From the IMG/VR virus record IMGVR_UViG_3300020061_000004, positions 1 to 64,000 of that record: a stretch of DNA of 64,000 bases. One strand, given 5' to 3'. The stretch comes from a virus. Within the stretch, counting starts at the first letter, position 1, and the number at the start of each line of letters is the position of its first letter. Positions 1-64,000 of the stretch are shown piece by piece. The notes beneath the pieces are model-generated. The model was given only the letters and a program-made list of their open reading frames with translations, was not told the origin of the DNA and did no database searches. Position numbers and translations under genes: made by a program.

Positions 1-685
1 CGTAGATATCCTCCTAACTATCGATAACCGAATCGATATAATAGGAAATCATGACGAATGGTTCAAACATTGGTTAGGAGGAGGAACTCATCCTATGCAT
101 TGGATGCAAGGAGGAGAAGGTACAGTGCGATCTTATCTGAGATATACACAAGATGATAGTCTTATTATTAAAAACAAAGGTAATGGAGGATTCATCACAG
201 CTCTAAATCCAGATGATGTTGATTCTACACATTGGAAGTTTTGGAGATATCAAAATCTCTATTATCATGATAAAGAAAGGGACTATTTCTTTGTACACGC
301 AGGCTGGAACAGAGAAAGTACTGTAGCTCGTGTAAGACAGATATGTCCCGAAGAATTTTATTGGGATAGAGAACTTTGGTATAAAGCTTTATGCTGTGGA
401 CCTGATGTTAAGCTAAAAACAGCTGATAACTTTGATACCATATTCATAGGACATACTGCAACCACTAATTGGAAGACAAAGAATATTCTTATAGATCAAG
501 GAATAAAAATCCCTAGAAAGAATGTAGACTTTCCACTCTATGCTGGAGGTATATGGAATTTGGATACTGGTGCTGGTTGGAGCGGTAAGCTTACAATCAT
601 GGATATTGATACAAAACAATATTGGCAATCTGATGAGGTAGAACTACTCTATCCTAATGAGGTTGTTAGAAGAACAATAACATAA
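1..685 (+). CDS. PPP/calcineurin-like phosphatase, 5'-truncated by window edge
   Basis: The reading frame is open from base 2 and has no start in the window except an internal ATG at 95, so the gene begins upstream. The metallophosphoesterase core is visible: a GNHDEW motif encoded near bases 47-64, a W..GG followed by T..SY stretch, VHAGW, IGHTAT, and a final NLDTGAGWSG block. This GNHD/HAG/GHT/DTGA order is that of bacterial PPP-family phosphatases (lambda phosphatase, Ap4A hydrolase type), which use two metal ions. The first metal motif (GDxHG) must lie outside the window. The TAA ends one base before the RNA ligase start, so the two genes are co-transcribed. The substrate could be a protein, Ap4A or an RNA 2',3' phosphate; the RNA-repair context favours RNA ends, but that is inference. 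Confidence 0.8.
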   Translation, partial: VDILLTIDNRIDIIGNHDEWFKHWLGGGTHPMHWMQGGEGTVRSYLRYTQDDSLIIKNKGNGGFITALNPDDVDSTHWKFWRYQNLYYHDKERDYFFVHAGWNRESTVARVRQICPEEFYWDRELWYKALCCGPDVKLKTADNFDTIFIGHTATTNWKTKNILIDQGIKIPRKNVDFPLYAGGIWNLDTGAGWSGKLTIMDIDTKQYWQSDEVELLYPNEVVRRTIT

Positions 686-686
686 T

Positions 687-2069
687 ATGAAACTAAAAGC
701 TCCAATGAACGAGAACTACGCTGCCACAGTAGTAGTAATCAAAAACATTATCACTCTTACTAATTGTGATAATGTAGTACACACAAGTATTTTTGGTAAT
801 TTAGTAGTTGTTGGTAAAGAAACAAAAATTGGAGATATAGGATTATATTTTCCGGTGGAAACAAGATTGTCTCATGAATTCCTAAATGAGAATAATCTTT
901 ACAGAGACAATACTAAAAACAAACAAATAGATGAGAAAGGCTATTTTGAAGATAATGGTAGAATTCGTTGCGTCAAGTTTCGTGGGAATCGATCCGAGGG
1001 CTTGTTCCTACCAACTCTATCTCTATTGCCTTTTGCTGAGGTTACTGATATTGCATCTTTGCCTGAAGGTAGTATGTTCGACAGTATTAACGGAATATCG
1101 ATATGCGAGAAATATGTTCCGAAGGTGGGTAATACACCCGGAACATCCGGCTCCTCCAAAGGCTCTAGAAAAGTGGCTAAGAAAATATCTAAAATCATAG
1201 CAGGACAGTTCAATTTTCATCCTGATACAAGCATGCTTGGAAAGAATATGCATAAGATATTTCCAAATACTCTTATCTCTATCACTGACAAGCTACACGG
1301 TACATCATTCGTAGTATCTAATATCCTATGTAAGAAGAAGTTGAAACTCAAGCATCGTATTCTTAAATTCCTTGGTGTTCCCTTGATTGATACACATTAT
1401 GAGACCATTTATAGTAGCCGGAAGGTTATTAAAAATGATGATCTTAATCATGATTATAATCACTTCTATAAGGAAGACGTATGGAAGAATGCTGCGGATG
1501 CACTGAAGGATATCCTTCTTCCCGGTATGACAGCTTATGGTGAGATTGTAGGCTTTACCCAATCAGGAACACCAATCCAACAAGGTTATGATTACGGATT
1601 CTCTAATAAAGTAAACACACTTGATAGGGAAACTACAAATGTCCAAAACTTTGGCATATACGTATACCGCCTTACCTTCACAACAGTAACAGGACAAGTC
1701 ATCGAATTCAGTGCTAAGCAAGTACAGAATTGGTGTAAGGAACATGGACTAAATCCTGTTCCTGAATTCTTCTATGGGAAAGCTAGTGATCTAATTAAAG
1801 TAGATAATCAGCTTATTTTCTTTCACGAAGAAGCTAAAGATCGATGGAGAGGACAAGTATTAGAGTATCTCTTGACAGCTTTTAACATGGAAAAGGATGA
1901 TGCAAACTGTGTCAACAAAGTACCAGCTGAAGGTATTGTAGTAAGAATTGAAGATGGTACAAACTATGACGCTTACAAACTGAAGAGTTTTCGCTTTCGT
2001 GAGCGTGAAACAAAAGAGCTTGATAAGGGTGTAGTTGATGTAGAAACGAGTGAATCTCACACAGAATAA
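687..2069 (+). CDS. RNA ligase, DRB0094 (Rnl5-like) family
   Basis: ATP-dependent RNA ligase that seals 3'-OH to 5'-phosphate RNA ends through a lysyl-AMP intermediate. The nucleotidyltransferase motif I is KLHG at residues 202-205, with K202 the predicted AMP-accepting lysine. Motif IIIa is in the TAYGEIVGF stretch, motif IV is EGIVVRIED and motif V is AYKLKSFRF near the C-terminus. About 130 residues before the catalytic domain look like an N-terminal OB-fold region, the order known for Deinococcus DraRnl (DRB0094 family) rather than for T4 Rnl1/Rnl2. Length (460 residues) is somewhat above the DraRnl type. It starts one base after the phosphatase stop. Neighbouring kinase and phosphoesterases would prepare its substrates. 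Family call is firm; the exact subfamily is less so. Confidence 0.88.
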   Translation: MKLKAPMNENYAATVVVIKNIITLTNCDNVVHTSIFGNLVVVGKETKIGDIGLYFPVETRLSHEFLNENNLYRDNTKNKQIDEKGYFEDNGRIRCVKFRGNRSEGLFLPTLSLLPFAEVTDIASLPEGSMFDSINGISICEKYVPKVGNTPGTSGSSKGSRKVAKKISKIIAGQFNFHPDTSMLGKNMHKIFPNTLISITDKLHGTSFVVSNILCKKKLKLKHRILKFLGVPLIDTHYETIYSSRKVIKNDDLNHDYNHFYKEDVWKNAADALKDILLPGMTAYGEIVGFTQSGTPIQQGYDYGFSNKVNTLDRETTNVQNFGIYVYRLTFTTVTGQVIEFSAKQVQNWCKEHGLNPVPEFFYGKASDLIKVDNQLIFFHEEAKDRWRGQVLEYLLTAFNMEKDDANCVNKVPAEGIVVRIEDGTNYDAYKLKSFRFRERETKELDKGVVDVETSESHTE

Positions 2070-2080
2070 GAACAGAAAGA

Positions 2081-2353
2081 ATGAAGACCTTAATTTTAAC
2101 GGTGAAAGAAGCAACGCAGGCGAAACTCATTTACAGACCGGGATTTGCAGTAATAAAAATTCCCGGAAGCCTTGAGATGCCTGATCAGATTATATTAAGA
2201 AATAAATTACTAAAAATTGTAGATGGAATCAGGGATAGTAACTTTTTCCTGAAGATGTATTACAAGATTGGAACGCCATATTTATTTCTTAATAAACGAA
2301 TTTCTTCTACAAAAAAGGAGACTTTTGTGGTGTATAAGTGGGATGATCTATAA
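2081..2353 (+). CDS. hypothetical protein, 90 aa
   Basis: Small protein between the RNA ligase and the kinase, with no motif I recognise. It has a mixed alpha/beta composition: a lysine-rich N-terminus, a central hydrophobic IKIPGSLEMP stretch and a basic C-terminal third. It begins 11 bases after the ligase stop, preceded by an A/G-rich stretch (aagaacagaaaga), and is followed by a terminator-like hairpin. Its place in the RNA-repair operon suggests a linked role, but nothing in the sequence shows one. Confidence 0.6.
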   Translation: MKTLILTVKEATQAKLIYRPGFAVIKIPGSLEMPDQIILRNKLLKIVDGIRDSNFFLKMYYKIGTPYLFLNKRISSTKKETFVVYKWDDL

Positions 2354-2357
2354 CGAA

Positions 2358-2390
2358 AAGGAAGGGGAGAGAGATACTCCCCTTCTTTAA
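2358..2390 (+). terminator. terminator-like hairpin just upstream of the kinase gene
   Basis: Perfect 9-bp inverted repeat GAAGGGGAG (2361-2369) / CTCCCCTTC (2377-2385) with a 7-nt loop, extendable by three pairs including one G-U, then TTT AAATTT. The U tract is short, so it may be a partial terminator, an attenuator or an mRNA-stabilising or processing hairpin. It ends about 12-15 nt before the kinase ATG at 2401. Confidence 0.5.
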
Positions 2391-2400
2391 ATTTCCAATT

Positions 2401-2904
2401 ATGGTAGATAAATTAGAAAAGATATTTGTAATTTGTATGGTAGGGATGCCATGTTCTGGAAAGAGTACATGGATACAAGATAATAAACCCAGAATTGCTA
2501 GTCAGTACAATACAAATGTTATTGTTATTAGTCGTGACACTATAAGAGAAACATTCTTTGGTAAAGATTACAAACAAAATAAAGAGGATGAAAAAGCTGT
2601 AACAATACGATATTGGAAAGAGCTTTCTCATGCTATTATGTTAGACAATGCTGTAATCATACTTGATAATTGTCACACAAAATCGTCTTATATAGATGAG
2701 TATATAAAGCTATTTCAGCCTTTGATTAATTCAGGCAAATTAGAGTTTTTTATAAAAATTCTTAAGGTGCCCTACTTACAAGCTTTAATGCGAAACTATA
2801 AACGACGAGTTGCCACTGGAAAGTGGATTCCACAAGATGTATTAAAAAGCTTTCATGAAGCATTTTTACGTCTCGATACTTCAAATTATAGAGAATTTGT
2901 ATGA
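2401..2904 (+). CDS. polynucleotide 5'-kinase, kinase domain only
   Basis: P-loop kinase predicted to phosphorylate 5'-OH ends of RNA or DNA. Walker A is GMPCSGKST at residues 15-23. Further along are ISRDTIR, a hydrophobic strand ending in LDN (IILDNCH), and a C-terminal RNYKRR..GKWIPQDVL block, which resembles the lid and C-terminal part of the T4 Pnkp kinase domain. At 167 residues it is only the kinase half of T4 Pnkp (about 300 residues): no HAD-type 3'-phosphatase DxDxT motif is present. The last bases overlap the start of the metallophosphoesterase gene by 4 nt, so translation is probably coupled. A different small-molecule kinase of the same P-loop group cannot be excluded, but the RNA ligase neighbour supports end healing. 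Confidence 0.78.
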   Translation: MVDKLEKIFVICMVGMPCSGKSTWIQDNKPRIASQYNTNVIVISRDTIRETFFGKDYKQNKEDEKAVTIRYWKELSHAIMLDNAVIILDNCHTKSSYIDEYIKLFQPLINSGKLEFFIKILKVPYLQALMRNYKRRVATGKWIPQDVLKSFHEAFLRLDTSNYREFV

Positions 2905-3515
2905 GTAATTTAACTAATTCCCTAAAGGGGAATATATTTCTTTGTAGTGACTTACATTTAGGACATTCTAATATCGCAGGTCCTTCAACAAGTAATTGGA
3001 AAGGTGGACATCGAAACTTCAAAAGTGTTGAAGATATGGATCGTACTATTATTGATAATATCAATGATATTGTTCCACAGGATGGTATTATTCTCTTTCA
3101 TGGTGATTTCTCATTTGGTGGACACACAAAGATTCCTGATTATCGCAGGAGGATCATCTGCCGGAATATTCACTTTATTAAAGGAAACCATGATCAGCAC
3201 ATCCATAAGTATAAAGATTTCTTCACTACAGTGCAGGATTATTGGGAAGGTACTTTAAATCACCATCCTTGGGTGGCATTACATTATGCAATGAGGATAT
3301 GGATGGGAAGTCATAAAGGCTTCTTTCATACCTATGGACATTCTCATTCATCATTAGAGCATAGTCCTCATGGAAAGAGTATGGATGTTGGTATTGATAA
3401 TGCTTTTAAAGTATTAGGTGAATATCGTCCATTCAGGCTGGATGAAGTAGTAGAAATTCTTAACAAAAGGAATATTTCATTTGTGGATAACCACGGAAAG
3501 CATACTAATGTATGA
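2901..3515 (+). CDS. calcineurin-like metallophosphoesterase
   Basis: All blocks of a binuclear metallophosphoesterase are visible: SDLHLGH (metal ligands D17, H19), HGD at 67-69, GNHD at 95-98, a histidine in the HHPW / ALHYA region, and a C-terminal YGHSH. The 204-residue length fits single-domain phage and bacterial phosphoesterases. The start overlaps the kinase stop by 4 nt and the end overlaps the next gene by 4 nt. In Clostridium thermocellum Pnkp, a kinase, a metallophosphoesterase phosphatase and a ligase form one protein; here the three activities are encoded as separate adjacent genes. Removal of 2',3'-cyclic or 3' phosphates from broken RNA is therefore a reasonable inference, not shown by the sequence. 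Confidence 0.82.
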   Translation: MSNLTNSLKGNIFLCSDLHLGHSNIAGPSTSNWKGGHRNFKSVEDMDRTIIDNINDIVPQDGIILFHGDFSFGGHTKIPDYRRRIICRNIHFIKGNHDQHIHKYKDFFTTVQDYWEGTLNHHPWVALHYAMRIWMGSHKGFFHTYGHSHSSLEHSPHGKSMDVGIDNAFKVLGEYRPFRLDEVVEILNKRNISFVDNHGKHTNV

Positions 3516-3904
3516 AAATATTTATAGTAGGACTTGAGGATACAAAACTAGTAAACAGAACTGATATTCTGGACTGGTTTTGTTCTCCTCAAGTAGGAAA
3601 AGGCATTATGAATGATACACATTGGATTATACAAACGAATGTACAATTATATAATTCGTTTGGTGATCCTGATGTAGGATATTTCATGAAAATGCTGGAA
3701 AGAGTATTGGCTAAAGGATATGAATCATTAATGATAATGAAATATGGAACAGAGTATAGAGGAAAAGATAGCCAAAATAGTGGCGAACAAAGGCAAGATC
3801 GAAAGGATGAAATACAACATCCTGATAATCCGCCGGTTGGAGAAGTATCTACAGGAGAACCCAGACTTGAGGTTCCAGCAGGTACTACAGAATCTGGAGA
3901 TTAA
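3512..3904 (+). CDS. hypothetical protein, 130 aa
   Basis: No recognised family. The N-terminal 85 residues look like a folded domain (IFIVGLEDTK, DWFCSPQVGKG, then WIIQTNVQLYNSF and an amphipathic helix). From about residue 90 the composition changes to a low-complexity, charged, Pro/Gly/Ser/Glu-rich tail. That tail is read in a different frame over the start of the next gene, sharing 161 nt. The start overlaps the phosphoesterase stop by 4 nt, so the gene belongs to the operon. The tail may be disordered or a by-product of the overlap. Confidence 0.55.
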   Translation: MKIFIVGLEDTKLVNRTDILDWFCSPQVGKGIMNDTHWIIQTNVQLYNSFGDPDVGYFMKMLERVLAKGYESLMIMKYGTEYRGKDSQNSGEQRQDRKDEIQHPDNPPVGEVSTGEPRLEVPAGTTESGD

Positions 3905-4061
3905 TGAAGTAGAGAAGAGAGAATTTACTCATGAAGGTTATGATATGATTGTTCTTACGGATAAATTTTATGAAGAATCTTCTATCACCTACAAAAAACT
4001 ATCAGAATGTTTACTTTCTATGAAGTGGGAGGGAAAGTCCGAGACGAGTTCCTTGGATTAA
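3744..4061 (+). CDS. conserved phage-type small protein, 105 aa
   Basis: Contains the pattern IRRLEKYLQENPDLRFQQVLQ followed by DKFYEES...Y..L, a pattern I associate with short uncharacterised phage proteins; function unknown. The ATG at 3744 follows an in-frame TGA at 3738. A second in-frame ATG at 3807, just before the conserved block, would shorten the overlap with the upstream gene. The 3' end overlaps the CCA-enzyme gene by 55 nt in another frame, so this locus carries two long out-of-phase overlaps. It is predicted to be a helical, cytosolic protein. Confidence 0.6.
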   Translation: MEQSIEEKIAKIVANKGKIERMKYNILIIRRLEKYLQENPDLRFQQVLQNLEINEVEKREFTHEGYDMIVLTDKFYEESSITYKKLSECLLSMKWEGKSETSSLD

Positions 4062-4729
4062 AATCTAAGGACCTCGATTATGTAGCAGTTCCTCATCCGG
4101 ACTATTACTCTCCAAGTATAAAAATGGAGACATTATTTCAGCTTCTTGAAAACCAATTGGTTAATCAAGGATTTCAAATATTTCTTCGTACTCCAAAAAT
4201 GTTCACAATTAGAGCAAAGAATCCTAGTACAAAGGAAACTTCCGACTTTGTGATAGCTAGGAAAGAAGTTGGTTATATACCAAATACTCGTGAGCCTATA
4301 TGTGTACCGGGTACTCTTCTTGATGACCTCACTCGTAGAGATTTTACTATGAATGCTATTGCAAAAGCACAGGATGGAACTATAATTGATCCATTTGATG
4401 GGCAGAAAGCAATAAGGGATAGATTTCTTCAAACTCCTCTACCAACAATACAAACGTTTAGTGATGACCCTCTAAGAATACTTAGAGCTATTCGCTTTTC
4501 AGTTACTAAAGGATTTGTAATGAGTGAAGAAATTATATCTGCAATACATTCTTTTGATTACGATCATCGCTTCGGTGTAGTATCAGAAGAACGTATTCGT
4601 GAAGAACTTTATAAGTGTCTACATTCTAGTACACTACGAACATTAGAATATCTACAAGATTTCTACAATCTTCGTTGGTATATCTTTATTCATACAAAAC
4701 TTTGGCTTAAACCAACAAACGAATCATAA
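4007..4729 (+). CDS. tRNA nucleotidyltransferase (CCA-adding / poly(A) polymerase family), short form
   Basis: Class II nucleotidyltransferase that would rebuild or extend the 3' CCA end of tRNA. Motif A is EVGGKVRDEFLG...KDLDYVAV with catalytic-type D22 and D24. Motif B is RRDFTMNAIA at 110-119. DPFDGQKAIRDRFLQT and DDPLRILRAIRFS (153-164) match motifs C and D, where the more usual ED is DD. Cellular CCA enzymes have about 400 or more residues; this 240-residue protein keeps the head and neck but little of the body and tail that measure the tRNA. It is followed without gap by the next gene (TAATG junction at 4727-4731). Family call is strong; whether it adds CCA, part of it, or A residues cannot be told from the sequence. 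Confidence 0.85.
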   Translation: MFTFYEVGGKVRDEFLGLKSKDLDYVAVPHPDYYSPSIKMETLFQLLENQLVNQGFQIFLRTPKMFTIRAKNPSTKETSDFVIARKEVGYIPNTREPICVPGTLLDDLTRRDFTMNAIAKAQDGTIIDPFDGQKAIRDRFLQTPLPTIQTFSDDPLRILRAIRFSVTKGFVMSEEIISAIHSFDYDHRFGVVSEERIREELYKCLHSSTLRTLEYLQDFYNLRWYIFIHTKLWLKPTNES

Positions 4730-5733
4730 TGGCAAGATATTCAGAAGGTGATATTGTAAGAATAACAGACTTTGAAGTAAGAGATGCAGGGCCTATCTTT
4801 GAAGCAGTAATCACCGAAGTATTAACAGACTCTACTGAAAATGAAAGTACCTATGAAATAGTTGAAGTAGGAGATGATACTTCATTTTGGATAGTAAGAG
4901 ATAATAATATTCATGCACTACTTGGAAATACTTTTATACTTTATGGAAATCCTGAACAAGGTAGAAGAGTTGCCGATATGGCAGATGTTAGAGATAAAAT
5001 AAGTGCTGTAGATGCTCAGTTAGCAGCACAAACAGCACACCTGTGGCGTCAAACAACAAGACGGGGACGTGATTTTGTTAATCCGGTAGAAGCAGTAGTA
5101 GAAGCAATACTACCCGGATTTAATACACTTCCTTTGGCACCTCCTGCACCTACTACTCCTGAACTACCTATTCCTCGACAAGGTGAAACAATAGAACAAA
5201 ATGCTGATGGAGAAATAATTGTTACTACTCAACGTGGAGAACGTTTTGTATTTAGTGGTATTCCTCATTATAATGCATGGAATCAGATTCGTAGACCAGC
5301 AGTACCAGTTCAGAATAGAGAAGAAGGAAGAGAGTTACAGAGAGCTGAAAGAACCAATATTACTACAACTGATTACAGACCAAAAACAGGAAATACAAGA
5401 CCTTTAAGAACATTTGTAATTTCTATGATAGGAGAAGACCTTATTCTTACTCCTACATTACCATTTGGAAGTTCTGTCTATCAGTTTTTTGATCAAAATG
5501 GTACACAATGGGATAATGAGCATAATAGCCTAATAGTATCAAGAGCTGAAACAACTCTAGTAGATCATTGTGGACAACGTTGGGCTCGTATGGAAGATGT
5601 TGAATTTGCTAGAAGAGGAAGTTTTCAGGACGTAAAAAGAACTCCCAAAAAGAAAAAACATCTTAGGCGTAGAACACCAATGCCTGAAATAAAAGACGCT
5701 AAATATTATGGTAGTAGAGAATTCATCGGTTAA
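4729..5733 (+). CDS. hypothetical protein with proline-rich linker and basic C-terminus, 334 aa
   Basis: Not recognised. Residues 1-85 look like a small beta-rich domain (GDIVRITDFEV...IFEAVITEVL, the kind of strand pattern seen in SH3-like barrels). Residues 90-125 form a helix containing RQTTRRGRDF. A proline-rich linker follows (PLAPPAPTTPELPIPRQ). A second beta-rich region runs over about 205-290, and the C-terminus is strongly basic (TPKKKKHLRRRT). The basic tail suggests nucleic-acid binding. Start overlaps the nucleotidyltransferase stop in a TAATG junction and the end overlaps the RlaP-like gene by 26 nt, so it sits between two nucleotidyltransferases in the repair operon. Confidence 0.65.
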   Translation: MARYSEGDIVRITDFEVRDAGPIFEAVITEVLTDSTENESTYEIVEVGDDTSFWIVRDNNIHALLGNTFILYGNPEQGRRVADMADVRDKISAVDAQLAAQTAHLWRQTTRRGRDFVNPVEAVVEAILPGFNTLPLAPPAPTTPELPIPRQGETIEQNADGEIIVTTQRGERFVFSGIPHYNAWNQIRRPAVPVQNREEGRELQRAERTNITTTDYRPKTGNTRPLRTFVISMIGEDLILTPTLPFGSSVYQFFDQNGTQWDNEHNSLIVSRAETTLVDHCGQRWARMEDVEFARRGSFQDVKRTPKKKKHLRRRTPMPEIKDAKYYGSREFIG

Positions 5734-6865
5734 TCCAACAATTGGAAAGGATTCAAAAATACCAGATTTAGGAAATGGAAATACTATCATCTATGGTTGT
5801 ATCGTAGGCTCTCATGCCTATGGTACAAACGTAGAGGGTAGTGACATTGACAAAAAATGGATATATATACAAAGTTCTATAGATTTCTTCATTAATGGTT
5901 ATAGACCACAGATTGAAATTTCTAAGGATGAAGTATGTTATGAACTTTCACGATTCCTTGAACTGGCATTAAAAGCCAATCCTACAATATTAGAACTATT
6001 CTTTAGTCCTGATGATTGTATTTTATATAAGCATCCTGTGTTTAATAAGTTATTACACATGAGGAAGCAGTTTCTTACTAAGCAATGCCGTTATTCCTTT
6101 GGTGGATATGCTTTAGCTCAGATTGAAAAGGCGCGTGGACTTGATAAAAAAATGAACTGGGAGAAGGATAAGATAGACCGCAAATCTATTCTCGACTTTT
6201 GCTATTGGATTGAAGAAGCCATAGACCCCACACTCAATGACTATTATCAGTCTGTACCTATTAAAGAGATATTCACTGAGAGGCAACTATCCAAAATGGG
6301 GCTTTCTAATATCCCAAATACTAGAGGGCTATATAATCTATTTTGTGACATTCGCTTCGAATTGGGTGGCATTGCTGATGAGAAATCTAATGATGTTCGT
6401 ACAACTTCAATACCAAAAGGTACAAGTAGTTGCGGAATGGTATTCTTTAATAAAGATGCCTATTCTATACACTGTAAAGAGTATAACGAATATCAAACCT
6501 GGCTAAGTAAGCGTAATACTCAGAGATATGTTGATGTTGAGAATCATGGGCAGATGATAGATGGTAAGAACCTTCTACACTGTGTGAGACTCATCGAAAC
6601 AGCCTTAGATATTGCTAAATTAGGAAATCTTATTGTAAGAAGACCTAATACAGAATATTTAAAGTCTATACGTCTCGGAAAACTTGATCTTGAGGTTATT
6701 CTTGAACATAGCAAGAAGTATATCAATGAGATGGACTCTGCTTTTAGTTCATCAAAATTAGCAGATAAGTTTGATGCTCCAAACATGCTTAAATATCTTA
6801 ACTATGATATTCGTAAGCAAGTTGAAAATGAAAGAAAAGAACCAATAAAACCAAATTTCAGATAA
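5708..6865 (+). CDS. RlaP-type predicted nucleotidyltransferase (RNA-ligase-associated)
   Basis: A DNA-polymerase-beta-superfamily nucleotidyltransferase signature is present near the N-terminus: GSHAYGT at 34-40 followed by EGSDIDKKWIYIQ, giving the G-S...DxD active site (D46, D48). This GSHAYG..SDIDxxG-like pattern and the length (385 residues) fit the RlaP family, named for its association with RNA ligases in RNA-repair operons. The position six genes after an RNA ligase matches that association. The rest is helical, with a conserved-looking YGGYALAQ-type segment (here FGGYALAQIEKARG) and HCVRLIETALDIA. The true substrate of RlaP proteins is not settled. Ends in a TAATG junction with the next gene. 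Confidence 0.78.
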   Translation: MVVENSSVNPTIGKDSKIPDLGNGNTIIYGCIVGSHAYGTNVEGSDIDKKWIYIQSSIDFFINGYRPQIEISKDEVCYELSRFLELALKANPTILELFFSPDDCILYKHPVFNKLLHMRKQFLTKQCRYSFGGYALAQIEKARGLDKKMNWEKDKIDRKSILDFCYWIEEAIDPTLNDYYQSVPIKEIFTERQLSKMGLSNIPNTRGLYNLFCDIRFELGGIADEKSNDVRTTSIPKGTSSCGMVFFNKDAYSIHCKEYNEYQTWLSKRNTQRYVDVENHGQMIDGKNLLHCVRLIETALDIAKLGNLIVRRPNTEYLKSIRLGKLDLEVILEHSKKYINEMDSAFSSSKLADKFDAPNMLKYLNYDIRKQVENERKEPIKPNFR

Positions 6866-7395
6866 TGCAAAAATACTATTTGCTTACATTTAATGAAGAC
6901 TGGGCTGATGAACATTATGTTCCTGCTCTTACATGCTTCACCGAGAATGAGTATCAAAGATGGCTTAGGCAAGCTACAGGAAAACCTAATAAGAATTATG
7001 CTGATGAAAAAGCAAAATTTACATTACGTTTAGCTGCTAGTAAAAAATATGATGATCTAGCAAGAAAGAGTTATCTCAAGCCCGGAAGTGTGTCTAAGGA
7101 AGAATTACTAGCGACTCATGTTCCATATGTAAATTCAGTACATGATGTTCCAAAGAAGTTCTTTAGTGGAATACATGCTTCTCTTGGAAACAATGGAGAA
7201 GGTTTTGGAGAAAGCTTTGTAGATTATACAACAGGGCAAGCTCTTGTAGATGCTGCTATTGTATCTGTATATGAAGTACCAAAGGAATTCTTTAATGTAT
7301 TCAAGGAAGTAAATCTTTCTAGTCTCTCCTTATGTAATGTCTTTGATGAAGACCTTGCAGAGAACGTTTACGAAAATGAGGAGTATTACGAATGA
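6865..7395 (+). CDS. hypothetical protein, 176 aa
   Basis: Not recognised. It starts at the TAATG junction with the RlaP-like gene and ends in an ATGA overlap with the next small ORF, so it is translationally linked to both. The N-terminus reads as a beta strand followed by helices (YYLLTFNEDWADEHYVPAL, then ENEYQRWL). Two similar segments occur, HDVPKKFFSGIHASLG and YEVPKEFFNVFKEVNLS, suggesting an internal duplication of a VPK.FF-type element about 55 residues apart. The C-terminus is acidic (ENVYENEEYYE). Predicted cytosolic. Confidence 0.6.
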   Translation: MQKYYLLTFNEDWADEHYVPALTCFTENEYQRWLRQATGKPNKNYADEKAKFTLRLAASKKYDDLARKSYLKPGSVSKEELLATHVPYVNSVHDVPKKFFSGIHASLGNNGEGFGESFVDYTTGQALVDAAIVSVYEVPKEFFNVFKEVNLSSLSLCNVFDEDLAENVYENEEYYE

Positions 7396-7562
7396 GGCAT
7401 TCATCATGGGAAGGAGAGAGTGATACAGAATCTATGTCACTTAATGATTGTCGTGTTAGGAACTATGAGGAGTTTTCTCACTTAGAAGATAAGGAAGAAA
7501 AGCCTAAAAAGATAGAGGAAAAAGGAGAAGATAAAAAGGAAGGAATAAAAAAGACCAGCTAA
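7392..7562 (+). CDS. small charged protein, 56 aa
   Basis: Short ORF beginning at the ATG of an ATGA overlap with the previous stop and ending TAA inside the following terminator stem. The second half is almost entirely Lys/Glu (a KKIEEKGEDKKEG-type stretch), so it is probably disordered or a helix. No homologue recognised. The coupled start and the terminator directly at its stop argue that it is the last gene of the left operon. Confidence 0.5.
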   Translation: MRHSSWEGESDTESMSLNDCRVRNYEEFSHLEDKEEKPKKIEEKGEDKKEGIKKTS

Positions 7563-7581
7563 ATAGCTGGTCTTACTTTTT
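7551..7581. terminator. bidirectional intrinsic terminator between converging genes
   Basis: Perfect 10-bp stem AAGACCAGCT (7551-7560) / AGCTGGTCTT (7565-7574) with a 4-nt loop. On the plus strand it is followed by ACTTTTTAA, and on the minus strand by TTTTTTATTC, so it can stop transcription from both sides. It separates the left operon from the minus-strand gene that ends at 7584. Confidence 0.85.
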
Positions 7582-7583
7582 AA

Positions 7584-8024
7584 TTAGTCTTGAGAAACAG
7601 GTTCTCCGGTTAAGCTCACAATTTTAGATTTTGGAGCTTCATTTGCTGCTTTCTTCTTTTCTTCCTCAGCCTGACGCTCAGCGAAGTATTTCTGAAGTTT
7701 AATAGTATAGTTAGCTACTTCATCCTGAGACAGAGGAGTTCCATCTTCATATTCGTAGCTAATCTTGATCTTATTTTCCTGAACACCACGTGCAAACAAC
7801 TGTTGAACAGTAGTAATAGCAGGGGAAAACAGATTGAAGAAGTTATAAAGTGATTCTAGTTCAAATCCTTTGATTTCAAAAGTTTCATTTGAGTCCCAAG
7901 TCGGTACTTGATTGAAGGGTTTCTGTACTGGAAGTTCAGCCATAGTGTTTGTTTCTTGTTTTTTTGTTTGTTGTCTTTTTTCTAGCCTTTCTTTATGATC
8001 GGCATTTACTCTACTCTTTGCCAT
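7584..8024 (-). CDS. hypothetical protein, 146 aa, lone minus-strand gene of the left arm
   Basis: Not recognised. It has a strongly basic, Gln/Lys-rich N-terminus (about 30 residues), a central domain with hydrophobic helices (FELESLYNFFNLFSPAITTVQQLF), and a charged helical C-terminus with a Glu/Lys run followed by a tail ending LTGEPVSQD. It is the only leftward gene among rightward genes of the left arm, and it has its own consensus Bacteroidota-type promoter (8041-8072) and a terminator right after its stop. That isolated, strongly promoted arrangement is typical of an early or regulatory phage gene, but no DNA-binding motif is evident. Confidence 0.65.
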   Translation of the reverse strand: MAKSRVNADHKERLEKRQQTKKQETNTMAELPVQKPFNQVPTWDSNETFEIKGFELESLYNFFNLFSPAITTVQQLFARGVQENKIKISYEYEDGTPLSQDEVANYTIKLQKYFAERQAEEEKKKAANEAPKSKIVSLTGEPVSQD

Positions 8025-8040
8025 AATTTCGATTATGATA

Positions 8041-8072
8041 CAAAGGTAATACGAATAATCAGAATAAACAAA
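8041..8072 (-). promoter_or_regulatory. Bacteroidota-type promoter for the 7584-8024 gene
   Basis: Reading leftward: TTTG at 8072-8069, a 20-nt spacer, then TACCTTTG at 8048-8041. This matches the Bacteroides -33/-7 consensus (TTTG, 19-21 nt, TAnnTTTG) exactly. The -7 box ends 17 nt before the ATG at 8024. Confidence 0.8.
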
Positions 8073-8118
8073 TATTTCTTAATCTTTTTTAAAAATAATT
8101 TTAACTAATAAATATTGC

Positions 8119-8126
8119 TATCTTTG
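8119..8126 (+). promoter_or_regulatory. Bacteroidota-type -7 promoter box upstream of the ribonucleotide reductase
   Basis: TATCTTTG at 8119-8126 matches TAnnTTTG. No TTTG lies 20 nt upstream; that region is TTTTAACT-like, so the -33 box is weak. The box ends 20 nt before the ATG at 8146. It is divergent from the promoter at 8041-8072. Confidence 0.6.
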
Positions 8127-8145
8127 CAGGCTAAATTTAAAATGA

Positions 8146-10713
8146 ATGATTAAAACAGCCAATGAGTATTTTAATGGTAATGCACTTGCCGCAAATGTAT
8201 GGATATCTAAATATGCTTTAAAGCATAATAATAAACAACTGGAACAGAATCCAGACCAAATGCATCATCGATTAGCAACAGAATTTGCTAGAATTGAATC
8301 CAAGTATAAGTCGAACATCTCCAAAGAGATAATCTATGATTTATTCAAAGATTTTCGAGGTTCTATTCCTCAAGGAAGTGTAATGGCTCTACTTGGTAAT
8401 TCTAATCAAATTGGTAGCTTATCAAATTGTATTGTACTTCCTGAGATACATGATAGTTATGGAGGGATTATGTATACAGATCAACAGCTTGCTCAGGTGA
8501 TGAAGCGTAGGTGTGGTGCAGGTATTGATATTAGTACTCTACGCCCAGTAGGAACCACTGTATCAAATGCAGCACAGTCATCTACAGGAGCTGTATCATT
8601 TATGCATAGATTCTCCAATACCACTAGAGAAGTGGCTCAGGATGGAAGGAGAGGGGCTTTAATGATCACTCAGGACATTAGACACCCTGAAGCAGGTGAC
8701 TTTGCTAAGATCAAGCAAGACCTCTCAAAAGTAACAGGAGCAAATATCTCTCTAAAGCTCACGGATGATTTTATGGAGCGTGTACAGAGAGATGATGACT
8801 TCTTACAGTGCTATCCAGTAGATAAATATTCTGAGGATAGCTACGGCGAGGCTATTAATACTCCTTATAATACTCTCCAAACATGGGCAAATGCACAGGT
8901 TAAGAAAGTAAAAGCTAAGGAACTTTGGAATCTTGTTATTAAATGTGCGCATGGAACAGGAGAACCCGGCTTACTATTCTGGGATAGACAACACTACTAT
9001 TCACCTTCTTCCTTATATAAGGAGTTTCGTAATATCTCTACAAATCCATGTTCAGAGATAGCTATGGGTGTAGATAGTTGTAGGTTGATAGCCAAGAATA
9101 TGTTTAGCTGTGTTGAATTCCCCTTCACATCTAAAGCAACTTTTGATTTTGATAGCTGGTATAGTTTGAGTTATTATCAAATGATACTGATGGATGATCT
9201 AGTTGATCTTGAATTAGAAAGAGTAGATCAAATATTGGCTAAAATCGAAAAAGATGAAGAACCGGATTTCATTAAAGCAGTGGAAAAGAAAACATGGGAA
9301 GATTTACGTAATTCTGCTGTTCGTGGTCGTAGAACTGGAAGTGGTTTTACTGCTCTTGGAGATACTCTTGCTGCTCTGGGGTTAAAGTATGACTCTGATG
9401 AAGCTCTTGTAGTATTTGAAAAGATTATGCACACTAAACTTCGTGCAGAACTTGATGCTACTATAGATTTAGCTATGGATCGTGGGGCCTTCCCTGCATT
9501 TGATGCTAAACTTGAGGCAGATTGGGCAGAAGTAGAGAGTACATTCTTTTATTTTATCAAAAATGAATACCCAGAACAATGGCAGAGGATGCAGAAACAT
9601 GGGCGAAGAAATATCTCTTGGAGTACTATTGCACCCACAGGGTCTCTTTCTCTCTTAGCATGTTTATCTCCAAAACACTTCGGGACGACAAGTGGGATAG
9701 AGCCACTATTCAAAGTGTATTATATCCGACGGAAGAAGATCAACTCTACAGACAAAGATGTACGAGTTGATTTTGTAGATGCTCAAGGAGATAAATGGCA
9801 GGAATTTCCTATATTCCATGAAGGATTTAAAATGTGGTATGATATTAATAAAGATGAACTTGAGTTTGATGGAAATGCATTCTTTAAAAATAGAGAAATA
9901 GAATCTCTAAAAAGCAATGAAATTGAACTTCTAATAAGATTATCTCCCTATTATAAAGCCACAGCAGAAGAAATCAGTTGGAATAATCGTATAAAACTTC
10001 AGGGTATAGCCCAAAAGTATATCACTCACTCGATTAGTTCAACTATTAATTTACCTTCAACAGCAACAGAAGATGAAGTATCTAATATCTATCTGGAGAG
10101 TTGGCGTCAGGGTCTTAAAGGTATTACAATTTATCGTGAGGGCTCTAGGAGTGGTGTTCTGGTTAGTACTCCAGCCTCGAAACAAGAGGAGGGCATACAT
10201 TATACAGATGCTCCAAAGCGACCTAATGAACTCAAAGGAGAACTCCACGTCGTCAGAGTGAAGGGCAATCAGTATGCTGTAGTAGTGGGATTCCTTGATA
10301 GTAAACCTTATGAAGTATTTGCATTCAGTACTGAAGAAGAGGACACCAAGCCTATAGCAGGACACGGTATAATCACAAAAGCAAAGAAAGTATATAACTT
10401 TACACATGAGAATGGTAGCATTCTTCAGCATGTACAGAATAGGGATATTAATCCTGATGAACAAATGCTCACGCGTTTAGTATCAGGAATGTTACGTCAT
10501 GGAGTAAATCCAAAGTTCATTATCGAGCAAATCGATAAATGTCCTTTAGAAATCGTTAGCTTTGGTAAAGCCTTAGCTCGCGTGGTTAAGAAATATATTC
10601 CTGAAAAGGAACTTTTAGAACGTCATAAATGTAAAGATTGTGGAAGCAGCAATGTTAGATTTGAAGAAGGATGCGCAAAATGTCTCGACTGTGGAAGCTC
10701 AAAATGCGGCTAA
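8146..10713 (+). CDS. nrdJ: class II (adenosylcobalamin-dependent) ribonucleoside reductase
   Basis: Reduces ribonucleotides to deoxyribonucleotides for phage DNA synthesis, generating its thiyl radical with vitamin B12 coenzyme. Seen: SLSNC (C95) for the first redox cysteine, RRCGAGIDISTLRP, NPCSEI (NPC at 300-302) containing the active-site cysteine block, APTGSLSLLA, and a late LPSTATEDEV...GLKGITIYREGSR segment. The C-terminus carries CKDCGSSNVRF...CAKCLDCGSSKC (about 827-854), a zinc-ribbon tail typical of class II NrdJ. At 855 residues it is full length, with no NrdB-like radical subunit nearby. The start is the second of two close ATGs (8142 and 8146), chosen by frame. It overlaps the MazG-like gene. 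Confidence 0.9.
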   Translation: MIKTANEYFNGNALAANVWISKYALKHNNKQLEQNPDQMHHRLATEFARIESKYKSNISKEIIYDLFKDFRGSIPQGSVMALLGNSNQIGSLSNCIVLPEIHDSYGGIMYTDQQLAQVMKRRCGAGIDISTLRPVGTTVSNAAQSSTGAVSFMHRFSNTTREVAQDGRRGALMITQDIRHPEAGDFAKIKQDLSKVTGANISLKLTDDFMERVQRDDDFLQCYPVDKYSEDSYGEAINTPYNTLQTWANAQVKKVKAKELWNLVIKCAHGTGEPGLLFWDRQHYYSPSSLYKEFRNISTNPCSEIAMGVDSCRLIAKNMFSCVEFPFTSKATFDFDSWYSLSYYQMILMDDLVDLELERVDQILAKIEKDEEPDFIKAVEKKTWEDLRNSAVRGRRTGSGFTALGDTLAALGLKYDSDEALVVFEKIMHTKLRAELDATIDLAMDRGAFPAFDAKLEADWAEVESTFFYFIKNEYPEQWQRMQKHGRRNISWSTIAPTGSLSLLACLSPKHFGTTSGIEPLFKVYYIRRKKINSTDKDVRVDFVDAQGDKWQEFPIFHEGFKMWYDINKDELEFDGNAFFKNREIESLKSNEIELLIRLSPYYKATAEEISWNNRIKLQGIAQKYITHSISSTINLPSTATEDEVSNIYLESWRQGLKGITIYREGSRSGVLVSTPASKQEEGIHYTDAPKRPNELKGELHVVRVKGNQYAVVVGFLDSKPYEVFAFSTEEEDTKPIAGHGIITKAKKVYNFTHENGSILQHVQNRDINPDEQMLTRLVSGMLRHGVNPKFIIEQIDKCPLEIVSFGKALARVVKKYIPEKELLERHKCKDCGSSNVRFEEGCAKCLDCGSSKCG

Positions 10714-11044
10714 GGAGATTCTTGAAGATGCTGAGTATAATTGGGAAGAAATATTTCCAATTCTTACTAAGTATAATACAAGAGATTATAATGTTATGAA
10801 GCTTTTGGAAGAACTCTCTGAACTATCAGAGGTTCTTCTGAAAACTGAAACAAAGATTGCCTCTAAACGTCCTCCTGTACAGGATATTATAGATGAAGTA
10901 GGAGATGTAGTTCTCCGACTTGGTGTATATGTACATATGAGGGGAGAAGAGGTTATGGGAAAAGCAATCGATACCCGTATAGAGAATAAGGCAAAGAAAT
11001 TGCTGGAATATGTAGCAGCAGGTAAATATCCCGGAGGTGTATAA
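10640..11044 (+). CDS. MazG-like nucleotide pyrophosphohydrolase
   Basis: All-alpha NTP pyrophosphohydrolase fold expected to hydrolyse (d)NTPs or ppGpp-like nucleotides. Metal-binding motifs are visible: KLLEELSELSEVL (E-x-x-E-type) and, about 35 residues later, DIIDEVGDVVLRL (E/D-x-x-D). The start lies 74 nt inside the end of the reductase gene; the first ~25 residues are not conserved-looking and a start at 10652 is also possible. Its stop overlaps the next ATG in a TAATG junction. The position between reductase and ThyX fits nucleotide-pool control. Confidence 0.75.
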   Translation: MEAAMLDLKKDAQNVSTVEAQNAAKEILEDAEYNWEEIFPILTKYNTRDYNVMKLLEELSELSEVLLKTETKIASKRPPVQDIIDEVGDVVLRLGVYVHMRGEEVMGKAIDTRIENKAKKLLEYVAAGKYPGGV

Positions 11045-11325
11045 TGGATTCAGACTATAATGGTGCAACATGCTCCACTAATGAAGTTAAGAGTAATAGA
11101 GGAACCAGAGGTCCACGTGCTAAGAAGTATAAAGTATCTTCTAGTACTGGTTTCAAGGGAGTATACTACAGTGATAAGGGTAAGAAACATTATCACTGTC
11201 ATGTCTCATTCTGGCATCAGAAAGGTTTAAAGCCTGTCAAACAATATACATTTCATATTGGCTCTTTCCATACAGCAGAAGAGGCCAATATGGCTCGTAT
11301 TAAATTTATAACCGATCTTTTATGA
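11044..11325 (+). CDS. small AP2-like DNA-binding protein
   Basis: Residues about 35-90 read TGFKGVYYSDKGKKHYHCHV ... FHIGSFHTAEEANMARIKFI, which resembles the AP2 domain fold found in phage HNH homing endonucleases and plant factors: GxxGVxY, a three-strand region, then FxTAEEAAxAR. No nuclease domain is attached. The N-terminus is basic. It starts in a TAATG junction after the MazG-like gene. Function is unknown; DNA binding is inferred from the domain. Confidence 0.6.
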   Translation: MDSDYNGATCSTNEVKSNRGTRGPRAKKYKVSSSTGFKGVYYSDKGKKHYHCHVSFWHQKGLKPVKQYTFHIGSFHTAEEANMARIKFITDLL

Positions 11326-11552
11326 CAGCAAAAGAAGCAAAAGTAATAGCTACAGGAAATATACATACACAAACTATTCTCAAGGATATTTATGAAAATA
11401 TTTCCAAAGCGGCTAAAAGTGGTGATCTTTCAATTACTTTATATGATAAACATATAAATGAAGCTGTAAGAAAAACTCTTGAGGATGATGGATATATTAT
11501 AAAAAATACTCATTATGCACTTGGAACAAAAATTAGTTGGGAAAAAGTATAG
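11322..11552 (+). CDS. hypothetical protein, 76 aa
   Basis: Small, mixed alpha/beta protein (helix to about residue 30, then SITLYDKHINEAVRKTLEDDGYIIKNT). It starts in an ATGA overlap with the AP2-like gene stop. The N-terminal NIHTQTILKDIYENI helix and the central helix followed by a GYII strand look like small phage proteins of unknown role. No motif recognised. Confidence 0.6.
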   Translation: MTAKEAKVIATGNIHTQTILKDIYENISKAAKSGDLSITLYDKHINEAVRKTLEDDGYIIKNTHYALGTKISWEKV

Positions 11553-11583
11553 ATTCTTTTACCACTATTATAAGGGAAAAAAG

Positions 11584-11742
11584 ATGATGAGTGTTCATTT
11601 TAGGAAAGTATGTTATCCTATACAAGATGTTATATGTAATGTTCCGTGTGAAACAAAATGGAATACTACTCAGCCTCAATTAGTTATGAGAGGATATTGT
11701 AGTGACGTAAGTATTATTAAAGGAAAAGCAGTTATTTCTTAA
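11584..11742 (+). CDS. hypothetical protein, 52 aa
   Basis: I place the start at the ATG at 11584, preceded by a purine-rich GGGAAAAAAG, rather than at 11515 inside the previous gene. Visible features are two cysteines in CNVPCETKWNT and a later GYCSDV, spaced so they could bind a metal or form a small knuckle. No recognised family. Confidence 0.5.
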   Translation: MMSVHFRKVCYPIQDVICNVPCETKWNTTQPQLVMRGYCSDVSIIKGKAVIS

Positions 11743-11757
11743 AAAAGACGTAAAATA

Positions 11758-11789
11758 TTTGTACAATACAAGTATTTGACTTAACTTTG
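11758..11789 (+). promoter_or_regulatory. Bacteroidota-type promoter for the 11807 gene
   Basis: TTTG at 11758-11761, a 20-nt spacer, then TAACTTTG at 11782-11789. This is an exact match to the Bacteroides -33/-7 consensus. The -7 box ends 18 nt before the ATG at 11807. It probably drives the 11807-14551 genes, including thyX and recA. Confidence 0.8.
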
Positions 11790-11806
11790 TATAACAAAAC
11801 CAAATA

Positions 11807-12058
11807 ATGGTAAACACAATAAGGGATAAATTTAGAAAGGCTGCAAGTGTAGATACACTACATGAGAAGTCCAAGGGTATCTTGGATGTATTCACTGTTA
11901 CTCTCCGTGATCTAGGAGATGTAAATAGTGAGATTGATGGACATATTGAAAGCCGTGAGCAGGAAATTGCTCATATTCAGGCTGAACATGCTAAATTACA
12001 CACACTAAAGAGTGGTAATCAAGCAGTTATTGATAAGATTAATAAGATTTTCGAGTAA
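11807..12058 (+). CDS. small coiled-coil protein, 83 aa
   Basis: Helical throughout, with a heptad-like pattern from about residue 38 (VNSEIDGHIESREQEIAHIQAEHAKLHTL, then a helix to the end), consistent with a short coiled coil. No enzyme motif. It is first in line after the promoter at 11758-11789, which suggests strong expression. Function unknown; a scaffolding or anti-host regulatory role would both be guesses. Confidence 0.6.
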   Translation: MVNTIRDKFRKAASVDTLHEKSKGILDVFTVTLRDLGDVNSEIDGHIESREQEIAHIQAEHAKLHTLKSGNQAVIDKINKIFE

Positions 12059-12077
12059 AAACAAAACCAAAAATAAA

Positions 12078-12257
12078 ATGAAGACGAAGACAAAAGGCAA
12101 GAGCAACAAACGCTCAGATAGTACTACCAAGATTTCTATGAACATCGGTGTTCTTCCCTCTGGTATGTATCGTGCTCGTAAGATGGTGAATGGTGTAAAC
12201 TATTCTCAGTATTTCACTAATAAGCGTACAGCACAGGCTTGGATTAATAACCTGTAA
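12078..12257 (+). CDS. small basic protein with integrase-arm/AP2-like region, 59 aa
   Basis: The ATG at 12078 is chosen because the extended ORF back to 12012 lies inside the previous gene. The first 20 residues are Lys/Thr/Ser-rich and basic. The rest (IGVLPSGMYRARKMVNGVNY then FTNKRTAQAWINNL) resembles the arm-type DNA-binding domain at integrase N-termini: G.YR.R..vnG..y...F..k..A..w. No catalytic domain is present. DNA binding is inferred. Confidence 0.55.
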   Translation: MKTKTKGKSNKRSDSTTKISMNIGVLPSGMYRARKMVNGVNYSQYFTNKRTAQAWINNL

Positions 12258-12275
12258 TTTTAGTTTTCCATGTTT

Positions 12276-12304
12276 AGACCCGGAGCCGTGCCGGGTCTTT
12301 TTAA
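12276..12304 (+). terminator. intrinsic terminator or attenuator
   Basis: Perfect 8-bp GC-rich stem AGACCCGG (12276-12283) / CCGGGTCT (12291-12298), 7-nt loop, followed by TTTTAATCTTTTT. It lies 19 nt after the stop at 12257 and 13 nt before the next ATG at 12312, leaving no room for a promoter between. Confidence 0.75.
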
Positions 12305-12311
12305 TCTTTTT

Positions 12312-12650
12312 ATGGATAAAGAATCAGTTAAGGTATGTTTGTGTCTTGATGATGATGGTAAGTTATCATTAGAAGAAAGATTTGAAGTTGATCAAACTAT
12401 TAAGAATATGGAAGAAGGTGATGGATCACTCCCCTATACAGTTATAGGATCGGTGACAATACCTGCCGAAATTCCTTATTTCTTCATCATCTTCAAGAAT
12501 GGATCGAGTATTGTTTATGACTTAGTTCAGGCTGCTGATGAAGCTTCAGCCAAGACAAAAGTATTAACTAAGAAACGAAATGCAGGAAAAAGGATCGATT
12601 TTAAAAGAGTCTCAAATATTGCGGGACTTATCAGTCAATATTCGAGCTAG
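12312..12650 (+). CDS. hypothetical protein, 112 aa
   Basis: Start set at the ATG at 12312 (MDKESVKVCLCLDDDGK) because the longer ORF from 12270 would be read through the terminator stem. The sequence is mixed alpha/beta, with strand VKVCLCLDD, a helix over the ERFEVDQTIKNMEEGD region, and later strands IPYFFIIFKNGSSIVYDLV. No family recognised. It overlaps the next ORF by 71 nt. Confidence 0.5.
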   Translation: MDKESVKVCLCLDDDGKLSLEERFEVDQTIKNMEEGDGSLPYTVIGSVTIPAEIPYFFIIFKNGSSIVYDLVQAADEASAKTKVLTKKRNAGKRIDFKRVSNIAGLISQYSS

Positions 12651-12867
12651 TGATATCTACTGGTATAAAGATAGGCCGTATAAAATCTTATACGAAACAG
12701 TTATTAAGGAAGGAGATATATGGATCCCGGTAGTTATATATGTCTGTCTTTATGATAATTCTGATGGTAATATATGGGTAAGAAAAACAGATGAATTTGA
12801 TAAGAAATTCTCTAGTATTATGCCTGAGAATCCTTATTATGGACCAAAACCAAGTAGTTTAAAGTGA
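12580..12867 (+). CDS. DUF1653-like small protein, 95 aa
   Basis: The C-terminal two thirds read YWYKDRPYKILYETVIKEGD, then PVVIYVCLYDNSDGNIWVRK with a DEFDKKF end. This follows the DUF1653 pattern: aromatic-rich start, Y.VL, VVY..LY, a WVR segment, then F. The function of DUF1653 is unknown. The ATG at 12580 lies within the previous gene; a later start near the conserved part is possible but no closer ATG is seen before it. Ends in an ATG-overlapping junction with thyX (12864). Confidence 0.55.
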   Translation: MQEKGSILKESQILRDLSVNIRASDIYWYKDRPYKILYETVIKEGDIWIPVVIYVCLYDNSDGNIWVRKTDEFDKKFSSIMPENPYYGPKPSSLK

Positions 12868-13580
12868 AAGTATCTTTAAAAAGTATCACTCCAAACGCTG
12901 AACTTAATATAGTTGAAATAGCTAGAGTATCTTCTCCTCGACAGGATAAGACAGAAGCTCCTGAAGGCTTATTAAACTATCTTATTAAGAATAAGCATTG
13001 GAGTCCATTTCAGCATTCCTATCTCACCTTTGAGATAACCACCAGCAAGGCTATTGCTATCCAATATCTTAGACATCTAAGTTTCACCTTTCAGGAGTTC
13101 TCTCAACGCTATACTAAGGTAGAGGAAATAGAAGCTATTGAGTTTCGCTTACAAGCTGAAAAGAATAGACAGAGTAGTACAGATATAGTAGGAAGAGTAT
13201 CCCATATGATAGATGGATCAACAGATAGTTTATTTGAGAAGAATTCAAAGCAATTCTTTACTACATTCGATACTCCTGCACAGATTAATCCTGATATGGG
13301 ACTATGGCTTCTAAAGGTAGCTAAACATTTAGAAGAATCAATAGAGATATATAATGAAGCTCTTGAGCTTGGAATAGCTAAAGAGTGTGCAAGGATGATA
13401 CTTCCTATGGCTACTCGTACTACACTCTACATGACAGGCTCAGTGAGAAGCTGGATACACTTGTTAGATATTCGTGATGATGGACATGCACAGAAAGAAG
13501 CACAACTCATTGCTAAGGAGATTAAGAAAATCTTTGTAGAAGAATTACCAATTATTTCAAAAGCTTTAAAATATATATGA
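12864..13580 (+). CDS. thyX: flavin-dependent thymidylate synthase
   Basis: Makes dTMP from dUMP using FAD and methylene-tetrahydrofolate. The ThyX signature block is at residues 70-83: [14 protein letters not shown], aligned with the family motif RHRxxSxNExSxRY. The C-terminal part has [20 protein letters not shown] followed by [10 protein letters not shown] and [10 protein letters not shown], the usual substrate-binding helices. Length (238) is normal. The third motif residue is Leu rather than Arg, and Q replaces N. It overlaps recA by 4 nt (ATGA), so the two are co-translated. Confidence 0.9.
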
Positions 13581-14551
13581 GCGAAAAACTAGAAGACACA
13601 TTAGCCAAGATTGATAAGGATTTAGGCAAAGGAACCGTAATGAAACTCGGTGAAAAACAATCGGAGCCTGTAGAGGCAATTAGCACTGGATCAATAGGCT
13701 TAGATGAAGCTATTGGTATAGGAGGCGTTCCGAGAGGTAGAATCATTGAAATCTATGGTCCAGAATCTTCTGGAAAGACAACAATCGCAACTCATATTAT
13801 TGCAGAAGCTCAAAAACTAGGAGGTTTGTGTGCTATTATTGATGCAGAACATGCTTTCGATGCGCCTTATGCTGCTAGCATTGGTGTTGATGTGGACAAT
13901 CTTTATATATGCCAACCTGAAAGTGGAGAACAAGGATTGGAGGTGGCGGATCGACTCATCAGCAGTGGGAATTTTGCTGTTGTCCTTGTCGATAGCGTTG
14001 CTGCTCTGGTTCCTAAAGCAGAGTTAGATGGAGAGATGGGAGAGAATAAAATGGGACTTCACGCAAGATTAATGTCACAGGCTTGTAGGAAGCTCGCAGG
14101 AACTACCCATGAATCTAATACCTGCCTAATATTTATTAATCAGTTACGACTAAAGATTGGTGTAATGTTTGGTAATCCTGAGACAACAACTGGAGGAGAA
14201 GCTTTAAAGTTCTATGCTTCAGTACGGCTTGATGTTCGTAGAAGCACCACTGTTGCAAACTCGGTTATGGACGGTGATATAAAATTAGGAAATCAGACTA
14301 CTGTAAAAGTAATCAAAAACAAGGTAGGAAGTCCATTTAGGAACGCAGAATTTGATATTATATATGGAGAAGGAATCGATAAACTTGGAGAGCTTATTGA
14401 CATTGCTGTGGAAAAGAAAGTGGTTCAGAAGTCTGGTAGTTGGTTTAGTTATCAAGACTCAAAGATTGGGCAAGGTCGTGACGGAGTTAAACAGTTCTTT
14501 AGGGATAACCCCGAAGTCAAAGAACAAATAGAGACTTTAGTACGTAAATAA
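13577..14551 (+). CDS. recA: RecA recombinase
   Basis: Bacterial-type RecA for homologous recombination and phage DNA repair. Walker A is GPESSGKTT near residue 57; a Walker B-type strand ([16 protein letters not shown]) and the L1/L2 region [19 protein letters not shown] followed by [21 protein letters not shown] are clear. The C-terminal domain ends at residue 324, so the acidic C-terminal tail of cellular RecA is missing or short, as is common in phage copies. Starts in an ATGA overlap with thyX and is followed by a strong terminator. Confidence 0.92.
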
Positions 14552-14557
14552 TACAAA

Positions 14558-14609
14558 AATTCCCTGAAGAAGAGCTACAAGAGCAAACCTTCGGGGAATT
14601 TTTTTTTAG
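14558..14609. terminator. bidirectional terminator between recA and the fibre operon
   Basis: Stem AATTCCCTGAAG (14558-14569) / CTTCGGGGAATT (14589-14600), 12 bp with one G-U pair and a 19-nt loop. It is followed by a T9-type run on the plus strand and by TTTTTG on the minus strand. It lies 6 nt after recA and 27 nt after the leftward fibre gene that ends at 14628. Confidence 0.85.
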
Positions 14610-14627
14610 TCGTTAATGAGCGTAAAA

Positions 14628-15788
14628 TTAGAAATAAGTAACCACTATTACAATACCGTCTCCACCATTTCCTCCTTTACCAGAAGTAAATCCGTTTCTA
14701 GCACCTCCACCACCTCCTGCTCCACCTCCCGGAAATCCTCCATCACCACCATTTCCAGCATTAGCTATAATACTACATGCTCCCCCGCCTCCTCCAGAAC
14801 CACCAAATGAAGCTTGATTAAGTCCTCCTGTAACACCATTTCCACCACTCACTCCACTTCCAGCAGTTCCAGTACTACCACCTACTCTAGCAGGTTGCCC
14901 TGATACAGCAGCAGCAGGATTTCCACAGTTTGCACCAGCAGCAGATAAGAATGTTGTATTTGCAGTATTAATACTTCCACCAGCGCCTCCTCCAGCAGCT
15001 CCTGCTATTTGAGCAGCAGCAGGTGCAGTGGCATTACCCGCTGTAACAACAGTTCCATTAATACCACTTGTCCATACACTAGGATTAGGAAATGGTATAC
15101 CAGCAGCACCTTGTATACTTGTTGTTGCAGTTGTAGGTGCTTGGCCACCTTTTATAAAGAGATGAGTTCCAAATGAACTATCACCACCAGATGTTCCTAC
15201 TATACCTACTGTACTATTAGTAGTGATAGCTGCTCCTCCTATTCCACCTGCTCCACATATTACAGTTTCTGTATTCCCTACTAACCCAGCATGTACTCCT
15301 ATAAATCCACGAGCACCCCCGCTTCCCCCATTTCCACCGGGAGCACCTACACCGGGAGCTTGTACACCTCCACTACTACCCGCACCACCTCCAGAATATA
15401 ATTCTATTTCAATATATTTAGCTCCTACTGGTTTGGTGTATGTATGAGTGCCGGGAGTAAATATTTGTACATCTGTTGCAGGAGGTATAGATGATATATC
15501 AGCCTTTGTAGCAAATTCTGCTTGCAAATCAGCTTGAGTATTAATATCTCCTATAATACTTCCCCATGTAGGAGGAATAGGAGCACCACCTGATATTACC
15601 CATATACTACCATTCCACATATATAATATTTGTTGTGTAATATCATATACAGGAAGTCCTGTATTTAGAATACTCAGTGTAGCTCCTAATGCTATTCTAT
15701 CTGGTGTTGAGAGAGGGTTAGTTCTCCAATCTTTTAGAATATTTAATTTCTGGCCATCTAAGTCCAGATATATTTTCTTTGAAGTCAT
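14628..15788 (-). CDS. glycine-rich tail fibre / adhesin tip protein
   Basis: Start set at the ATG at 15788 (MTSKKIYLD), which forms a TAATG junction with the gene before it. The N-terminal ~115 residues include LPVYDITQQILYMWNGSIWV, a phage fibre attachment-like motif, and a helix QADLQAEFATKAD. Then FTPGTHTYTKPVGAKYIEIE leads into a domain of about 250 residues extremely rich in Gly with GGGGA/GGNGG runs, ending DGIVIVVTYF. This is the layout of glycine-rich phage adhesins (polyglycine-helix type, as in T-even gp38 receptor tips). It is the last gene of the lysis/fibre operon. Role in host binding is inferred. Confidence 0.75.
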   Translation of the reverse strand: MTSKKIYLDLDGQKLNILKDWRTNPLSTPDRIALGATLSILNTGLPVYDITQQILYMWNGSIWVISGGAPIPPTWGSIIGDINTQADLQAEFATKADISSIPPATDVQIFTPGTHTYTKPVGAKYIEIELYSGGGAGSSGGVQAPGVGAPGGNGGSGGARGFIGVHAGLVGNTETVICGAGGIGGAAITTNSTVGIVGTSGGDSSFGTHLFIKGGQAPTTATTSIQGAAGIPFPNPSVWTSGINGTVVTAGNATAPAAAQIAGAAGGGAGGSINTANTTFLSAAGANCGNPAAAVSGQPARVGGSTGTAGSGVSGGNGVTGGLNQASFGGSGGGGGACSIIANAGNGGDGGFPGGGAGGGGGARNGFTSGKGGNGGDGIVIVVTYF

Positions 15789-16045
15789 TAATATAAGTAT
15801 AACGTACAACCATCTAATGGAACATTAGCTGATATTTGTACAGTGTTATCTGAAAATAATTTAAAACCGACAACTACTTCTTCTCCTGTCATATCTACCA
15901 CTAGATAGCCTATAACATAGACAAGTTTATGAATAGAAGGGGGTATAAAATAAGACAAGCCCATAAGGCTTGTTTTATATATTTGTAATCTTCTATCAAT
16001 GGAGTTGAGTCTTCCTAATATAGCACAATCATCACAGCAAGACAT
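15788..16045 (-). CDS. small cysteine-rich-start protein, 85 aa
   Basis: Not recognised. Begins MSCCDDCAIL, then a helix (LNSIDRRLQIYKTSL) and a beta-rich C-terminal half (LVYVIGYLVVDMTGEEVVVGFKLF...). It sits between two fibre genes and joins the downstream one through a TAATG overlap, so a small tail or fibre accessory role is likely. The CC..C start recalls the cysteine-rich starts of tail proteins near the right end of the window. Confidence 0.6.
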   Translation of the reverse strand: MSCCDDCAILGRLNSIDRRLQIYKTSLMGLSYFIPPSIHKLVYVIGYLVVDMTGEEVVVGFKLFSDNTVQISANVPLDGCTLYLY

Positions 16046-16054
16046 ATATAAAGA

Positions 16055-17233
16055 TTAAGCTGATGTTATAGTTTCCCAAACCGATCCAGTAAATACACAC
16101 AATTTATTTAAATTCACATCATATACCAATAAACCAGGACCAGGAGTAATAATTGCATTTTTCTGTACTGTAGACATTCTAGGAGGTAAGAAACCAAGAG
16201 TTGTACTATTAACTTCTAATTGAGCAGATACATCAGGGGCTATAGAACCATCTGATACTAAGACTTGATTATTACTAACTACAAGTCCCACTCCTGTACT
16301 ATACGTTATCGTAGGACTACTTACCAACCTTCCATTAGTACCTGTAAAAGGAACCCTTCCTAAAGGAAGAGCCACATCATTCATGGTAAACTCTTTTCTA
16401 ATACCTGCTGTAGTTATTGTTCCAAAGTATTTATCTGTTAGAAATTCTACAGCTCCTACTTCAGGAGTTGTTAATAATGGGCCAGAAGTAAGTTTAATTG
16501 GTGCAGTACCAGCAGCGGCTGTTCCTGCCTTTATATTAAGTATAGCTGATGGATTATTAATACCTAATCCGAAGTGTCCATTTTGGTTAAAACGAGCATA
16601 TTCATTACCAGCAAGAGGTTGACTAAATGCACTATTAAATGTTATAGGACCTGTATCTGCTGCTAAGTTTAATCCACCTATTCCACCTACATTCCCAACT
16701 ACTACACCTCTTGTGACAAAGGAGTTAGCTGAGGAACTTAGATAAAAAAATCCAGTATCGCCCAGATCATTAGTCATCTGAACTCCAGCAGCCGCTCCTG
16801 TTCCAGAGACAGCATTACTTATTCCTATACCGGTTAGAGAGGAGCTAGCATCATTAGATACTGTTATAGGCAGTAGATCATTTGGATTTAATACAATACT
16901 TGTTCCTACAGAATCACCATTAACTCCTGAAATAGTTATTGAGAAACCACCTGTACTAGCATCAATAGTAGTATCTTGAATTAAATCTCCTCCCAGTCCA
17001 ATATCACTACCAATAGTACTCAAACCATTAATTGGAGTAATACTTCCTGCTGATGCTGTAGCTATAAGAGGATCACTTTCAGTACCACTACCAGTAAAAG
17101 TTACTGTAGCACTATCCTCAGTGACTATTTCTGTCAAGAAATCTAAGCAGCATTCTGTATTCTTCTGTTTCTCTTGTATAAGAGCTAGAATATTAGATGT
17201 ATACCCTTTTTTATTTTTGTTAGTGTTTGCCAT
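16055..17233 (-). CDS. tail fibre protein, paralogue of the neighbouring fibre
   Basis: The N-terminal ~60 residues (NKNKKGYTSNILALIQEKQK, CCLDFLTEIVTEDSATVTFTG) are nearly the same as in the next upstream gene, marking a shared anchor module. The central part is low-complexity, Ser/Thr/Gly-rich beta repeats typical of trimeric fibre shafts, with GNEYARFNQNGHFGLGINNPSAILNI, a motif common in phage fibres. Near the C-terminus, LLTTPEVGAVEFLTDKYF and PGLLVYDVNLNKLCVFTGSVW are adhesion/trimerisation motifs found in many phage tail proteins. No enzymatic domain. Function as a receptor-binding or side fibre is inferred from composition and context. Confidence 0.75.
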   Translation of the reverse strand: MANTNKNKKGYTSNILALIQEKQKNTECCLDFLTEIVTEDSATVTFTGSGTESDPLIATASAGSITPINGLSTIGSDIGLGGDLIQDTTIDASTGGFSITISGVNGDSVGTSIVLNPNDLLPITVSNDASSSLTGIGISNAVSGTGAAAGVQMTNDLGDTGFFYLSSSANSFVTRGVVVGNVGGIGGLNLAADTGPITFNSAFSQPLAGNEYARFNQNGHFGLGINNPSAILNIKAGTAAAGTAPIKLTSGPLLTTPEVGAVEFLTDKYFGTITTAGIRKEFTMNDVALPLGRVPFTGTNGRLVSSPTITYSTGVGLVVSNNQVLVSDGSIAPDVSAQLEVNSTTLGFLPPRMSTVQKNAIITPGPGLLVYDVNLNKLCVFTGSVWETITSA

Positions 17234-17237
17234 TATA

Positions 17238-18455
17238 TTATACTAAAGTTACCTGTTTTCTTACGGCACCTACTGTAAAAAATAAATTTATACCGTCATA
17301 TTCTAATGTTCCATCTTCAGGAGTAGTTAGAAGTGTTCCTGAATCAATCTTAACTGAACCTGTTCCAGGATTACCGGTAGAGCTTCCACCAACATGAAGA
17401 CGAGCAGTAGGAACATCATTGAATACTTTTGCTATAGATACATTTCCACTTGTAGTGGCAAATAATGCATCACCAGTAGTATTTTGCCATGCAATATTTC
17501 TACCTAACATAGCAGTAATACTAGGACTATAAAATATACCCCTTACATTACCTGTAGCTGTTCCTGTCTGATTAATATTACTTTGAATAAATAATGCAAC
17601 AGCATCACTAGAACCTCCTGTAGGAGAAATTGAATCCTGAATACCAATTGCATTCTGTTGAACCGATCCTATTGCTTGTTGATAGCTACTAAGAATAGCT
17701 AAGCAAGTAGATTGTCCAGATGGTCCTGAATCTCCACCAGATGCTACGGATATAGGAATTGTCTGAAAATAAGTAACTGAAGTTCCTAGAAATAAAGAAC
17801 CACCCGCACTTATTCTAAAACGTCCAATATTATTGGCACGAAGGTCCATTAATAATGCACCAGCACCAGACGCAGTATTAGTTATAGTAGCATTTATCAG
17901 AGTAGGATTGCCTGTAGTATTCCAAGTACCATTTATAAGTAAATGGGGAGTGGCATCAGTACCAGAGTTATTCTTACTAATTGAGGTAGTATTACCAAAA
18001 GTACCACCACCACTTATATTAAAGTTTGCTGCTGCTTGCTGAGTAGTCTGATTATTTATATACAAACCGGATAAACTTGGAATATCTGTAGCTACAAGGG
18101 CTCTGAAAGTTGGTATAGCTGTTCCTGTTGCAGGACCAGATAATACTAAATGAGCAGCTTGTGTATTTAAATCCAGATTTATATCTCCAGCAGTTGTTAT
18201 AGGAGAATTGGTAATATTAAAAAGTGGATTACTGGTGAGCCCTACACTTGTTACAGTTCCAGTAGCACCAGTAGATGTTGCAATTATAGGATTAGATTGT
18301 GTTCCATCTCCTGTAAAAGTAACAGTATCACTATCTTCTGTAAATACTTGTGTAAGAAAATCTAAACAACAACCTGTTGCCTGCTGTTTCTCCTGAATTA
18401 AGGATAAAATATTAGCTGTATAGCCTTTCTTATTTGTATTTGTTGTCCTAGCCAT
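17238..18455 (-). CDS. tail fibre protein, paralogue of the neighbouring fibre
   Basis: Shares the N-terminal anchor (TNKKGYTANILSLIQEKQQ, CCLDFLTQVFTEDSDTVTFTG) with the gene at 16055-17233, and the LLTTPEDGTLEYDGINLFF element near its C-terminus. It also carries NQTTQQAAANFNISG, a module repeated in the 829-residue fibre at 22405-24894. The body is Ser/Thr/Gly-rich beta repeat. The HNH endonuclease gene directly precedes it in transcription (1-nt gap). Probably another component of the same fibre set or an alternative receptor-binding version. Confidence 0.75.
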   Translation of the reverse strand: MARTTNTNKKGYTANILSLIQEKQQATGCCLDFLTQVFTEDSDTVTFTGDGTQSNPIIATSTGATGTVTSVGLTSNPLFNITNSPITTAGDINLDLNTQAAHLVLSGPATGTAIPTFRALVATDIPSLSGLYINNQTTQQAAANFNISGGGTFGNTTSISKNNSGTDATPHLLINGTWNTTGNPTLINATITNTASGAGALLMDLRANNIGRFRISAGGSLFLGTSVTYFQTIPISVASGGDSGPSGQSTCLAILSSYQQAIGSVQQNAIGIQDSISPTGGSSDAVALFIQSNINQTGTATGNVRGIFYSPSITAMLGRNIAWQNTTGDALFATTSGNVSIAKVFNDVPTARLHVGGSSTGNPGTGSVKIDSGTLLTTPEDGTLEYDGINLFFTVGAVRKQVTLV

Positions 18456-18456
18456 T

Positions 18457-18936
18457 TTATAATTTATTAGATTTTATTCTATTATCTTTAGCCCATAAAG
18501 GTTGGAGATTTGTATAGTGAAAGCAAATTTCTTGATTTTTTGTATCTGTTAAATCAAAACTATCACAAGGAATAATATGATCTAAATGCCACTTACCATA
18601 GTTTTCAAAGGACATCCCATCTTGAAATTTAGATGATAAGTGTTCCTTGAGTTCTTCTAAATTACAACCTAATAAGGTCATAGTTTGTCTTGTTTTCGAT
18701 GTGATAGATTTACTAAGAAGAAAAGATAGCCTTTTTCTAAGATTACAAGCTATTCTAAAACCAATATTCTCTTGTCTCTTTCTCCTCCTATATTCATTCA
18801 CTCTTTCCTTATTATTCCTATGCCACTCTTTAGTATTCTCCCTCCATTTCTCTAAGGATTTACTTCTTTCTTCTTCTGATTTTATATTGAAAGGTTTATA
18901 ACCCTTAACAAATTGTCCCTTACTATTTCTTTCCAT
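18457..18936 (-). CDS. HNH endonuclease (free-standing homing-type)
   Basis: The C-terminal half has WHLDHIIPCDSF (HLDH at 117-120), followed by CFHYTNLQPLWAKDN and KSNKL, the H-D-H, N and K positions of the HNH nuclease motif. The N-terminal ~60 residues are basic and helical (KEWHRNNKERVNEYRRRKRQE), as in phage homing nucleases that bind DNA. It lies between the endolysin and a fibre gene with overlapping or 1-nt junctions, and is not needed for virion structure. The coding sequence around it appears intact, so it is a free-standing insertion rather than an intron-borne one. Confidence 0.85.
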   Translation of the reverse strand: MERNSKGQFVKGYKPFNIKSEEERSKSLEKWRENTKEWHRNNKERVNEYRRRKRQENIGFRIACNLRKRLSFLLSKSITSKTRQTMTLLGCNLEELKEHLSSKFQDGMSFENYGKWHLDHIIPCDSFDLTDTKNQEICFHYTNLQPLWAKDNRIKSNKL

Positions 18937-19397
18937 TAAAACCTAAGATAACCTATAATAGGATGAGCAGCCTTCCTAATTCTTCTAGCTACTTGATAAC
19001 CATTTCTACTACCAGCAGAATCAGTATTTCCTTCTATTGTGTGAAGAGTTCCATCAGTGGCTATCGATTCTATGATTCCTGTATGTCCAAGACCATTACC
19101 TAAATCCATTATAAAAATATCTCCTACTTGAGGAGTATGTACCTGATTTAACTGTTCATGAGTATATTCATTCAATACCCCACCAGTTTTTGTCATTGGA
19201 TTAACTACTCCAAGTTGTTTAGATGCTTGTACATAACACCAATAAACAAAAGCCATACACCAAGATGCAGCAAAGGTAATACCTACAGAATTGAGGTATC
19301 CCTGAACTGTTGGCCCCCAATTGGAACCTCGTGGTACTTCTTCCTTTCCTACTTGTGTAATAGCAATTTGGAGAGCACTATTGCTTAATTTGCTCAT
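18936..19397 (-). CDS. CHAP-domain endolysin (peptidoglycan hydrolase)
   Basis: Cleaves peptidoglycan, as an amidase or endopeptidase. The CHAP active site is visible: ASWCMAFVYWCYV with C47 as the likely nucleophile, GHTGIIE with H105, and EGNTD about 20 residues later for the third residue. It covers the whole 153-residue protein, with no separate cell-wall-binding domain and no signal peptide, so it needs a holin. It lies in a cluster with membrane proteins and a spanin-like protein, the expected lysis context. It overlaps the HNH gene in a TAATG junction. Confidence 0.88.
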   Translation of the reverse strand: MSKLSNSALQIAITQVGKEEVPRGSNWGPTVQGYLNSVGITFAASWCMAFVYWCYVQASKQLGVVNPMTKTGGVLNEYTHEQLNQVHTPQVGDIFIMDLGNGLGHTGIIESIATDGTLHTIEGNTDSAGSRNGYQVARRIRKAAHPIIGYLRF

Positions 19398-19401
19398 ACA
19401 G

Positions 19402-19569
19402 TTATTTTACTTCTGTGTCAACTACCACTGGCTGAGCGGGCTGAGGAGCCTGTTCCTGTGATTTCTGATTCAGAAAATTAGCTAAAGGGGCACCATATTT
19501 AAAAGGCAGCTCATTAATAAAGTTATTCAACTGCTGTAAATCGGCTTCGTTCAATACTAATTGTTTCAT
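19402..19569 (-). CDS. small conserved-looking protein, 55 aa
   Basis: Starts MKQLVLNEADLQQLNNFINE, continues with PFKYGAPLANFLNQKSQEQ and ends with a Pro/Gln-rich tail and DTEVK. An amphipathic helix is followed by a hydrophobic turn and a flexible tail. It lies between the Ig-like structural gene and the endolysin, with only short gaps. Function unknown. Confidence 0.6.
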   Translation of the reverse strand: MKQLVLNEADLQQLNNFINELPFKYGAPLANFLNQKSQEQAPQPAQPVVVDTEVK

Positions 19570-19596
19570 CTGTTTTGTTTTATATTTGGTTTAAAA

Positions 19597-20202
19597 TTAC
19601 GGGTTAACTAAACTAATAGTAGTTGTAATGCTTTGAACGTGTGTACCAGAATCTGTATAAGCTATAAAATAATAGTTAACAGACTGAGTTCCTACAGGAT
19701 TTGGAACACTAAATGTTCCAGTTCCACTACTACCAAGTAATACTTGCTCTATTGTTCCATTTACATAGAAGTCTACATGCGTAATACTTGATACAAATGG
19801 TCCACCAGTTACTACTGGTACTGATAAAAGAAATGGATTAACTGCACTATGTACTGTTCCTGTAGGTCCTGTAATAGTAAATGTTGTACTATTCTCAAAG
19901 CAGCAAGGAGGAGTTACATAGTTGATGATGGCATCATAAGTACGCTGTAAACTCTGAATATTACCTATTCTACTCATACCAAAGAGCATCGTATATACCG
20001 TCTTGGTAAATACCGATTCCTTTCCTGTATGAAGATCAATAATAGGACTTAGAGGATCACAACAATCTGAAGCAATCTTTATTTTAATATATTCAGCAGC
20101 CCTGAGTAATAAATTAGTATTAGCTAATTTTCTTGTGGCTGTAGACTTTAAATAGTCTTTAACATAGTTCTCAATTGGAGTACGTCTAATTACTCTTGAC
20201 AT
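19597..20202 (-). CDS. virion/tail protein with C-terminal Ig-like domain
   Basis: Residues 1-100 are helical and basic (RRTPIENYVKDYLKSTATRKL...LLLRAAEYIKIKI), with two CC pairs. From about residue 108 it is beta-rich (TFTITGPTGTVHSAVNPFLL, ITHVDFYVNG, NYYFIAYTDSGTHV), the look of an Ig-like domain as found on phage tail and capsid decoration proteins. Starts in a TAATG junction with the spanin-like gene. Probably a tail-associated or carbohydrate-binding protein. Confidence 0.55.
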   Translation of the reverse strand: MSRVIRRTPIENYVKDYLKSTATRKLANTNLLLRAAEYIKIKIASDCCDPLSPIIDLHTGKESVFTKTVYTMLFGMSRIGNIQSLQRTYDAIINYVTPPCCFENSTTFTITGPTGTVHSAVNPFLLSVPVVTGGPFVSSITHVDFYVNGTIEQVLLGSSGTGTFSVPNPVGTQSVNYYFIAYTDSGTHVQSITTTISLVNP

Positions 20203-20723
20203 TATAGTGCTATTTTCTTTTTTAACTTAATTACTAGGAATATCAGGCCACCAATTACTAAGGCAATTCCTGCTACCCACCACTTCCATGATATTGATCC
20301 TGTTCTTTCAACAGTCTTAGTTTTCTTTGTATCATCTACTTTAAGAGCAGTATTATCTACTTTCTTAAGATGTACAGTATCACTGGTGATATTCTTATAG
20401 GATGAATCTTTGAGATTCTTGACTCTTATCCTAATGTATTTAGGATGAACACCTGTCTCTTTAATTATCTTCCCTATTGGTGTAGTGGTATCAATAGCTG
20501 ATGAATCATCAGGATATATTTCTATATCTAAACTATCAAGATTTAATACATGGCCAGATACTTCTGATCTACTCTTACTAATACTATCTATAGAAAGAGT
20601 ATGTGTACTATCACTCTTACGATGTTCATAGCTCTTATTCTTGTGTATAGTACCACAAGAACAGTATAATACTATCATTGTAATACCTATTACCCATCTT
20701 ACTATCTTAGAACCAAGTGACAT
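20202..20723 (-). CDS. putative unimolecular spanin (lipoprotein with C-terminal membrane anchor)
   Basis: N-terminus has basic residues, a hydrophobic stretch (WVIGITMIVLY) and then CSCGT, which could be a loose lipobox. A charged, Ser/Asp/Lys-rich periplasmic-type region of about 110 residues follows. A C-terminal transmembrane segment (WWVAGIALVIGGLIFLVI) is capped by KLKKK. An outer-membrane lipid anchor at one end and an inner-membrane helix at the other is the design of u-spanins, which fuse inner and outer membranes at lysis. The position beside the holin candidates and the endolysin agrees. The signal-peptide call is uncertain because the -3 position is not a typical lipobox residue. 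Confidence 0.5.
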   Translation of the reverse strand: MSLGSKIVRWVIGITMIVLYCSCGTIHKNKSYEHRKSDSTHTLSIDSISKSRSEVSGHVLNLDSLDIEIYPDDSSAIDTTTPIGKIIKETGVHPKYIRIRVKNLKDSSYKNITSDTVHLKKVDNTALKVDDTKKTKTVERTGSISWKWWVAGIALVIGGLIFLVIKLKKKIAL

Positions 20724-21117
20724 ATGCTGTTAATATTAAAGCTAGAACTAGAAATACAATTGATTTCTCTACTGCTCCATTTATTCCAAATATCTTTATA
20801 AATTGCTTATCTACCCATGCTGTTGATCCTAAATAAGTGGCACTAAGTCCACTATAAATATTGAAAGCAACATCAAATACTGCAAGTCTTACTAGAAGAG
20901 CTTGTCCTAATACCCAATACCATATATTAGGAAAATCAAAAGCTAATGTACCCGCAAACATTGCAAATATAATTGCTCCATCTCTATGCCAACGTTGTAT
21001 TCTCGTTGTAACAATATCACCTATAGCAGATTTATCTTTAAGAAGATAAGAACTTGCGTCCTTACCTGCCGCAAATAATGTGAATATTACTAATATTGCT
21101 AGAGCAATAAAGGCCAT
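20707..21117 (-). CDS. multi-pass membrane protein, holin candidate
   Basis: Four likely transmembrane segments: ALAILVIFTLFAAG near the N-terminus, AIIFAMFAGTLAFDF, YWVLGQALLVRLAVFDVAF, and VFLVLALILTAYVTWF at the C-terminus. No enzyme motif. Overlaps the spanin-like gene by 17 nt and joins the upstream membrane gene through a TAATG junction. The lysis-cluster position makes holin or antiholin a reasonable guess. Confidence 0.55.
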   Translation of the reverse strand: MAFIALAILVIFTLFAAGKDASSYLLKDKSAIGDIVTTRIQRWHRDGAIIFAMFAGTLAFDFPNIWYWVLGQALLVRLAVFDVAFNIYSGLSATYLGSTAWVDKQFIKIFGINGAVEKSIVFLVLALILTAYVTWF

Positions 21118-21647
21118 TATTTAGATTTCGCTTTGTCAATTTTTGCTTGAATAAGATCAATACTTTCAGGAACAAGTCCTGTTTCTACGATCTTAATGCT
21201 ATCTTCAGGAGATACTTTATACTCACTAAAGAAATAGTTTGCTTTTGTACTATCAGTGACATTAATAGGTTTTCCCTTGGTGATCCATACATTTACATCA
21301 GGAATTCCTTGATTTCTATCAGATCGCTTAACTGCTGCGGGTCCTATAAGTCCACCGATCAGCAGAAAAGCCGATACTGCTTGAGTAATTACACCCTGAA
21401 CACTTCCAGAATCATCTGAAAATTTCTTATAATAAAGATAAAATCCTCCAAGTCCTAGCAATGGAAGAATAATCTGCCAAATACCAGCATTCCAGAAATT
21501 ATGTGTAAAGTTATATGCTATTTCTTTTGAGTATAACGCTACTAAGATAGATGCAACTACAAATATAATTGCTACTACTGTTTCCCATGCATTTTTAAAC
21601 ATACTTATATTTTTTACAAAAGTACTATAAATACTTGATATATCCAA
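21117..21647 (-). CDS. membrane protein, 176 aa, holin/antiholin candidate
   Basis: Three likely transmembrane segments: WETVVAIIFVVASILVALYS, IILPLLGLGGFYLYY, and AVSAFLLIGGLIGPAAV. A soluble C-terminal region of about 75 residues follows, with NVWITKGKPINVTDSTK. The soluble tail distinguishes it from simple holins and would suit a periplasmic sensor or antiholin domain. It lies between two other membrane genes with 1-nt spacing or overlap. Confidence 0.5.
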   Translation of the reverse strand: MDISSIYSTFVKNISMFKNAWETVVAIIFVVASILVALYSKEIAYNFTHNFWNAGIWQIILPLLGLGGFYLYYKKFSDDSGSVQGVITQAVSAFLLIGGLIGPAAVKRSDRNQGIPDVNVWITKGKPINVTDSTKANYFFSEYKVSPEDSIKIVETGLVPESIDLIQAKIDKAKSK

Positions 21648-21648
21648 A

Positions 21649-22029
21649 TTAAGATTTAGATTTGGTTTTTAGTAATCTCTTCTCTTCATCTACTAAGCTA
21701 CGAAGGCGTTTGAATAATACAAACTTATCTTTTAACCATTTATAGACACTATCAATTAATATCATACCCATCATTCCAACTATAAACGATAGTGCAGCCA
21801 TATATTCAGGAGCTATTTTTTCACCATATGCTATCAAAGGAGTAACGTAACCAGCTACTAATGAGCCGATTATTATCTGACGTAATGCTTCCCAAAACTT
21901 GAGTTTCTTATACATAGACCAGACAAATGCTCCAATAAATCCATTTATTAGATATTTGTATCCTATACCAAGGCTATCTAAGAATTTTAGAAGTTGATCG
22001 AGTTTCATTTTCAGAGTGACATTTTTCAT
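21649..22029 (-). CDS. putative holin, 126 aa
   Basis: Three likely membrane segments: LINGFIGAFVWSMY, IIIGSLVAGYVTPLIAYG, and MAALSFIVGMMGMILIDSVY. It has a basic N-terminal helix and a strongly basic C-terminal tail (KRLRSLVDEEKRLLKTKSK). Size, three-helix pattern and charged tail fit phage holins, which permeabilise the inner membrane for endolysin release. A run of seven C residues precedes its start on the coding strand. I consider this the best holin candidate of the four membrane genes. Confidence 0.6.
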   Translation of the reverse strand: MKNVTLKMKLDQLLKFLDSLGIGYKYLINGFIGAFVWSMYKKLKFWEALRQIIIGSLVAGYVTPLIAYGEKIAPEYMAALSFIVGMMGMILIDSVYKWLKDKFVLFKRLRSLVDEEKRLLKTKSKS

Positions 22030-22053
22030 CCTGCATACTGGGGGGGTTTATTT

Positions 22054-22395
22054 TTAAGCTCCTTCTTCAGTTGGTTGCACAGGACCGGGTGGCGGAATTG
22101 ATCCAATTACAGTGTTTTGATACGTTTTCAGACCGAGTAAAGCCGCAATTAAGGCAGCTTCCACTCCCAGAATAATTGCCACTTGTGCCAATGCAGCAGA
22201 TATTGCTGTTATTATTGGAGCATCAACTGGCTTGTTCTGTAGGATAAGGTTTAATACAGTTGTCGCTACGAACGACGAATTATGAACATTTCTTATGAAA
22301 TCGATTACTAAAATAAATGCCGCACCACTTCTAAGGGAAATTTGATTATCATTCCCCTCCCACAATGGACGAAAATATCTGAATAGTCTCTTCAC
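22054..22395 (-). CDS. small membrane protein, 113 aa
   Basis: One or two hydrophobic segments: AAFILVIDFI and a long AISAALAQVAIILGVEAALIAALLGL. The N-terminus is basic (KRLFRYFRPLWEG) and the tail is proline-rich (SIPPPGPVQPTEEGA). It is the first of four consecutive membrane genes after the large fibre. A holin-related or virion membrane role is possible; no family recognised. Confidence 0.5.
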   Translation of the reverse strand: MKRLFRYFRPLWEGNDNQISLRSGAAFILVIDFIRNVHNSSFVATTVLNLILQNKPVDAPIITAISAALAQVAIILGVEAALIAALLGLKTYQNTVIGSIPPPGPVQPTEEGA

Positions 22396-22404
22396 TATTA
22401 TTTA

Positions 22405-24894
22405 TTATTGGAATAGTGCCCAATCAAAGGTTACAGTTCCGGTTAATCCAGCAAGATATGTAACAGTAAAAGTAGTAGTTGTCTTATTTGTTACAAAAAA
22501 TAAAGCAGCAGATAATGCACTTGTAGGAGTAACATTTACTTTATAAGTGTTATTTGGCTGAGTACTACCTATTGTTACAGTAAATACTGTAGTTGCAGCT
22601 CCTACTTGAGAAAAACTTGCAGAAATAACTGGAAGTACTTGAGCAGATAGTACACCAGTAGATGATGCTACTACCATTCTAGTACCTGTACCAGCAAGTG
22701 ATGAAGCAGAGAATCCTCCAGTATGAGCCCAGTTACCAGTTCCACTATCAGTAGTAATACTAGTAATGCCAGAACCTAATGCCGACCCTCCTGTTACTCT
22801 AAAAGGAGTTGCTGATCCTGCTCCAGTACCTGCATCAGGCCAGAATACAAGCTGCATAGCACCAGTTATAAACTGCCATCCGACTACACGGTTATTAGTA
22901 GTACGTGTAGAGTCTACAAATAATTCAGTAGGCCAGTTATTAGCAATTGCTCCTAAAAATAGACCTGTAGTAGTTACAGCTGGAAAAGCAGCAGATACTC
23001 CTGTTCCTAAAGCTGATATTGTCCCTTGTGCGCTTATATTAGTAGTTGAACTAAAAGCACCAGTATGTGCCCATGATCCACTACCACTTGTAGATGTAAT
23101 ACCTGTAATACCACTCGCTTGTCCTCCAGCAATTGCTAAGGCAGGTATAGCTGTATTACCTGCATCATTCTTAAAGCGAAGTTGTAATGCACCTTGGAAG
23201 AATATTAATTCACCAGTACGATTTCCTGCTGTTTTTGTAGAATCATAAAATACTACATCACCTATTCCCGGATTTCCTACTAATGCAACTCCTGAATTTG
23301 TTGGAGAAGCAGGACTAGTATTAGCAGTAGAGTTTACAGTTCCTTGAACATTTGTATTACCTGTTACAAGAATGTCTCCTCCAATTACACCAGTTCCTGA
23401 AATATTGAAATTAGATGTAGCTTGTTGTGTAGTCTGATTTAGTACAAATCCGCTACCAGCAGTGGTGAATTGTTGTAAAGTTATAAATTCGTTAGGATTA
23501 ACAGCATCTGTACCAGATACTCTACCATCAGCAAAAATAATATTTGTCCCAGTTAATCCTCCATTAGGATCAGAATGAGATATATGTAAGTCTACCGCAG
23601 TATCAGTTGTATCACGTACATTTATATATGCTACTTGGCCTAAAGTAGCCATTAAATCAAGAACAGGTCTATCTGCATCACACATTACTGCTGCCTGTGG
23701 ATTATTACCACTAATGCTACCTATAGCACGTATCCTAGCTGACCCAATAGTATTTTGTACATCAAGATCGGTAAATGCTCCAGCAGTAGATAATAATGAA
23801 ACATTATCTGAAAAAAAGCCAGTACCATTTACCTGTAATCTATGTCCACTATCTGTTACTACTGTACTTAGACCCAGAATAGTATTTTGATCTGCTCTAC
23901 CAATCACTACTACATTACTAAGATCAGTATTTATTCCTTCACCTAATATGACAGTATTACTACCTGTTATTGCTGTAGCATTATTAATATTTGCTCCAAC
24001 AAAGACATTATTATCTCCAACTGGACCATTATTAATACCAAATTGATTAAAACCTACAAATACATTTGCTATTCCAACTGTATTTGTTATCTGACTACCT
24101 ATTCTTGCTCCAACACTTGTATTTCCATCTCCAATTACAGGTTCACCAGGACCAGGAACTGGAAGTGAATTTCCATGTGTAAATGAGTTACTACCAATAA
24201 CAGTAGTATTATTCATAGCAATAGTTCCAGCACTTTGAATTGTTAAAGCTCCTATAACAACATTACTAGTTCCATTGTTAAATTTGAGAGTATTTGATCC
24301 TAGAGTTATATTTTCACTACCTGTAGTACTATGCGATTGTGAATCTGTTCCCATAGCAATATTATCACTACCAGTGGTATTTGCTCCAAGAGCAGCACCT
24401 GCCCATCCTAATGCTATATTAAAACTACCAGTGGTATTTTGTCCTAGAGTATCATCTCCTATACCAATGTTGAACGATCCTGTAGTATTTGATACGAGTA
24501 TACGATTTCCAAATCCATAATTAAGATCAGAATTCATAGTAGCATTCCCAGAGCCTACTCCTAGGAACATATTAGAACGAGCATCTGATGTTATTCCAAA
24601 TACAGGTGCTCCATTAATTTGAAAATCAATGAAGGGAGTTGTAATAGTCTTAGCAGTTGGAGCAAGAAGTGCTAATAACTTAGTATTTGCAGTATTTGAT
24701 ATATTAAGATTAAATCCTCCTAATGGGATTTCTCGATTTGTTAATAAAATAGCCGGATTACCCACTGCACCAACAGGTTGTCCTAATTGGACAATTGTAC
24801 CAGCTAAAGATGTACCATTATCAGCATTAGTAAGGGTTCCACCACCCCCACCACCACTAGTACCAATAGAATATCGAGATAACGAAAGACTCAT
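22405..24894 (-). CDS. large tail fibre with YadA-like head repeats
   Basis: 829-residue fibre. After a poly-Gly start (GTSGGGGGGTLTNADNG) comes an N-terminal domain. Residues about 128-330 then repeat a unit of the form NTTGSxNIxxGxxxLxxN, the pattern of YadA-like left-handed beta-roll heads of trimeric adhesins. Next is NQTTQQATSNFNISG, a module shared with the fibre at 17238-18455. Two copies of a 75-80-residue unit follow, ending SWAHTGAFS and NWAHTGGFS. The C-terminal ~85 residues form a beta-rich domain ending TFDWALFQ. No enzyme motif. Probable homotrimeric receptor-binding or side fibre. Confidence 0.78.
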   Translation of the reverse strand: MSLSLSRYSIGTSGGGGGGTLTNADNGTSLAGTIVQLGQPVGAVGNPAILLTNREIPLGGFNLNISNTANTKLLALLAPTAKTITTPFIDFQINGAPVFGITSDARSNMFLGVGSGNATMNSDLNYGFGNRILVSNTTGSFNIGIGDDTLGQNTTGSFNIALGWAGAALGANTTGSDNIAMGTDSQSHSTTGSENITLGSNTLKFNNGTSNVVIGALTIQSAGTIAMNNTTVIGSNSFTHGNSLPVPGPGEPVIGDGNTSVGARIGSQITNTVGIANVFVGFNQFGINNGPVGDNNVFVGANINNATAITGSNTVILGEGINTDLSNVVVIGRADQNTILGLSTVVTDSGHRLQVNGTGFFSDNVSLLSTAGAFTDLDVQNTIGSARIRAIGSISGNNPQAAVMCDADRPVLDLMATLGQVAYINVRDTTDTAVDLHISHSDPNGGLTGTNIIFADGRVSGTDAVNPNEFITLQQFTTAGSGFVLNQTTQQATSNFNISGTGVIGGDILVTGNTNVQGTVNSTANTSPASPTNSGVALVGNPGIGDVVFYDSTKTAGNRTGELIFFQGALQLRFKNDAGNTAIPALAIAGGQASGITGITSTSGSGSWAHTGAFSSTTNISAQGTISALGTGVSAAFPAVTTTGLFLGAIANNWPTELFVDSTRTTNNRVVGWQFITGAMQLVFWPDAGTGAGSATPFRVTGGSALGSGITSITTDSGTGNWAHTGGFSASSLAGTGTRMVVASSTGVLSAQVLPVISASFSQVGAATTVFTVTIGSTQPNNTYKVNVTPTSALSAALFFVTNKTTTTFTVTYLAGLTGTVTFDWALFQ
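23930..24520 (-). repeat. tandem YadA-type coding repeats inside the fibre gene
   Basis: At least five degenerate copies of a short unit with core TTGSxNIxxG (variants FNIGIG, FNIALG, DNIAMG, ENITLG) followed by looser VVIGA/VIGSNS/VFVGxN copies. Units are about 15-25 residues. The repeat is visible in the protein more than in the DNA, so it is old. Confidence 0.65.
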
Positions 24895-24900
24895 AATAAA

Positions 24901-25311
24901 TTATTTTATACCATGCCATTTAAAAGTACCTGTTCCACTTATACCATATGTAGGAAGAAGTTGTTCCGCAGTAGCAGCATCTACAAATATTTCTCCCGGT
25001 TCAGTCATTTCAAATGTACTGGCATCAGATAAAGTTATAATTACAGTATCTGTATTAGCTGACGTTTTTAGGATAGAAATACTTTTAAAACCAGCAGGAA
25101 TTGGTCCAGAAACACCAGCAGATGTAATCTGAGTAGTGGGAGGAACTGAGGGAACAATAGTTACATTAACTGGATTAGTAACAGGATTCGTAATGATAAC
25201 ATTAGGAGTTGTACCAGAAGCCGCAGCTAATTTACATAATGACTGACTGATTGTTCTTAAACGAAGGGCGAATTCGCCAAAATAAGGTTTTAAATCACCT
25301 ATTAATGCCAT
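24901..25311 (-). CDS. small structural protein, 136 aa
   Basis: N-terminal ~30 residues are helical (LKPYFGEFALRLRTISQSLCKL). The remainder is Thr/Val/Pro-rich beta (VNVTIVPSVPPTTQITSAG, SISILKTSANTDTVIITLS) ending TGTFKWHGIK, like a small beta-sandwich of tail or head-decoration proteins. It is the first gene after the terminator at 25385-25414 and precedes the large fibre by 6 nt. It may be an adaptor for fibre attachment; this is inference. Confidence 0.55.
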   Translation of the reverse strand: MALIGDLKPYFGEFALRLRTISQSLCKLAAASGTTPNVIITNPVTNPVNVTIVPSVPPTTQITSAGVSGPIPAGFKSISILKTSANTDTVIITLSDASTFEMTEPGEIFVDAATAEQLLPTYGISGTGTFKWHGIK

Positions 25312-25445
25312 AATTTTAAATTTATCAACTTGAAATAAAGTCCAACTCTGAGAGAGTCCAGTGCATATCTTGCACTCGCCTCACAAAAATAGCGTATTCT
25401 TGGGAGAATACGCTAAGTATTGGGTAATTCATATCTCTAATAGCA
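25312..25445. other. intergenic region with small inverted repeats
   Basis: 134-nt gap. Contains AGTGCA (25360-25365) / TGCACT (25371-25376) with a 5-nt loop, ACTCT (25345-25349) / AGAGT (25353-25357), and a terminator at 25385-25414. No clear TTTG/TAnnTTTG pair is found for the downstream (leftward) fibre operon, so its promoter is not identified here. No ORF or tRNA seen. Confidence 0.45.
25385..25414 (-). terminator. intrinsic terminator after the cargo/RNA polymerase genes
   Basis: Perfect 10-bp stem AGCGTATTCT (25391-25400) / AGAATACGCT (25405-25414) with a 4-nt loop; read leftward it is followed by ATTTTTG. It lies 31 nt after the stop of the 1478-residue gene and separates the giant virion genes from the fibre/lysis operon. 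Confidence 0.85.
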
Positions 25446-28400
25446 TTATTTTGTACCCGGTAGATTATAGTATTTAATCTGTTCATCTGGTGTCATTGTA
25501 TTTATGACCTGACGTATACCGGGAAGTGCTTTTAACATCTTGATGTATAACTTATTATCTCCTTGTTTAGCAAATCCTGAAGCTCTTGAATACTCTTCTG
25601 TAGGACTTGTAAGCTGCTGAGCCACTGCTGTATATTTTTCAATTAAATTGATAGATGCGGCAGGGTTTCTCACTACTCGGATAAAGTCAGCAGGAGAGAT
25701 ATACTGTGTAATATCCGCAGACATTCTGGTTAGCTGAAGTTTAGCTTCTGAAGTTATCCAACTCTTGTCATCATCTTCATTTGAGAATCCAGCAAGTAGC
25801 ATAGCAGCAAGAATTACACCAAACTCAAATACTGTTCTATTGATGGCATTCTTCTGATCTTCATTATATCCTTCTTTAGTCCATAATCTCTGAAGCATTC
25901 CGAATTTATAATCTTTAGCATCTGCTACAACTTTCTTCATAAATGTATTCCAATATCCCTCATTTGTAGTACCAAGTTCGTAATCTACATATTTTCTACC
26001 ATATCTACTCTTGAATGCTGTAAACATATACTTACGGAACATTAGTCCAAGCTTTCCATACCAGCGACGTTGTGCCACTGCTTTATCAAACTTATTGTAT
26101 ACACCATGAAGACTCTTATTGATGGCATGAAGACGATTTCTAAATAGGCTATCATCTTGAGCAGTCCAGTTGATATTAGGATTGTTTGTAATAGGGATTC
26201 TGTCTCCATTTGTATCTTTTTGATTCCAAGCATCAAATAGATGTATTTCTTTACCATCCTTCGTAGTTACCTTAGTGGCATGCATAAGAGATAACATACC
26301 TGAAAGCTGAATCTGATGTTCACCACCTTTCTGCATGAACATTAAGCTATTACTTCTAAAGAGTTTATTTAACTTTCCAGTAGTAACATCTTGGCCATAT
26401 TCATTCTTAAACTCACCTTGTGGAATATCATAATGTTCAGCCATTTCATGCATAATACTATCAGTCTGTCCAGCTATCTCACCAATTACTTCAGGCATTA
26501 ATTTCCAATACTGTCCATTACCCCAAAGCCAGTCTTTCTTACCCCAGAATCTTCCACCCATAGCTTCAAGGGCATTATTATAATTACCTACAATAACGTT
26601 ATTTACACCACCAGTGAAGTTAAGAGCCATATTGGTGACTGTTGTAAGAAATCCTGCATTATCAGCAATCTTATTAACAGAGAAGTCTCTTCCTAATATA
26701 TTTACAGTAGCTTTAAACTCAGCATCTCCAAATACAATATCATCAATAAACTCGTTAAGACGAGCATTAAGCATATCTTCACGAGCCATCTTTGGTACTA
26801 CTTTCTGAGTGATGGCATTCAATTTAGCAATACCCTTAGCATTAGTTTTAGCAATCTGTCTTCCTTTAATACCTAAGTTATAGTCACCATTAAGAACAGT
26901 CTTTAGAACAAGAATATTAGGTTCTACTTCAGACATTCCTTCAAAATGGTTAGCCATTTGAGAAAACTTCATTGTAGAGCTTAGTAAGTCTACTTTTAGA
27001 TCACTTTGATCCAGAAGTTTGGTATATTTAATAGGAATATGTTTTACTTCCGTTCCATCCTGACGCTGTACGGTACGATCACTGTCATAGTTTGCATATA
27101 AGCTACGTATAGGGGCTTTAGCAGCATCTAAAAGGTTCTTTTTAACAGTGTCTTTACTCCAGTTGATGTCAGAAAAGGCATTTTTACCCTTAGACTCTTG
27201 TGGAATAATACCATATTTTAAACCATATGTACCAAGCTTTTCATTAGCATCTTGATAGGAATTGAAAAGTGTTTTATAATAGTCACTAGTCATCATTCTA
27301 CCAAAATCAGGATTTTTATACTTCTCAGCAGGTAATACTAAATCTCCAGAGAATATGCGAAAAGTATCATTCTTATTATTATAGGTATAGATACGATCTT
27401 TATAATTACTTGCTTTTGATTGCCCATTACTATAAAATTCATTATCTATTACCTTAGTATTATTCAACAGCCATTTTTCAAACTGTCTCCTAGATAATTC
27501 TTTTCTCTTTTGATCTATAATATTAGCAGTATTAGGATTTATCCTAGTATTCTGAGAATAAAACTTTGATACAGCTCTTTGATATTCTTTATATGCTTTT
27601 CTATCAGACTGTTTAGGTTTCTCTCCAAGATTCTTATAGAAAGTTTTACGATCTTTATCAAACTGATCTTCTAAATATTCTGTATGAAATGCTAAACGAT
27701 TAACATATCCATAGACAGCCTGTCCATTTTCATCAACTCCCACTTGTTCATAATTCTCAGCCTGACGTAAAAACTGCATATTAAAATCTTCTTCTCCTTT
27801 CTTAGTAGAATAAAGAGGAGTACTCCTTACTTTATCATAAGCTTCTTGAAGTTCTTTTCCTATATGTAGGTCTTTTAGGTGATTATCATATACTACATCT
27901 TTAAGAGCCAAAGCTACAGCGGCTGATATAGCATCCTGAGAGTTGATGACAGCTCCAAGGAAATATCCTGAACTATCAATATCTCTTGTAGCCATTATCA
28001 TTTGGTCTCTAAATTGTTCTTTGGTAAGAACATCTTTAGTATTACCCTTAGCAATAAGAGCAGCATTGGTGGGTTCTATATAAGGATATAACCATTCTGT
28101 AACAAACGAAAGAGCAAAGTTCTTATAGTCAGCTACCATTATATCTTTCTTAGCAATAGCTTCTGCAAGCTTTGCCATTGTATCATCTTTATAGGTGGCT
28201 CCTTCTTTGATGTATAAGAGCTGAGCATCACTCATAGCATCAAATACATTAAGAAGCTGTTGTATTTCACCTAATATACCTAGATTATAGGCAATATCTT
28301 CTTTACTAAGCTTAGATGGGTCTTTAACAGCATCTCTAAGTGTATTAAAGCGATTATAAGCAGAGTCTACATAGTTAAGACTATTTGCAACGAAGTTATT

Positions 28401-29882
28401 AATAGATGTTATTTCATTTTCATTATTAATAATATCATTAAGAGCAGCAATATCTTCACGAAACTGATCTCCAGATTTTCTCTTTTTAATAGTGGCATTC
28501 AAAATAGCCACACGATCTTTAATCTTATCAAATACTTTTCCAAAAGTAATATCAGAATCAAGATTAGTCTTCTGATAGTTAGTGATAGATTCAGAATTAC
28601 GCATTAGAGCTTTAAGGTCCGCAGTCTGTAAATCATCCACCATCATATCAGCTATCTGATCAAGAGTAGTATTTAATGATAAATTCTGGAAATTTATCAT
28701 ATTCATTTTCTTGAATAGACTTTTAAGCCAGTTAATAAATCTATTAAATACAGATTGTTTCTGATCATATTTCTCTTCAGAGAGATGTCCAAGATATTGT
28801 ACCATAGCTTCCTCCATACGTTCAGAAGGAGAAAGGTCTTTATAAGCAGAATTATTATTAGTTTCTTGCCAAATTGCTAATGCACGTTGGTTAGTCTTCA
28901 TTTCTGCTACTAAAGCACTATAAAGTGCATAGTTTTCATTATTAAGAACACGAATGAAAGGATGTAAAAACTCATGGAATGGAGTACTTCCCACTATATT
29001 AGCTCTATTAATCATTACTTGCATCTGTCCATCAGACTTACGAAAAGTAAATTGTCCACGAAGATTACTACCCGGAATATCTGCTATATATGTAGCAATA
29101 TTAAATCTATTAGATAGTTTATTTAATAGAGTAGTTAAAGGATCATTGTCCCACTTTTCTGTTCTATACTGTTGTACAACCTTTCGTTTATCAAAGGCTT
29201 GATAGGAGATTTGGTGATCGGCTGTGGGGAAAAGCTGTTGAGCAATTTCTGTAACTCTTTCTCCGACAGCTTTAATTGTTGCATTCCTTTCTGATTCAGA
29301 ACGGTTAGCTTGTTGTGCGATTTCATATAAGGCTTGTGTAGGGTCTTTATCAAATGTTTCCTTATACTCTCCTTTAATAGAAGTACTAAGGTCTCTAACT
29401 TCATTAATAAGTTGTACAGATTTCTCTACAGCAGGATTCATTTCAAACTGATATTTCTGGTTGATTGAGAATGTAGAGTCTCCTCCACGTTCTACTAGTC
29501 CAGGATATAGTCTATCAATCTCTTCTATAAACTTATTATTTATAAATCTATTACCATCATTAGCAATTTTATAACTTGTTCCTTCAGTATTAATAATTCC
29601 AGGAGTATAAGAGGTTGAGAATAAGCGTGTTACATCTGAAAGTCCTTGGAACTTATAACGCTCCATAAGGTTCATTTGCTTACCATCCTGATTTATCACC
29701 TGCATAATAGGATTAACAAAAGGAACTACTGTACCATTTTCTAGTGTAGTAGTTTTACCATTTCCAAACCAATTTTTAAACTTAGGGCTATCTATTCCAA
29801 GAGAATACTCTTGAGCATTTCTTTCTCCTAATTGTCCTGTTAGTCTATCTGAATATTTAGTATTTTTTATATCGCACCACAT
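25446..29882 (-). CDS. large virion cargo protein with zincin (HExxH) motif
   Basis: 1478 residues. The start has DSPKFKNWFGNGK, an element seen at the N-termini of large phage polyvalent proteins. At residues 303-307, HEFLH inside STPFHEFLHPF fits a zinc metallopeptidase helix (H303, E304, H307). Long charged helical stretches follow to about residue 900. Near the C-terminus is a hydrophobic VFEFGVILAAMLLAGFS segment that could be membrane-active, and the protein ends ALPGIRQVINTMTPDEQIKYY. It is last in the giant-gene operon, 1 nt after the 703-residue gene, and is probably packaged and ejected with the RNA polymerase. In crAss-like phages this position holds virion RNA polymerase-associated proteins. 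Protease activity is inferred from the motif. Confidence 0.7.
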   Translation of the reverse strand: MWCDIKNTKYSDRLTGQLGERNAQEYSLGIDSPKFKNWFGNGKTTTLENGTVVPFVNPIMQVINQDGKQMNLMERYKFQGLSDVTRLFSTSYTPGIINTEGTSYKIANDGNRFINNKFIEEIDRLYPGLVERGGDSTFSINQKYQFEMNPAVEKSVQLINEVRDLSTSIKGEYKETFDKDPTQALYEIAQQANRSESERNATIKAVGERVTEIAQQLFPTADHQISYQAFDKRKVVQQYRTEKWDNDPLTTLLNKLSNRFNIATYIADIPGSNLRGQFTFRKSDGQMQVMINRANIVGSTPFHEFLHPFIRVLNNENYALYSALVAEMKTNQRALAIWQETNNNSAYKDLSPSERMEEAMVQYLGHLSEEKYDQKQSVFNRFINWLKSLFKKMNMINFQNLSLNTTLDQIADMMVDDLQTADLKALMRNSESITNYQKTNLDSDITFGKVFDKIKDRVAILNATIKKRKSGDQFREDIAALNDIINNENEITSINNFVANSLNYVDSAYNRFNTLRDAVKDPSKLSKEDIAYNLGILGEIQQLLNVFDAMSDAQLLYIKEGATYKDDTMAKLAEAIAKKDIMVADYKNFALSFVTEWLYPYIEPTNAALIAKGNTKDVLTKEQFRDQMIMATRDIDSSGYFLGAVINSQDAISAAVALALKDVVYDNHLKDLHIGKELQEAYDKVRSTPLYSTKKGEEDFNMQFLRQAENYEQVGVDENGQAVYGYVNRLAFHTEYLEDQFDKDRKTFYKNLGEKPKQSDRKAYKEYQRAVSKFYSQNTRINPNTANIIDQKRKELSRRQFEKWLLNNTKVIDNEFYSNGQSKASNYKDRIYTYNNKNDTFRIFSGDLVLPAEKYKNPDFGRMMTSDYYKTLFNSYQDANEKLGTYGLKYGIIPQESKGKNAFSDINWSKDTVKKNLLDAAKAPIRSLYANYDSDRTVQRQDGTEVKHIPIKYTKLLDQSDLKVDLLSSTMKFSQMANHFEGMSEVEPNILVLKTVLNGDYNLGIKGRQIAKTNAKGIAKLNAITQKVVPKMAREDMLNARLNEFIDDIVFGDAEFKATVNILGRDFSVNKIADNAGFLTTVTNMALNFTGGVNNVIVGNYNNALEAMGGRFWGKKDWLWGNGQYWKLMPEVIGEIAGQTDSIMHEMAEHYDIPQGEFKNEYGQDVTTGKLNKLFRSNSLMFMQKGGEHQIQLSGMLSLMHATKVTTKDGKEIHLFDAWNQKDTNGDRIPITNNPNINWTAQDDSLFRNRLHAINKSLHGVYNKFDKAVAQRRWYGKLGLMFRKYMFTAFKSRYGRKYVDYELGTTNEGYWNTFMKKVVADAKDYKFGMLQRLWTKEGYNEDQKNAINRTVFEFGVILAAMLLAGFSNEDDDKSWITSEAKLQLTRMSADITQYISPADFIRVVRNPAASINLIEKYTAVAQQLTSPTEEYSRASGFAKQGDNKLYIKMLKALPGIRQVINTMTPDEQIKYYNLPGTK

Positions 29883-29883
29883 A

Positions 29884-31995
29884 TTAACACTGGTTAGTTT
29901 CGTCTTCTATTTGATCGTTTGTAAAGAAATCTAATGGCATATCAGATGCTTCATTATAAGCAAGCTGTTGTAGACCTCCAAATGTACCAGCAGATAACGG
30001 CATCACTGTAGTATCTGGCTGAGGAGTGATAGGAGTTTTTTCAGTAGCATTTGTATGTGTAGTGATTGGTGTAGGATTTGGTTTACCTTCCAATAATTCT
30101 CCACGAGCAGATTTCTGTAAATCTAGTAGATGTGCAGCAGCGGCTGTAAGTTTTCCTAATGCCTGTTCTCTCAATTGAGCTGTTGGTCTAGTTCCTAAGT
30201 CAGCTACACCTGTAGTTGTAGAAGCTCCTACAGCATCCACCATTACATATCGTGCAGATTGTCCTGTTGGTATAGAGTCTCCTTCTTTAGTCATTTCAGC
30301 ACCAGATATAATTTTTCCATCTCTGGAAATTGCATCTAGTCTGAATAATTTCTTAGTTTTATCACTTCTTTGTACTTGTATATACTTCTTAAACTGTACA
30401 TTTAGTTTATTAACTGTAACACCTTTTTTATTAGTTCCTGTTTCAGAAGATGTTACAAAACCAGCCTCTTCAAGACCATTCATTCTTTCTTTAAGATAGG
30501 TCTTTCCTGCTTCTGTTCCTGTAAGTTCTTTATACTTTTCATCAAACAGATTGATGTTCATAGTATTACCAGAATCTTCAAAATTAATAGCTTTAGCACT
30601 TTTACCCTTTGCATATGTAGGACGAACAAATGCTAAATTAAATTGATGTTGAACATCTGTGGAATAAATACTTTCAAATCTATTATAAAAGTTATTATAG
30701 TCATGTCCAAATACTTTCTCAAATAGAGTATTTCTAATACCTTCTATATCCTTAGCTTTAAATAAAGCATTAAAGTTATCTTTTTCAGCTTTAGAGAAAT
30801 AAGGAGTTAGTTCATTAGTACCATCATCTACTACAAAGTTATTTGCTATTTCTTTGACAAATCTGTTAAATTCACTTAATGAATTAGCAGCCATCAATTT
30901 ACTACCATAATCTGTTGCTTTAGACATCTCACTAAACATTACTGTAGGAAGCATCTTGATGAAACTCTTATTCTTAAACTGTAAGCCGTCTTTAACAATT
31001 AGATAATCAAATAAGGCTTTAGCATGAAACTTTGTTTTTGGATTATTATAAAGTTCACTGAATGAGTCCATAAGACTGGCTATCATGTCTGGCTCAATCT
31101 TTCCTCTAGTTCTACCTTCAATAGTATTTATAAGGTCTCTATTCAGAATATTCTTCTGTTGTTTCTTACCTATCTTTACACTAGTAGATATTGGAAGGAT
31201 GAAGGACAAGAATGTATTGGCTGGTGCAAGCTCTTTGGCTTGGCGCACAATATCCACAATATTTTCGAGTCCACCTTCTGTATCATAAATTAATGAGTTC
31301 CTAAGTGTAGATGTTTTATCTTGTTTAAAAGATATCCACTGTTTATAAGCTGCAATCTGTGAGAATGCAGATAGTTCATTCTTGATGTCATTAACCTCAT
31401 CAGGCCCAAGACTTTCCTTCAGATTAGCTACTACCTTTGCAACAGTATTTTTAAATGTAGGTGTACGCTCCATAAACATAGTCTTAGAAAGAGCTGATAC
31501 ATCCTGCATAATCTTTATATTATTAGCAGTGAGTTTATGATAGTATTGATCACTATTAGAAGCTTTATACTGATCATCTCCTGTAAGTAAATAACGTACA
31601 TCAAATGGAATATCATCAGTAAGTTGTGCTTTTCCTATACCAAGATCAGATAGGTTTCTAGCCACAGTATCCATATCCTCAAATCCCTTTCCAAGTCCTT
31701 TTGTTAAGGCTACAGCAGGGCCAATCTTATAGAAGAACTGAGCTTGCTCCTCAAGTTTAATAAACTGAGTTAATAGGTCTTTTTGGAATTTTCTTAGCTC
31801 AGAAGGGCTATAGTTATTCTCTCCAAAAGCTACTTGACGTAGTACATTTGCCAAAGATTCAGTAGTCATCTCTGGTGTACCTTTCTTATTAGTTCCTTCT
31901 AATAACTGCCTTTCTCTAACAAATTTAAGGAGCGCATCCTTGTTATCAAAGATGTGCTCCTTTCCTAATGAAGTTATGACGTATTTACAAGCCAT
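29884..31995 (-). CDS. large virion-associated protein, 703 aa, RNA polymerase neighbour
   Basis: I set the start at the ATG at 31995 (MACKYVITSLGKEHIF) because a TTG start at 32001 would overlap a promoter -7 box. The protein is mainly helical and charged, with no catalytic motif I recognise. A Pro/Thr-rich, probably flexible tract lies near the C-terminus (NPTPITTHTNATEKTPITPQ) and the tail is acidic. It sits between the giant RNA polymerase gene and the 1478-residue cargo gene and has its own late-type promoter. By analogy with crAss-like virions it is likely a co-packaged cargo protein. Function unknown. Confidence 0.6.
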   Translation of the reverse strand: MACKYVITSLGKEHIFDNKDALLKFVRERQLLEGTNKKGTPEMTTESLANVLRQVAFGENNYSPSELRKFQKDLLTQFIKLEEQAQFFYKIGPAVALTKGLGKGFEDMDTVARNLSDLGIGKAQLTDDIPFDVRYLLTGDDQYKASNSDQYYHKLTANNIKIMQDVSALSKTMFMERTPTFKNTVAKVVANLKESLGPDEVNDIKNELSAFSQIAAYKQWISFKQDKTSTLRNSLIYDTEGGLENIVDIVRQAKELAPANTFLSFILPISTSVKIGKKQQKNILNRDLINTIEGRTRGKIEPDMIASLMDSFSELYNNPKTKFHAKALFDYLIVKDGLQFKNKSFIKMLPTVMFSEMSKATDYGSKLMAANSLSEFNRFVKEIANNFVVDDGTNELTPYFSKAEKDNFNALFKAKDIEGIRNTLFEKVFGHDYNNFYNRFESIYSTDVQHQFNLAFVRPTYAKGKSAKAINFEDSGNTMNINLFDEKYKELTGTEAGKTYLKERMNGLEEAGFVTSSETGTNKKGVTVNKLNVQFKKYIQVQRSDKTKKLFRLDAISRDGKIISGAEMTKEGDSIPTGQSARYVMVDAVGASTTTGVADLGTRPTAQLREQALGKLTAAAAHLLDLQKSARGELLEGKPNPTPITTHTNATEKTPITPQPDTTVMPLSAGTFGGLQQLAYNEASDMPLDFFTNDQIEDETNQC

Positions 31996-31998
31996 ATA

Positions 31999-32050
31999 CA
32001 AATATACAATTATAATTACAATTAATTAAACGTGTAACCATAATTGGTTA
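31999..32050 (-). promoter_or_regulatory. late-type promoter upstream of the 29884-31995 gene
   Basis: Read leftward: TAACCA-N7-TTACACGTTT (32050-32028), 21 nt, then TATATTTG (32006-31999). The upstream block is identical in layout to those at 58844-58822 and 46240-46218. The block overlaps the stop codon of the RNA polymerase gene. The -7 box ends only 4 nt before the ATG, so the transcript would be leaderless or nearly so. Confidence 0.65.
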
Positions 32051-35000
32051 ATCACATTGTAATTCAAATATACCACTCTGTTGAAGATTAGCATATAAAT
32101 CATCATCTGACATTTCATGATAATCTAAGATAGATTTCTCTAATCTAGCTACTGCTTCTTCTTCGAAATGCTTCTTGAAAAGCCTTTCTTCCTGTGGAGT
32201 CTGGAGTGTATTTTGTTTTACACTCTTAATATTTAGATAGGTACTAATACCAGGCTGATTTACCATATATACTGCTGTAGTAAGAGGAACTTTCAGACCC
32301 ACCATATAGTTGACAATCTTTAGAGCATCTACAGATAGATTATAAAGAGCATTTAACTGTTCTTTAGCTTCATCCGTTGCAGCAGAGGTAAGAGCTGAAT
32401 AAACACCATTAGTACGTCTACCATCAAATTGCTTTGATTCAGAGTCTAAGTTTAATTCATTATTTCCTCCAAAACTATCAAAAGTCATTCCATCAAATCT
32501 GAATGGCTGAATCTTCTCTGTTTCTCTAACTTTTATACCTGCTTTATTAAGAATAGAGTATATTAAGCTTGCATTAACGTCAATACCAATGTTATCTTTA
32601 CCAGCACTGTTATTTTTGAAAGCCTGATATTGTCCACCCATACTATCTCCAGGAAAACTAGATTTTTTACCAAATACCTTTCCAACCACTTTATCATTCT
32701 TATCACGGAGTGTAAGTTCACCTCTACCCTGTATTTCTGAAAGGGCTTCCATTGATGAAGATTCATCTGCAATTTCTCTAATACCTTTATTTGTAAGAAG
32801 AGAAATATAGCTATCTAATATCTTGTTATTTAATATACCATTGTTCAGTTCTTTAGTCTTAGAAGCTTCTTCGAATTCTTCCTGAGTTGATGGTAAACCA
32901 ACTTGTTTTAGAGCAGCTTCTACAATACTATTCTTAACATTCTCTTTCTCAACTGGTGATAGATTTATATCTTGTAACAACCCTGCATTCATCGGCTGTC
33001 CCATTATTTCTGAGATAGCTCCTTTAAGAGTTTTGTTATTCTTCTTCATATAATCCTTATACTCACCCCATTGAGCTTCACTACTACGAGCATCTCCATA
33101 TTTTCTAAACTGAGGCTTTCCATCTCTATATTCGGTATAGAAATCATATCTAGTGATATATTCCTTGTCCAAATCAAAGTCGGCACCAGACAGACGAACA
33201 AGGTCTTTTGAGAACATTGCCGTTGATCCAAGGTTAGCAGGAAGAAAGTCTATTATTCTTAGAGCCATGAAGGAGTTCTTATCCTGTGAGGGAATACGTA
33301 CCCCTAATCCCATAGCAATAGATTCTGGAATTTGATCTGTATCAGCGATATCAAGGAATTCTTTAAAGTGAGGAGGAAGCATCATTTCTGAGTATCTTCT
33401 TCCTGTATCATTACCATCACTATCATATTCAGTGACATTATGACGCAATTCATCAAGATATAACTGTCCTTCTTCTGTTACCTGATCAATACTATGAAGA
33501 ATAGTTTCAGCTTGTACATTTTGTCTATTATTTACGTAATGATCTCTGCGAATATGATCCCATTCTACCACTACACCATTTTCTATTCTCTTTGCTCTAC
33601 GAATAGTCTTAGTATCAATGCCAGAGAAAAGGGCTACAGTATAACCAGGATTCTTCTGTGATAATACTCCCTTAGAGAAGTATGCTAGATATAACTGCTG
33701 GAATTTAAACTTCGTAGCAGACATATTTAGGTTATACTTAGGAATACCATTTTCATCAAGAGAGAAAAAGTCCAGAAGCTGTGCGTCACCGCCACTTGCT
33801 TCAAGAGTAGATATTGCACGTTTTTGGAAATTAGCTAGTTGAGGAGTTACTTTACCTTCAGCAATTGATTTCTCAACATCATTATTAAAATCCTGAATGT
33901 TATAGATTTCATTTCTTGCTGCTTCAAAGTTATTAGATACCTTATTTGCTATAGCAGTCTGATAAATATCTCTTACCTGTCCTATAGTATATGTAGTACC
34001 AGATATAGATACTTCTGATTCATCATCCTGTTCACCATCAATAAGTTGTAATAACTGAGTTGGTGTAGTTATTTCAAGCTTATTGGAAGGATTTGCTGTT
34101 TGTAGACCGAAGTATGTATTATCATAAGGGTGCCCTACTAGATCAGAGAAGTCTTTAGCTCTACCTACATCCATAGTCATCATCTTGGAAGCAGATTCAG
34201 GAGCAGCAAAATGCATACTCTGATCTTCCATACGAGTTCTTAGATTATGTAAAGTTTCCCATCCTGGAATAGCTTTCCAATTACCATTCTCATCCTTCAT
34301 TGATGTAAGATTAGGCTGAAGAACAACCACAGACATTTTGAAATAACTCTTACCATCCTTAAAGATGAGTTTCATAGAGTTAGTCATTTCATCCCATCTT
34401 AGAAGTCCATTATCCTTATCAAAGATAGCATCAAATTCTTTACCATTTGCAGCTTTAATACTATGAATATTCTCTCCAGCTTCAAGAGCATCAAGTACAC
34501 GTGCTACTCTAGGAGTAAGCTGAGCAAGTCCCCATAGAGTATATCTAAGACCGGTAACTGTTGTATACATCTGAGCATCAGCTATCTTTGTTCCATCAGC
34601 AGATATAGGTTCTTTGAATATACCAATATTTGAGTGAGTGAATGGTTGAGTAATCCCTAGTTCTGGAGCAATAAGGTCTGTTCTCATAGATTTGATAGCA
34701 GCATTATCACCCTTAGCTCTTTTTACAGCATCAACAGCATCCTTCAGAGAAAGAGCAGGATCACCATGTAATATCTGATTGTAGGCTAGTGTATTAATGA
34801 AGTTATTCATTATTACATGCCCGACATTATCTGTGAACTTATCTTTACTCAGATTAATTGATTCATTACCATTAAAGTAGTCACTATGTAAGAATACATT
34901 AGAATACTTTCCTTTATTATCTTTATTAATAATACCTTCTGTTACTAATAGATTAAGAGTATCATCTACCATTTTATTTAATGATACTGCAAGCTGATCC

Positions 35001-38000
35001 TTAATATATTTCTCATCCTGCTCAGATATAACAGCAGTAGATGAACGAGCTATTCCTGCCATTCTGTCTAGGACAGTTTTTGGAAGAAGAGCTGTAAAAC
35101 TTTCAGTAAACTGTAATCCACGATATCCCTTTAGGATAACTGATCTATCTTCATTTCCTTGACTATCTGTTCCAAAATTACCAGTATGATAGTTTTCTAC
35201 AACATTAGATTTAATAGTACCTATTTCAGTATTTACTCTGTTTATACGATTAAATTCTCTCTTAAACTCATTAAATATTATATCTTTAACCTTCTGTGTA
35301 ACTCCTGATGCTTTATACATATCAGAAAGTATAGGCAGATTAACAGTGTCACCAGTACTAGAAGCTTCAAGTACACGAATCAGATGTGGTGTTGTAACAA
35401 CAGATGTTTTACCATTTCTCTGAGTTTTTGCATATGAAGAATAGATATTCATAAAGTTGATCAAGAACTCACGTGGAGAATAGTGACCATATGTAATACC
35501 ATCTTTCTGATCTCTAAACTCAGCAGTGACTACTTTACCAGCTTTATTTGTTTCTACTGCTTTAAGACCATCTATACGATTTACTAATAGATTATCTGCA
35601 ATAGCTTCAAAATCTGGAGATTTCATTAAGAAGTTATCAGTGAGCCATTCAGAATCATAGGCATCCCTATAAGCTGTTGTAGCTTCACGATATCCCTGTT
35701 CTCTTAATTGCTTACGGAAAGCAGCATCTCTAAGTTGATAGGAGAAGTTAATATTAAATGTACCATCTTGGTGGCCATACACTATTTTATCTTCAGCATT
35801 AGTAAATGATGATTCACCTACTGTTTCATCAAATAAAGAATTACCCTTAGCGATGTTTAGAAGACGACCAATCATAGCTGTGTCTATCTCTTCATTTACT
35901 TTAGTAACTTGCTGAGTATTATCATCTATTTGTTCTACTTCCTTTAAGTCTTTGAAATAAGGGTTTGAACCACCAGTTAATAGTCTAGTGAGTTGTTCTA
36001 AATCTTCTCCATTAAGAGTAGTTTCATCAGCAGTTTTCATGATCTGAACATACTCATAATCTTGTTTATTTATGAATTTGTTCTTAGGATCATCAAACTG
36101 AAGTTCTACACCCTCTTTCTTATATTTTTCATTAAGAGCATCAAATAATCTTGCATTTTTAGAAAGTATAGAATATTTTATATACTCTGAAGATAAGCGA
36201 ATACCTACCTGTGAAAGAGTATTCTGAACTCTTGTAACATCATCGGAAAGTTTAGTTGCATCATATTTAGTAACTATTCTTTCATCAAATATACTTCTTA
36301 TATCATTTACATTGTCACGAATAGCTTTTTGAGCATCATCTGAATATTTTGCATAATTATCTCCATATTCATTAGACCACTTATCAAACTGTGTATTTTC
36401 TACATTTTTACGATTCGCAGGGTATGATTTTGTAATACTTTTCTTAACATCCACTTCATTGAAAAGATAGTCTACACGAAACTTATTAAATCCTTTTCTA
36501 ACCATTTCTACAAGGGCAGGATTAATAGTGGCTTCAAGTCTATTCTCTTCAAAAAGAGCTTGAACATTAAGTCCAGTTTCTTTAATAAACTTCTCTACAA
36601 AATGTCTACTCTGTTCATTACCATTAGAAAACATAATCATCTTCTGGAAGAACTTAATAGGATCAGTAATATTAGCTACAGAACGTAGTAGACCATAATA
36701 TACTGCCCTAGAATCAACAGTATTTACTGTAGGAACACCTTCAATAAGCTGTGAGTTTCCAAATTCATCTACTTTATCATAAGAAGTAAATCCTATATAC
36801 TGGCGTAGTAATCCTGGAAGGCTAGAAAGACCTCCTATGTTTTCAGAAGTATTATTATAACCAGTACTAGGTTGTCCTTTATCCTGTTCACTATCTTCCT
36901 TATCTTCTTCTCTAAACTGCTCAATATATTTAATAGTATTAACATATTCTATAGCTCCCTTTTTGATTATATCACGACTTTCTGGGTTGCTGTATACATA
37001 AGCCTGATCAGATGATAAAATACGATTCATTTCAGCCTCAGACTTTCCCGCATATAGAGGATTGTTAATACTATATAAACCTTGTAAGTCATCAAGTATA
37101 GTATTTAATAGAGTATCATCAGATATATTTCTATACTTGTCTAACATCCTATATGTATTATAATAAGATGCTACACTCTGAACAGTCTGAGTAGATGTTT
37201 TAGGGTCCATATTACGTTTAATAGTAATCTGGCCTTTACCCACTTGCATAACTCCCGGACGAGCAGGTATTAATGATAGAGCTATTTCTGGATTACCATA
37301 ATCTTCTTCTGGCATCTCAGTTGTAAACCTATTAGCAGCAATATCATGATATTTGTAAACACCTGTGTCAATATCTCTAAAGAGCATATCAAGGTCTTTA
37401 CCACTTTTAGAGAACCATTTGAAGAAACGACGAATAGCATCAAATAGTTTATCAAATATACCAGCAGATTCTTTCTTAGCTTTCCAACCTTGAAACTTAT
37501 CAGCCATATATTCTTCATACAGTCTATCAAGAGCTTGACTATTAGATAGTGTATTATAAAGTCCTAAGTCTCTTCTTTCCTTTAAATATTGATTAATAGA
37601 TTTACCTTCTGATTTCAGTTGGTTATAAAGTCCCTTCTGTGCCTCAGATAGATATCTATCTATTTCAGCATCACTTAATAGCATACGAAATACACCATGA
37701 AATGCTTCATGATATTCTGTACCTGCTGGAGCATCACTATTAAGATATATAACTCCATTAGAGAATGCTCCCCATACTTGTCCCTTTATAGCTATTCTAT
37801 CAAGAACTTCTGATATATCTGCCATTTTAATAAAAGAAGGAAGATTATCAGAGATATACTGACGAGCCTTTTCTACATCTAATATAGTATTCAGTTCTTT
37901 AACACCGTTCTCACCAAGTTTGAAATCAAAATCAATATCTTGATTAGCACCTTTTGGAATATCAAGATTAAGACCCATACTCTTAGCTAATTCTCTTGCA

Positions 38001-41000
38001 GACATTCCTGAAAGATTATCTAATATTTCTCCAGTTTCAGCATCTCTAAATACTGTTCCTTGTGGTGTATTACTAAACTGTACTCCTACACTTCCTAGAG
38101 CTTCATCAGCACTGGTGAATACTTTATCTTCATTAGATTCCTGATTGAAATTAGAAGTAGCCTTAGCATCTCTTATTTCTTGAGGAGACACCATTCCTAA
38201 TGGATTTCCTTGGTCATCTGTATCTACTTGTGTAAGACCACCAAAGATTCCCTTACTAGGAAGAGTAATAGGAGAAGGAGCTATCATTTCCTGCACTGGT
38301 ATACTAGGAGCAGGCATTTGAAATACTCCACTAGTAAGAGGTACTACAGAAGATATCTCAGGGTTATATACAATATTAATACCCTTTTGCTTTTCTACTG
38401 AGGTGATGTTTCCTTTGCCGTCATAAGCAATCTGAAATGGAAGAATTCCAAGTCTCTTTGGTTTTACACCAAATTCATTCTGGAAAAGGTTAGAATATGC
38501 ACTAAGTTGATTAGTATGATTCTGTCTCTTAGTCATCTTACCATTGTAAGAATCATCATACTTACCAAAATCCTTAGCTGTCTTTATATCATAAATACTA
38601 TAATTACCATCCTTATCTACCGATAGAATATCTACTTCACCAGCTATTTTACTTACTGGATCAAATAATACTATATTATTACTAATAAACTTCTCACCTC
38701 TATCTTCAATAGTTTTCTTAATTTCAGTGAGTGCTTTTATGATAGAAGTATGAGCTTCATCAGAAATACCAGCAGGTTTAGTAGCAGTTTTACCAGAAAA
38801 GAAATCTCTTACAATTCCATCTACTGTACTACCAGCAACTCTTGCATTTTCGTATAGAGAAGAGTCACCATCAAAATCATTAGGAATAACATTTGTTACT
38901 CTTCTATAGTTCTCTCCTCTAATTATATAAAACTGCTGATCTGCTGTTCTTCCTTGTACTTCTGTCTGACTAGCTATAACAGCAGCCATAATATCTTGAG
39001 AAGTCTGAAGATTTGCACCACTACTTACAGCATTCTGATTAGCAGGATTATTTCTTTCAGTACCTCCAGCTGCCTTATAGGCACTAGATATCTCTTTATA
39101 GTTAGGAGTGATACGAAGAGTACCATTCTTAAATACATTAGTAGTTGTTGCACTACTTAAAGCATTACCCGCAGCATCAGCATTAGTTTCAGAATCTTTT
39201 GCAATATTTTCACGGAACTGACTAGCAGAGAAATTAACTTTAAGTGCAGCAAATGCTGTAGCTTTATCAATTTGTTCCTGAGTCATTCCTTTCTTAACAG
39301 TACCTACTTTAACTGCTTCCTTATTGAAGAGATCAATCATCTCTCCTAAGTTCTTAATAGTAGCTACTCTTGTAGGAGCAATATATAAGGTATATCCTGC
39401 TTTAGTGTCCTTATCGTATATTTCCATACGAATTGCACCAATAGGGCTTACAGAAAGATTAAAGTTCTTTTTACCATCTGGATCAGATATAAACAGTTGA
39501 TTATCAATACCTTCATTAAAAGTATCATTATATGCTTTTGCTTCAGCATTAGGATATTTATAATAAACAACTTGATCACCAATTAATAACTGTCCATCTG
39601 CTAATTCCTTAGTAGATTCTGCAAAGTTAGTTTCTCCTGAAAGTTGTGCTCTATCTTTAAGAGAGTTAAACAATGCACTTTCAGCTTGTTCTCCTAACTG
39701 TCCAGGAGTAAGAGCTACATAATGTAAAGCTCCATCTGGTGTTTGAGTAACCCCAACATATCTTGTTCCAAGAGCATGTATTCTAGTAACGTCTCCAGCA
39801 ATTTTAGCTTTTAATTCTTTAGAATCAGCATTGTTATCATAAAAAGCAGGACTATAGATAAACTCCATAATATCAGACTTCACATATCCACCAATATCAT
39901 TATTATATACACGAGGTATAGAGATAATTACTTGTGACTGAACATCCTGTCCATTAGAACCTTTAAATACATGAGTAGTATTCTCTAATTCACTATATAA
40001 AGGTCTTTCTCCACCCGGTGGGATCAGATCAAGTTCCCCATATGTAAGTTTTACATCTACAAGTTTTTCAAGCTGTTCTTCTGATAGAGTAATAGCTTGA
40101 TTATTATTGTTCTTAAACTGTATAGCAAAATAGTTCTTCAGAGCAACCATAGCATTATACTGTTCCAAATCAGCAGCATATTGTGCAGCAGGTCTGGAAG
40201 TAAAATTAGCGTATTGTTGAGCAGTAAGTTTATCTAATGTAACTAATTGATTATTAACATTAAATAATAGTCTATCAGGAGTAGCAAGTTTTGCCACTTC
40301 ATCTCCAGTATGTAAGATAGACATATCTATAGGAGAAAGAGAAGAATATACTCCAGGATAACCTTTTAATTGTGTATATGTATTATTAGCTTTTTGATCA
40401 TTATAGGCTTGTTGACGTTCAGGAGAAAGAGGCTGTATTCTGATAGTCATATCAGCTTTAAACTCAGCTGATGTTTCATACTGTATAGCTTCTTGGAAAG
40501 GAACTTTTAAATCAGCAGGAACAAGAGCTTTATTAAAATAATCTTCTGTACGTAAAGCTTCTCTACCAGCTCCAGCACCAGCAGGTTGAGGCTGAGGAGG
40601 ACTTGGTGGTACAATAGGTTTAGAAGCCTTCTGGGAAGCAGCATTTGCAGCAGTGTTAAGAGTTACAGCCTGTGCTCTAATAGCAGCTACATTACTATTA
40701 TGTATATAGTAGTTCTTACCATCTGAGCTTTTAACTTGTGTATACTCTGAAAGGTTGACATTAGGATTTGTCATCTTAAGATCATCAACTGTAGATAGTT
40801 CATCTACATTATCAAGATCATCAGAAGCAGCTTTATCCTTTCCATCAATAACATTTAATAGAGCATTATAATATGTTCTTTTCTTCTCATCATCTAATAC
40901 TTGTGTAGACTCAGTTAATTCTCCTTGCCCTTGTTGTTGTGATGCAGCAAGACCAGTTCCTGTAGATAAACCATTAGCTTGAGCAGCCTGCTGAGCAACT

Positions 41001-43654
41001 ACATTTACCTGTGGATTCTGAGGTTGTACAGTATTAGGAGTGAGTGTAATAGGCTGTACCTGTACTTTACTTCTAATATCCGCTATATTATCAAATAATT
41101 TCTTAAATCCACCTTTAGTTGTAAGACGAGCATAACTATCAGCAGCTATTTTATTTCTGGAGTTTAGATATGCAATATCCTTACTCCTACCCATAACATC
41201 TTTTATGATAGTAGGATCAAACTTCTTTGCTCCAAATGGGGCATAAGCTTGATTATAATCTTGAGCATATTTATTAAATACGTTAAAGAGTAAATCTTGA
41301 TATGATTTTTGAGAAGCTTTTTCATCCTTCTGATCTAAAGAATCATCAATAAGAGAAACACGTTCTAATAGGTTATCTTTCTCTTTCTGAGACTCTTTAT
41401 CACCAAGCTTAATACCTTCATTTAAAATAGAAATACGACTTAAATAGTCTTGTTTAAGACTATGCATACCCACATCACTACCAAGTTTCTCAACTTCATC
41501 AGCATTTACAGCTGTATGAGCAGCTATTTCAGAACGCATCTGAGAGATACGATTATTAGAATCTCTTGCCACACTCATAGAGTAGGTGAGTTGATTCTTA
41601 GTATCTTGATATATCAGATATTTTTCATTCTCTTTATCCTGTTCGGCTTTCTGCTCTGCATTCTTGTAATTACCAGTACCTTTATAGTTAAAGGGATTTA
41701 CAAATGTTCTATCTACTCTATCGTGTATATCTTTAATAGAAGCTGCTGTACTCTTTAATGTACTAACATAATCTGCTACTAATTTTTTATTAGCATCAGT
41801 TTGAGGAATATTAAATTCTTTTTGAAATTCATCCTGACTAAGCTTATTTAGTTCATCTAATTGATCAAGACGAGTTTCATACTTATTCTGCTCAATACCA
41901 GACACAACGAAGTTAACCATCTGCTCATGCTGATAGTTCTTGAATAAGAATGGATTATTAGCCTTAGCAGCAGCCAGCATATCATCTTGGATAGCATCAG
42001 CAGCTACTTGTTCTCCATATTTATTCTCAAATACTCCTGTAAGAGTTTTGGCATTAAGTCCTTTAAGAACATCTTGTATTTGTTGCTTACGATCAGGAGC
42101 TTCTATACCTCTTATTTTATGGTATATATGTTCTCCAGCACTATATAAAGCACCACCAAGAACACCATCAATAATATTCTCCCATCCTTCCTGAGTACCT
42201 AAAGTCTTAGACATACCAAGACCAAAACTCTTCATGAAGTTATTAGTCTGATCTATAGATGGTTGATGATACTTACGTTTGTAATAATCGTCTACACCAT
42301 TCTGTATAGCAAACTGCGATCCTTCTTCAAAACCTTCTGATAAACTTTCTGTAAGTAGTTCAACAGGTTTACTACTAGTAATAGCTTTTCCTATTCTAGC
42401 AAATGTATTAGTTGGCTGTACAGCTTCAAATATATCTCTACTACCTTCTTTAAGAGCAACTCTTATACCTGTCTTAGCTTCTGCTTCTACGGCATCTTTA
42501 ATGACATTAAAAGGCTTTAGTAAGCTACCCCACTGAATAGAGTTAGTGGCAGCTAATAGAGCTGTATTTAAGAGAAAACGTGTATTACCAGCAGTTTTTG
42601 CTGTATCATATATTTTCTGTTGAGCTTCATAATCTGGCATTTTGCCATTATTATTGAAGTATTCTTGAGTAAGGTCTTTATTTAATTGATTAAATCCATC
42701 AAGTCCTTCAAATGCAGCTTCACCAACACCTGATGTAATCATGTTGGCACCCCATAGTCCTTTTCTCACTGCATAGTTAAACTTATCAATACCTTTTAAT
42801 CCTTTGATGATATCATCAGCAGATTTTATAGAACCTTTTAATCCAGCAAGTCCTTCTTCACCAAAATTAATAAGTTTACCAAGTCTATATACTGCTTTGT
42901 TGATCTGTAAGGCAGCAAGAGGCACTTCTCCCACTCCACCTGTAACAGCACCAACAACAGCATCTTCTACTAAGCTTCCACCAATAGCACCAATAGTGAA
43001 ACCTGTCTGTTGTAATATATTACCCCATCCATTACCAGCATTACCATAGAATGGAACAAGATTTAAGAATGGATGTTGTCTTTCCCAGTTTGTTTCATAG
43101 TTAGGCATAGCATTCTCTGCCCAGTTCTGCATATCAGTAGCCCAAGTATTAGTGGGGTTATTCCACACCTTATCAATATTTCCCTCTTTTGCAGCAGATA
43201 TCATATTAGGAATATCCATCAATGAATTGGCAAAACTTCCTACTGTTGTTACAGCAAGTTTACCAAAACGGTTTCCCATCTGCTTAACCCAACTTTGATT
43301 CTCTCCATACCAGTTTGATATATTTGGGTCATCAGGAGTAAATCCTCCATATGCATCTGTCAAATAGGGATCAGCAACAGACTTATTAGTATATTTAAAA
43401 TCAGTTAAGAAGTTAGTTGGTGTATTTTTTATAGCACCTAACATTGCAGCATATGCAGGATTAACCTTTGAATTTCCTGCTAAAGTATTTGGAGCACCAT
43501 CATTGAATAGAAGGTTTGGTGCTGTTGGTGCATCAACAACATTGGTACGATCTATTACACGTCCTAAGTCCTTGTTTATATCATAATTAGAAGCCGGAAT
43601 AGCAGTCTGCTGTCCCGGCTGAATATCTGTAGATATGGGAGTAGTTCCAGCCAT
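32048..43654 (-). CDS. giant virion RNA polymerase polyprotein with nuclease and zincin domains
   Basis: 3868 residues. N-terminal ~500: a virion-type region with hydrophobic stretches (GFTIGAIGGSLVEDAVVGAV), then coiled-coil and linker regions. A PD-(D/E)xK nuclease fold is at about 1640-1720: GEVD (D1675), YDIK (D1689, K1691), then QLSAY. A zincin motif HEAFH is at 1982-1986. The C-terminal third holds RNA polymerase-like sequence: YFKMSVVVLQP ... RMEDQSMHFAAPESASKMM, then RIPSQDKNSFMALRIIDFLP leading to SGADFDLDKEY. Its three aspartates (D3492, D3494, D3496) align with NADFDGD of cellular beta' subunits and the DxDxD of crAss-like RNA polymerases. It probably enters the cell with the DNA and transcribes early genes. 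RNA polymerase call is strong; the nuclease and protease calls rest on short motifs. Confidence 0.82.
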   Translation of the reverse strand: MAGTTPISTDIQPGQQTAIPASNYDINKDLGRVIDRTNVVDAPTAPNLLFNDGAPNTLAGNSKVNPAYAAMLGAIKNTPTNFLTDFKYTNKSVADPYLTDAYGGFTPDDPNISNWYGENQSWVKQMGNRFGKLAVTTVGSFANSLMDIPNMISAAKEGNIDKVWNNPTNTWATDMQNWAENAMPNYETNWERQHPFLNLVPFYGNAGNGWGNILQQTGFTIGAIGGSLVEDAVVGAVTGGVGEVPLAALQINKAVYRLGKLINFGEEGLAGLKGSIKSADDIIKGLKGIDKFNYAVRKGLWGANMITSGVGEAAFEGLDGFNQLNKDLTQEYFNNNGKMPDYEAQQKIYDTAKTAGNTRFLLNTALLAATNSIQWGSLLKPFNVIKDAVEAEAKTGIRVALKEGSRDIFEAVQPTNTFARIGKAITSSKPVELLTESLSEGFEEGSQFAIQNGVDDYYKRKYHQPSIDQTNNFMKSFGLGMSKTLGTQEGWENIIDGVLGGALYSAGEHIYHKIRGIEAPDRKQQIQDVLKGLNAKTLTGVFENKYGEQVAADAIQDDMLAAAKANNPFLFKNYQHEQMVNFVVSGIEQNKYETRLDQLDELNKLSQDEFQKEFNIPQTDANKKLVADYVSTLKSTAASIKDIHDRVDRTFVNPFNYKGTGNYKNAEQKAEQDKENEKYLIYQDTKNQLTYSMSVARDSNNRISQMRSEIAAHTAVNADEVEKLGSDVGMHSLKQDYLSRISILNEGIKLGDKESQKEKDNLLERVSLIDDSLDQKDEKASQKSYQDLLFNVFNKYAQDYNQAYAPFGAKKFDPTIIKDVMGRSKDIAYLNSRNKIAADSYARLTTKGGFKKLFDNIADIRSKVQVQPITLTPNTVQPQNPQVNVVAQQAAQANGLSTGTGLAASQQQGQGELTESTQVLDDEKKRTYYNALLNVIDGKDKAASDDLDNVDELSTVDDLKMTNPNVNLSEYTQVKSSDGKNYYIHNSNVAAIRAQAVTLNTAANAASQKASKPIVPPSPPQPQPAGAGAGREALRTEDYFNKALVPADLKVPFQEAIQYETSAEFKADMTIRIQPLSPERQQAYNDQKANNTYTQLKGYPGVYSSLSPIDMSILHTGDEVAKLATPDRLLFNVNNQLVTLDKLTAQQYANFTSRPAAQYAADLEQYNAMVALKNYFAIQFKNNNNQAITLSEEQLEKLVDVKLTYGELDLIPPGGERPLYSELENTTHVFKGSNGQDVQSQVIISIPRVYNNDIGGYVKSDIMEFIYSPAFYDNNADSKELKAKIAGDVTRIHALGTRYVGVTQTPDGALHYVALTPGQLGEQAESALFNSLKDRAQLSGETNFAESTKELADGQLLIGDQVVYYKYPNAEAKAYNDTFNEGIDNQLFISDPDGKKNFNLSVSPIGAIRMEIYDKDTKAGYTLYIAPTRVATIKNLGEMIDLFNKEAVKVGTVKKGMTQEQIDKATAFAALKVNFSASQFRENIAKDSETNADAAGNALSSATTTNVFKNGTLRITPNYKEISSAYKAAGGTERNNPANQNAVSSGANLQTSQDIMAAVIASQTEVQGRTADQQFYIIRGENYRRVTNVIPNDFDGDSSLYENARVAGSTVDGIVRDFFSGKTATKPAGISDEAHTSIIKALTEIKKTIEDRGEKFISNNIVLFDPVSKIAGEVDILSVDKDGNYSIYDIKTAKDFGKYDDSYNGKMTKRQNHTNQLSAYSNLFQNEFGVKPKRLGILPFQIAYDGKGNITSVEKQKGINIVYNPEISSVVPLTSGVFQMPAPSIPVQEMIAPSPITLPSKGIFGGLTQVDTDDQGNPLGMVSPQEIRDAKATSNFNQESNEDKVFTSADEALGSVGVQFSNTPQGTVFRDAETGEILDNLSGMSARELAKSMGLNLDIPKGANQDIDFDFKLGENGVKELNTILDVEKARQYISDNLPSFIKMADISEVLDRIAIKGQVWGAFSNGVIYLNSDAPAGTEYHEAFHGVFRMLLSDAEIDRYLSEAQKGLYNQLKSEGKSINQYLKERRDLGLYNTLSNSQALDRLYEEYMADKFQGWKAKKESAGIFDKLFDAIRRFFKWFSKSGKDLDMLFRDIDTGVYKYHDIAANRFTTEMPEEDYGNPEIALSLIPARPGVMQVGKGQITIKRNMDPKTSTQTVQSVASYYNTYRMLDKYRNISDDTLLNTILDDLQGLYSINNPLYAGKSEAEMNRILSSDQAYVYSNPESRDIIKKGAIEYVNTIKYIEQFREEDKEDSEQDKGQPSTGYNNTSENIGGLSSLPGLLRQYIGFTSYDKVDEFGNSQLIEGVPTVNTVDSRAVYYGLLRSVANITDPIKFFQKMIMFSNGNEQSRHFVEKFIKETGLNVQALFEENRLEATINPALVEMVRKGFNKFRVDYLFNEVDVKKSITKSYPANRKNVENTQFDKWSNEYGDNYAKYSDDAQKAIRDNVNDIRSIFDERIVTKYDATKLSDDVTRVQNTLSQVGIRLSSEYIKYSILSKNARLFDALNEKYKKEGVELQFDDPKNKFINKQDYEYVQIMKTADETTLNGEDLEQLTRLLTGGSNPYFKDLKEVEQIDDNTQQVTKVNEEIDTAMIGRLLNIAKGNSLFDETVGESSFTNAEDKIVYGHQDGTFNINFSYQLRDAAFRKQLREQGYREATTAYRDAYDSEWLTDNFLMKSPDFEAIADNLLVNRIDGLKAVETNKAGKVVTAEFRDQKDGITYGHYSPREFLINFMNIYSSYAKTQRNGKTSVVTTPHLIRVLEASSTGDTVNLPILSDMYKASGVTQKVKDIIFNEFKREFNRINRVNTEIGTIKSNVVENYHTGNFGTDSQGNEDRSVILKGYRGLQFTESFTALLPKTVLDRMAGIARSSTAVISEQDEKYIKDQLAVSLNKMVDDTLNLLVTEGIINKDNKGKYSNVFLHSDYFNGNESINLSKDKFTDNVGHVIMNNFINTLAYNQILHGDPALSLKDAVDAVKRAKGDNAAIKSMRTDLIAPELGITQPFTHSNIGIFKEPISADGTKIADAQMYTTVTGLRYTLWGLAQLTPRVARVLDALEAGENIHSIKAANGKEFDAIFDKDNGLLRWDEMTNSMKLIFKDGKSYFKMSVVVLQPNLTSMKDENGNWKAIPGWETLHNLRTRMEDQSMHFAAPESASKMMTMDVGRAKDFSDLVGHPYDNTYFGLQTANPSNKLEITTPTQLLQLIDGEQDDESEVSISGTTYTIGQVRDIYQTAIANKVSNNFEAARNEIYNIQDFNNDVEKSIAEGKVTPQLANFQKRAISTLEASGGDAQLLDFFSLDENGIPKYNLNMSATKFKFQQLYLAYFSKGVLSQKNPGYTVALFSGIDTKTIRRAKRIENGVVVEWDHIRRDHYVNNRQNVQAETILHSIDQVTEEGQLYLDELRHNVTEYDSDGNDTGRRYSEMMLPPHFKEFLDIADTDQIPESIAMGLGVRIPSQDKNSFMALRIIDFLPANLGSTAMFSKDLVRLSGADFDLDKEYITRYDFYTEYRDGKPQFRKYGDARSSEAQWGEYKDYMKKNNKTLKGAISEIMGQPMNAGLLQDINLSPVEKENVKNSIVEAALKQVGLPSTQEEFEEASKTKELNNGILNNKILDSYISLLTNKGIREIADESSSMEALSEIQGRGELTLRDKNDKVVGKVFGKKSSFPGDSMGGQYQAFKNNSAGKDNIGIDVNASLIYSILNKAGIKVRETEKIQPFRFDGMTFDSFGGNNELNLDSESKQFDGRRTNGVYSALTSAATDEAKEQLNALYNLSVDALKIVNYMVGLKVPLTTAVYMVNQPGISTYLNIKSVKQNTLQTPQEERLFKKHFEEEAVARLEKSILDYHEMSDDDLYANLQQSGIFELQCD

Positions 43655-43656
43655 TA

Positions 43657-46173
43657 TTATTTGTTTGAAGGTGCCATTTTACTTATATTATCAATTGCTT
43701 CGTCTATAGTTTTAAATCTTGTTAATGCTTCTACGGCATTTTGAGCATGAACATATGTAGGCATGTACATATTGTTTAGTATAATTTTATTTCCCGCCTT
43801 ATTATGAATTCTTAAAAAGACACTTTTATCATTTGGATCATCAGGATTAACTTTTACCATATCATACTTTAATTCATAGTTTCTTCCTGATGTAGTTACT
43901 AGATCATTTACTTTTCCATTTAATCTCAAAGCAAAATCATATCCTGAAAAAGGTTTAACTTCATTACCAAATCCTAATATTTGTTGCTGAGATGGATCAA
44001 CTGGAATTCTTAATACTTTATAATCTTCAGGTTTATTACCTGTCTTATAATTAACAGTAACTGTCGGTGTCAGGTTTCCTTCGAGAGTACTATATCCTTT
44101 ATCTATTACTTGAATATTATTCATATTAAGTCCTACAGATGAAAATCCTTGATTCTCAGTACCATCTTCATTATAAGCATGCAAGTTACCACTTTTTACG
44201 TTACCTTCCAACATTTTTGCTATATTTTTATCTTTATCATCAGTAATAGTTACACGAGGTGCTCTAAATACTTCAGATGCTGATCCTATTAAAGCATTAC
44301 GTTCACTATCTCTATTCTGTAGATAAGCAGACATTGCTTTTGAGTCAATTCCTGGAAGTTCTCCATCAGGACTAGCCCCTATAGCTGCAAGCTTTTGTGC
44401 TTTTTGAGCATTAGCATTATCTATAACTTGCTGTCCATATAATATTTTACCATTAACTCTTCTATTTGGTATTCTTCCACTACTAAATAAATCATGTTCT
44501 TTCTGAATAGCTTGTACTGCATTATACTTAGCTAACTTATCTGGTGTAGCACCATATTTCTGCTGAATCTGTTTATCGATTCCTGTATAATAATTATCTA
44601 TAGCTTCTATTTCTTTTTGATTTTCCTGATACTTTTTAGCATATGATTTAAATTCAGGATCAAGTTGCTCAAAATTTATTTGTTTACCCTGTGTAAGAGA
44701 ATCTAATGCTGCAAATTTTTGTTGCATTGCTGCTCGCATTTCAGGTGTAAGATTTACAACTATATGACCATTAGGTAATAAATCAGATGTTGTAACATTA
44801 TCATCATCTTTCAGATGTGCTAAAGTCTTAGCATACTGTAGCTTTAATTGTTCATTAGCTGCTACTAAATCAGTCTTTCTACTATCAAGATTATCTTTAG
44901 TTACCTCATTAGCCTGAGTAGTTTTTGCTGCATTATATCCAGGAAGTCCACTATAATCAGGTTGTCCATTTTTTCCAACACGACCTCTTGATGTATTATT
45001 CTGTCTAGCATTAGGGTCTTGAATGATAGTAGTATGTCCAAAATCATCTTGGAAGTACATTAAACCATCCTTAGCCATTTCTATCTCCTGCTGTTTAGCA
45101 TCATGTCCTTGCTGATATGCAAACTTCTGTTTATCCATTTCATACTTCAACTTGAACATCTTATCTGTTGCAGGCTGGAGTTTGGTAGTAGCTTCACTAA
45201 AAGCATATCTATCTTGTAAACCTTTTAGTTTATCATTTAGATAGAGATTTTCCTTGATTTGTTCTGCATTCTTTCTTACAGGTGAAAGAAGTGTATTTAT
45301 TTGATTAGTAGTACTATCAATTAATTGTTGATATTTGTCTTGATCCTGAATATTTACAGAAGCTTTCAGTTTAGTTTTATAGTCATCTAATTGACTCGTA
45401 GCTACACCAACTTTCTTATAAGTCTCAGCATCATAAGCTTTAGTAAGATCAGACACAGGAAGATTCTGATATTGATAACGTCCTTCTATAGCAAGTTGCT
45501 GACGCTGTTCAGGAGTAAGCATTTTCTGTGCTGTATCCCATATCTGATCAGGTGATACTATCTTCTGGGTATCAATACGATACATTAGTCCCTTATCTGT
45601 AATAGTAGTACTAACATTTGGATGTGCAGCTATTTTTTCAAATAACTTACTCCAATCATCTTCATATTTAACATATGGAGTGATTTCACCTGCACCTGCA
45701 CCAACTGAAGCACCTGCTTTATCATCATTAAACCAGTCTGAGAACTTATTCATATCATACCATTCATTGGCAGGATTCCAGTTCTTAGGGTTCTTTTCTT
45801 TTAATGTTTTATATTGATCTTGAACATAGCGAAATGCCCTAGTTCCAGCTATGGCATTAATTACTGTAGGATCATTATATATCTGAGGAGCAAGACCAGC
45901 TATCTGGTTGGTGATATTAGGATCACTATAATCTACACCACCTATATTATTAGTAGTTTCTACTAGGTTATTTATCTTAGAGTTGAGATAATCCTTATCC
46001 ACACCTCTCACTACATCAAGAGAGGAGGCTTGATCAATTGCACCTTGTACCTTATTTACACCTTGATCAAATTGAGACTGTTTAGTCTCAAGAACACGAC
46101 CCAGTAGATTTAGGTCTACTGGAGTCGTGTAATCATTAGGCTTATGAATTATAGAGGCGTGAGAAATGGGCAT
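43657..46173 (-). CDS. large helical cargo protein, 838 aa
   Basis: Begins MPISHASIIHKPNDYTTPVD and continues with a helical segment (LETKQSQFDQGVNKVQGAID), VDKDYLNSKINNLVE and GVDYSDPNITNQI. I associate this opening with internal/cargo proteins of large Bacteroidota phages. The middle is long coiled-coil (about residues 250-560, rich in Lys, Gln, Glu), and the C-terminal 250 residues are more beta-rich. No catalytic motif. It directly precedes the RNA polymerase gene (2-nt gap) and has a late-type promoter in front. Likely packaged in head or tail and ejected; inferred from context. Confidence 0.65.
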   Translation of the reverse strand: MPISHASIIHKPNDYTTPVDLNLLGRVLETKQSQFDQGVNKVQGAIDQASSLDVVRGVDKDYLNSKINNLVETTNNIGGVDYSDPNITNQIAGLAPQIYNDPTVINAIAGTRAFRYVQDQYKTLKEKNPKNWNPANEWYDMNKFSDWFNDDKAGASVGAGAGEITPYVKYEDDWSKLFEKIAAHPNVSTTITDKGLMYRIDTQKIVSPDQIWDTAQKMLTPEQRQQLAIEGRYQYQNLPVSDLTKAYDAETYKKVGVATSQLDDYKTKLKASVNIQDQDKYQQLIDSTTNQINTLLSPVRKNAEQIKENLYLNDKLKGLQDRYAFSEATTKLQPATDKMFKLKYEMDKQKFAYQQGHDAKQQEIEMAKDGLMYFQDDFGHTTIIQDPNARQNNTSRGRVGKNGQPDYSGLPGYNAAKTTQANEVTKDNLDSRKTDLVAANEQLKLQYAKTLAHLKDDDNVTTSDLLPNGHIVVNLTPEMRAAMQQKFAALDSLTQGKQINFEQLDPEFKSYAKKYQENQKEIEAIDNYYTGIDKQIQQKYGATPDKLAKYNAVQAIQKEHDLFSSGRIPNRRVNGKILYGQQVIDNANAQKAQKLAAIGASPDGELPGIDSKAMSAYLQNRDSERNALIGSASEVFRAPRVTITDDKDKNIAKMLEGNVKSGNLHAYNEDGTENQGFSSVGLNMNNIQVIDKGYSTLEGNLTPTVTVNYKTGNKPEDYKVLRIPVDPSQQQILGFGNEVKPFSGYDFALRLNGKVNDLVTTSGRNYELKYDMVKVNPDDPNDKSVFLRIHNKAGNKIILNNMYMPTYVHAQNAVEALTRFKTIDEAIDNISKMAPSNK

Positions 46174-46188
46174 AATCTAATTGTTATA

Positions 46189-46240
46189 CAAATATAAGCA
46201 TTTTCAAGTACTTATACGAACTTGTAATTGAAATTGTTTA
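46189..46240 (-). promoter_or_regulatory. late-type promoter upstream of the cargo/RNA polymerase genes
   Basis: Read leftward: TAAACA-N7-TTACAAGTTC (46240-46218), 21 nt, then TATATTTG (46196-46189). The spacing equals that of the elements at 58844 and 32050. The -7 box ends 16 nt before the ATG at 46173, as at 58777. Confidence 0.7.
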
Positions 46241-49200
46241 TTTTACTTCTACTAGGTTATTTCCATCATACCTAAATACCTTACCTGCAAGTTTATAAGA
46301 CTTTCCGGGTGTAAAGGTTGTTACTCCTTTTGCAGACATGTTTTGGGGAGCAGTATATTGATTAGGCTGGATAGGAGTATTAGCAGTGAATGTAGGATTA
46401 TATCCGTTATAGTTACCATATTGATCAAATGCTTTAGACATCTTCTGAATAAGGTCTCCATTACGGTTTAAAGCTGCATTTTCAGCTACTGTCTTGTAAA
46501 GACTATCCAAAGCTGTAAGCTTCTGCTCCTGCTGTTTAGCCTTACCAGTAAGTACTTTTTCTTCGAAAGCTTCACGACTTTGCTGATCAGACTGAGCTTG
46601 CCTATCTCTAGCCTGAGTATTGTATTGAATCTCTTGATTCTTAATCTGGGCATTTTGATTCTCATAATTACCAATTACCTGATTGTTTAATGCATATTTA
46701 CGTGAAGCTAAGTTTGATATATTAGCTAACTGTGCTCCTATATTATTTGGAGCAGTTTCTTGTACAGCTTTAACAGCAGTATTGAAATCAGTTTCATTAG
46801 CATTTAATGCCGCTGTAGGATCAACCTGATGAAGCTGTAATTGATTTATCTTAGTAGGATTATATTTCTCTGCAAGACGTTCACTACCAGCAACATATGC
46901 ACCTATTGGAGAAGCAAGATCATACCAGTTAAGAGGTTGATTAAAATTACTCTTAGGTTGAGGTACTCTTTGTAAGTTATTAACTATAGGAGATGGTTGT
47001 ACTTTATCATTATACTGTCTTGGAGCTTGCTTTTGTGGTGGTATGTCATTATCAGTCCACATACGAGGTCCCACAGCCAGATTAACAAGGCGTTTACCAA
47101 GATTATTATCAGGATATAATTCTGCTAATTTCTGAAGATTTTCAGGGTCTTGTAATACTCCGGGTTTAAACTGTCCTCTTTTAACACCACTAGTAGCATC
47201 ATCCTTATCATATACAAGTCCTGCTTTAACAGCCTTATCATATCCTTGATTCTGGATACCTTCCTGCCACATTTGACGTATAGCATCAGGATTATTCTTT
47301 AATGCAAAGGTATAAGCAGCTCTCTGAAGATCAGCATTACTTTTAACATTAGCTACATTTACACCTGCTTTCTTAAGTTGATCAACATATTCATCAACTG
47401 TAGTATTATCAGGGAATGCATCTGAATTACCAGCAGGAGTGGTCTGTCCCGACTTATTTCCAGGATATGCTGTAACACCATTCTGAGCCTTCATTGTATA
47501 TTTCTTACCACCGTATTTCATCTCTTGATCACTAGAACCATCATTATTAATACCAAGAGCAGCTTTAGTCATTTCTTGATGATCAAATAGACGATTAAAT
47601 AGTTCTTCTTTAGTAGGAATTGCTTGGAAACTATCAATATTTAGTTTTGTTGAGTTCTGAGCATATTTATCGAGATAATTCTTTCCCTTACCTGCAAGTT
47701 CTATATTCTTAACAAGTTTACCTCTTTCCTTTTCAAGATTAGCATTTCCTTCTATGAGAGCTTGAGCATGAGACATGCTACTATTAGTATCAAGTCCTGT
47801 AAGTACTTTAATCTGTTCAGGATTAAGTCTTAAATACTTAGATATTTTATCTCCACGAAGTCTTGAAGTATTTTCTAATACACGGTGAACATCAGGAAGC
47901 ATTTCACCACCTTGTTCATGTGTATTACCATTAGGATCAACTTGCTGCATATTTCCTTGCTGATCAGTATATACTTCACCTTTCTCTGCTTCAACATTAG
48001 CTCTATCAGCCATACTATCAGGAAGTCCACCAACTTGCTGAATTCCTCCAGCTTGCATAATCATATTTTTATCAATTTCATATTCTGAAAGATCATTATA
48101 TAGATCACCACTTGTTCCTACTCCTCCATATTGTTTCTTAAGACTTGGATATTTTGCATATACTTTAGCCTTTACATCAGGTCTATGATGAAGTCCAGCT
48201 AGACGAAGAGCATCTCTACCATCTGCTTTAGTAGGAATAGGATATGAGCGATTTCCACCTGCAAAATCAACTTTCTTAACCATTGGATATGGATGACTCT
48301 TACTACCATAATCACTACTACGAGATAGACCACCTGCTTTCATAGTACTAGTAGGAGCAGCAGGTTGAGTTACTGTTGAATTCTGAGCAGGAGTAGGATT
48401 GGCATTATAATCCTTGAAATATCCTTCATCATTTAACTCTTTTGCACTCTGTAAACGAGCTTGTACATTATTATAAATACTACTATAAGATGCAGGTTTA
48501 AAACTTGCATTATCAATAAAGCTATCATCTTTCAAATAACCTTTATCTTGATAGGATTTTATCATCTTCTGCATATTTCCTTCTCCACCATTATAATTGG
48601 CTAGAAGAAAGAAATCCTGCTGCTTTGGTGTTAGTTTTACACCACTTTGCTTAGTATAAGCTGCTAATTGATCTTGAGACTGTCTCATCATAGCACTCTT
48701 AGCCATTAAAGCATCAGCATCAGTTTTAAATGCAGGAGCTTTCAAATCCATTCCACTACTACTTTCATTTTTTGTAGAAGCATCAAATGTTGTAAAATTA
48801 TTACTAAAACCTTTCGGTAAATAACCTTCTTTTTCTAAATCTTTAGCATTACCTGCAAAAGTATCAAGCCCATAATTATAGAAACCATCTACAGGATAAT
48901 CAGCAGCTTTATCTTTATTCTTACTAACCCAATCTACATATGCCTCAGAAGCATTTCCAGAGGCTTTTTTATCTACTGAACCACTCATACCCTCTTCCAT
49001 TGCGGAAGAGTATAGAAGAGCTGGATTAAGCTTATTTTGCCTTGCAGCAGAATATACCGCATCTCGTACATTACCTTGACTACTTTGGAATTCAGTATCT
49101 AGTTTATTTCCCCAATTATATCTACCTTGATCACTTAAATATGGATTATTAGCATATTTCTTTCTTAATGCATCTTTTGTAGGAAATTGTCCAGCAGACT

Positions 49201-50638
49201 GTTGTGCTTGTACTTGAGTCTGAGGAGTTGATCCAGATACTGGAGCTTGAGGGTTGCCTGTAGCAGCCTGAGATGCAGCTTGTGTAGCTTTATTCTGTGC
49301 AGATGTTGCAGGATTAGCAATTACACCATTCTTATTGAACTTCAGCTGTCCAGAGGCATCTTTAGACACACTATATCCCATTTGAGTATAACGATCAGCT
49401 ATCTGCTGTTCAGCAGGACTAAATCCACCACCAGCTTGTGCAGCAGGTTTCTGCTGTACGTTTGTGTTTGGTGTACTATAATAGTTAGCTACAGGATCAA
49501 GATTAAAACGTCCTGTCTTCTGACGAAGTATATCTGTTGGATCATTCTGATTAACTGGACTACCATAGAACCCTTGAATTAATTGCTCAGGAGTTCTTCC
49601 TTGAGGCTGTGTAGCCTTATAGATATAAGCCTTCTGTATAAGTGCTTGCTGATCAGGTGTATATACACCTTGAGTATTAGTACGTTTATTATTAGCTAAT
49701 ACACTATTAATATCATCTGCAAAGTATGCTTCATTAATTCCACTAGCATGAGAAGCACCAATATTCTGCTGAGTAAATCCTCCACCAGTTTGTGCAAGTA
49801 AATTACCTATTTCATCTTCATCATCATATGTACTATCCCATCCCATATCATCCCACTGCCCTACATTTCCACCAAGCTGTCCTTTATGAAGATCACCACT
49901 CTTGAAACGACGAGCAAGAGCTTTACGACGAGGAGTACAAGTACTTTTCGACATTGGTGTACAATATCCTTTATGTGCTGGATTGATAGCACCTTTAATC
50001 CATCCACCAGCTTTGAATTCTGTTAGAACATCTCCACTATAATCATTTGTATCTTCTGGATTAGTATATGTTAAACCAGCATCAGGTTGTTGTCCACCTA
50101 CTTGATATTTCTTCTTAGTCTTTCCTCCCATTTTAAAATAGGCAGGATTATTATTATTTCCTTGACTTTCCATATTCTCATACCCATTACCTTGGCGCTG
50201 CTGAAGATATTGATTAAATTCATTCCTAGATGCTTTATTGCTAGCAATTGTATTTGCAATAGCTGTAGTAGCAGAAGCAGCCGCATTGAATCCTTCTACT
50301 AGAGGATTAAGTTTCCTTGTAGCAAGATTCCAAGGTTGAGGTCCTTGATTAGATTGTCCTTGTTGGGTAGCAGGACCATGGGTTCCCGGATTACCGGGCT
50401 GTTCAGGTTGTTTAGAATAATTACTAGGGTCTAGTACATTAGCTCTTTGAGGGAGAGTTGCCCTTTTAGATACAATATCTGGCATATTAGGAACATCTAC
50501 ATTTTCAGTAGGTGCTATTCCTAATTTATCATTCATATAGTTACCATATGTAGGATCAACCAAATTGTTTAATTGATTAGAAGTATTAGTTCCAACCTGA
50601 GCTTTCTTTATTGAATATTTTTTCTTAGTCTTTTGCAT
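46238..50638 (-). CDS. cargo/structural protein with lytic transglycosylase-like domain and GG motifs
   Basis: 1466 residues. At about 525-700 there is a lysozyme-like transglycosylase domain: LNPALLYSSAMEEGMSG with a catalytic-type Glu near 546, and FFLLANYNGGEGNMQKMI about 135 residues later. It would cut peptidoglycan during DNA entry. Many short basic-GG motifs are scattered through it (KMGGKTKKKYQVGG, FKAGGW, MKAGGL, KQYGG, MKYGGKK). The segment SHPYPMVKKVDFAGGNRSYP followed by IPTKADGRDALRLAGLH also looks conserved; I associate it with cargo proteins of crAss-like phages. The long Gln/Asn-rich stretches are probably disordered. Starts in a TAATG junction with the 289-residue gene. Confidence 0.72.
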   Translation of the reverse strand: MQKTKKKYSIKKAQVGTNTSNQLNNLVDPTYGNYMNDKLGIAPTENVDVPNMPDIVSKRATLPQRANVLDPSNYSKQPEQPGNPGTHGPATQQGQSNQGPQPWNLATRKLNPLVEGFNAAASATTAIANTIASNKASRNEFNQYLQQRQGNGYENMESQGNNNNPAYFKMGGKTKKKYQVGGQQPDAGLTYTNPEDTNDYSGDVLTEFKAGGWIKGAINPAHKGYCTPMSKSTCTPRRKALARRFKSGDLHKGQLGGNVGQWDDMGWDSTYDDEDEIGNLLAQTGGGFTQQNIGASHASGINEAYFADDINSVLANNKRTNTQGVYTPDQQALIQKAYIYKATQPQGRTPEQLIQGFYGSPVNQNDPTDILRQKTGRFNLDPVANYYSTPNTNVQQKPAAQAGGGFSPAEQQIADRYTQMGYSVSKDASGQLKFNKNGVIANPATSAQNKATQAASQAATGNPQAPVSGSTPQTQVQAQQSAGQFPTKDALRKKYANNPYLSDQGRYNWGNKLDTEFQSSQGNVRDAVYSAARQNKLNPALLYSSAMEEGMSGSVDKKASGNASEAYVDWVSKNKDKAADYPVDGFYNYGLDTFAGNAKDLEKEGYLPKGFSNNFTTFDASTKNESSSGMDLKAPAFKTDADALMAKSAMMRQSQDQLAAYTKQSGVKLTPKQQDFFLLANYNGGEGNMQKMIKSYQDKGYLKDDSFIDNASFKPASYSSIYNNVQARLQSAKELNDEGYFKDYNANPTPAQNSTVTQPAAPTSTMKAGGLSRSSDYGSKSHPYPMVKKVDFAGGNRSYPIPTKADGRDALRLAGLHHRPDVKAKVYAKYPSLKKQYGGVGTSGDLYNDLSEYEIDKNMIMQAGGIQQVGGLPDSMADRANVEAEKGEVYTDQQGNMQQVDPNGNTHEQGGEMLPDVHRVLENTSRLRGDKISKYLRLNPEQIKVLTGLDTNSSMSHAQALIEGNANLEKERGKLVKNIELAGKGKNYLDKYAQNSTKLNIDSFQAIPTKEELFNRLFDHQEMTKAALGINNDGSSDQEMKYGGKKYTMKAQNGVTAYPGNKSGQTTPAGNSDAFPDNTTVDEYVDQLKKAGVNVANVKSNADLQRAAYTFALKNNPDAIRQMWQEGIQNQGYDKAVKAGLVYDKDDATSGVKRGQFKPGVLQDPENLQKLAELYPDNNLGKRLVNLAVGPRMWTDNDIPPQKQAPRQYNDKVQPSPIVNNLQRVPQPKSNFNQPLNWYDLASPIGAYVAGSERLAEKYNPTKINQLQLHQVDPTAALNANETDFNTAVKAVQETAPNNIGAQLANISNLASRKYALNNQVIGNYENQNAQIKNQEIQYNTQARDRQAQSDQQSREAFEEKVLTGKAKQQEQKLTALDSLYKTVAENAALNRNGDLIQKMSKAFDQYGNYNGYNPTFTANTPIQPNQYTAPQNMSAKGVTTFTPGKSYKLAGKVFRYDGNNLVEVK

Positions 50639-51507
50639 TATATTCTTTTTTCGTATACTTTACCAGTAAATTGTGCAGTGTCTTGTGGACCCCTTAATAT
50701 TTTATATTTACTACCATCTGATACAGCTACAGGATTTCCACTATCTAATCCTCTTATTGTATTAGTACCTTTTAGATTTAATACTGCTCTCTGATAGTTG
50801 TCATTATTCAAACCTTGCCTTTGTGTTGCTTCATCATCAGCATATAAAGTTTTACCTCCTGTTTGATAATCTGTATTATAAGCACCACCAGCTTTATATC
50901 CTACATTATAGACTCCTCCTGCTTTTGCAGTGGGAGTTACATTTATACCCATCTTTTGAGCTATTGGATCATTACTAATAGTGTTAATTGCAGTATTTTG
51001 AATATCCTGATAAGTAGTATCTGATCTACCTCCGGGTCCATAAGGAAGTTGAGGAGTATACTTCTGAGAAGGTCTTGTAGAAGCATACTTAATATTATTT
51101 ATCTGATTCTTTAACCAAGGCGCACTTTGTTGAGAATATACTGTACTAGCATTCCCTAATGTTCCTCCGCCATACTGCATCTGTGGTTTAGAGGATTGAG
51201 GTTGCTGTTGAGTATCTCCCATGATATACCCCATCAATTGGTAATCTGTGTCTGTTAACTCTTCATTCTCAAAATCATGAGTATCTGTAGCCATTTTCTC
51301 AGAATCAGAATCAGATAATTCCTCATGTTCAGTATCATCCATTTCTGTTAGATCATTAAGATCATCATCATCTAGTTGTTGTAGATCATTAATGTCATTA
51401 GGATCACCATTCTGTGTAGCTGCTTGGCTACTCATCATATTGATCATCCCTTGCTGCTGAGCAATCTGAGGATCAAGAGTTGTAGTATCTAAGAAATCAA
51501 AAGCCAT
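50638..51507 (-). CDS. acidic small cargo-like protein with GG motifs, 289 aa
   Basis: The N-terminal 90 residues are very acidic (LQQLDDDDLNDLTEMDDTEH and onward), then disordered Gln/Ser/Pro-rich. The C-terminal half carries several xGG motifs (MQYGGG, AKAGGVYNVGYKAGGAYN, YQTGGK), the same kind as in the 1466-residue protein, and ends with a basic strand YKILRGPQDTAQF. It lies between muzzle and cargo genes with 1-nt overlaps on both sides. Possibly cargo-binding or a scaffold-like chaperone; this is inference. Confidence 0.55.
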   Translation of the reverse strand: MAFDFLDTTTLDPQIAQQQGMINMMSSQAATQNGDPNDINDLQQLDDDDLNDLTEMDDTEHEELSDSDSEKMATDTHDFENEELTDTDYQLMGYIMGDTQQQPQSSKPQMQYGGGTLGNASTVYSQQSAPWLKNQINNIKYASTRPSQKYTPQLPYGPGGRSDTTYQDIQNTAINTISNDPIAQKMGINVTPTAKAGGVYNVGYKAGGAYNTDYQTGGKTLYADDEATQRQGLNNDNYQRAVLNLKGTNTIRGLDSGNPVAVSDGSKYKILRGPQDTAQFTGKVYEKRI

Positions 51508-54500
51508 TATCTATATGTTTTTACTTCGTGGTTTACAAGCCATTTAAAAATGAATTTATAGTTAGAAGTAGCATCATTACTCAACTTCACTCTACAATAT
51601 TCTCCTCTTATTCTTCTTTTATTTAAATCAGGCATTTGGTAGTCCAAAGCCTTATTATTAAGCTTTTTCTCTGTATTTGCACAGTTATTAAGCCATAATG
51701 GCATGTTATTTAGCCTATTATTTACAATATCATAGAAGGTATTTATTCTCCATATTCCGTCTGCATTAGTGACTCTAATTGTAGTAGAGTCTATATTCTG
51801 TATTGGGAACTGACGAAGAGTGTTTAAGTTCCTCTTGTCATGATATTCTAAGTTTAATTGGCCAGAGTTCTGGTTTTGTGTGAATACCACTGCTTTGTTG
51901 AATGTCTTATCGATGGTATAATAAGGATCAAACTGATTATGATATCTAATAACGTCGAGGCCATATTCTATTGAGTTTTGGTTGTTTTTATTAATATCTG
52001 GTTTGGTGATTGTTTGTATTGTAAATGGATATAGTTTACCACCAAATACCTGATATGATTTATTTGTTTGATTATGTATTGAAGCTGTACTTGTTGCACT
52101 ATTACTACCACTTATGAAGTAATCTACTCCTTCTATATAATAGTTAGGAAGATATGAATGATAACTAACCCAACTCTTTAAGAAGAAGTTATAAGAAATA
52201 GTCCAACTCTTATTGCAAAAGTACTTAATATCTGTGAGATTAACAACTGTTCTTGTAGGAACAGTAGGAATAAAGAATACTTTAGCAATTGGGTCCCATT
52301 CAACAGTTGGATCAATTACTTTATAGTCTAATTTAGTGATTAAAAAGCGGTTAAAACGCTTATCAAAACACAATGTAGTTCCTACACCCTTAAAACTATT
52401 ATCAAGATCACTATCAGTCATAGATGGAAAATCCTTAAGAAGTTGGAAGGGAAGGTTCTCTTTAAACCAGTTCTTCATACCATTCTTAGAGATTTCATCA
52501 AGTCCTTCTGGTGATAAGTTAAATATCTGGCCACGTTTAGAATCTACCCAAATATGTCCATATTCAGTATTTAATATAAACTGACTCTGAGCACCACCAT
52601 ATCCTAATGTAGTATGAGAATACTCTTGAGGCTTTGATGCAAACATACCTCCAGTACCAACCTGAATACTATCAGGGGTATTGGTTGGGATGGTGATGTA
52701 TGCATTAAAGATTTGAAAAGTATTCTCTGATCTTACTAATACTTTATCATTCTCAATACCATCCACTGCTATAAGTTTACCATTAGAAAGAGGGAAGTTA
52801 TAGAAGTCATTTGGTCTGTAATTCAACCAATTAGGACCATTAGAGAAAATAATTCCATTAGGGAAGTTTACTCTACATTGTCTATTTGGCTGGAAATCAG
52901 GAGGATATTGTCCATAAAAATGCTCCTCATTCTGTTTAGAATAAGTATTATTATAAAAGAAGGTATTATCTTCAGAAGGTGGAACATTTTTCTCTTGTAA
53001 CCAGAAGTTTAAATCTGTTGTATGAGGATAGAAATCTCCTTGTAGACTATTCTGAGCAGTTCTAAAGTCTACATCTCTATCACTCTCTACTAAGAAATAG
53101 GGAATACCATAGTTATATAGATACATTACACCATTCTGATAGAAGAACTTTTCTGTCTTACAATCTAAGTTAGAATTAGGACGACCTAATATTTGCCAAG
53201 GATTAGTGAATAAATCAGTAATATTTCCTGATGTTAATGCTTGTGCAATACCTGTTGTTGTTTGATACCAATAACGAGGATATCCTACATTTCCAAGAAT
53301 TGTATAGTCTATATCAGCACCATCGATATTTCTAAAGTTTGTAGATATCCAGAAGGAATGCTTACGTTTTATAGCAAATCTGTTGATGAATACATCACCT
53401 CCAAATATATTAAGCTGACAATCCACATAAGTATTATTCTTAAAGTAAATACATGATCCAGTATCTATATACTGTATATCATTAATATTACCATATTGAT
53501 CAGGTACATAGTTCTTTATAGAGCCATAATAAGAGGATATTTGGCTTGTATATATTTGATTAATGTGATTACTAAAGTCATCATTAGCATTCATTATAAA
53601 CCTTGATCCATCTACATTTGTAGGAGCTGGAAAGGCTGTATTAGTTTCTAATGTCTTTAAGTATAATGAACTTTCTCTGTTAAAGTTATTAAAATGAATA
53701 GTACTTTGTCCACTAATAAGACCTGTTATATTCTCATTAATAAGACTTAATTCAGGTTTTAAATAGGAATAATTCTCTATTTCTCTTCTTTTAAATCCCG
53801 AATTAGTTACATTTGAGTAGTTATTATATATACCTACAGCTTGTGCCTGTACTGCATAGTTCTTATAAGGAACCAAACTCTTTATCAGATCAATAATTAC
53901 ATTTGTTTCAGTTAATACTAATGCAAACTGATTAAATGCATTCTGCGCCAATATAAGCGCATTAAAGGCAGGATCCATTCCCGGGTAAAGTCCACTCTTA
54001 ATCTGTTGTGGTGTACCTTGTATTGTCGTTATATTACGTTCAGCTATTCTTGTACCAACACCAGCTAATGATCCAATATCTACACCTGTAGATGGATTCC
54101 AAAATGGTCCTGATAATGTAGCAGGAGGAGATGAAGGATCAGCAGGGTCTCCAAGTTGAGATGAAGATTGAATATCTCTTTCATCTATATTTGGTACATC
54201 TGTTGTTCCTGAACCATCCCATGATTCTGGTGTTGAAATAGTAGTTATTTCTCCTGTTCCTTCAGCCAGTGTTCCTGAAACAATACCAACAGGGATATTA
54301 CCACTTGCATCTGTATCTGTAGTATATGCATTTACTCTCTTTACAACATCCGCTCTAACTGTGTAGTTTTCTGTCTGTTGTGGCTGATATGATGTAAGCA
54401 TAGCAACAAGACCACCTGCAAGAGCTAAAGCATATGCAAATGCAGAAAGCATCTTTTCTTTTGCTTGTAGGTCTGCATAGTTGAAATAAGTGTTTGCTGT

Positions 54501-56642
54501 ACCATATTCCTCAGTTTCAATCTTTATTTCATCTCCTATTGTAGGATTTGCAAAACTTGTATCTGGGCTATGAAATGTATATCTTTTACTTGCAGAGAAT
54601 GTAATAGGAGGACCAGAAGGTTCATCATTATTAGAGCTACCTACATATCCTGCATTAGAATTTGAGATAAATGGATCATCTCTAAGATCATTAAATGGAT
54701 AGTTAGGGTAATACCAATCCTGATTTGTTGTCTGAGTGGTATTATACTTCCATACATCGTATAATAAGCCTTTAGCTACTACTGATTTATGTCCAAATCT
54801 ATTTCCTCTTACTATTCTATATCCAACAATTCTATCAGCTTGTGCTTGTGTAATTACTCCTGCTGTAACAGAAGCAGTAATAGAATCTACAACACTCTGA
54901 TGATCAATTCTTACACCTAAAGGAAAGACAATGTTCTTATCATTATATCCTTTAGTTCCACTAAGTCCATCATGGATATGGGAAACGAGAGAATCAGGCA
55001 TTTTATGATGTCTGATAGGTTGTCCACAAAGATCACCAAATAAGTCAGGACGATTCGGATATAAATCTGTCGATTCCCAGTATGAGAAGTCACCATATTG
55101 AAAACATCTATCATCATCACAAGTTGAAAGAATATTTGGATTAGGATTCGTGAATATCAGTTGTGCTGTATTATATACCTGCCAAGTCTTGTTTCTAGGG
55201 TCTCCTGTACATGAAGGATCACTAATAACATCAGCATTAGTTACAATAGCATTGACATTTATACCATACTGAGACTGAAAATAAGCAGCAGAAGGACCAG
55301 GAATATGTCCTACAACACTTTCTTCGCCTGTATCATAGATAAGAACAAGACCAAATGCATATACTTCATCCCTCATATAGGAACGAAACTTATTTACAAA
55401 TCTTGCGGCTCTATAAGCAGGTTCTGGAATAGCAGCACTCTGCCAGAATAGTTTTACATTATTAGAGATAAGTTGTATGTTTAACTTATCTGATTGTTCT
55501 AAGTCTCCCCAGAATAAGAAGTTATTTGATGAAGCTACAATACCAGCTTTTTGATAGTATACTTTAGCTTCGAATAAGTCAGCTTCTGTTATAGCACGTG
55601 TAGCCTTCTCATTACCAGAATATGTTATAATTTTCTGTGTTATAGGAAATGTACCAACAAAATCAATACTAGTGACACTATTAATAGTCTTTATTACTAC
55701 TAAATTATAGAATAAAAGAGGAGATTGAAAGTCCAGATTATCTATCTGAATCTTTATAGCCTGATCTGTTATATAATCTGTTTCAAAAGTTTCTTCTCTG
55801 GTGAAGATAGGAATTGGATTAGTAGCAGGGAAATAAGGACTTCTTTTTAGTCCAGATTCTTCTGCAAAAGATATAGCAAATTGATATACTCCAGCTTTAA
55901 GTGATCCACCAGATACAACATCAATAAGTTCAATACAAGGATATTCAATAACAGGATCAAGTAGTGTTTTATTACAATCTAACTCATTAGCATAGATTGG
56001 TACATCACAATTATCTGGATCAGTGCCAGTTACTACTTTAAATAATATATCTAAGGTTAAAGGTTGTGTAGGATCATCATTTACATAATCAAACATTATA
56101 TAACGATATGGATTTAATCCATCTGCAAAGTATATAGAAAGATTACATGGTTCTAATCTATAGACTATCCTTACAGGATGATCTATAGAGAAATTCATAC
56201 AATTTGTTGTTATAATTGTCTGATAACTACAGCAGTTAGGAATCTTCATATTCTGAAGTTCGGATTGTACTGGAACATATTCTGCTCCACAATCATCACA
56301 TTTTGCTGTATTACTATCACTATCTCCTAGTCTTTCATCACAATCCCCTTTACCTATAATCTCTCCTATTTCTGATTCTCCTGTTATAGGATTAACAAGT
56401 ATAAGAAGTATTCTCTGTTGTTCTATAACATTTGCATACCCTATCACTTGTTTTCCAGCAGGAAAGCCAGCACAAGGAAGATTACTACCTTCATTCTGTA
56501 AAAGAGGAAAACCATTACCACTAAATTCTTCAACTACTGCATTTAAAGCAAAGTCATACCCTTGTTCACCCAGATTTTGTGGATGAAGATCAGTATTCAT
56601 ACCCTTTACAGGTGTTGAAATGTTGCTGGTATTATTAGGCAT
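51507..56642 (-). CDS. crAss-like muzzle / distal tail tube protein, 1711 aa
   Basis: The N-terminus (STPVKGMNTDLHPQNLGEQG, then YDFALNAVVEEFSG and a QNEGSN segment) matches the opening I know for muzzle-type proteins of crAss-like phages, which close the tail beneath the ring proteins, equivalent to tail tubular protein B of podoviruses. The body is beta-rich, with PxxNGxx-type loops and a CDDCGAEYVPVQ cysteine cluster near residue 115 that might bind zinc. Long Thr/Gly/Pro-rich loops occur mid-protein (about 780-880). The C-terminal region (YFCNKSWTISYNFFLKSWVS) is a repeat-like propeller strand pattern. Gene order (cargo, muzzle, ring proteins) is that of crAss-like phages. Length and order support the call; the exact homologue is unverified. 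Confidence 0.75.
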   Translation of the reverse strand: MPNNTSNISTPVKGMNTDLHPQNLGEQGYDFALNAVVEEFSGNGFPLLQNEGSNLPCAGFPAGKQVIGYANVIEQQRILLILVNPITGESEIGEIIGKGDCDERLGDSDSNTAKCDDCGAEYVPVQSELQNMKIPNCCSYQTIITTNCMNFSIDHPVRIVYRLEPCNLSIYFADGLNPYRYIMFDYVNDDPTQPLTLDILFKVVTGTDPDNCDVPIYANELDCNKTLLDPVIEYPCIELIDVVSGGSLKAGVYQFAISFAEESGLKRSPYFPATNPIPIFTREETFETDYITDQAIKIQIDNLDFQSPLLFYNLVVIKTINSVTSIDFVGTFPITQKIITYSGNEKATRAITEADLFEAKVYYQKAGIVASSNNFLFWGDLEQSDKLNIQLISNNVKLFWQSAAIPEPAYRAARFVNKFRSYMRDEVYAFGLVLIYDTGEESVVGHIPGPSAAYFQSQYGINVNAIVTNADVISDPSCTGDPRNKTWQVYNTAQLIFTNPNPNILSTCDDDRCFQYGDFSYWESTDLYPNRPDLFGDLCGQPIRHHKMPDSLVSHIHDGLSGTKGYNDKNIVFPLGVRIDHQSVVDSITASVTAGVITQAQADRIVGYRIVRGNRFGHKSVVAKGLLYDVWKYNTTQTTNQDWYYPNYPFNDLRDDPFISNSNAGYVGSSNNDEPSGPPITFSASKRYTFHSPDTSFANPTIGDEIKIETEEYGTANTYFNYADLQAKEKMLSAFAYALALAGGLVAMLTSYQPQQTENYTVRADVVKRVNAYTTDTDASGNIPVGIVSGTLAEGTGEITTISTPESWDGSGTTDVPNIDERDIQSSSQLGDPADPSSPPATLSGPFWNPSTGVDIGSLAGVGTRIAERNITTIQGTPQQIKSGLYPGMDPAFNALILAQNAFNQFALVLTETNVIIDLIKSLVPYKNYAVQAQAVGIYNNYSNVTNSGFKRREIENYSYLKPELSLINENITGLISGQSTIHFNNFNRESSLYLKTLETNTAFPAPTNVDGSRFIMNANDDFSNHINQIYTSQISSYYGSIKNYVPDQYGNINDIQYIDTGSCIYFKNNTYVDCQLNIFGGDVFINRFAIKRKHSFWISTNFRNIDGADIDYTILGNVGYPRYWYQTTTGIAQALTSGNITDLFTNPWQILGRPNSNLDCKTEKFFYQNGVMYLYNYGIPYFLVESDRDVDFRTAQNSLQGDFYPHTTDLNFWLQEKNVPPSEDNTFFYNNTYSKQNEEHFYGQYPPDFQPNRQCRVNFPNGIIFSNGPNWLNYRPNDFYNFPLSNGKLIAVDGIENDKVLVRSENTFQIFNAYITIPTNTPDSIQVGTGGMFASKPQEYSHTTLGYGGAQSQFILNTEYGHIWVDSKRGQIFNLSPEGLDEISKNGMKNWFKENLPFQLLKDFPSMTDSDLDNSFKGVGTTLCFDKRFNRFLITKLDYKVIDPTVEWDPIAKVFFIPTVPTRTVVNLTDIKYFCNKSWTISYNFFLKSWVSYHSYLPNYYIEGVDYFISGSNSATSTASIHNQTNKSYQVFGGKLYPFTIQTITKPDINKNNQNSIEYGLDVIRYHNQFDPYYTIDKTFNKAVVFTQNQNSGQLNLEYHDKRNLNTLRQFPIQNIDSTTIRVTNADGIWRINTFYDIVNNRLNNMPLWLNNCANTEKKLNNKALDYQMPDLNKRRIRGEYCRVKLSNDATSNYKFIFKWLVNHEVKTYR

Positions 56643-57559
56643 TAACTATTGAAATTAGTCTGATTGTATATTCTAAGATTCTTTCTCTGTACTCTAATAT
56701 AATTGATAGTTTGCTGGAAAGAAGGCATTTTACACCAATAAGCAGCTTGCTTTATTGAATCATCTGAGTTTGCTCTAGCTATCTTATATCTATCATCAAG
56801 ATTAGCTATTACACCATTAAACCAAAGGTCTTCAATTACACGATAGATAATATAGTCTTCCATTGCTTTCTCAATGAATGTATTATGAGGAACCATTGGA
56901 AGTCCTGTCTCTTCATCCATTGCAAAACCATAATATTTCATGAAGATATGTCCATGCTCAAAGTGAGTATGGATAAATCCATTATCAATAGTTATTTCTG
57001 GAGTATCATGATGACGGAAGTTTCTTTCATCAATATCAATATCATGTCGTCCAAACTTCTCAATAGGACGAGCACCTGTTCCTAGTCTAAGTAATGTAGG
57101 ACGTCTATAGTTGAAAGTATTAGGCTTACCATGAATATATGTTCTAGCTCTTAATACTTCACCTTCTACGAAATCAAACTTAGCTGATAAGCAGTTATTA
57201 CCTTTACATTGTACAAATGGCTGCCATGTTTCCTCTAAATACATAGAGAAACCCTCTTGTGGAAAACAGTCTTCTTTAGACTGGCTTGTCATTGTAAGAG
57301 GGTCAGTGGAATAAGCAGCATATAAATACTGGAAGTTGTCAGGAAGAGCTGTCTTATGGTGTTTAACTTCAAGTAATACTTGCCCTTCTTCAGAGATAGA
57401 AACACCTAGTTTTTCAAATACTTCCTTTACATAATAGTAAAAGTCACCTTCATCAATTACACCAGATGCATCAAATGAGCTGAGCCTTTTCTTAATTCTA
57501 GCGAAAAGTCTTTCAGTTGTCTCATATTTGAGCATCTTATTTGGATCAATAACTCCCAT
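56642..57559 (-). CDS. ring/tail-tube protein, 305 aa
   Basis: Starts MGVIDPNKMLKYETTERLFA and contains a beta-rich centre (FVQCKGNNCLSAKFDFVEGE, HTHFEHGHIFMKYYGFAMDEETGLPMVPH) and a helical end with YIRVQRKNLRIYN. It lies between the muzzle gene and two small genes in the ring-protein position of crAss-like phages. Probably forms a tail ring or collar layer. Overlaps the preceding gene by 14 nt and the muzzle gene by 1 nt. No enzyme motif. Confidence 0.65.
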   Translation of the reverse strand: MGVIDPNKMLKYETTERLFARIKKRLSSFDASGVIDEGDFYYYVKEVFEKLGVSISEEGQVLLEVKHHKTALPDNFQYLYAAYSTDPLTMTSQSKEDCFPQEGFSMYLEETWQPFVQCKGNNCLSAKFDFVEGEVLRARTYIHGKPNTFNYRRPTLLRLGTGARPIEKFGRHDIDIDERNFRHHDTPEITIDNGFIHTHFEHGHIFMKYYGFAMDEETGLPMVPHNTFIEKAMEDYIIYRVIEDLWFNGVIANLDDRYKIARANSDDSIKQAAYWCKMPSFQQTINYIRVQRKNLRIYNQTNFNS

Positions 57560-58073
57560 TTTCTTCTAATTTTAGTTTCTTATGAACTAGTTTTTCGAGT
57601 TTATTAAAATCCCAGAAATCTTTAAGAGTCCACTCATTATAATCTTTTTCAGCTCTTATATTTTTAGATACCTCATTTCTAAGATTTCTAAGAGGAGCAA
57701 ACTTATAGACTTCATTAAAGGCAAACCGGGAAATTCCAGTTTTAAACCATTTTATATGATAACGATAGCCAAAACTATGTAGATTTAAGTAGTAAATAGT
57801 CTTACTATACTTCTTAGTATCAGCCCAGTTTATAGCTTTTTTCTTAGTTTTATACTTTATAACACACAGATAACCAAGGTTTTCTGGGAGTTTAAACCCA
57901 TCACTATCTTCTACGATAGCATCAAATATCTTCTTATTAGATACTTTAATTATCTCTGAAAATTGAGAATAACTAATATCACTCTTGGTCTTTTCTTTAT
58001 AAAGTTTCCAGAGAGCTGGAGATAATACTTGATCTCTATCTGGTAGTTGATAATGTGTACCTTTATGCGGCAT
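57546..58073 (-). CDS. conserved-context hypothetical protein, 175 aa
   Basis: Not recognised. Basic and rich in Lys and Tyr (GYLCVIKYKTKKKAINWADT, LHSFGYRYHIKWFKTGI), ending in a helical basic region with KLEKLVHKKLKLEE. A beta-hairpin core with flanking helices seems likely. It sits inside the ring-protein operon with short overlaps on both sides, so a tail assembly or virion role is expected. The high positive charge is unusual among its neighbours and could mean nucleic-acid contact. Confidence 0.6.
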   Translation of the reverse strand: MPHKGTHYQLPDRDQVLSPALWKLYKEKTKSDISYSQFSEIIKVSNKKIFDAIVEDSDGFKLPENLGYLCVIKYKTKKKAINWADTKKYSKTIYYLNLHSFGYRYHIKWFKTGISRFAFNEVYKFAPLRNLRNEVSKNIRAEKDYNEWTLKDFWDFNKLEKLVHKKLKLEENGSY

Positions 58074-58777
58074 TATTGCTTCTCCTTAACTTTTTCGTTA
58101 GTATTCAAGTTTGGAGCTTCATCTACTACATTACGTTTATAGAAGTTAAATAGGTCTTTTAGAGTTTCCTGCTTTACTACAGATACTAGATAGTCAGGAC
58201 ATACAAAGGGTTGATCTAGTATACTTACACATTCCTGTTCACTTTCTGGAATACATGAATTAAGTTTATTAGCCTCAGCAGGTTCTAGGAATACACCTCT
58301 CAGGGTGACAGTAGTTACAAGTGCATCAGGTACAATGAGAAAACCATTCTGAATCCAATAATACTTGATTCTCTTATCATAAAACTCACGATTTAGGATA
58401 TTCTTATACTGTTCTGGGGTGGTGAAAGTGAATTCTCGGGAAAACTTAGGGTTTAATACCTGTAAAAGCTCTCTAAACTTATTCTGAATAAGATCAGGAA
58501 TCTTCTTCCTACTCTTCATTACCATAGTACAATTAGGTATATCAATATCACAGCAGTCTACTAAAGGAACCTCACAAAGTTCTACACAAGACACATTAGT
58601 CCATATCTCTGACATGGTATAAAGCCTACGTGATTCAGAATCTCTATTGATAAATAAGGAAGCAAATGAACGAAGCTTTGATAGAATATACCTTTTACTC
58701 ACTCTATCATCTAAGTTTAAGGCTCTTAGATCGTTCACAATATCGGAGATAATTTCTCTATTAGTTAATGATGCCAT
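58073..58777 (-). CDS. ring/tail-stub protein, 234 aa
   Basis: Helical N-terminus (TNREIISDIVNDLRALNLDD, then RVSKRYILSKLRSFASLFIN), followed by a beta-rich part with ELCEVPLVDCCDIDIPNC and VSVVKQETLKDLFNFYKRN. An N-terminal helical pair before a beta domain is seen in podovirus head-tail adaptors and tail tubular A-type proteins. It is the first gene after the late-type promoter at 58793-58844, at the head of the ring/muzzle/cargo run. No enzyme motif. Confidence 0.6.
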   Translation of the reverse strand: MASLTNREIISDIVNDLRALNLDDRVSKRYILSKLRSFASLFINRDSESRRLYTMSEIWTNVSCVELCEVPLVDCCDIDIPNCTMVMKSRKKIPDLIQNKFRELLQVLNPKFSREFTFTTPEQYKNILNREFYDKRIKYYWIQNGFLIVPDALVTTVTLRGVFLEPAEANKLNSCIPESEQECVSILDQPFVCPDYLVSVVKQETLKDLFNFYKRNVVDEAPNLNTNEKVKEKQ

Positions 58778-58792
58778 AATGAAAAATAGTTA

Positions 58793-58844
58793 CAAATATA
58801 CATTATTTGTATGGTATTATGAAACGTGTAAACAAAAATGGTTA
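58793..58844 (-). promoter_or_regulatory. late-type promoter at the head of the ring/muzzle operon
   Basis: Read leftward: TAACCA-N7-TTACACGTTT (58844-58822), 21 nt, then TATATTTG (58800-58793). The upstream block agrees at 20 of 23 bases with that at 32050-32028. The canonical TTTG at -33 is replaced by TTTC. The -7 box ends 16 nt before the ATG at 58777. Confidence 0.75.
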
Positions 58845-58847
58845 TAA

Positions 58848-58873
58848 TAAAAAACCCCTGTAGAAACAGGGGT
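58848..58873 (-). terminator. intrinsic terminator after the metallophosphoesterase gene
   Basis: Perfect 8-bp stem ACCCCTGT (58854-58861) / ACAGGGGT (58866-58873), 4-nt loop. Read leftward it is followed by a T6 tract and TATT. It abuts the late-type promoter block, insulating it from the upstream gene. Confidence 0.85.
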
Positions 58874-58898
58874 AATTATGATCACTAAACAAGACATT

Positions 58899-60257
58899 TT
58901 AACTATGCATATAGTAATAGTTTGCTACTAATCCTTTATCAAAGTGGTAAAGGAATGCTTCAGCAGCTTTAAGGCTTAAATATCCTTTTTCAGCATGCCA
59001 AGCGTCATTTGCCGACAAGGAATTAAGGATTTTAACTGTAAAACCTGGGTATTCTTGGACATCTGTGAACTTAACCTGTTTCGAGTGATGGAAGTGACCC
59101 ACATGCACTCGTCTAAACTTAGTGGCCGCCCAGAGAGTTGGTTGTTCAGTCGCGCAGATGATCCCCAAATCATTGAGCTTTTCTCTGTGTCCATGTGTGT
59201 ACATGATAAGGTTCTGTCCATACTGATAGTATTTACGTGGAGTATGTGTGTTAATGACTTTTACATACTTATTTGTGTGAAACCATGCATCTAATACCTC
59301 TCCAAGAGTAAATGTAGAAATACTATCATGATTTCCCGGTATAATTATCACATCTACAGGTGCAATAGTAGATAGTTTTTCTATAGTTTCAATTAATAGA
59401 GTCTTTGCAGTCTGGAACATCTTCCCAAAGCGTGAATCACATGATACGGGTGTACCGGCAGTAGTAGTATTACTAGCATTATCCACATTAATGAGGTCAT
59501 TACCAACAGGAAGAATGATTTTTGCTACATTTTCCAGATTAACACGAGACAGTAATTCTTCTACTGCCTTTGTATAACGATCTACAGCAATTTTACTATC
59601 ATAAGCTTCTCCTGTTTCCTTTCCCCATGCCAGTTTACCAATATGCAAATCAGGAATGTTGATTTCTAATGCATGTACCTTTTCAACCTTAGATGGAACT
59701 GCATATTCAATACCAATATTACTATAAGGACTATATCCCTTGATTTCATCAAGAAACTTCTTCTTGTCGAATTCAACTGAGCTTTCCTTTTTATTTTTAA
59801 CTTTAGCCTTCACCGAATATAGTGGCTTAGACTCGATCTCTCCTTGGTTGTTCTTAATCCAAGCATTGTATGATTTAATCTCATAATCTGATATATTTCC
59901 CTTATCAAGATTGATCTTTGCAACACTTATAAGATCATCAAGATTCTCTACTTTATCTTCTGTAGTATGTGTATATACAGATTCTGCATCTTCTACTTTA
60001 TATGACCAACCAGTATTAGGAAGAGTTAGTGATCGAGTAGGGTCTTTTACTAAAGACTGATCATAATCTACACTATAATATCCAATTGTTGCAGTAGTAA
60101 GGGGTTTGTTTGTTTTATTTAATTGTCTCCAACGTTTACGAGCTTTTTCAGGATGAATATTAAACTTTGCAGCAATTTTATTGTAATATCCTACTTCATT
60201 TGTCTTTTTAGGATTTGCCATTATATATTCATCAACTAACTTATTCAGTTCACTCAT
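58899..60257 (-). CDS. metallophosphoesterase with N-terminal helix-turn-helix-like domain
   Basis: Start moved to the ATG at 60257 (MSELNKLVDEYI); the longer ORF would cross the -7 box of its promoter. Residues 1-50 look like a helix-turn-helix (NEVGYYNKIAAKFNIHPEKA, then RKRWRQLN). The C-terminal ~260 residues hold a full metallophosphoesterase: NIPDLHIGKLAWG, VGNDLINVD, PGNHDS, MYTHGHREK and VGHFHH. A DNA- or RNA-binding head on a phosphoesterase suggests a nucleic-acid phosphatase or nuclease, but the substrate is unknown. It is a single-gene unit with its own host-type promoter and terminator, unlike its virion-gene neighbours, so it may be expressed early. Confidence 0.78.
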   Translation of the reverse strand: MSELNKLVDEYIMANPKKTNEVGYYNKIAAKFNIHPEKARKRWRQLNKTNKPLTTATIGYYSVDYDQSLVKDPTRSLTLPNTGWSYKVEDAESVYTHTTEDKVENLDDLISVAKINLDKGNISDYEIKSYNAWIKNNQGEIESKPLYSVKAKVKNKKESSVEFDKKKFLDEIKGYSPYSNIGIEYAVPSKVEKVHALEINIPDLHIGKLAWGKETGEAYDSKIAVDRYTKAVEELLSRVNLENVAKIILPVGNDLINVDNASNTTTAGTPVSCDSRFGKMFQTAKTLLIETIEKLSTIAPVDVIIIPGNHDSISTFTLGEVLDAWFHTNKYVKVINTHTPRKYYQYGQNLIMYTHGHREKLNDLGIICATEQPTLWAATKFRRVHVGHFHHSKQVKFTDVQEYPGFTVKILNSLSANDAWHAEKGYLSLKAAEAFLYHFDKGLVANYYYMHS

Positions 60258-60273
60258 TTTGTTATATTTTACA

Positions 60274-60305
60274 CAAAAATACACAAAATCTCTGATATAT
60301 CCAAA
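60274..60305 (-). promoter_or_regulatory. Bacteroidota-type promoter for the metallophosphoesterase gene
   Basis: Read leftward: TTTG (60305-60302), 20-nt spacer, TATTTTTG (60281-60274), an exact consensus match. The -7 box ends 17 nt before the ATG at 60257. The -33 box lies in the T-tract of the preceding terminator. Confidence 0.78.
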
Positions 60306-60334
60306 TAAAAAATCCCCTCCTAGAAAAGAGGGGA
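60305..60334 (-). terminator. intrinsic terminator of the right-end tail operon
   Basis: Stem TCCCCTC (60313-60319) / GAGGGGA (60328-60334) with an 8-nt loop; read leftward it is followed by TTTTTTATTTGG. It ends the operon whose last gene stops at 60377 and overlaps the promoter for the next gene. Confidence 0.8.
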
Positions 60335-60376
60335 CAGAACCTATCCAAAAACCAACAAAAGCATAGGGTCTTAAAG

Positions 60377-62140
60377 TTATTTTAATTCGAGTACTTTTAC
60401 CTTATCACTCAACTCTTTAACTGCATTTATTAGTGTAAAGATTAGAGTATCTGTATCAAGTTTTTTGAAATCCTCAATATTATAATAATGACTTTTTTCA
60501 GTAACTACAGCTTCAGGTATAATCTTTTCTATTTCTTGTGCAATTACACCTACACGTTTATCACCAGTAGTATTGTCTTTAAAATGAAACTTTAATGTAT
60601 TAATTTTTTCAATTTCATCAAGTCCTCTTGTATAAGATTCAAAACCAGTTTTTACTCTTTCATCTGATGTTACAACAACTCCTGTAGAGAAACTATTTGT
60701 CATAGTGCTACCTTCTTGGAAGATAGCATGTTTATTAGTTATACGTGCTCCATAATCACTTGTAGTAATATCATCAATATATAAACCATAGTAGTCAGCA
60801 ACAGTTCCTGTATAAACTGCACCAGTTGGTGCTGTATTAATACCTCTTGCTCTTATTGCTGCCCATCTTGATACATTTCCTGCATCAGATGCAAAAGCAA
60901 CAAATGTACCATTACTTACTATATTATCTACTGATACACTACCAGCATTTTCTTTAAACATAACACCCACTACACCTGCATATCCATCACATCCAGGAGC
61001 TAATGTAACTGCACCAGTTGCATTTATTCTCATTTCTCCATGAATCGCAGATTTTATTGAGTTAATAGCATCTGTCTGTGCTCCACCATCAATTTCTAAT
61101 AAACCAAATATTCCATTTAATCCTGTAGAAGCAAATGTTCCTGTAGTTGATATAGTTGCAGCACTAGTCTTTCCACCAGATACTACATAAGTATTTTCTA
61201 TCTGAAAGTTAGCTCCAGTACCGGGAGTACCTTCACCCATGTATAATACAGGATTGTCATGATACTTCAAATTAAAAGTAGCAAAATCAATATCTGTATT
61301 CTTAATTAATGGACCACCCATCTGAACTGTATTACCAGTAATGCTAAGACCATTATTAGCAGCATTAACTGTACCGGAATTGCCTACGAATAAACCATCA
61401 CTATTTACAGTAATATTATTACCAGCAGTAACTGATACTTTAACATTAGCAGTTAAGACATTAGGAGTAGTAGTTGAAAGATTAAGATCAACTGTAGCTG
61501 TATCATTAGCTTGTAAACCTGCTGTTAATAAGCAATTTGCAAGCTGTTCCCTGACACCTAAGTTAGAACTACATAATGCACTAGCAAAGCAAGCAGCGTT
61601 GAATGTAGGGCGTATTACAAGGGTTCCAGAATTATCTAGGACATCAATAGATATACAACCATCTACAGTAGTGTCTCCTACTACCTGATTAAATAAATAA
61701 TCAGGAGAATCATTAGCATCTACCTTTACAAAGAAATTAGGATTGGGATTAGTGGCAAGGAGTCCATTAGCTGTAGCAGATAATAGATTACCAACAGTTG
61801 GGTCTATTATTACATTACCACTTAATGTTCTTCCATCAAGGCCAACAGTTAAATCTAATGTGTTTGTATCAAGAGGAATGATAGGAGTATTAGCTGTACT
61901 ACCAAACTTTGCATCTATTGCATCAAATATTGTCTGAGCAGAACTACCATTAGGAAGTCCTAGATTTATTAGATTAGTTGCAGGAGGGATGAAGCCTGGA
62001 TATGTAGGATGATAGATAACACAAGCAGAATCCATTTCTGAATTACAGTTTGCATTTTCATTACATTGATCACAATAAGGAACTACTACACAATTACATC
62101 TAAGATGGTCTGGGCCACCACAAGTTGAGCAAATAGGCAT
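60377..62140 (-). CDS. tail spike/fibre with Cys-rich N-terminus and C-terminal S74 intramolecular chaperone
   Basis: 587 residues. The N-terminus has CSTCGGPDHLRCNC and YCDQCNENANC (possible zinc or disulfide clusters), then DSACVIYHPTYPG, a motif shared with the next gene. The centre is Thr/Asn/Gly-rich beta repeat. The C-terminal ~100 residues read TSDERVKTGFESYTRGLDEI, then VGVIAQEIEKIIPEAVV and a terminal coiled coil (INAVKELSDKVKVLEL). This is the peptidase S74 chaperone that assembles trimeric spikes and then cuts itself off, usually just before the Asp of SD(E/R). Host receptor binding is likely; no glycan hydrolase motif was recognised. Confidence 0.85.
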   Translation of the reverse strand: MPICSTCGGPDHLRCNCVVVPYCDQCNENANCNSEMDSACVIYHPTYPGFIPPATNLINLGLPNGSSAQTIFDAIDAKFGSTANTPIIPLDTNTLDLTVGLDGRTLSGNVIIDPTVGNLLSATANGLLATNPNPNFFVKVDANDSPDYLFNQVVGDTTVDGCISIDVLDNSGTLVIRPTFNAACFASALCSSNLGVREQLANCLLTAGLQANDTATVDLNLSTTTPNVLTANVKVSVTAGNNITVNSDGLFVGNSGTVNAANNGLSITGNTVQMGGPLIKNTDIDFATFNLKYHDNPVLYMGEGTPGTGANFQIENTYVVSGGKTSAATISTTGTFASTGLNGIFGLLEIDGGAQTDAINSIKSAIHGEMRINATGAVTLAPGCDGYAGVVGVMFKENAGSVSVDNIVSNGTFVAFASDAGNVSRWAAIRARGINTAPTGAVYTGTVADYYGLYIDDITTSDYGARITNKHAIFQEGSTMTNSFSTGVVVTSDERVKTGFESYTRGLDEIEKINTLKFHFKDNTTGDKRVGVIAQEIEKIIPEAVVTEKSHYYNIEDFKKLDTDTLIFTLINAVKELSDKVKVLELK

Positions 62141-62141
62141 A

Positions 62142-62927
62142 TTATACAGTTGTTATTGTCTTAACGATTCCGTTTGCCTGAATCTTAAGAAGGTTTGAAG
62201 TGGTATTAAACCAATACTGTCCATCAAGAATTCCTGTAGGATCAGTAGCTAAATTACCAAGATATCCAATTACACCACAAGCAAGAGCAGCAAGACTTAC
62301 CGAGTTACCACCTACAATAGATAATGTCTTAGTAGTATTATCAAGTGAAAGTGTCTGAGGAGCAGAAAATATACCATCAGATAAAATAGAAGCTCTATTA
62401 TTAGCTGTAGCTGATATCTTCACCACCCCAGTGATAGTATGGTTCTGAGTACCTGAAACAGTAAAATCAATAGATGTACTATCTATAGGAGTAATAGGAA
62501 TTGTTGCAGCGGCAGTTGCAGCAGCTATAGCAGCACTCTGTGTAGCAAATTCAGTATCAACTGATTGTGCAAACTGTTGTAGAGTATTTATAGTAAATGG
62601 AACAGCTCTAAGAAAGGGAAGAGTGTAGTTTGGTACATTCATTACCTGTCCAATAGGTACTGCAACAGTATCCATAAATAACTGAAGAGTAGCTCCATTA
62701 TTTAAGCCAATAGGTGTAAGATTATTAATTATATCATTATTCTTATGATAGATGACACAATTAGAATCTAACTGAATTGGGCAACCAGTATTATTACACG
62801 TACATACAGGCTGACCACATCCACATCCGCCATATTGCCAACCAGAAGGAGCTATACGAGGATATTGAGGACCAAATGGAACAGCATCACTACCACATCC
62901 ACAACCAGAATAAAGAGGGTTAGGCAT
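62142..62927 (-). CDS. tail-tip protein with cysteine-rich N-terminus, 261 aa
   Basis: Begins with CGCGSD and CGCGQPVCTCNNTGC, then DSNCVIYHKNND, paralogous to the start of the 587-residue spike. A short LGL/IGLNNG-type motif follows, then an alanine-rich helix (TQSAAIAAATAAATIPITPI) and a beta-rich C-terminal half with GQYWFNTTSNLLKIQANG. It probably forms part of a fibre or tip with the neighbouring gene (1-nt gap). No enzyme motif. Confidence 0.68.
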   Translation of the reverse strand: MPNPLYSGCGCGSDAVPFGPQYPRIAPSGWQYGGCGCGQPVCTCNNTGCPIQLDSNCVIYHKNNDIINNLTPIGLNNGATLQLFMDTVAVPIGQVMNVPNYTLPFLRAVPFTINTLQQFAQSVDTEFATQSAAIAAATAAATIPITPIDSTSIDFTVSGTQNHTITGVVKISATANNRASILSDGIFSAPQTLSLDNTTKTLSIVGGNSVSLAALACGVIGYLGNLATDPTGILDGQYWFNTTSNLLKIQANGIVKTITTV

Positions 62928-62938
62928 TTTATTTTAAT

Positions 62939-63397
62939 TTATATTCCTAAGAATGTTTTAATTGTACAAATTTCACTTCTAAATAAGTTTAGAATAGAAA
63001 TGAGTGAGTATGTATTAGTTCCAACTTGACAAGGTGCAGCTGAGGCTGAAAGACATTGTAAGTCTATTGTTAGAAGCTGTGTAGCAATATTCCAAGCATT
63101 TACAGTTGATGTTAATGCAGTGAGAGCAGCATCCAGTCCACATATCTTATCTGTGTGAATCTGAAATAATCCCTTTACATCTACATCAATAGGAACAGTT
63201 GTTAGACACTGGTTATTAAGATTAGTAACATTAATAGCCGTCTGAATATTTAGAATAGCCTGTGATATTAGATCAACAATGTCATTGACATTAGCATCAC
63301 AGTCGGGTTGTTGTTCTGTTGTAAGAAATACTAAATCCTTTCCTGTGTAAGGAACACATTCAGAAGGAATTATATTACCACATGAATATCTTCTCAT
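62939..63397 (-). CDS. tail-associated small protein with CVPYTG motif, 152 aa
   Basis: MRRYSCGNIIPSECVPYTGK opens the protein, an analogue of the Cys-rich starts of the neighbouring spike proteins. The rest is helical, rich in Leu/Ile/Thr (VDLISQAILNIQTAINV, then LDAALTALTSTVNAWNI), with several spaced cysteines. The start overlaps the preceding small gene's stop (ATGA). Likely a structural tail component; no known family. Confidence 0.6.
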   Translation of the reverse strand: MRRYSCGNIIPSECVPYTGKDLVFLTTEQQPDCDANVNDIVDLISQAILNIQTAINVTNLNNQCLTTVPIDVDVKGLFQIHTDKICGLDAALTALTSTVNAWNIATQLLTIDLQCLSASAAPCQVGTNTYSLISILNLFRSEICTIKTFLGI

Positions 63398-63555
63398 TGT
63401 ACTTTTTTATAAAGGAGGCTACAAATATATTCTGTTTGTTGTTTATCTTTGAAGAACTTGGCCTTTAGAAAGTCTTCATTAGGAAGTTCGCAGGTAATAT
63501 CATAGCGATAGCTATTATATACAGCATTAGCATATTTAAGAAGTATCTTTAACAT
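63394..63555 (-). CDS. small hypothetical protein, 53 aa
   Basis: Short ORF MLKILLKYANAVYNSYRYDI...EDFLKAKFFKDKQQ...YICSLLYKKVQ. Coupled on both sides: its start overlaps the end of the 106-residue gene and its TGA overlaps the next ATG (ATGA), which supports it as real. Basic and Tyr-rich; function unknown. Confidence 0.55.
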   Translation of the reverse strand: MLKILLKYANAVYNSYRYDITCELPNEDFLKAKFFKDKQQTEYICSLLYKKVQ

Positions 63556-63869
63556 TGTCCTGTGCTTAATATTACTGTTACAAAACTTTTAATCTCGTCA
63601 AGCTGCTTTTTAAAATAGCAGACATTTGTTGGGTAGTTGAGTGTTGAAAGTAATATACCTCTATAGTTTACAAGCTGAGCTTGTGTGATATTAGGCATAG
63701 TTGTATATAACCCTTTATCCTTAAAGCATGTTACTTTTTCCAACCATGAATTTACCTGATCTAAGGTATATACACAATCTGATTGTTGTGTTTCATCAAT
63801 GGGAGGAACAGAACGAGTAGCAAATGAGCGTGTAGCTATTGTAGCATTACCCGATGAACATCCACACAT
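63549..63869 (-). CDS. small cysteine-rich-start protein, 106 aa
   Basis: Begins MCGCSSGNATIATRSFATRS, then a helical region with VNSWLEKVTCFKDKGLY and QLVNYRGILLSTLNYP. The CGC start matches the cysteine-rich starts of the next two tail genes. It joins the preceding gene through a TAATG junction. Probably a tail component; function unknown. Confidence 0.55.
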   Translation of the reverse strand: MCGCSSGNATIATRSFATRSVPPIDETQQSDCVYTLDQVNSWLEKVTCFKDKGLYTTMPNITQAQLVNYRGILLSTLNYPTNVCYFKKQLDEIKSFVTVILSTGQC

Positions 63870-64000
63870 TAGTTACAACATTTTTCGAGTTTCTTAATTA
63901 ATCGATCTGTCAACTTAGATGCCAATGCATAAAACTCAGTAGCTTTCTTTTCATTCTGATCTGCAATAAGATGACATCCTTCTACAAGCATGTGTATCTC
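63869..64000 (-). CDS. C-terminal fragment of a gene cut by the right window edge
   Basis: Open frame from the window edge to a TAA at 63869-63871. The 43 visible residues are helical (EIHMLVEGCHLIADQNEKKA then TEFYALASKLTDRLIKKLEK) and end CCN. The stop overlaps the ATG of the 106-residue gene (TAATG), so it belongs to the same operon. An in-frame ATG lies at 63991, but the operon pattern makes a start outside the window more likely. Confidence 0.5.
   Translation of the reverse strand, partial: EIHMLVEGCHLIADQNEKKATEFYALASKLTDRLIKKLEKCCN

Follow-up and report, generated by a model that had tools for sequence, protein, structure and literature searches.

Gene content of the island

The window, a stretch of 64,000 nucleotides, starts at base 1 of a 123,280 bp virus record, the genome (~123 kb) of a crAss-like-related phage, and the first gene of the locus described here, encoding a PPP-type phosphatase, is therefore cut at that point. 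Profile searches identified six RNA-end enzyme families within 6.9 kb, all on the + strand. The original prediction had named six enzymes within 7 kb in one direction, namely a PPP-type phosphatase, a DRB0094-type RNA ligase with KLHG at residues 202-205, a P-loop 5′-kinase, a second metallophosphoesterase, and CCA-adding-type and RlaP-type nucleotidyltransferases, and all six families were confirmed by the matches given below. That list is corrected by four extra ORFs interspersed with the enzymes. Gaps between consecutive listed ORFs are, in order, +1, +11, +47, -4, -4, +102, -1, -26, and -1 nt; the predicted overlap of most genes, by 1-26 nt, is corrected to 5 of 9 listed junctions. A dGTP-diphosphohydrolase-like/HAD protein is encoded directly upstream of the island and a ribonucleotide reductase, whose family was assigned by homology only, directly downstream.

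The PPP-type metallophosphatase is represented in the window by its C-terminal 227 aa (2-685, +; phrog_246, 5.5e-21). Its N-terminal 44 aa (MRTLVVGDIHG...GDVADGWPY) lie outside the window, at contig 123149-123280 near the opposite terminus of the record, and this piece also matched phrog_246 (4.2e-11). The metal motifs GDxHG, GDxxDG, and GNHD are all present, the first two at the contig end as GDIHG and GDVADG and the third in the window. The intact orthologue in the related phage L115 has 278 aa (PF00149, 2e-13), and its best solved match is lambda phosphatase (1g5b, 2.3e-10). By sequence, PPP could equally well be an ApaH or a protein phosphatase, and its role as an RNA 2′,3′-phosphatase is putative. 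The second phosphatase, a calcineurin-like metallophosphoesterase of 204 aa (2901-3515, +; phrog_547, 3e-39), carries metal-ligand motifs (DxH, GD, GNHD, H, GHxH) that are invariant in relatives, and its family is widespread in phages (984 of 50,697 records). Given how common the metallophosphoesterase family is in phages, and given the match of PPP to lambda phosphatase and its likeness to ApaH, neither is RNA-only by sequence, and the two phosphatases are the weakest members of the proposed repair set.

The ATP-dependent RNA ligase (687-2069, +) is an Rnl5-like protein of 460 aa with an N-terminal OB fold and a nucleotidyltransferase domain. It matched phrog_968 (9e-62), PF09414 (3e-8, over the cut-off), and the OB domain PF21189 (2.4e-6), and its profile matched the OB region of Naegleria gruberi RNA ligase (5cot/6vt5, 7e-6), with no full-length match obtained. 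K202 of the KLHG motif is invariant in relatives, and motif I (KxHG), motif IV (EGIVVRI), and motif V (YKLKS) are conserved in five sequences. On this profile evidence the ligase is nearest to the Naegleria enzyme (Rnl5), its nearest solved relative, and not of the loop-joining Rnl1 type. Rnl5 enzymes seal nicks in duplexes with an RNA 3′-OH strand. Phage repair that joins loop breaks uses Rnl1 (PMC2610378), and we therefore give appreciable weight, short of an even chance, to a reading in which the substrates of the ligase are nicked duplexes (rRNA or tRNA stems, or RNA-DNA hybrids) and not anticodon-loop breaks, so that cuts made by other nucleases would be repaired. This reading is tempered by the fact that substrate range is not readable from sequence, and the locus indicates no RNA substrate.

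The P-loop kinase (2401-2904, +; 167 aa) matched phrog_505 (2e-22) and AAA_33 (7e-10). It is a polynucleotide kinase-like protein consisting of the kinase domain only; the alignment covers positions 4-142 of the 295 in phrog_505, and no HAD 3′-phosphatase domain was found in it. The P-loop (G15..GK21), D46, R49, and the lid arginine R131 are invariant in relatives, although P-loop, DxxR, and lid motifs may also occur in PSTK-like kinases and are not discriminating. Its best phage BLAST matches are for the most part annotated as polynucleotide kinases. Among solved structures the best match was PSTK (L-seryl-tRNA(Sec) kinase, 5e-6), followed by T4 polynucleotide kinase (8e-4), an order which counts against a repair operon.

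The CCA-adding-type tRNA nucleotidyltransferase (4007-4729, +; PF01743, 1e-15; phrog_24229, 2e-52) is a class II enzyme of 240 aa in a short phage form, comprising the head and the start of the neck. The head motifs GGxxRD, DxD, RRD, and DDxxR are invariant in five sequences. NCBIfam CCA models matched at 6e-28 to 7e-17, all under the cut-off (98 bits against 290 for the best), PcnB matched at 2e-19, and a full body/tail domain was not found. Phage enzymes of this type are commonly this short (phrog_24229 has 245 positions). The phage encodes 22 tRNA genes (contig 76.3-81.6 kb), 18 of which lack the full CCA and encode only its first C; the enzyme thus has a housekeeping explanation, and may simply mature the phage tRNAs. 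The single encoded C was rejected as a hallmark of CCA-enzyme phages, as phage Lbo-JY46 shows it in 16 of 18 tRNA genes without the enzyme and two Cytophagales genomes have the same ends (29 of 39 distinct tRNAs). Nor is it a program artefact, as ARAGORN detection was unchanged when the base was mutated. The Lbo-JY46 tRNA genes also show that a host enzyme can serve phage tRNAs.

The last enzyme is an RlaP-family nucleotidyltransferase of 385 aa (5708-6865, +; PF10127, 1e-18, 68 bits against a cut-off of 23; phrog_388, 2e-45), which has a GS...DxD motif at 34-48 and 58% identity to the copy in the related phage L007. The nearest bacterial relatives of this protein, on Cytophagales chromosomes, lie in an Rnl1-RlaP-PNKP cassette. 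No biochemical study of RlaP was found in the searchable literature.

Three of the extra ORFs encode protein families of 90, 130, and 334 aa which are found only in this island, and there in all five related phages examined. The conserved 90-aa protein (S90; 2081-2353, +) always adjoins the kinase in this phage group; it was present in 5 of 5 relatives examined, and absent elsewhere in the examined loci and from 50,697 phage records. Its model is a confident alpha/beta fold (pLDDT 92) with no significant match in a PDB fold search and with resemblance to one viral model, A0A292GII6 (E 1e-4). Small ORFs behind the ligases of XacN1 and B23 were considered as homologues, and profile search revealed no likeness. 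In the 130-aa protein (S130; 3512-3904, +), alignment and profile search showed an N-terminal ~77 aa kept in five phages and a variable C-terminal tail; its model (pLDDT 84) likewise had no significant PDB match in a fold search. The 334-aa protein (U334; 4729-5733, +) has conserved N and C ends, a variable middle, and a basic C-terminal tail, and occurs in the same place in 5 of 5 relatives and nowhere else in the examined loci. The fourth ORF (3744-4061, +) is an overprinted 105-aa frame which overlaps the 3512-3904 tail and the start of the CCA gene, with 46-48% identity to L108 and L115.

Gene order in related phages and clustering elsewhere

The complete block PPP-LIG-S90-PNK-MPE-S130-CCA-U334-RlaP is kept in L108. 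Single-gene differences were seen in L115, which has no CCA enzyme in the island, and in L109, which has no PPP gene, and a shorter form of the block is present in L007 and G003. Island proteins of the related phages share 32-80% identity with those of L115 and L108, and in comparisons with these two phages the 90-aa protein and all six enzymes had pN/pS values of 0.22-0.46. Since the same order recurs in related phages with such pN/pS values, the island order is more than chance.

G003 keeps S90, PNK, S130, CCA, U334, and RlaP, while no PF09414 or phrog_968 ligase, metallophosphoesterase, or PPP was detected in it; a search for Rnl1 in G003 used profile PF09511, which gave no match in the control genomes themselves. 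The same ORF lies directly 5′ of the ligase in L109 and of S90 in G003. Gene loss in G003 is likely but not certain, because its contig ends break near that spot. That none of these three enzymes was detected in G003 counts against a repair operon. It also enters into a further possibility, which we regard as very improbable, that during host takeover the tRNAs of the host are altered or inactivated by RlaP and the CCA-like protein, in the manner of nucleotidyltransferase toxins, and not repaired. Both proteins belong to the pol-beta superfamily and are nucleotidyltransferases of the template-independent type, the activity of RlaP is a predicted one, and G003 retains the two without a detected ligase. 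Nevertheless, bacterial RlaP relatives lie beside Rnl1 and PNKP with no evident antitoxin partner, the motifs of the CCA-like protein match class II CCA enzymes, and PADLOC models gave one weak, low-scoring match only.

Pairs of these genes were also examined in 48 CCA-bearing viral contigs, where the number of pairs within 5 kb was compared with a uniform null which takes no account of gene-module structure, some of the contigs being related. By this measure CCA-RlaP (8 of 22, 1.6 expected, p 0.0002), PNK-MPE (6 of 13, 0.8 expected, none of 5000), PNK-RlaP (6 of 17, p 0.001), and CCA-PNK (7 of 29, p 0.002) were clustered, and ligase-RlaP (1 of 11) was not significant. Additionally, the CCA, RlaP, and annotated metallophosphoesterase genes of the isolated phage KLEP7 adjoin each other; relatedness of that metallophosphoesterase to the one in the island was not detectable by profile search. 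Phage family profiles also join the modules: phrog_246 fuses kinase (~1-150) and PPP (~170-400), and the RNA ligase profile phrog_8238 consists of kinase (4-142), PPP (173-261), and ligase (415-729). Thus, the genes are not scattered without co-occurrence in related phages, as the block is conserved and pairs cluster.

These data bear on a looser module for translation support and nucleotide metabolism, in which the CCA enzyme would mature the 22 tRNAs that the phage encodes, repair proper would fall to a core of ligase, kinase, and RlaP, and the phosphatases would do unrelated work in dinucleotide or cyclic-nucleotide hydrolysis or protein dephosphorylation. We consider this somewhat unlikely. 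It would accommodate the tRNA ends, the likeness of PPP to lambda phosphatase and ApaH, the 984 phage records with metallophosphoesterase relatives, the L115 island without CCA, and the flanking nucleotide-metabolism genes. In Lbo-JY46, moreover, the PPP and metallophosphoesterase orthologues lie far from each other and from the ligase, which also counts against a repair operon. Lbo-JY46 is not devoid of ligase and kinase: its RNA ligase is another one (phrog_548, 42029-43009), and it encodes a full kinase-HAD protein (14264-15187). Order and tight spacing kept across relatives, the fused kinase and PPP modules, and the CCA-RlaP and PNK-MPE clusters of other phages argue against the looser module, as do the Lbo-JY46 tRNAs, for which a host enzyme can serve.

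Proposed repair pathway

Family matches, invariant motifs, the conserved block, fused PHROG profiles, clustering, and the Cytophagales cassette together make it probable that this crAss-like-related phage carries an operon for RNA-end repair, whose products would act jointly. Of the joint repair kit originally predicted, the RNA-end operon, its conserved block, pairwise clustering, and the coupling of RlaP with ligase and PNKP are supported. Its weak points are that by sequence the phosphatases are not RNA-only, that G003 has no detectable ligase, that the CCA enzyme may serve the phage tRNAs, and that the ligase is nearest to Rnl5 and not to Rnl1. From this we infer the catalytic steps, the substrates, the joint action, and a role in counter-defence, including repair after anticodon nucleases. 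A host ribonuclease, an anticodon nuclease or another, would cut RNA to leave 5′-OH and 2′,3′-cyclic or 3′-phosphate ends. The stand-alone kinase would phosphorylate the 5′ end, and the cyclic phosphate would be opened and the 3′ phosphate stripped by the PPP phosphatase, possibly aided by the metallophosphoesterase, in place of the HAD domain of T4 Pnkp. RlaP would restore nucleotides missing at the break, the Rnl5-like ligase would join 3′-OH to 5′-phosphate, and the CCA enzyme would finish tRNAs of the phage, as well as trimmed ones, at their 3′ termini. For the small island proteins we assume an accessory or RNA-binding role. It has been predicted that RlaP restores nucleotides ahead of ligation, and that CCA enzymes and kinases are part of phage RNA repair (PMC7824862).

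The probable purpose of this kit is to undo host tRNA-cutting defences. RloC excises the wobble nucleotide, a lesion that plain ligation cannot reverse (PMC2610378), and repair of tRNAs with lost nucleotides is a proposed counter-defence for which no tests were found in the searchable literature. A bolder form of the repair operon, which we think unlikely, is a new type of multi-protein machine, with a split kinase/PPP/Rnl5 core and two nucleotidyltransferases scaffolded by the 90-, 130-, and 334-aa proteins, which would rebuild nucleotide-loss breaks. If true, RloC-type wobble-excised tRNAs would be rebuilt and repair-resistant lesions overcome. The three proteins may represent new components of RNA repair, and the natural variants of the 7-kb block, each without a different part, are a convenient set for testing enzymes against lesions.

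Comparison with known repair systems

A survey of jumbo phages (PMC7824862) has already described kits for RNA repair in which RlaP occurs together with an RNA ligase, a polynucleotide kinase, and a CCA enzyme. They share with the island the same enzyme families and the logic of end healing, sealing, and nucleotide restoration. Rnl1, Rnl2, and RtcB ligases with HAD phosphatases are typical there, whereas here the ligase is Rnl5-like, the kinase has no HAD domain, the genome is ~123 kb, and the genes are contiguous with three conserved uncharacterised proteins. T4 Pnkp and Rnl1 similarly provide a 5′ kinase and an ATP-dependent RNA ligase in a phage. In the island, by comparison, the kinase protein has a single domain, the phosphatases are separate proteins of the PPP and calcineurin-like types and not HAD, the ligase is of another family, and there are additional nucleotidyltransferases. 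Pnkp-Hen1 of the Clostridium thermocellum type combines kinase, PPP-superfamily phosphatase, and ligase modules, which in the island are separate genes with a ligase of another family; among the ORFs of 2-6865 no methyltransferase, Hen1 included, passed a Pfam cut-off. The Cytophagales loci (L127, L128, L130, and L136) encode an RlaP of the same subfamily (46-49% identity) with ligase genes, kinase genes, or both next to it, and the complete three-gene cassette was confirmed by profile in L130 and L136. They differ from the island in their Rnl1 ligase, in a full kinase-HAD PNKP, and in the absence of adjoining CCA, PPP, and metallophosphoesterase genes. Thus, phage kits of this kind are known, and the enzyme mix and compactness of this island are unusual.

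Enzymes and layout of the island

Six enzyme families, which the original prediction had placed together as a compact RNA repair island, were each recovered by profile search in window positions 1-6,865: a PPP-type phosphatase, an RNA ligase, a P-loop kinase, a calcineurin-like metallophosphoesterase, a CCA-type nucleotidyltransferase, and RlaP. Interspersed with these enzymes are three ORFs encoding 90, 130, and 334 aa, together with an overprinted ORF of 105 aa, and the genes are tightly packed, with successive gaps of +1, +11, +47, -4, -4, +102, -1, -26, and -1. The window covers the first 64 kb of a virus record of 123,280 bp. The PPP gene is broken by the contig start; the record's final bases are its initial 44 codons, which encode the motifs GDIHG and GDVADG. 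Since the gene is split over both ends (window base 1 and contig position 123280), the record was probably opened there from a circular or circularly permuted genome. In G003, the record of a related phage, the cut falls within the adjacent HAD-like gene, so the two records were linearised or broken at almost the same position. Directly upstream of the PPP gene (contig 122109-122768; L004, a further stretch of the record, 18109-18768) lies a dGTP-diphosphohydrolase-N plus HAD-like protein. It is kept upstream of the island in relatives, its homologue in Leptolyngbya phage Lbo-JY46 precedes a different RNA ligase by about 400 bp, and it is possibly an additional island member.

The ligase has an OB domain at its N-terminus and covalent nucleotidyltransferase motifs, and its profile match to the Naegleria gruberi RNA ligase bears out, at the family level, the DRB0094-type label assigned to it earlier. 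Rnl5 ligases, which this one resembles, are known chiefly for duplex nicks, a point that tempers the anticodon-nuclease reading given below. The kinase consists of a kinase domain alone and lacks the HAD portion found in T4 Pnkp; its catalytic residues are conserved. Most of its top phage matches carry a polynucleotide kinase annotation, although among solved structures it matches a seryl-tRNA kinase best. The CCA protein is short, at 240 aa, and shows class II motifs; RlaP belongs clearly to PF10127.

The intact PPP orthologue of L115, a related phage locus, is closest to lambda phosphatase and ApaH. The phrog_246 profile fuses kinase and PPP modules (kinase genes match up to about position 150, phosphatase genes 166-395), and phrog_8238, an RNA ligase family profile, consists of kinase, PPP, and ligase thirds. 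Because these phage profiles join the PPP module to a kinase module, they support, without proving, a putative RNA 3′-end role for this phosphatase. The metallophosphoesterase has intact metal motifs and belongs to a family spread across 984 phage records. Calcineurin-type Gp66 of phage D29 is a reported 2′,3′-cyclic nucleotide phosphodiesterase, and another mycobacteriophage enzyme of its superfamily damages host DNA (PMC12287305), therefore function is not readable from the fold. Both island phosphatases may have other duties.

Versions of the island in related phages

Related phages were located via RlaP and the CCA enzyme. The island is complete in L108, a 44.7 kb contig, in an order identical to that of the window (HAD-like, PPP, ligase, 90 aa, kinase, metallophosphoesterase, 130 aa, CCA, 334 aa, RlaP, ribonucleotide reductase), and protein identity ranges from 32 to 76%. 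L115 differs from this arrangement by the missing CCA gene, none being found in its contig, and L109 by the missing PPP gene. L007, the corresponding locus of G003, retains the 90-aa, kinase, 130-aa, CCA, 334-aa, and RlaP genes; the metallophosphoesterase is absent from this island, and no PF09414 or phrog_968 ligase was found across the 125 kb of G003. The small ORF directly preceding the ligase in L109 is a 58% homologue of the ORF directly preceding the 90-aa gene in G003, which suggests that G003 lost its ligase, with a certainty reduced by the contig ends that fall near this spot.

In comparisons with L115 and L108, the six enzymes and the 90-aa protein had pN/pS values of 0.22-0.46; values were higher for the 334-aa protein and for the overprinted 130-aa protein. 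The 90-, 130-, and 334-aa families were present in the five phages of this group and were not found in any other locus compared. The 105-aa ORF (window 3744-4061) overlaps, in a different frame, the tail of the 130-aa ORF (3512-3904) and the CCA start. Its conservation in L108 and L115 is 46-48%, L109 and L007 lack the tail of the 130-aa protein, and the two ORFs look like an overprinted gene pair.

Gene neighbourhoods and tRNA genes

Clustering was assessed in 48 viral contigs, chosen solely for encoding a CCA relative, by comparing pairs within 5 kb with uniform placement. CCA-RlaP, PNK-MPE (kinase and metallophosphoesterase), PNK-RlaP, and CCA-PNK pairs were more frequent than predicted; weaker clustering was seen for ligase-PNK (4/19, p 0.025), CCA-ligase (5/22, p 0.015), and CCA-MPE (4/17, p 0.028), and ligase-RlaP was not significant. 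These results are indications, because the null model was a simple one, the test covered fifteen pairs, and some of the contigs are relatives of one another. None of the other contigs in this sample had all six enzymes close together. One viral contig (G021) holds metallophosphoesterase, ligase, and kinase inside 3 kb, and another (G023) PPP, kinase, RlaP, and CCA inside 9 kb. The annotated isolate Pseudaeromonas phage KLEP7 encodes consecutive peptidyl-tRNA hydrolase, CCA, RlaP, and metallophosphoesterase, the last with no detectable relatedness to that of the island. On Cytophagales chromosomes, the closest RlaP relatives are flanked by an Rnl1 ligase (PF09511) on one side and a kinase-HAD PNKP on the other. 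RlaP adjoins one or both of these in Arcicella and other Cytophagales (L136, L130, L127, L128), and full Rnl1-RlaP-PNKP cassettes were profile-confirmed at L136 8847-12177 and L130 8852-11913.

The window phage terminase is nearest to that of Lbo-JY46 (45%), then to those of crAss-like phages. A single 3868-aa ORF inside the virion-gene block (window 32048-43654, minus strand) resembles giant ORFs of crAss-like phages. Lbo-JY46 has much of its genome in common with the window phage, and its repair genes lie far apart: the kinase-HAD gene is at 14 kb, an RNA ligase of another kind at 42 kb, the metallophosphoesterase at 49 kb, and the PPP gene at 58 kb, with the CCA enzyme absent. The window phage carries 22 tRNA genes (contig 76271-81588; L002, within the same record, 12271-17588), 18 of which encode just the first C (C74) of the CCA end, so an ordinary job is available for the CCA enzyme. 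Such ends likewise occur in G003, the viral contig G052, two Cytophagales genomes, and Lbo-JY46; since the last has no CCA enzyme, its host is able to complete CCA.

Proposed role and known systems

T4 Pnkp and Rnl1 are the classical case of phage RNA-end repair. We favour, with fair confidence, the reading of the island as an RNA-end repair operon, in which the kinase and phosphatases would heal RNA ends, RlaP and the CCA enzyme would restore nucleotides, and the ligase would seal the healed ends. Anticodon nucleases are a plausible opponent, in agreement with published proposals (PMC7824862; PMC2610378), although no feature of the sequence points to a particular damaged RNA; one such nuclease, RloC, excises the wobble nucleotide (PMC2610378). 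The enzyme set and its rationale are already on record for jumbo phages (PMC7824862), and the bacterial systems Pnkp-Hen1 and Pnkp1-Rnl-Hen1 illustrate that such enzymes act as complexes (PMC4411300). Compared with these known kits, what is new here is that the genes form a compact block in a crAss-like-related lineage of middle size, that a stand-alone kinase is combined with a PPP phosphatase and an Rnl5-like ligase, that the island occurs in natural single-gene variants, and that three conserved companion proteins accompany it.
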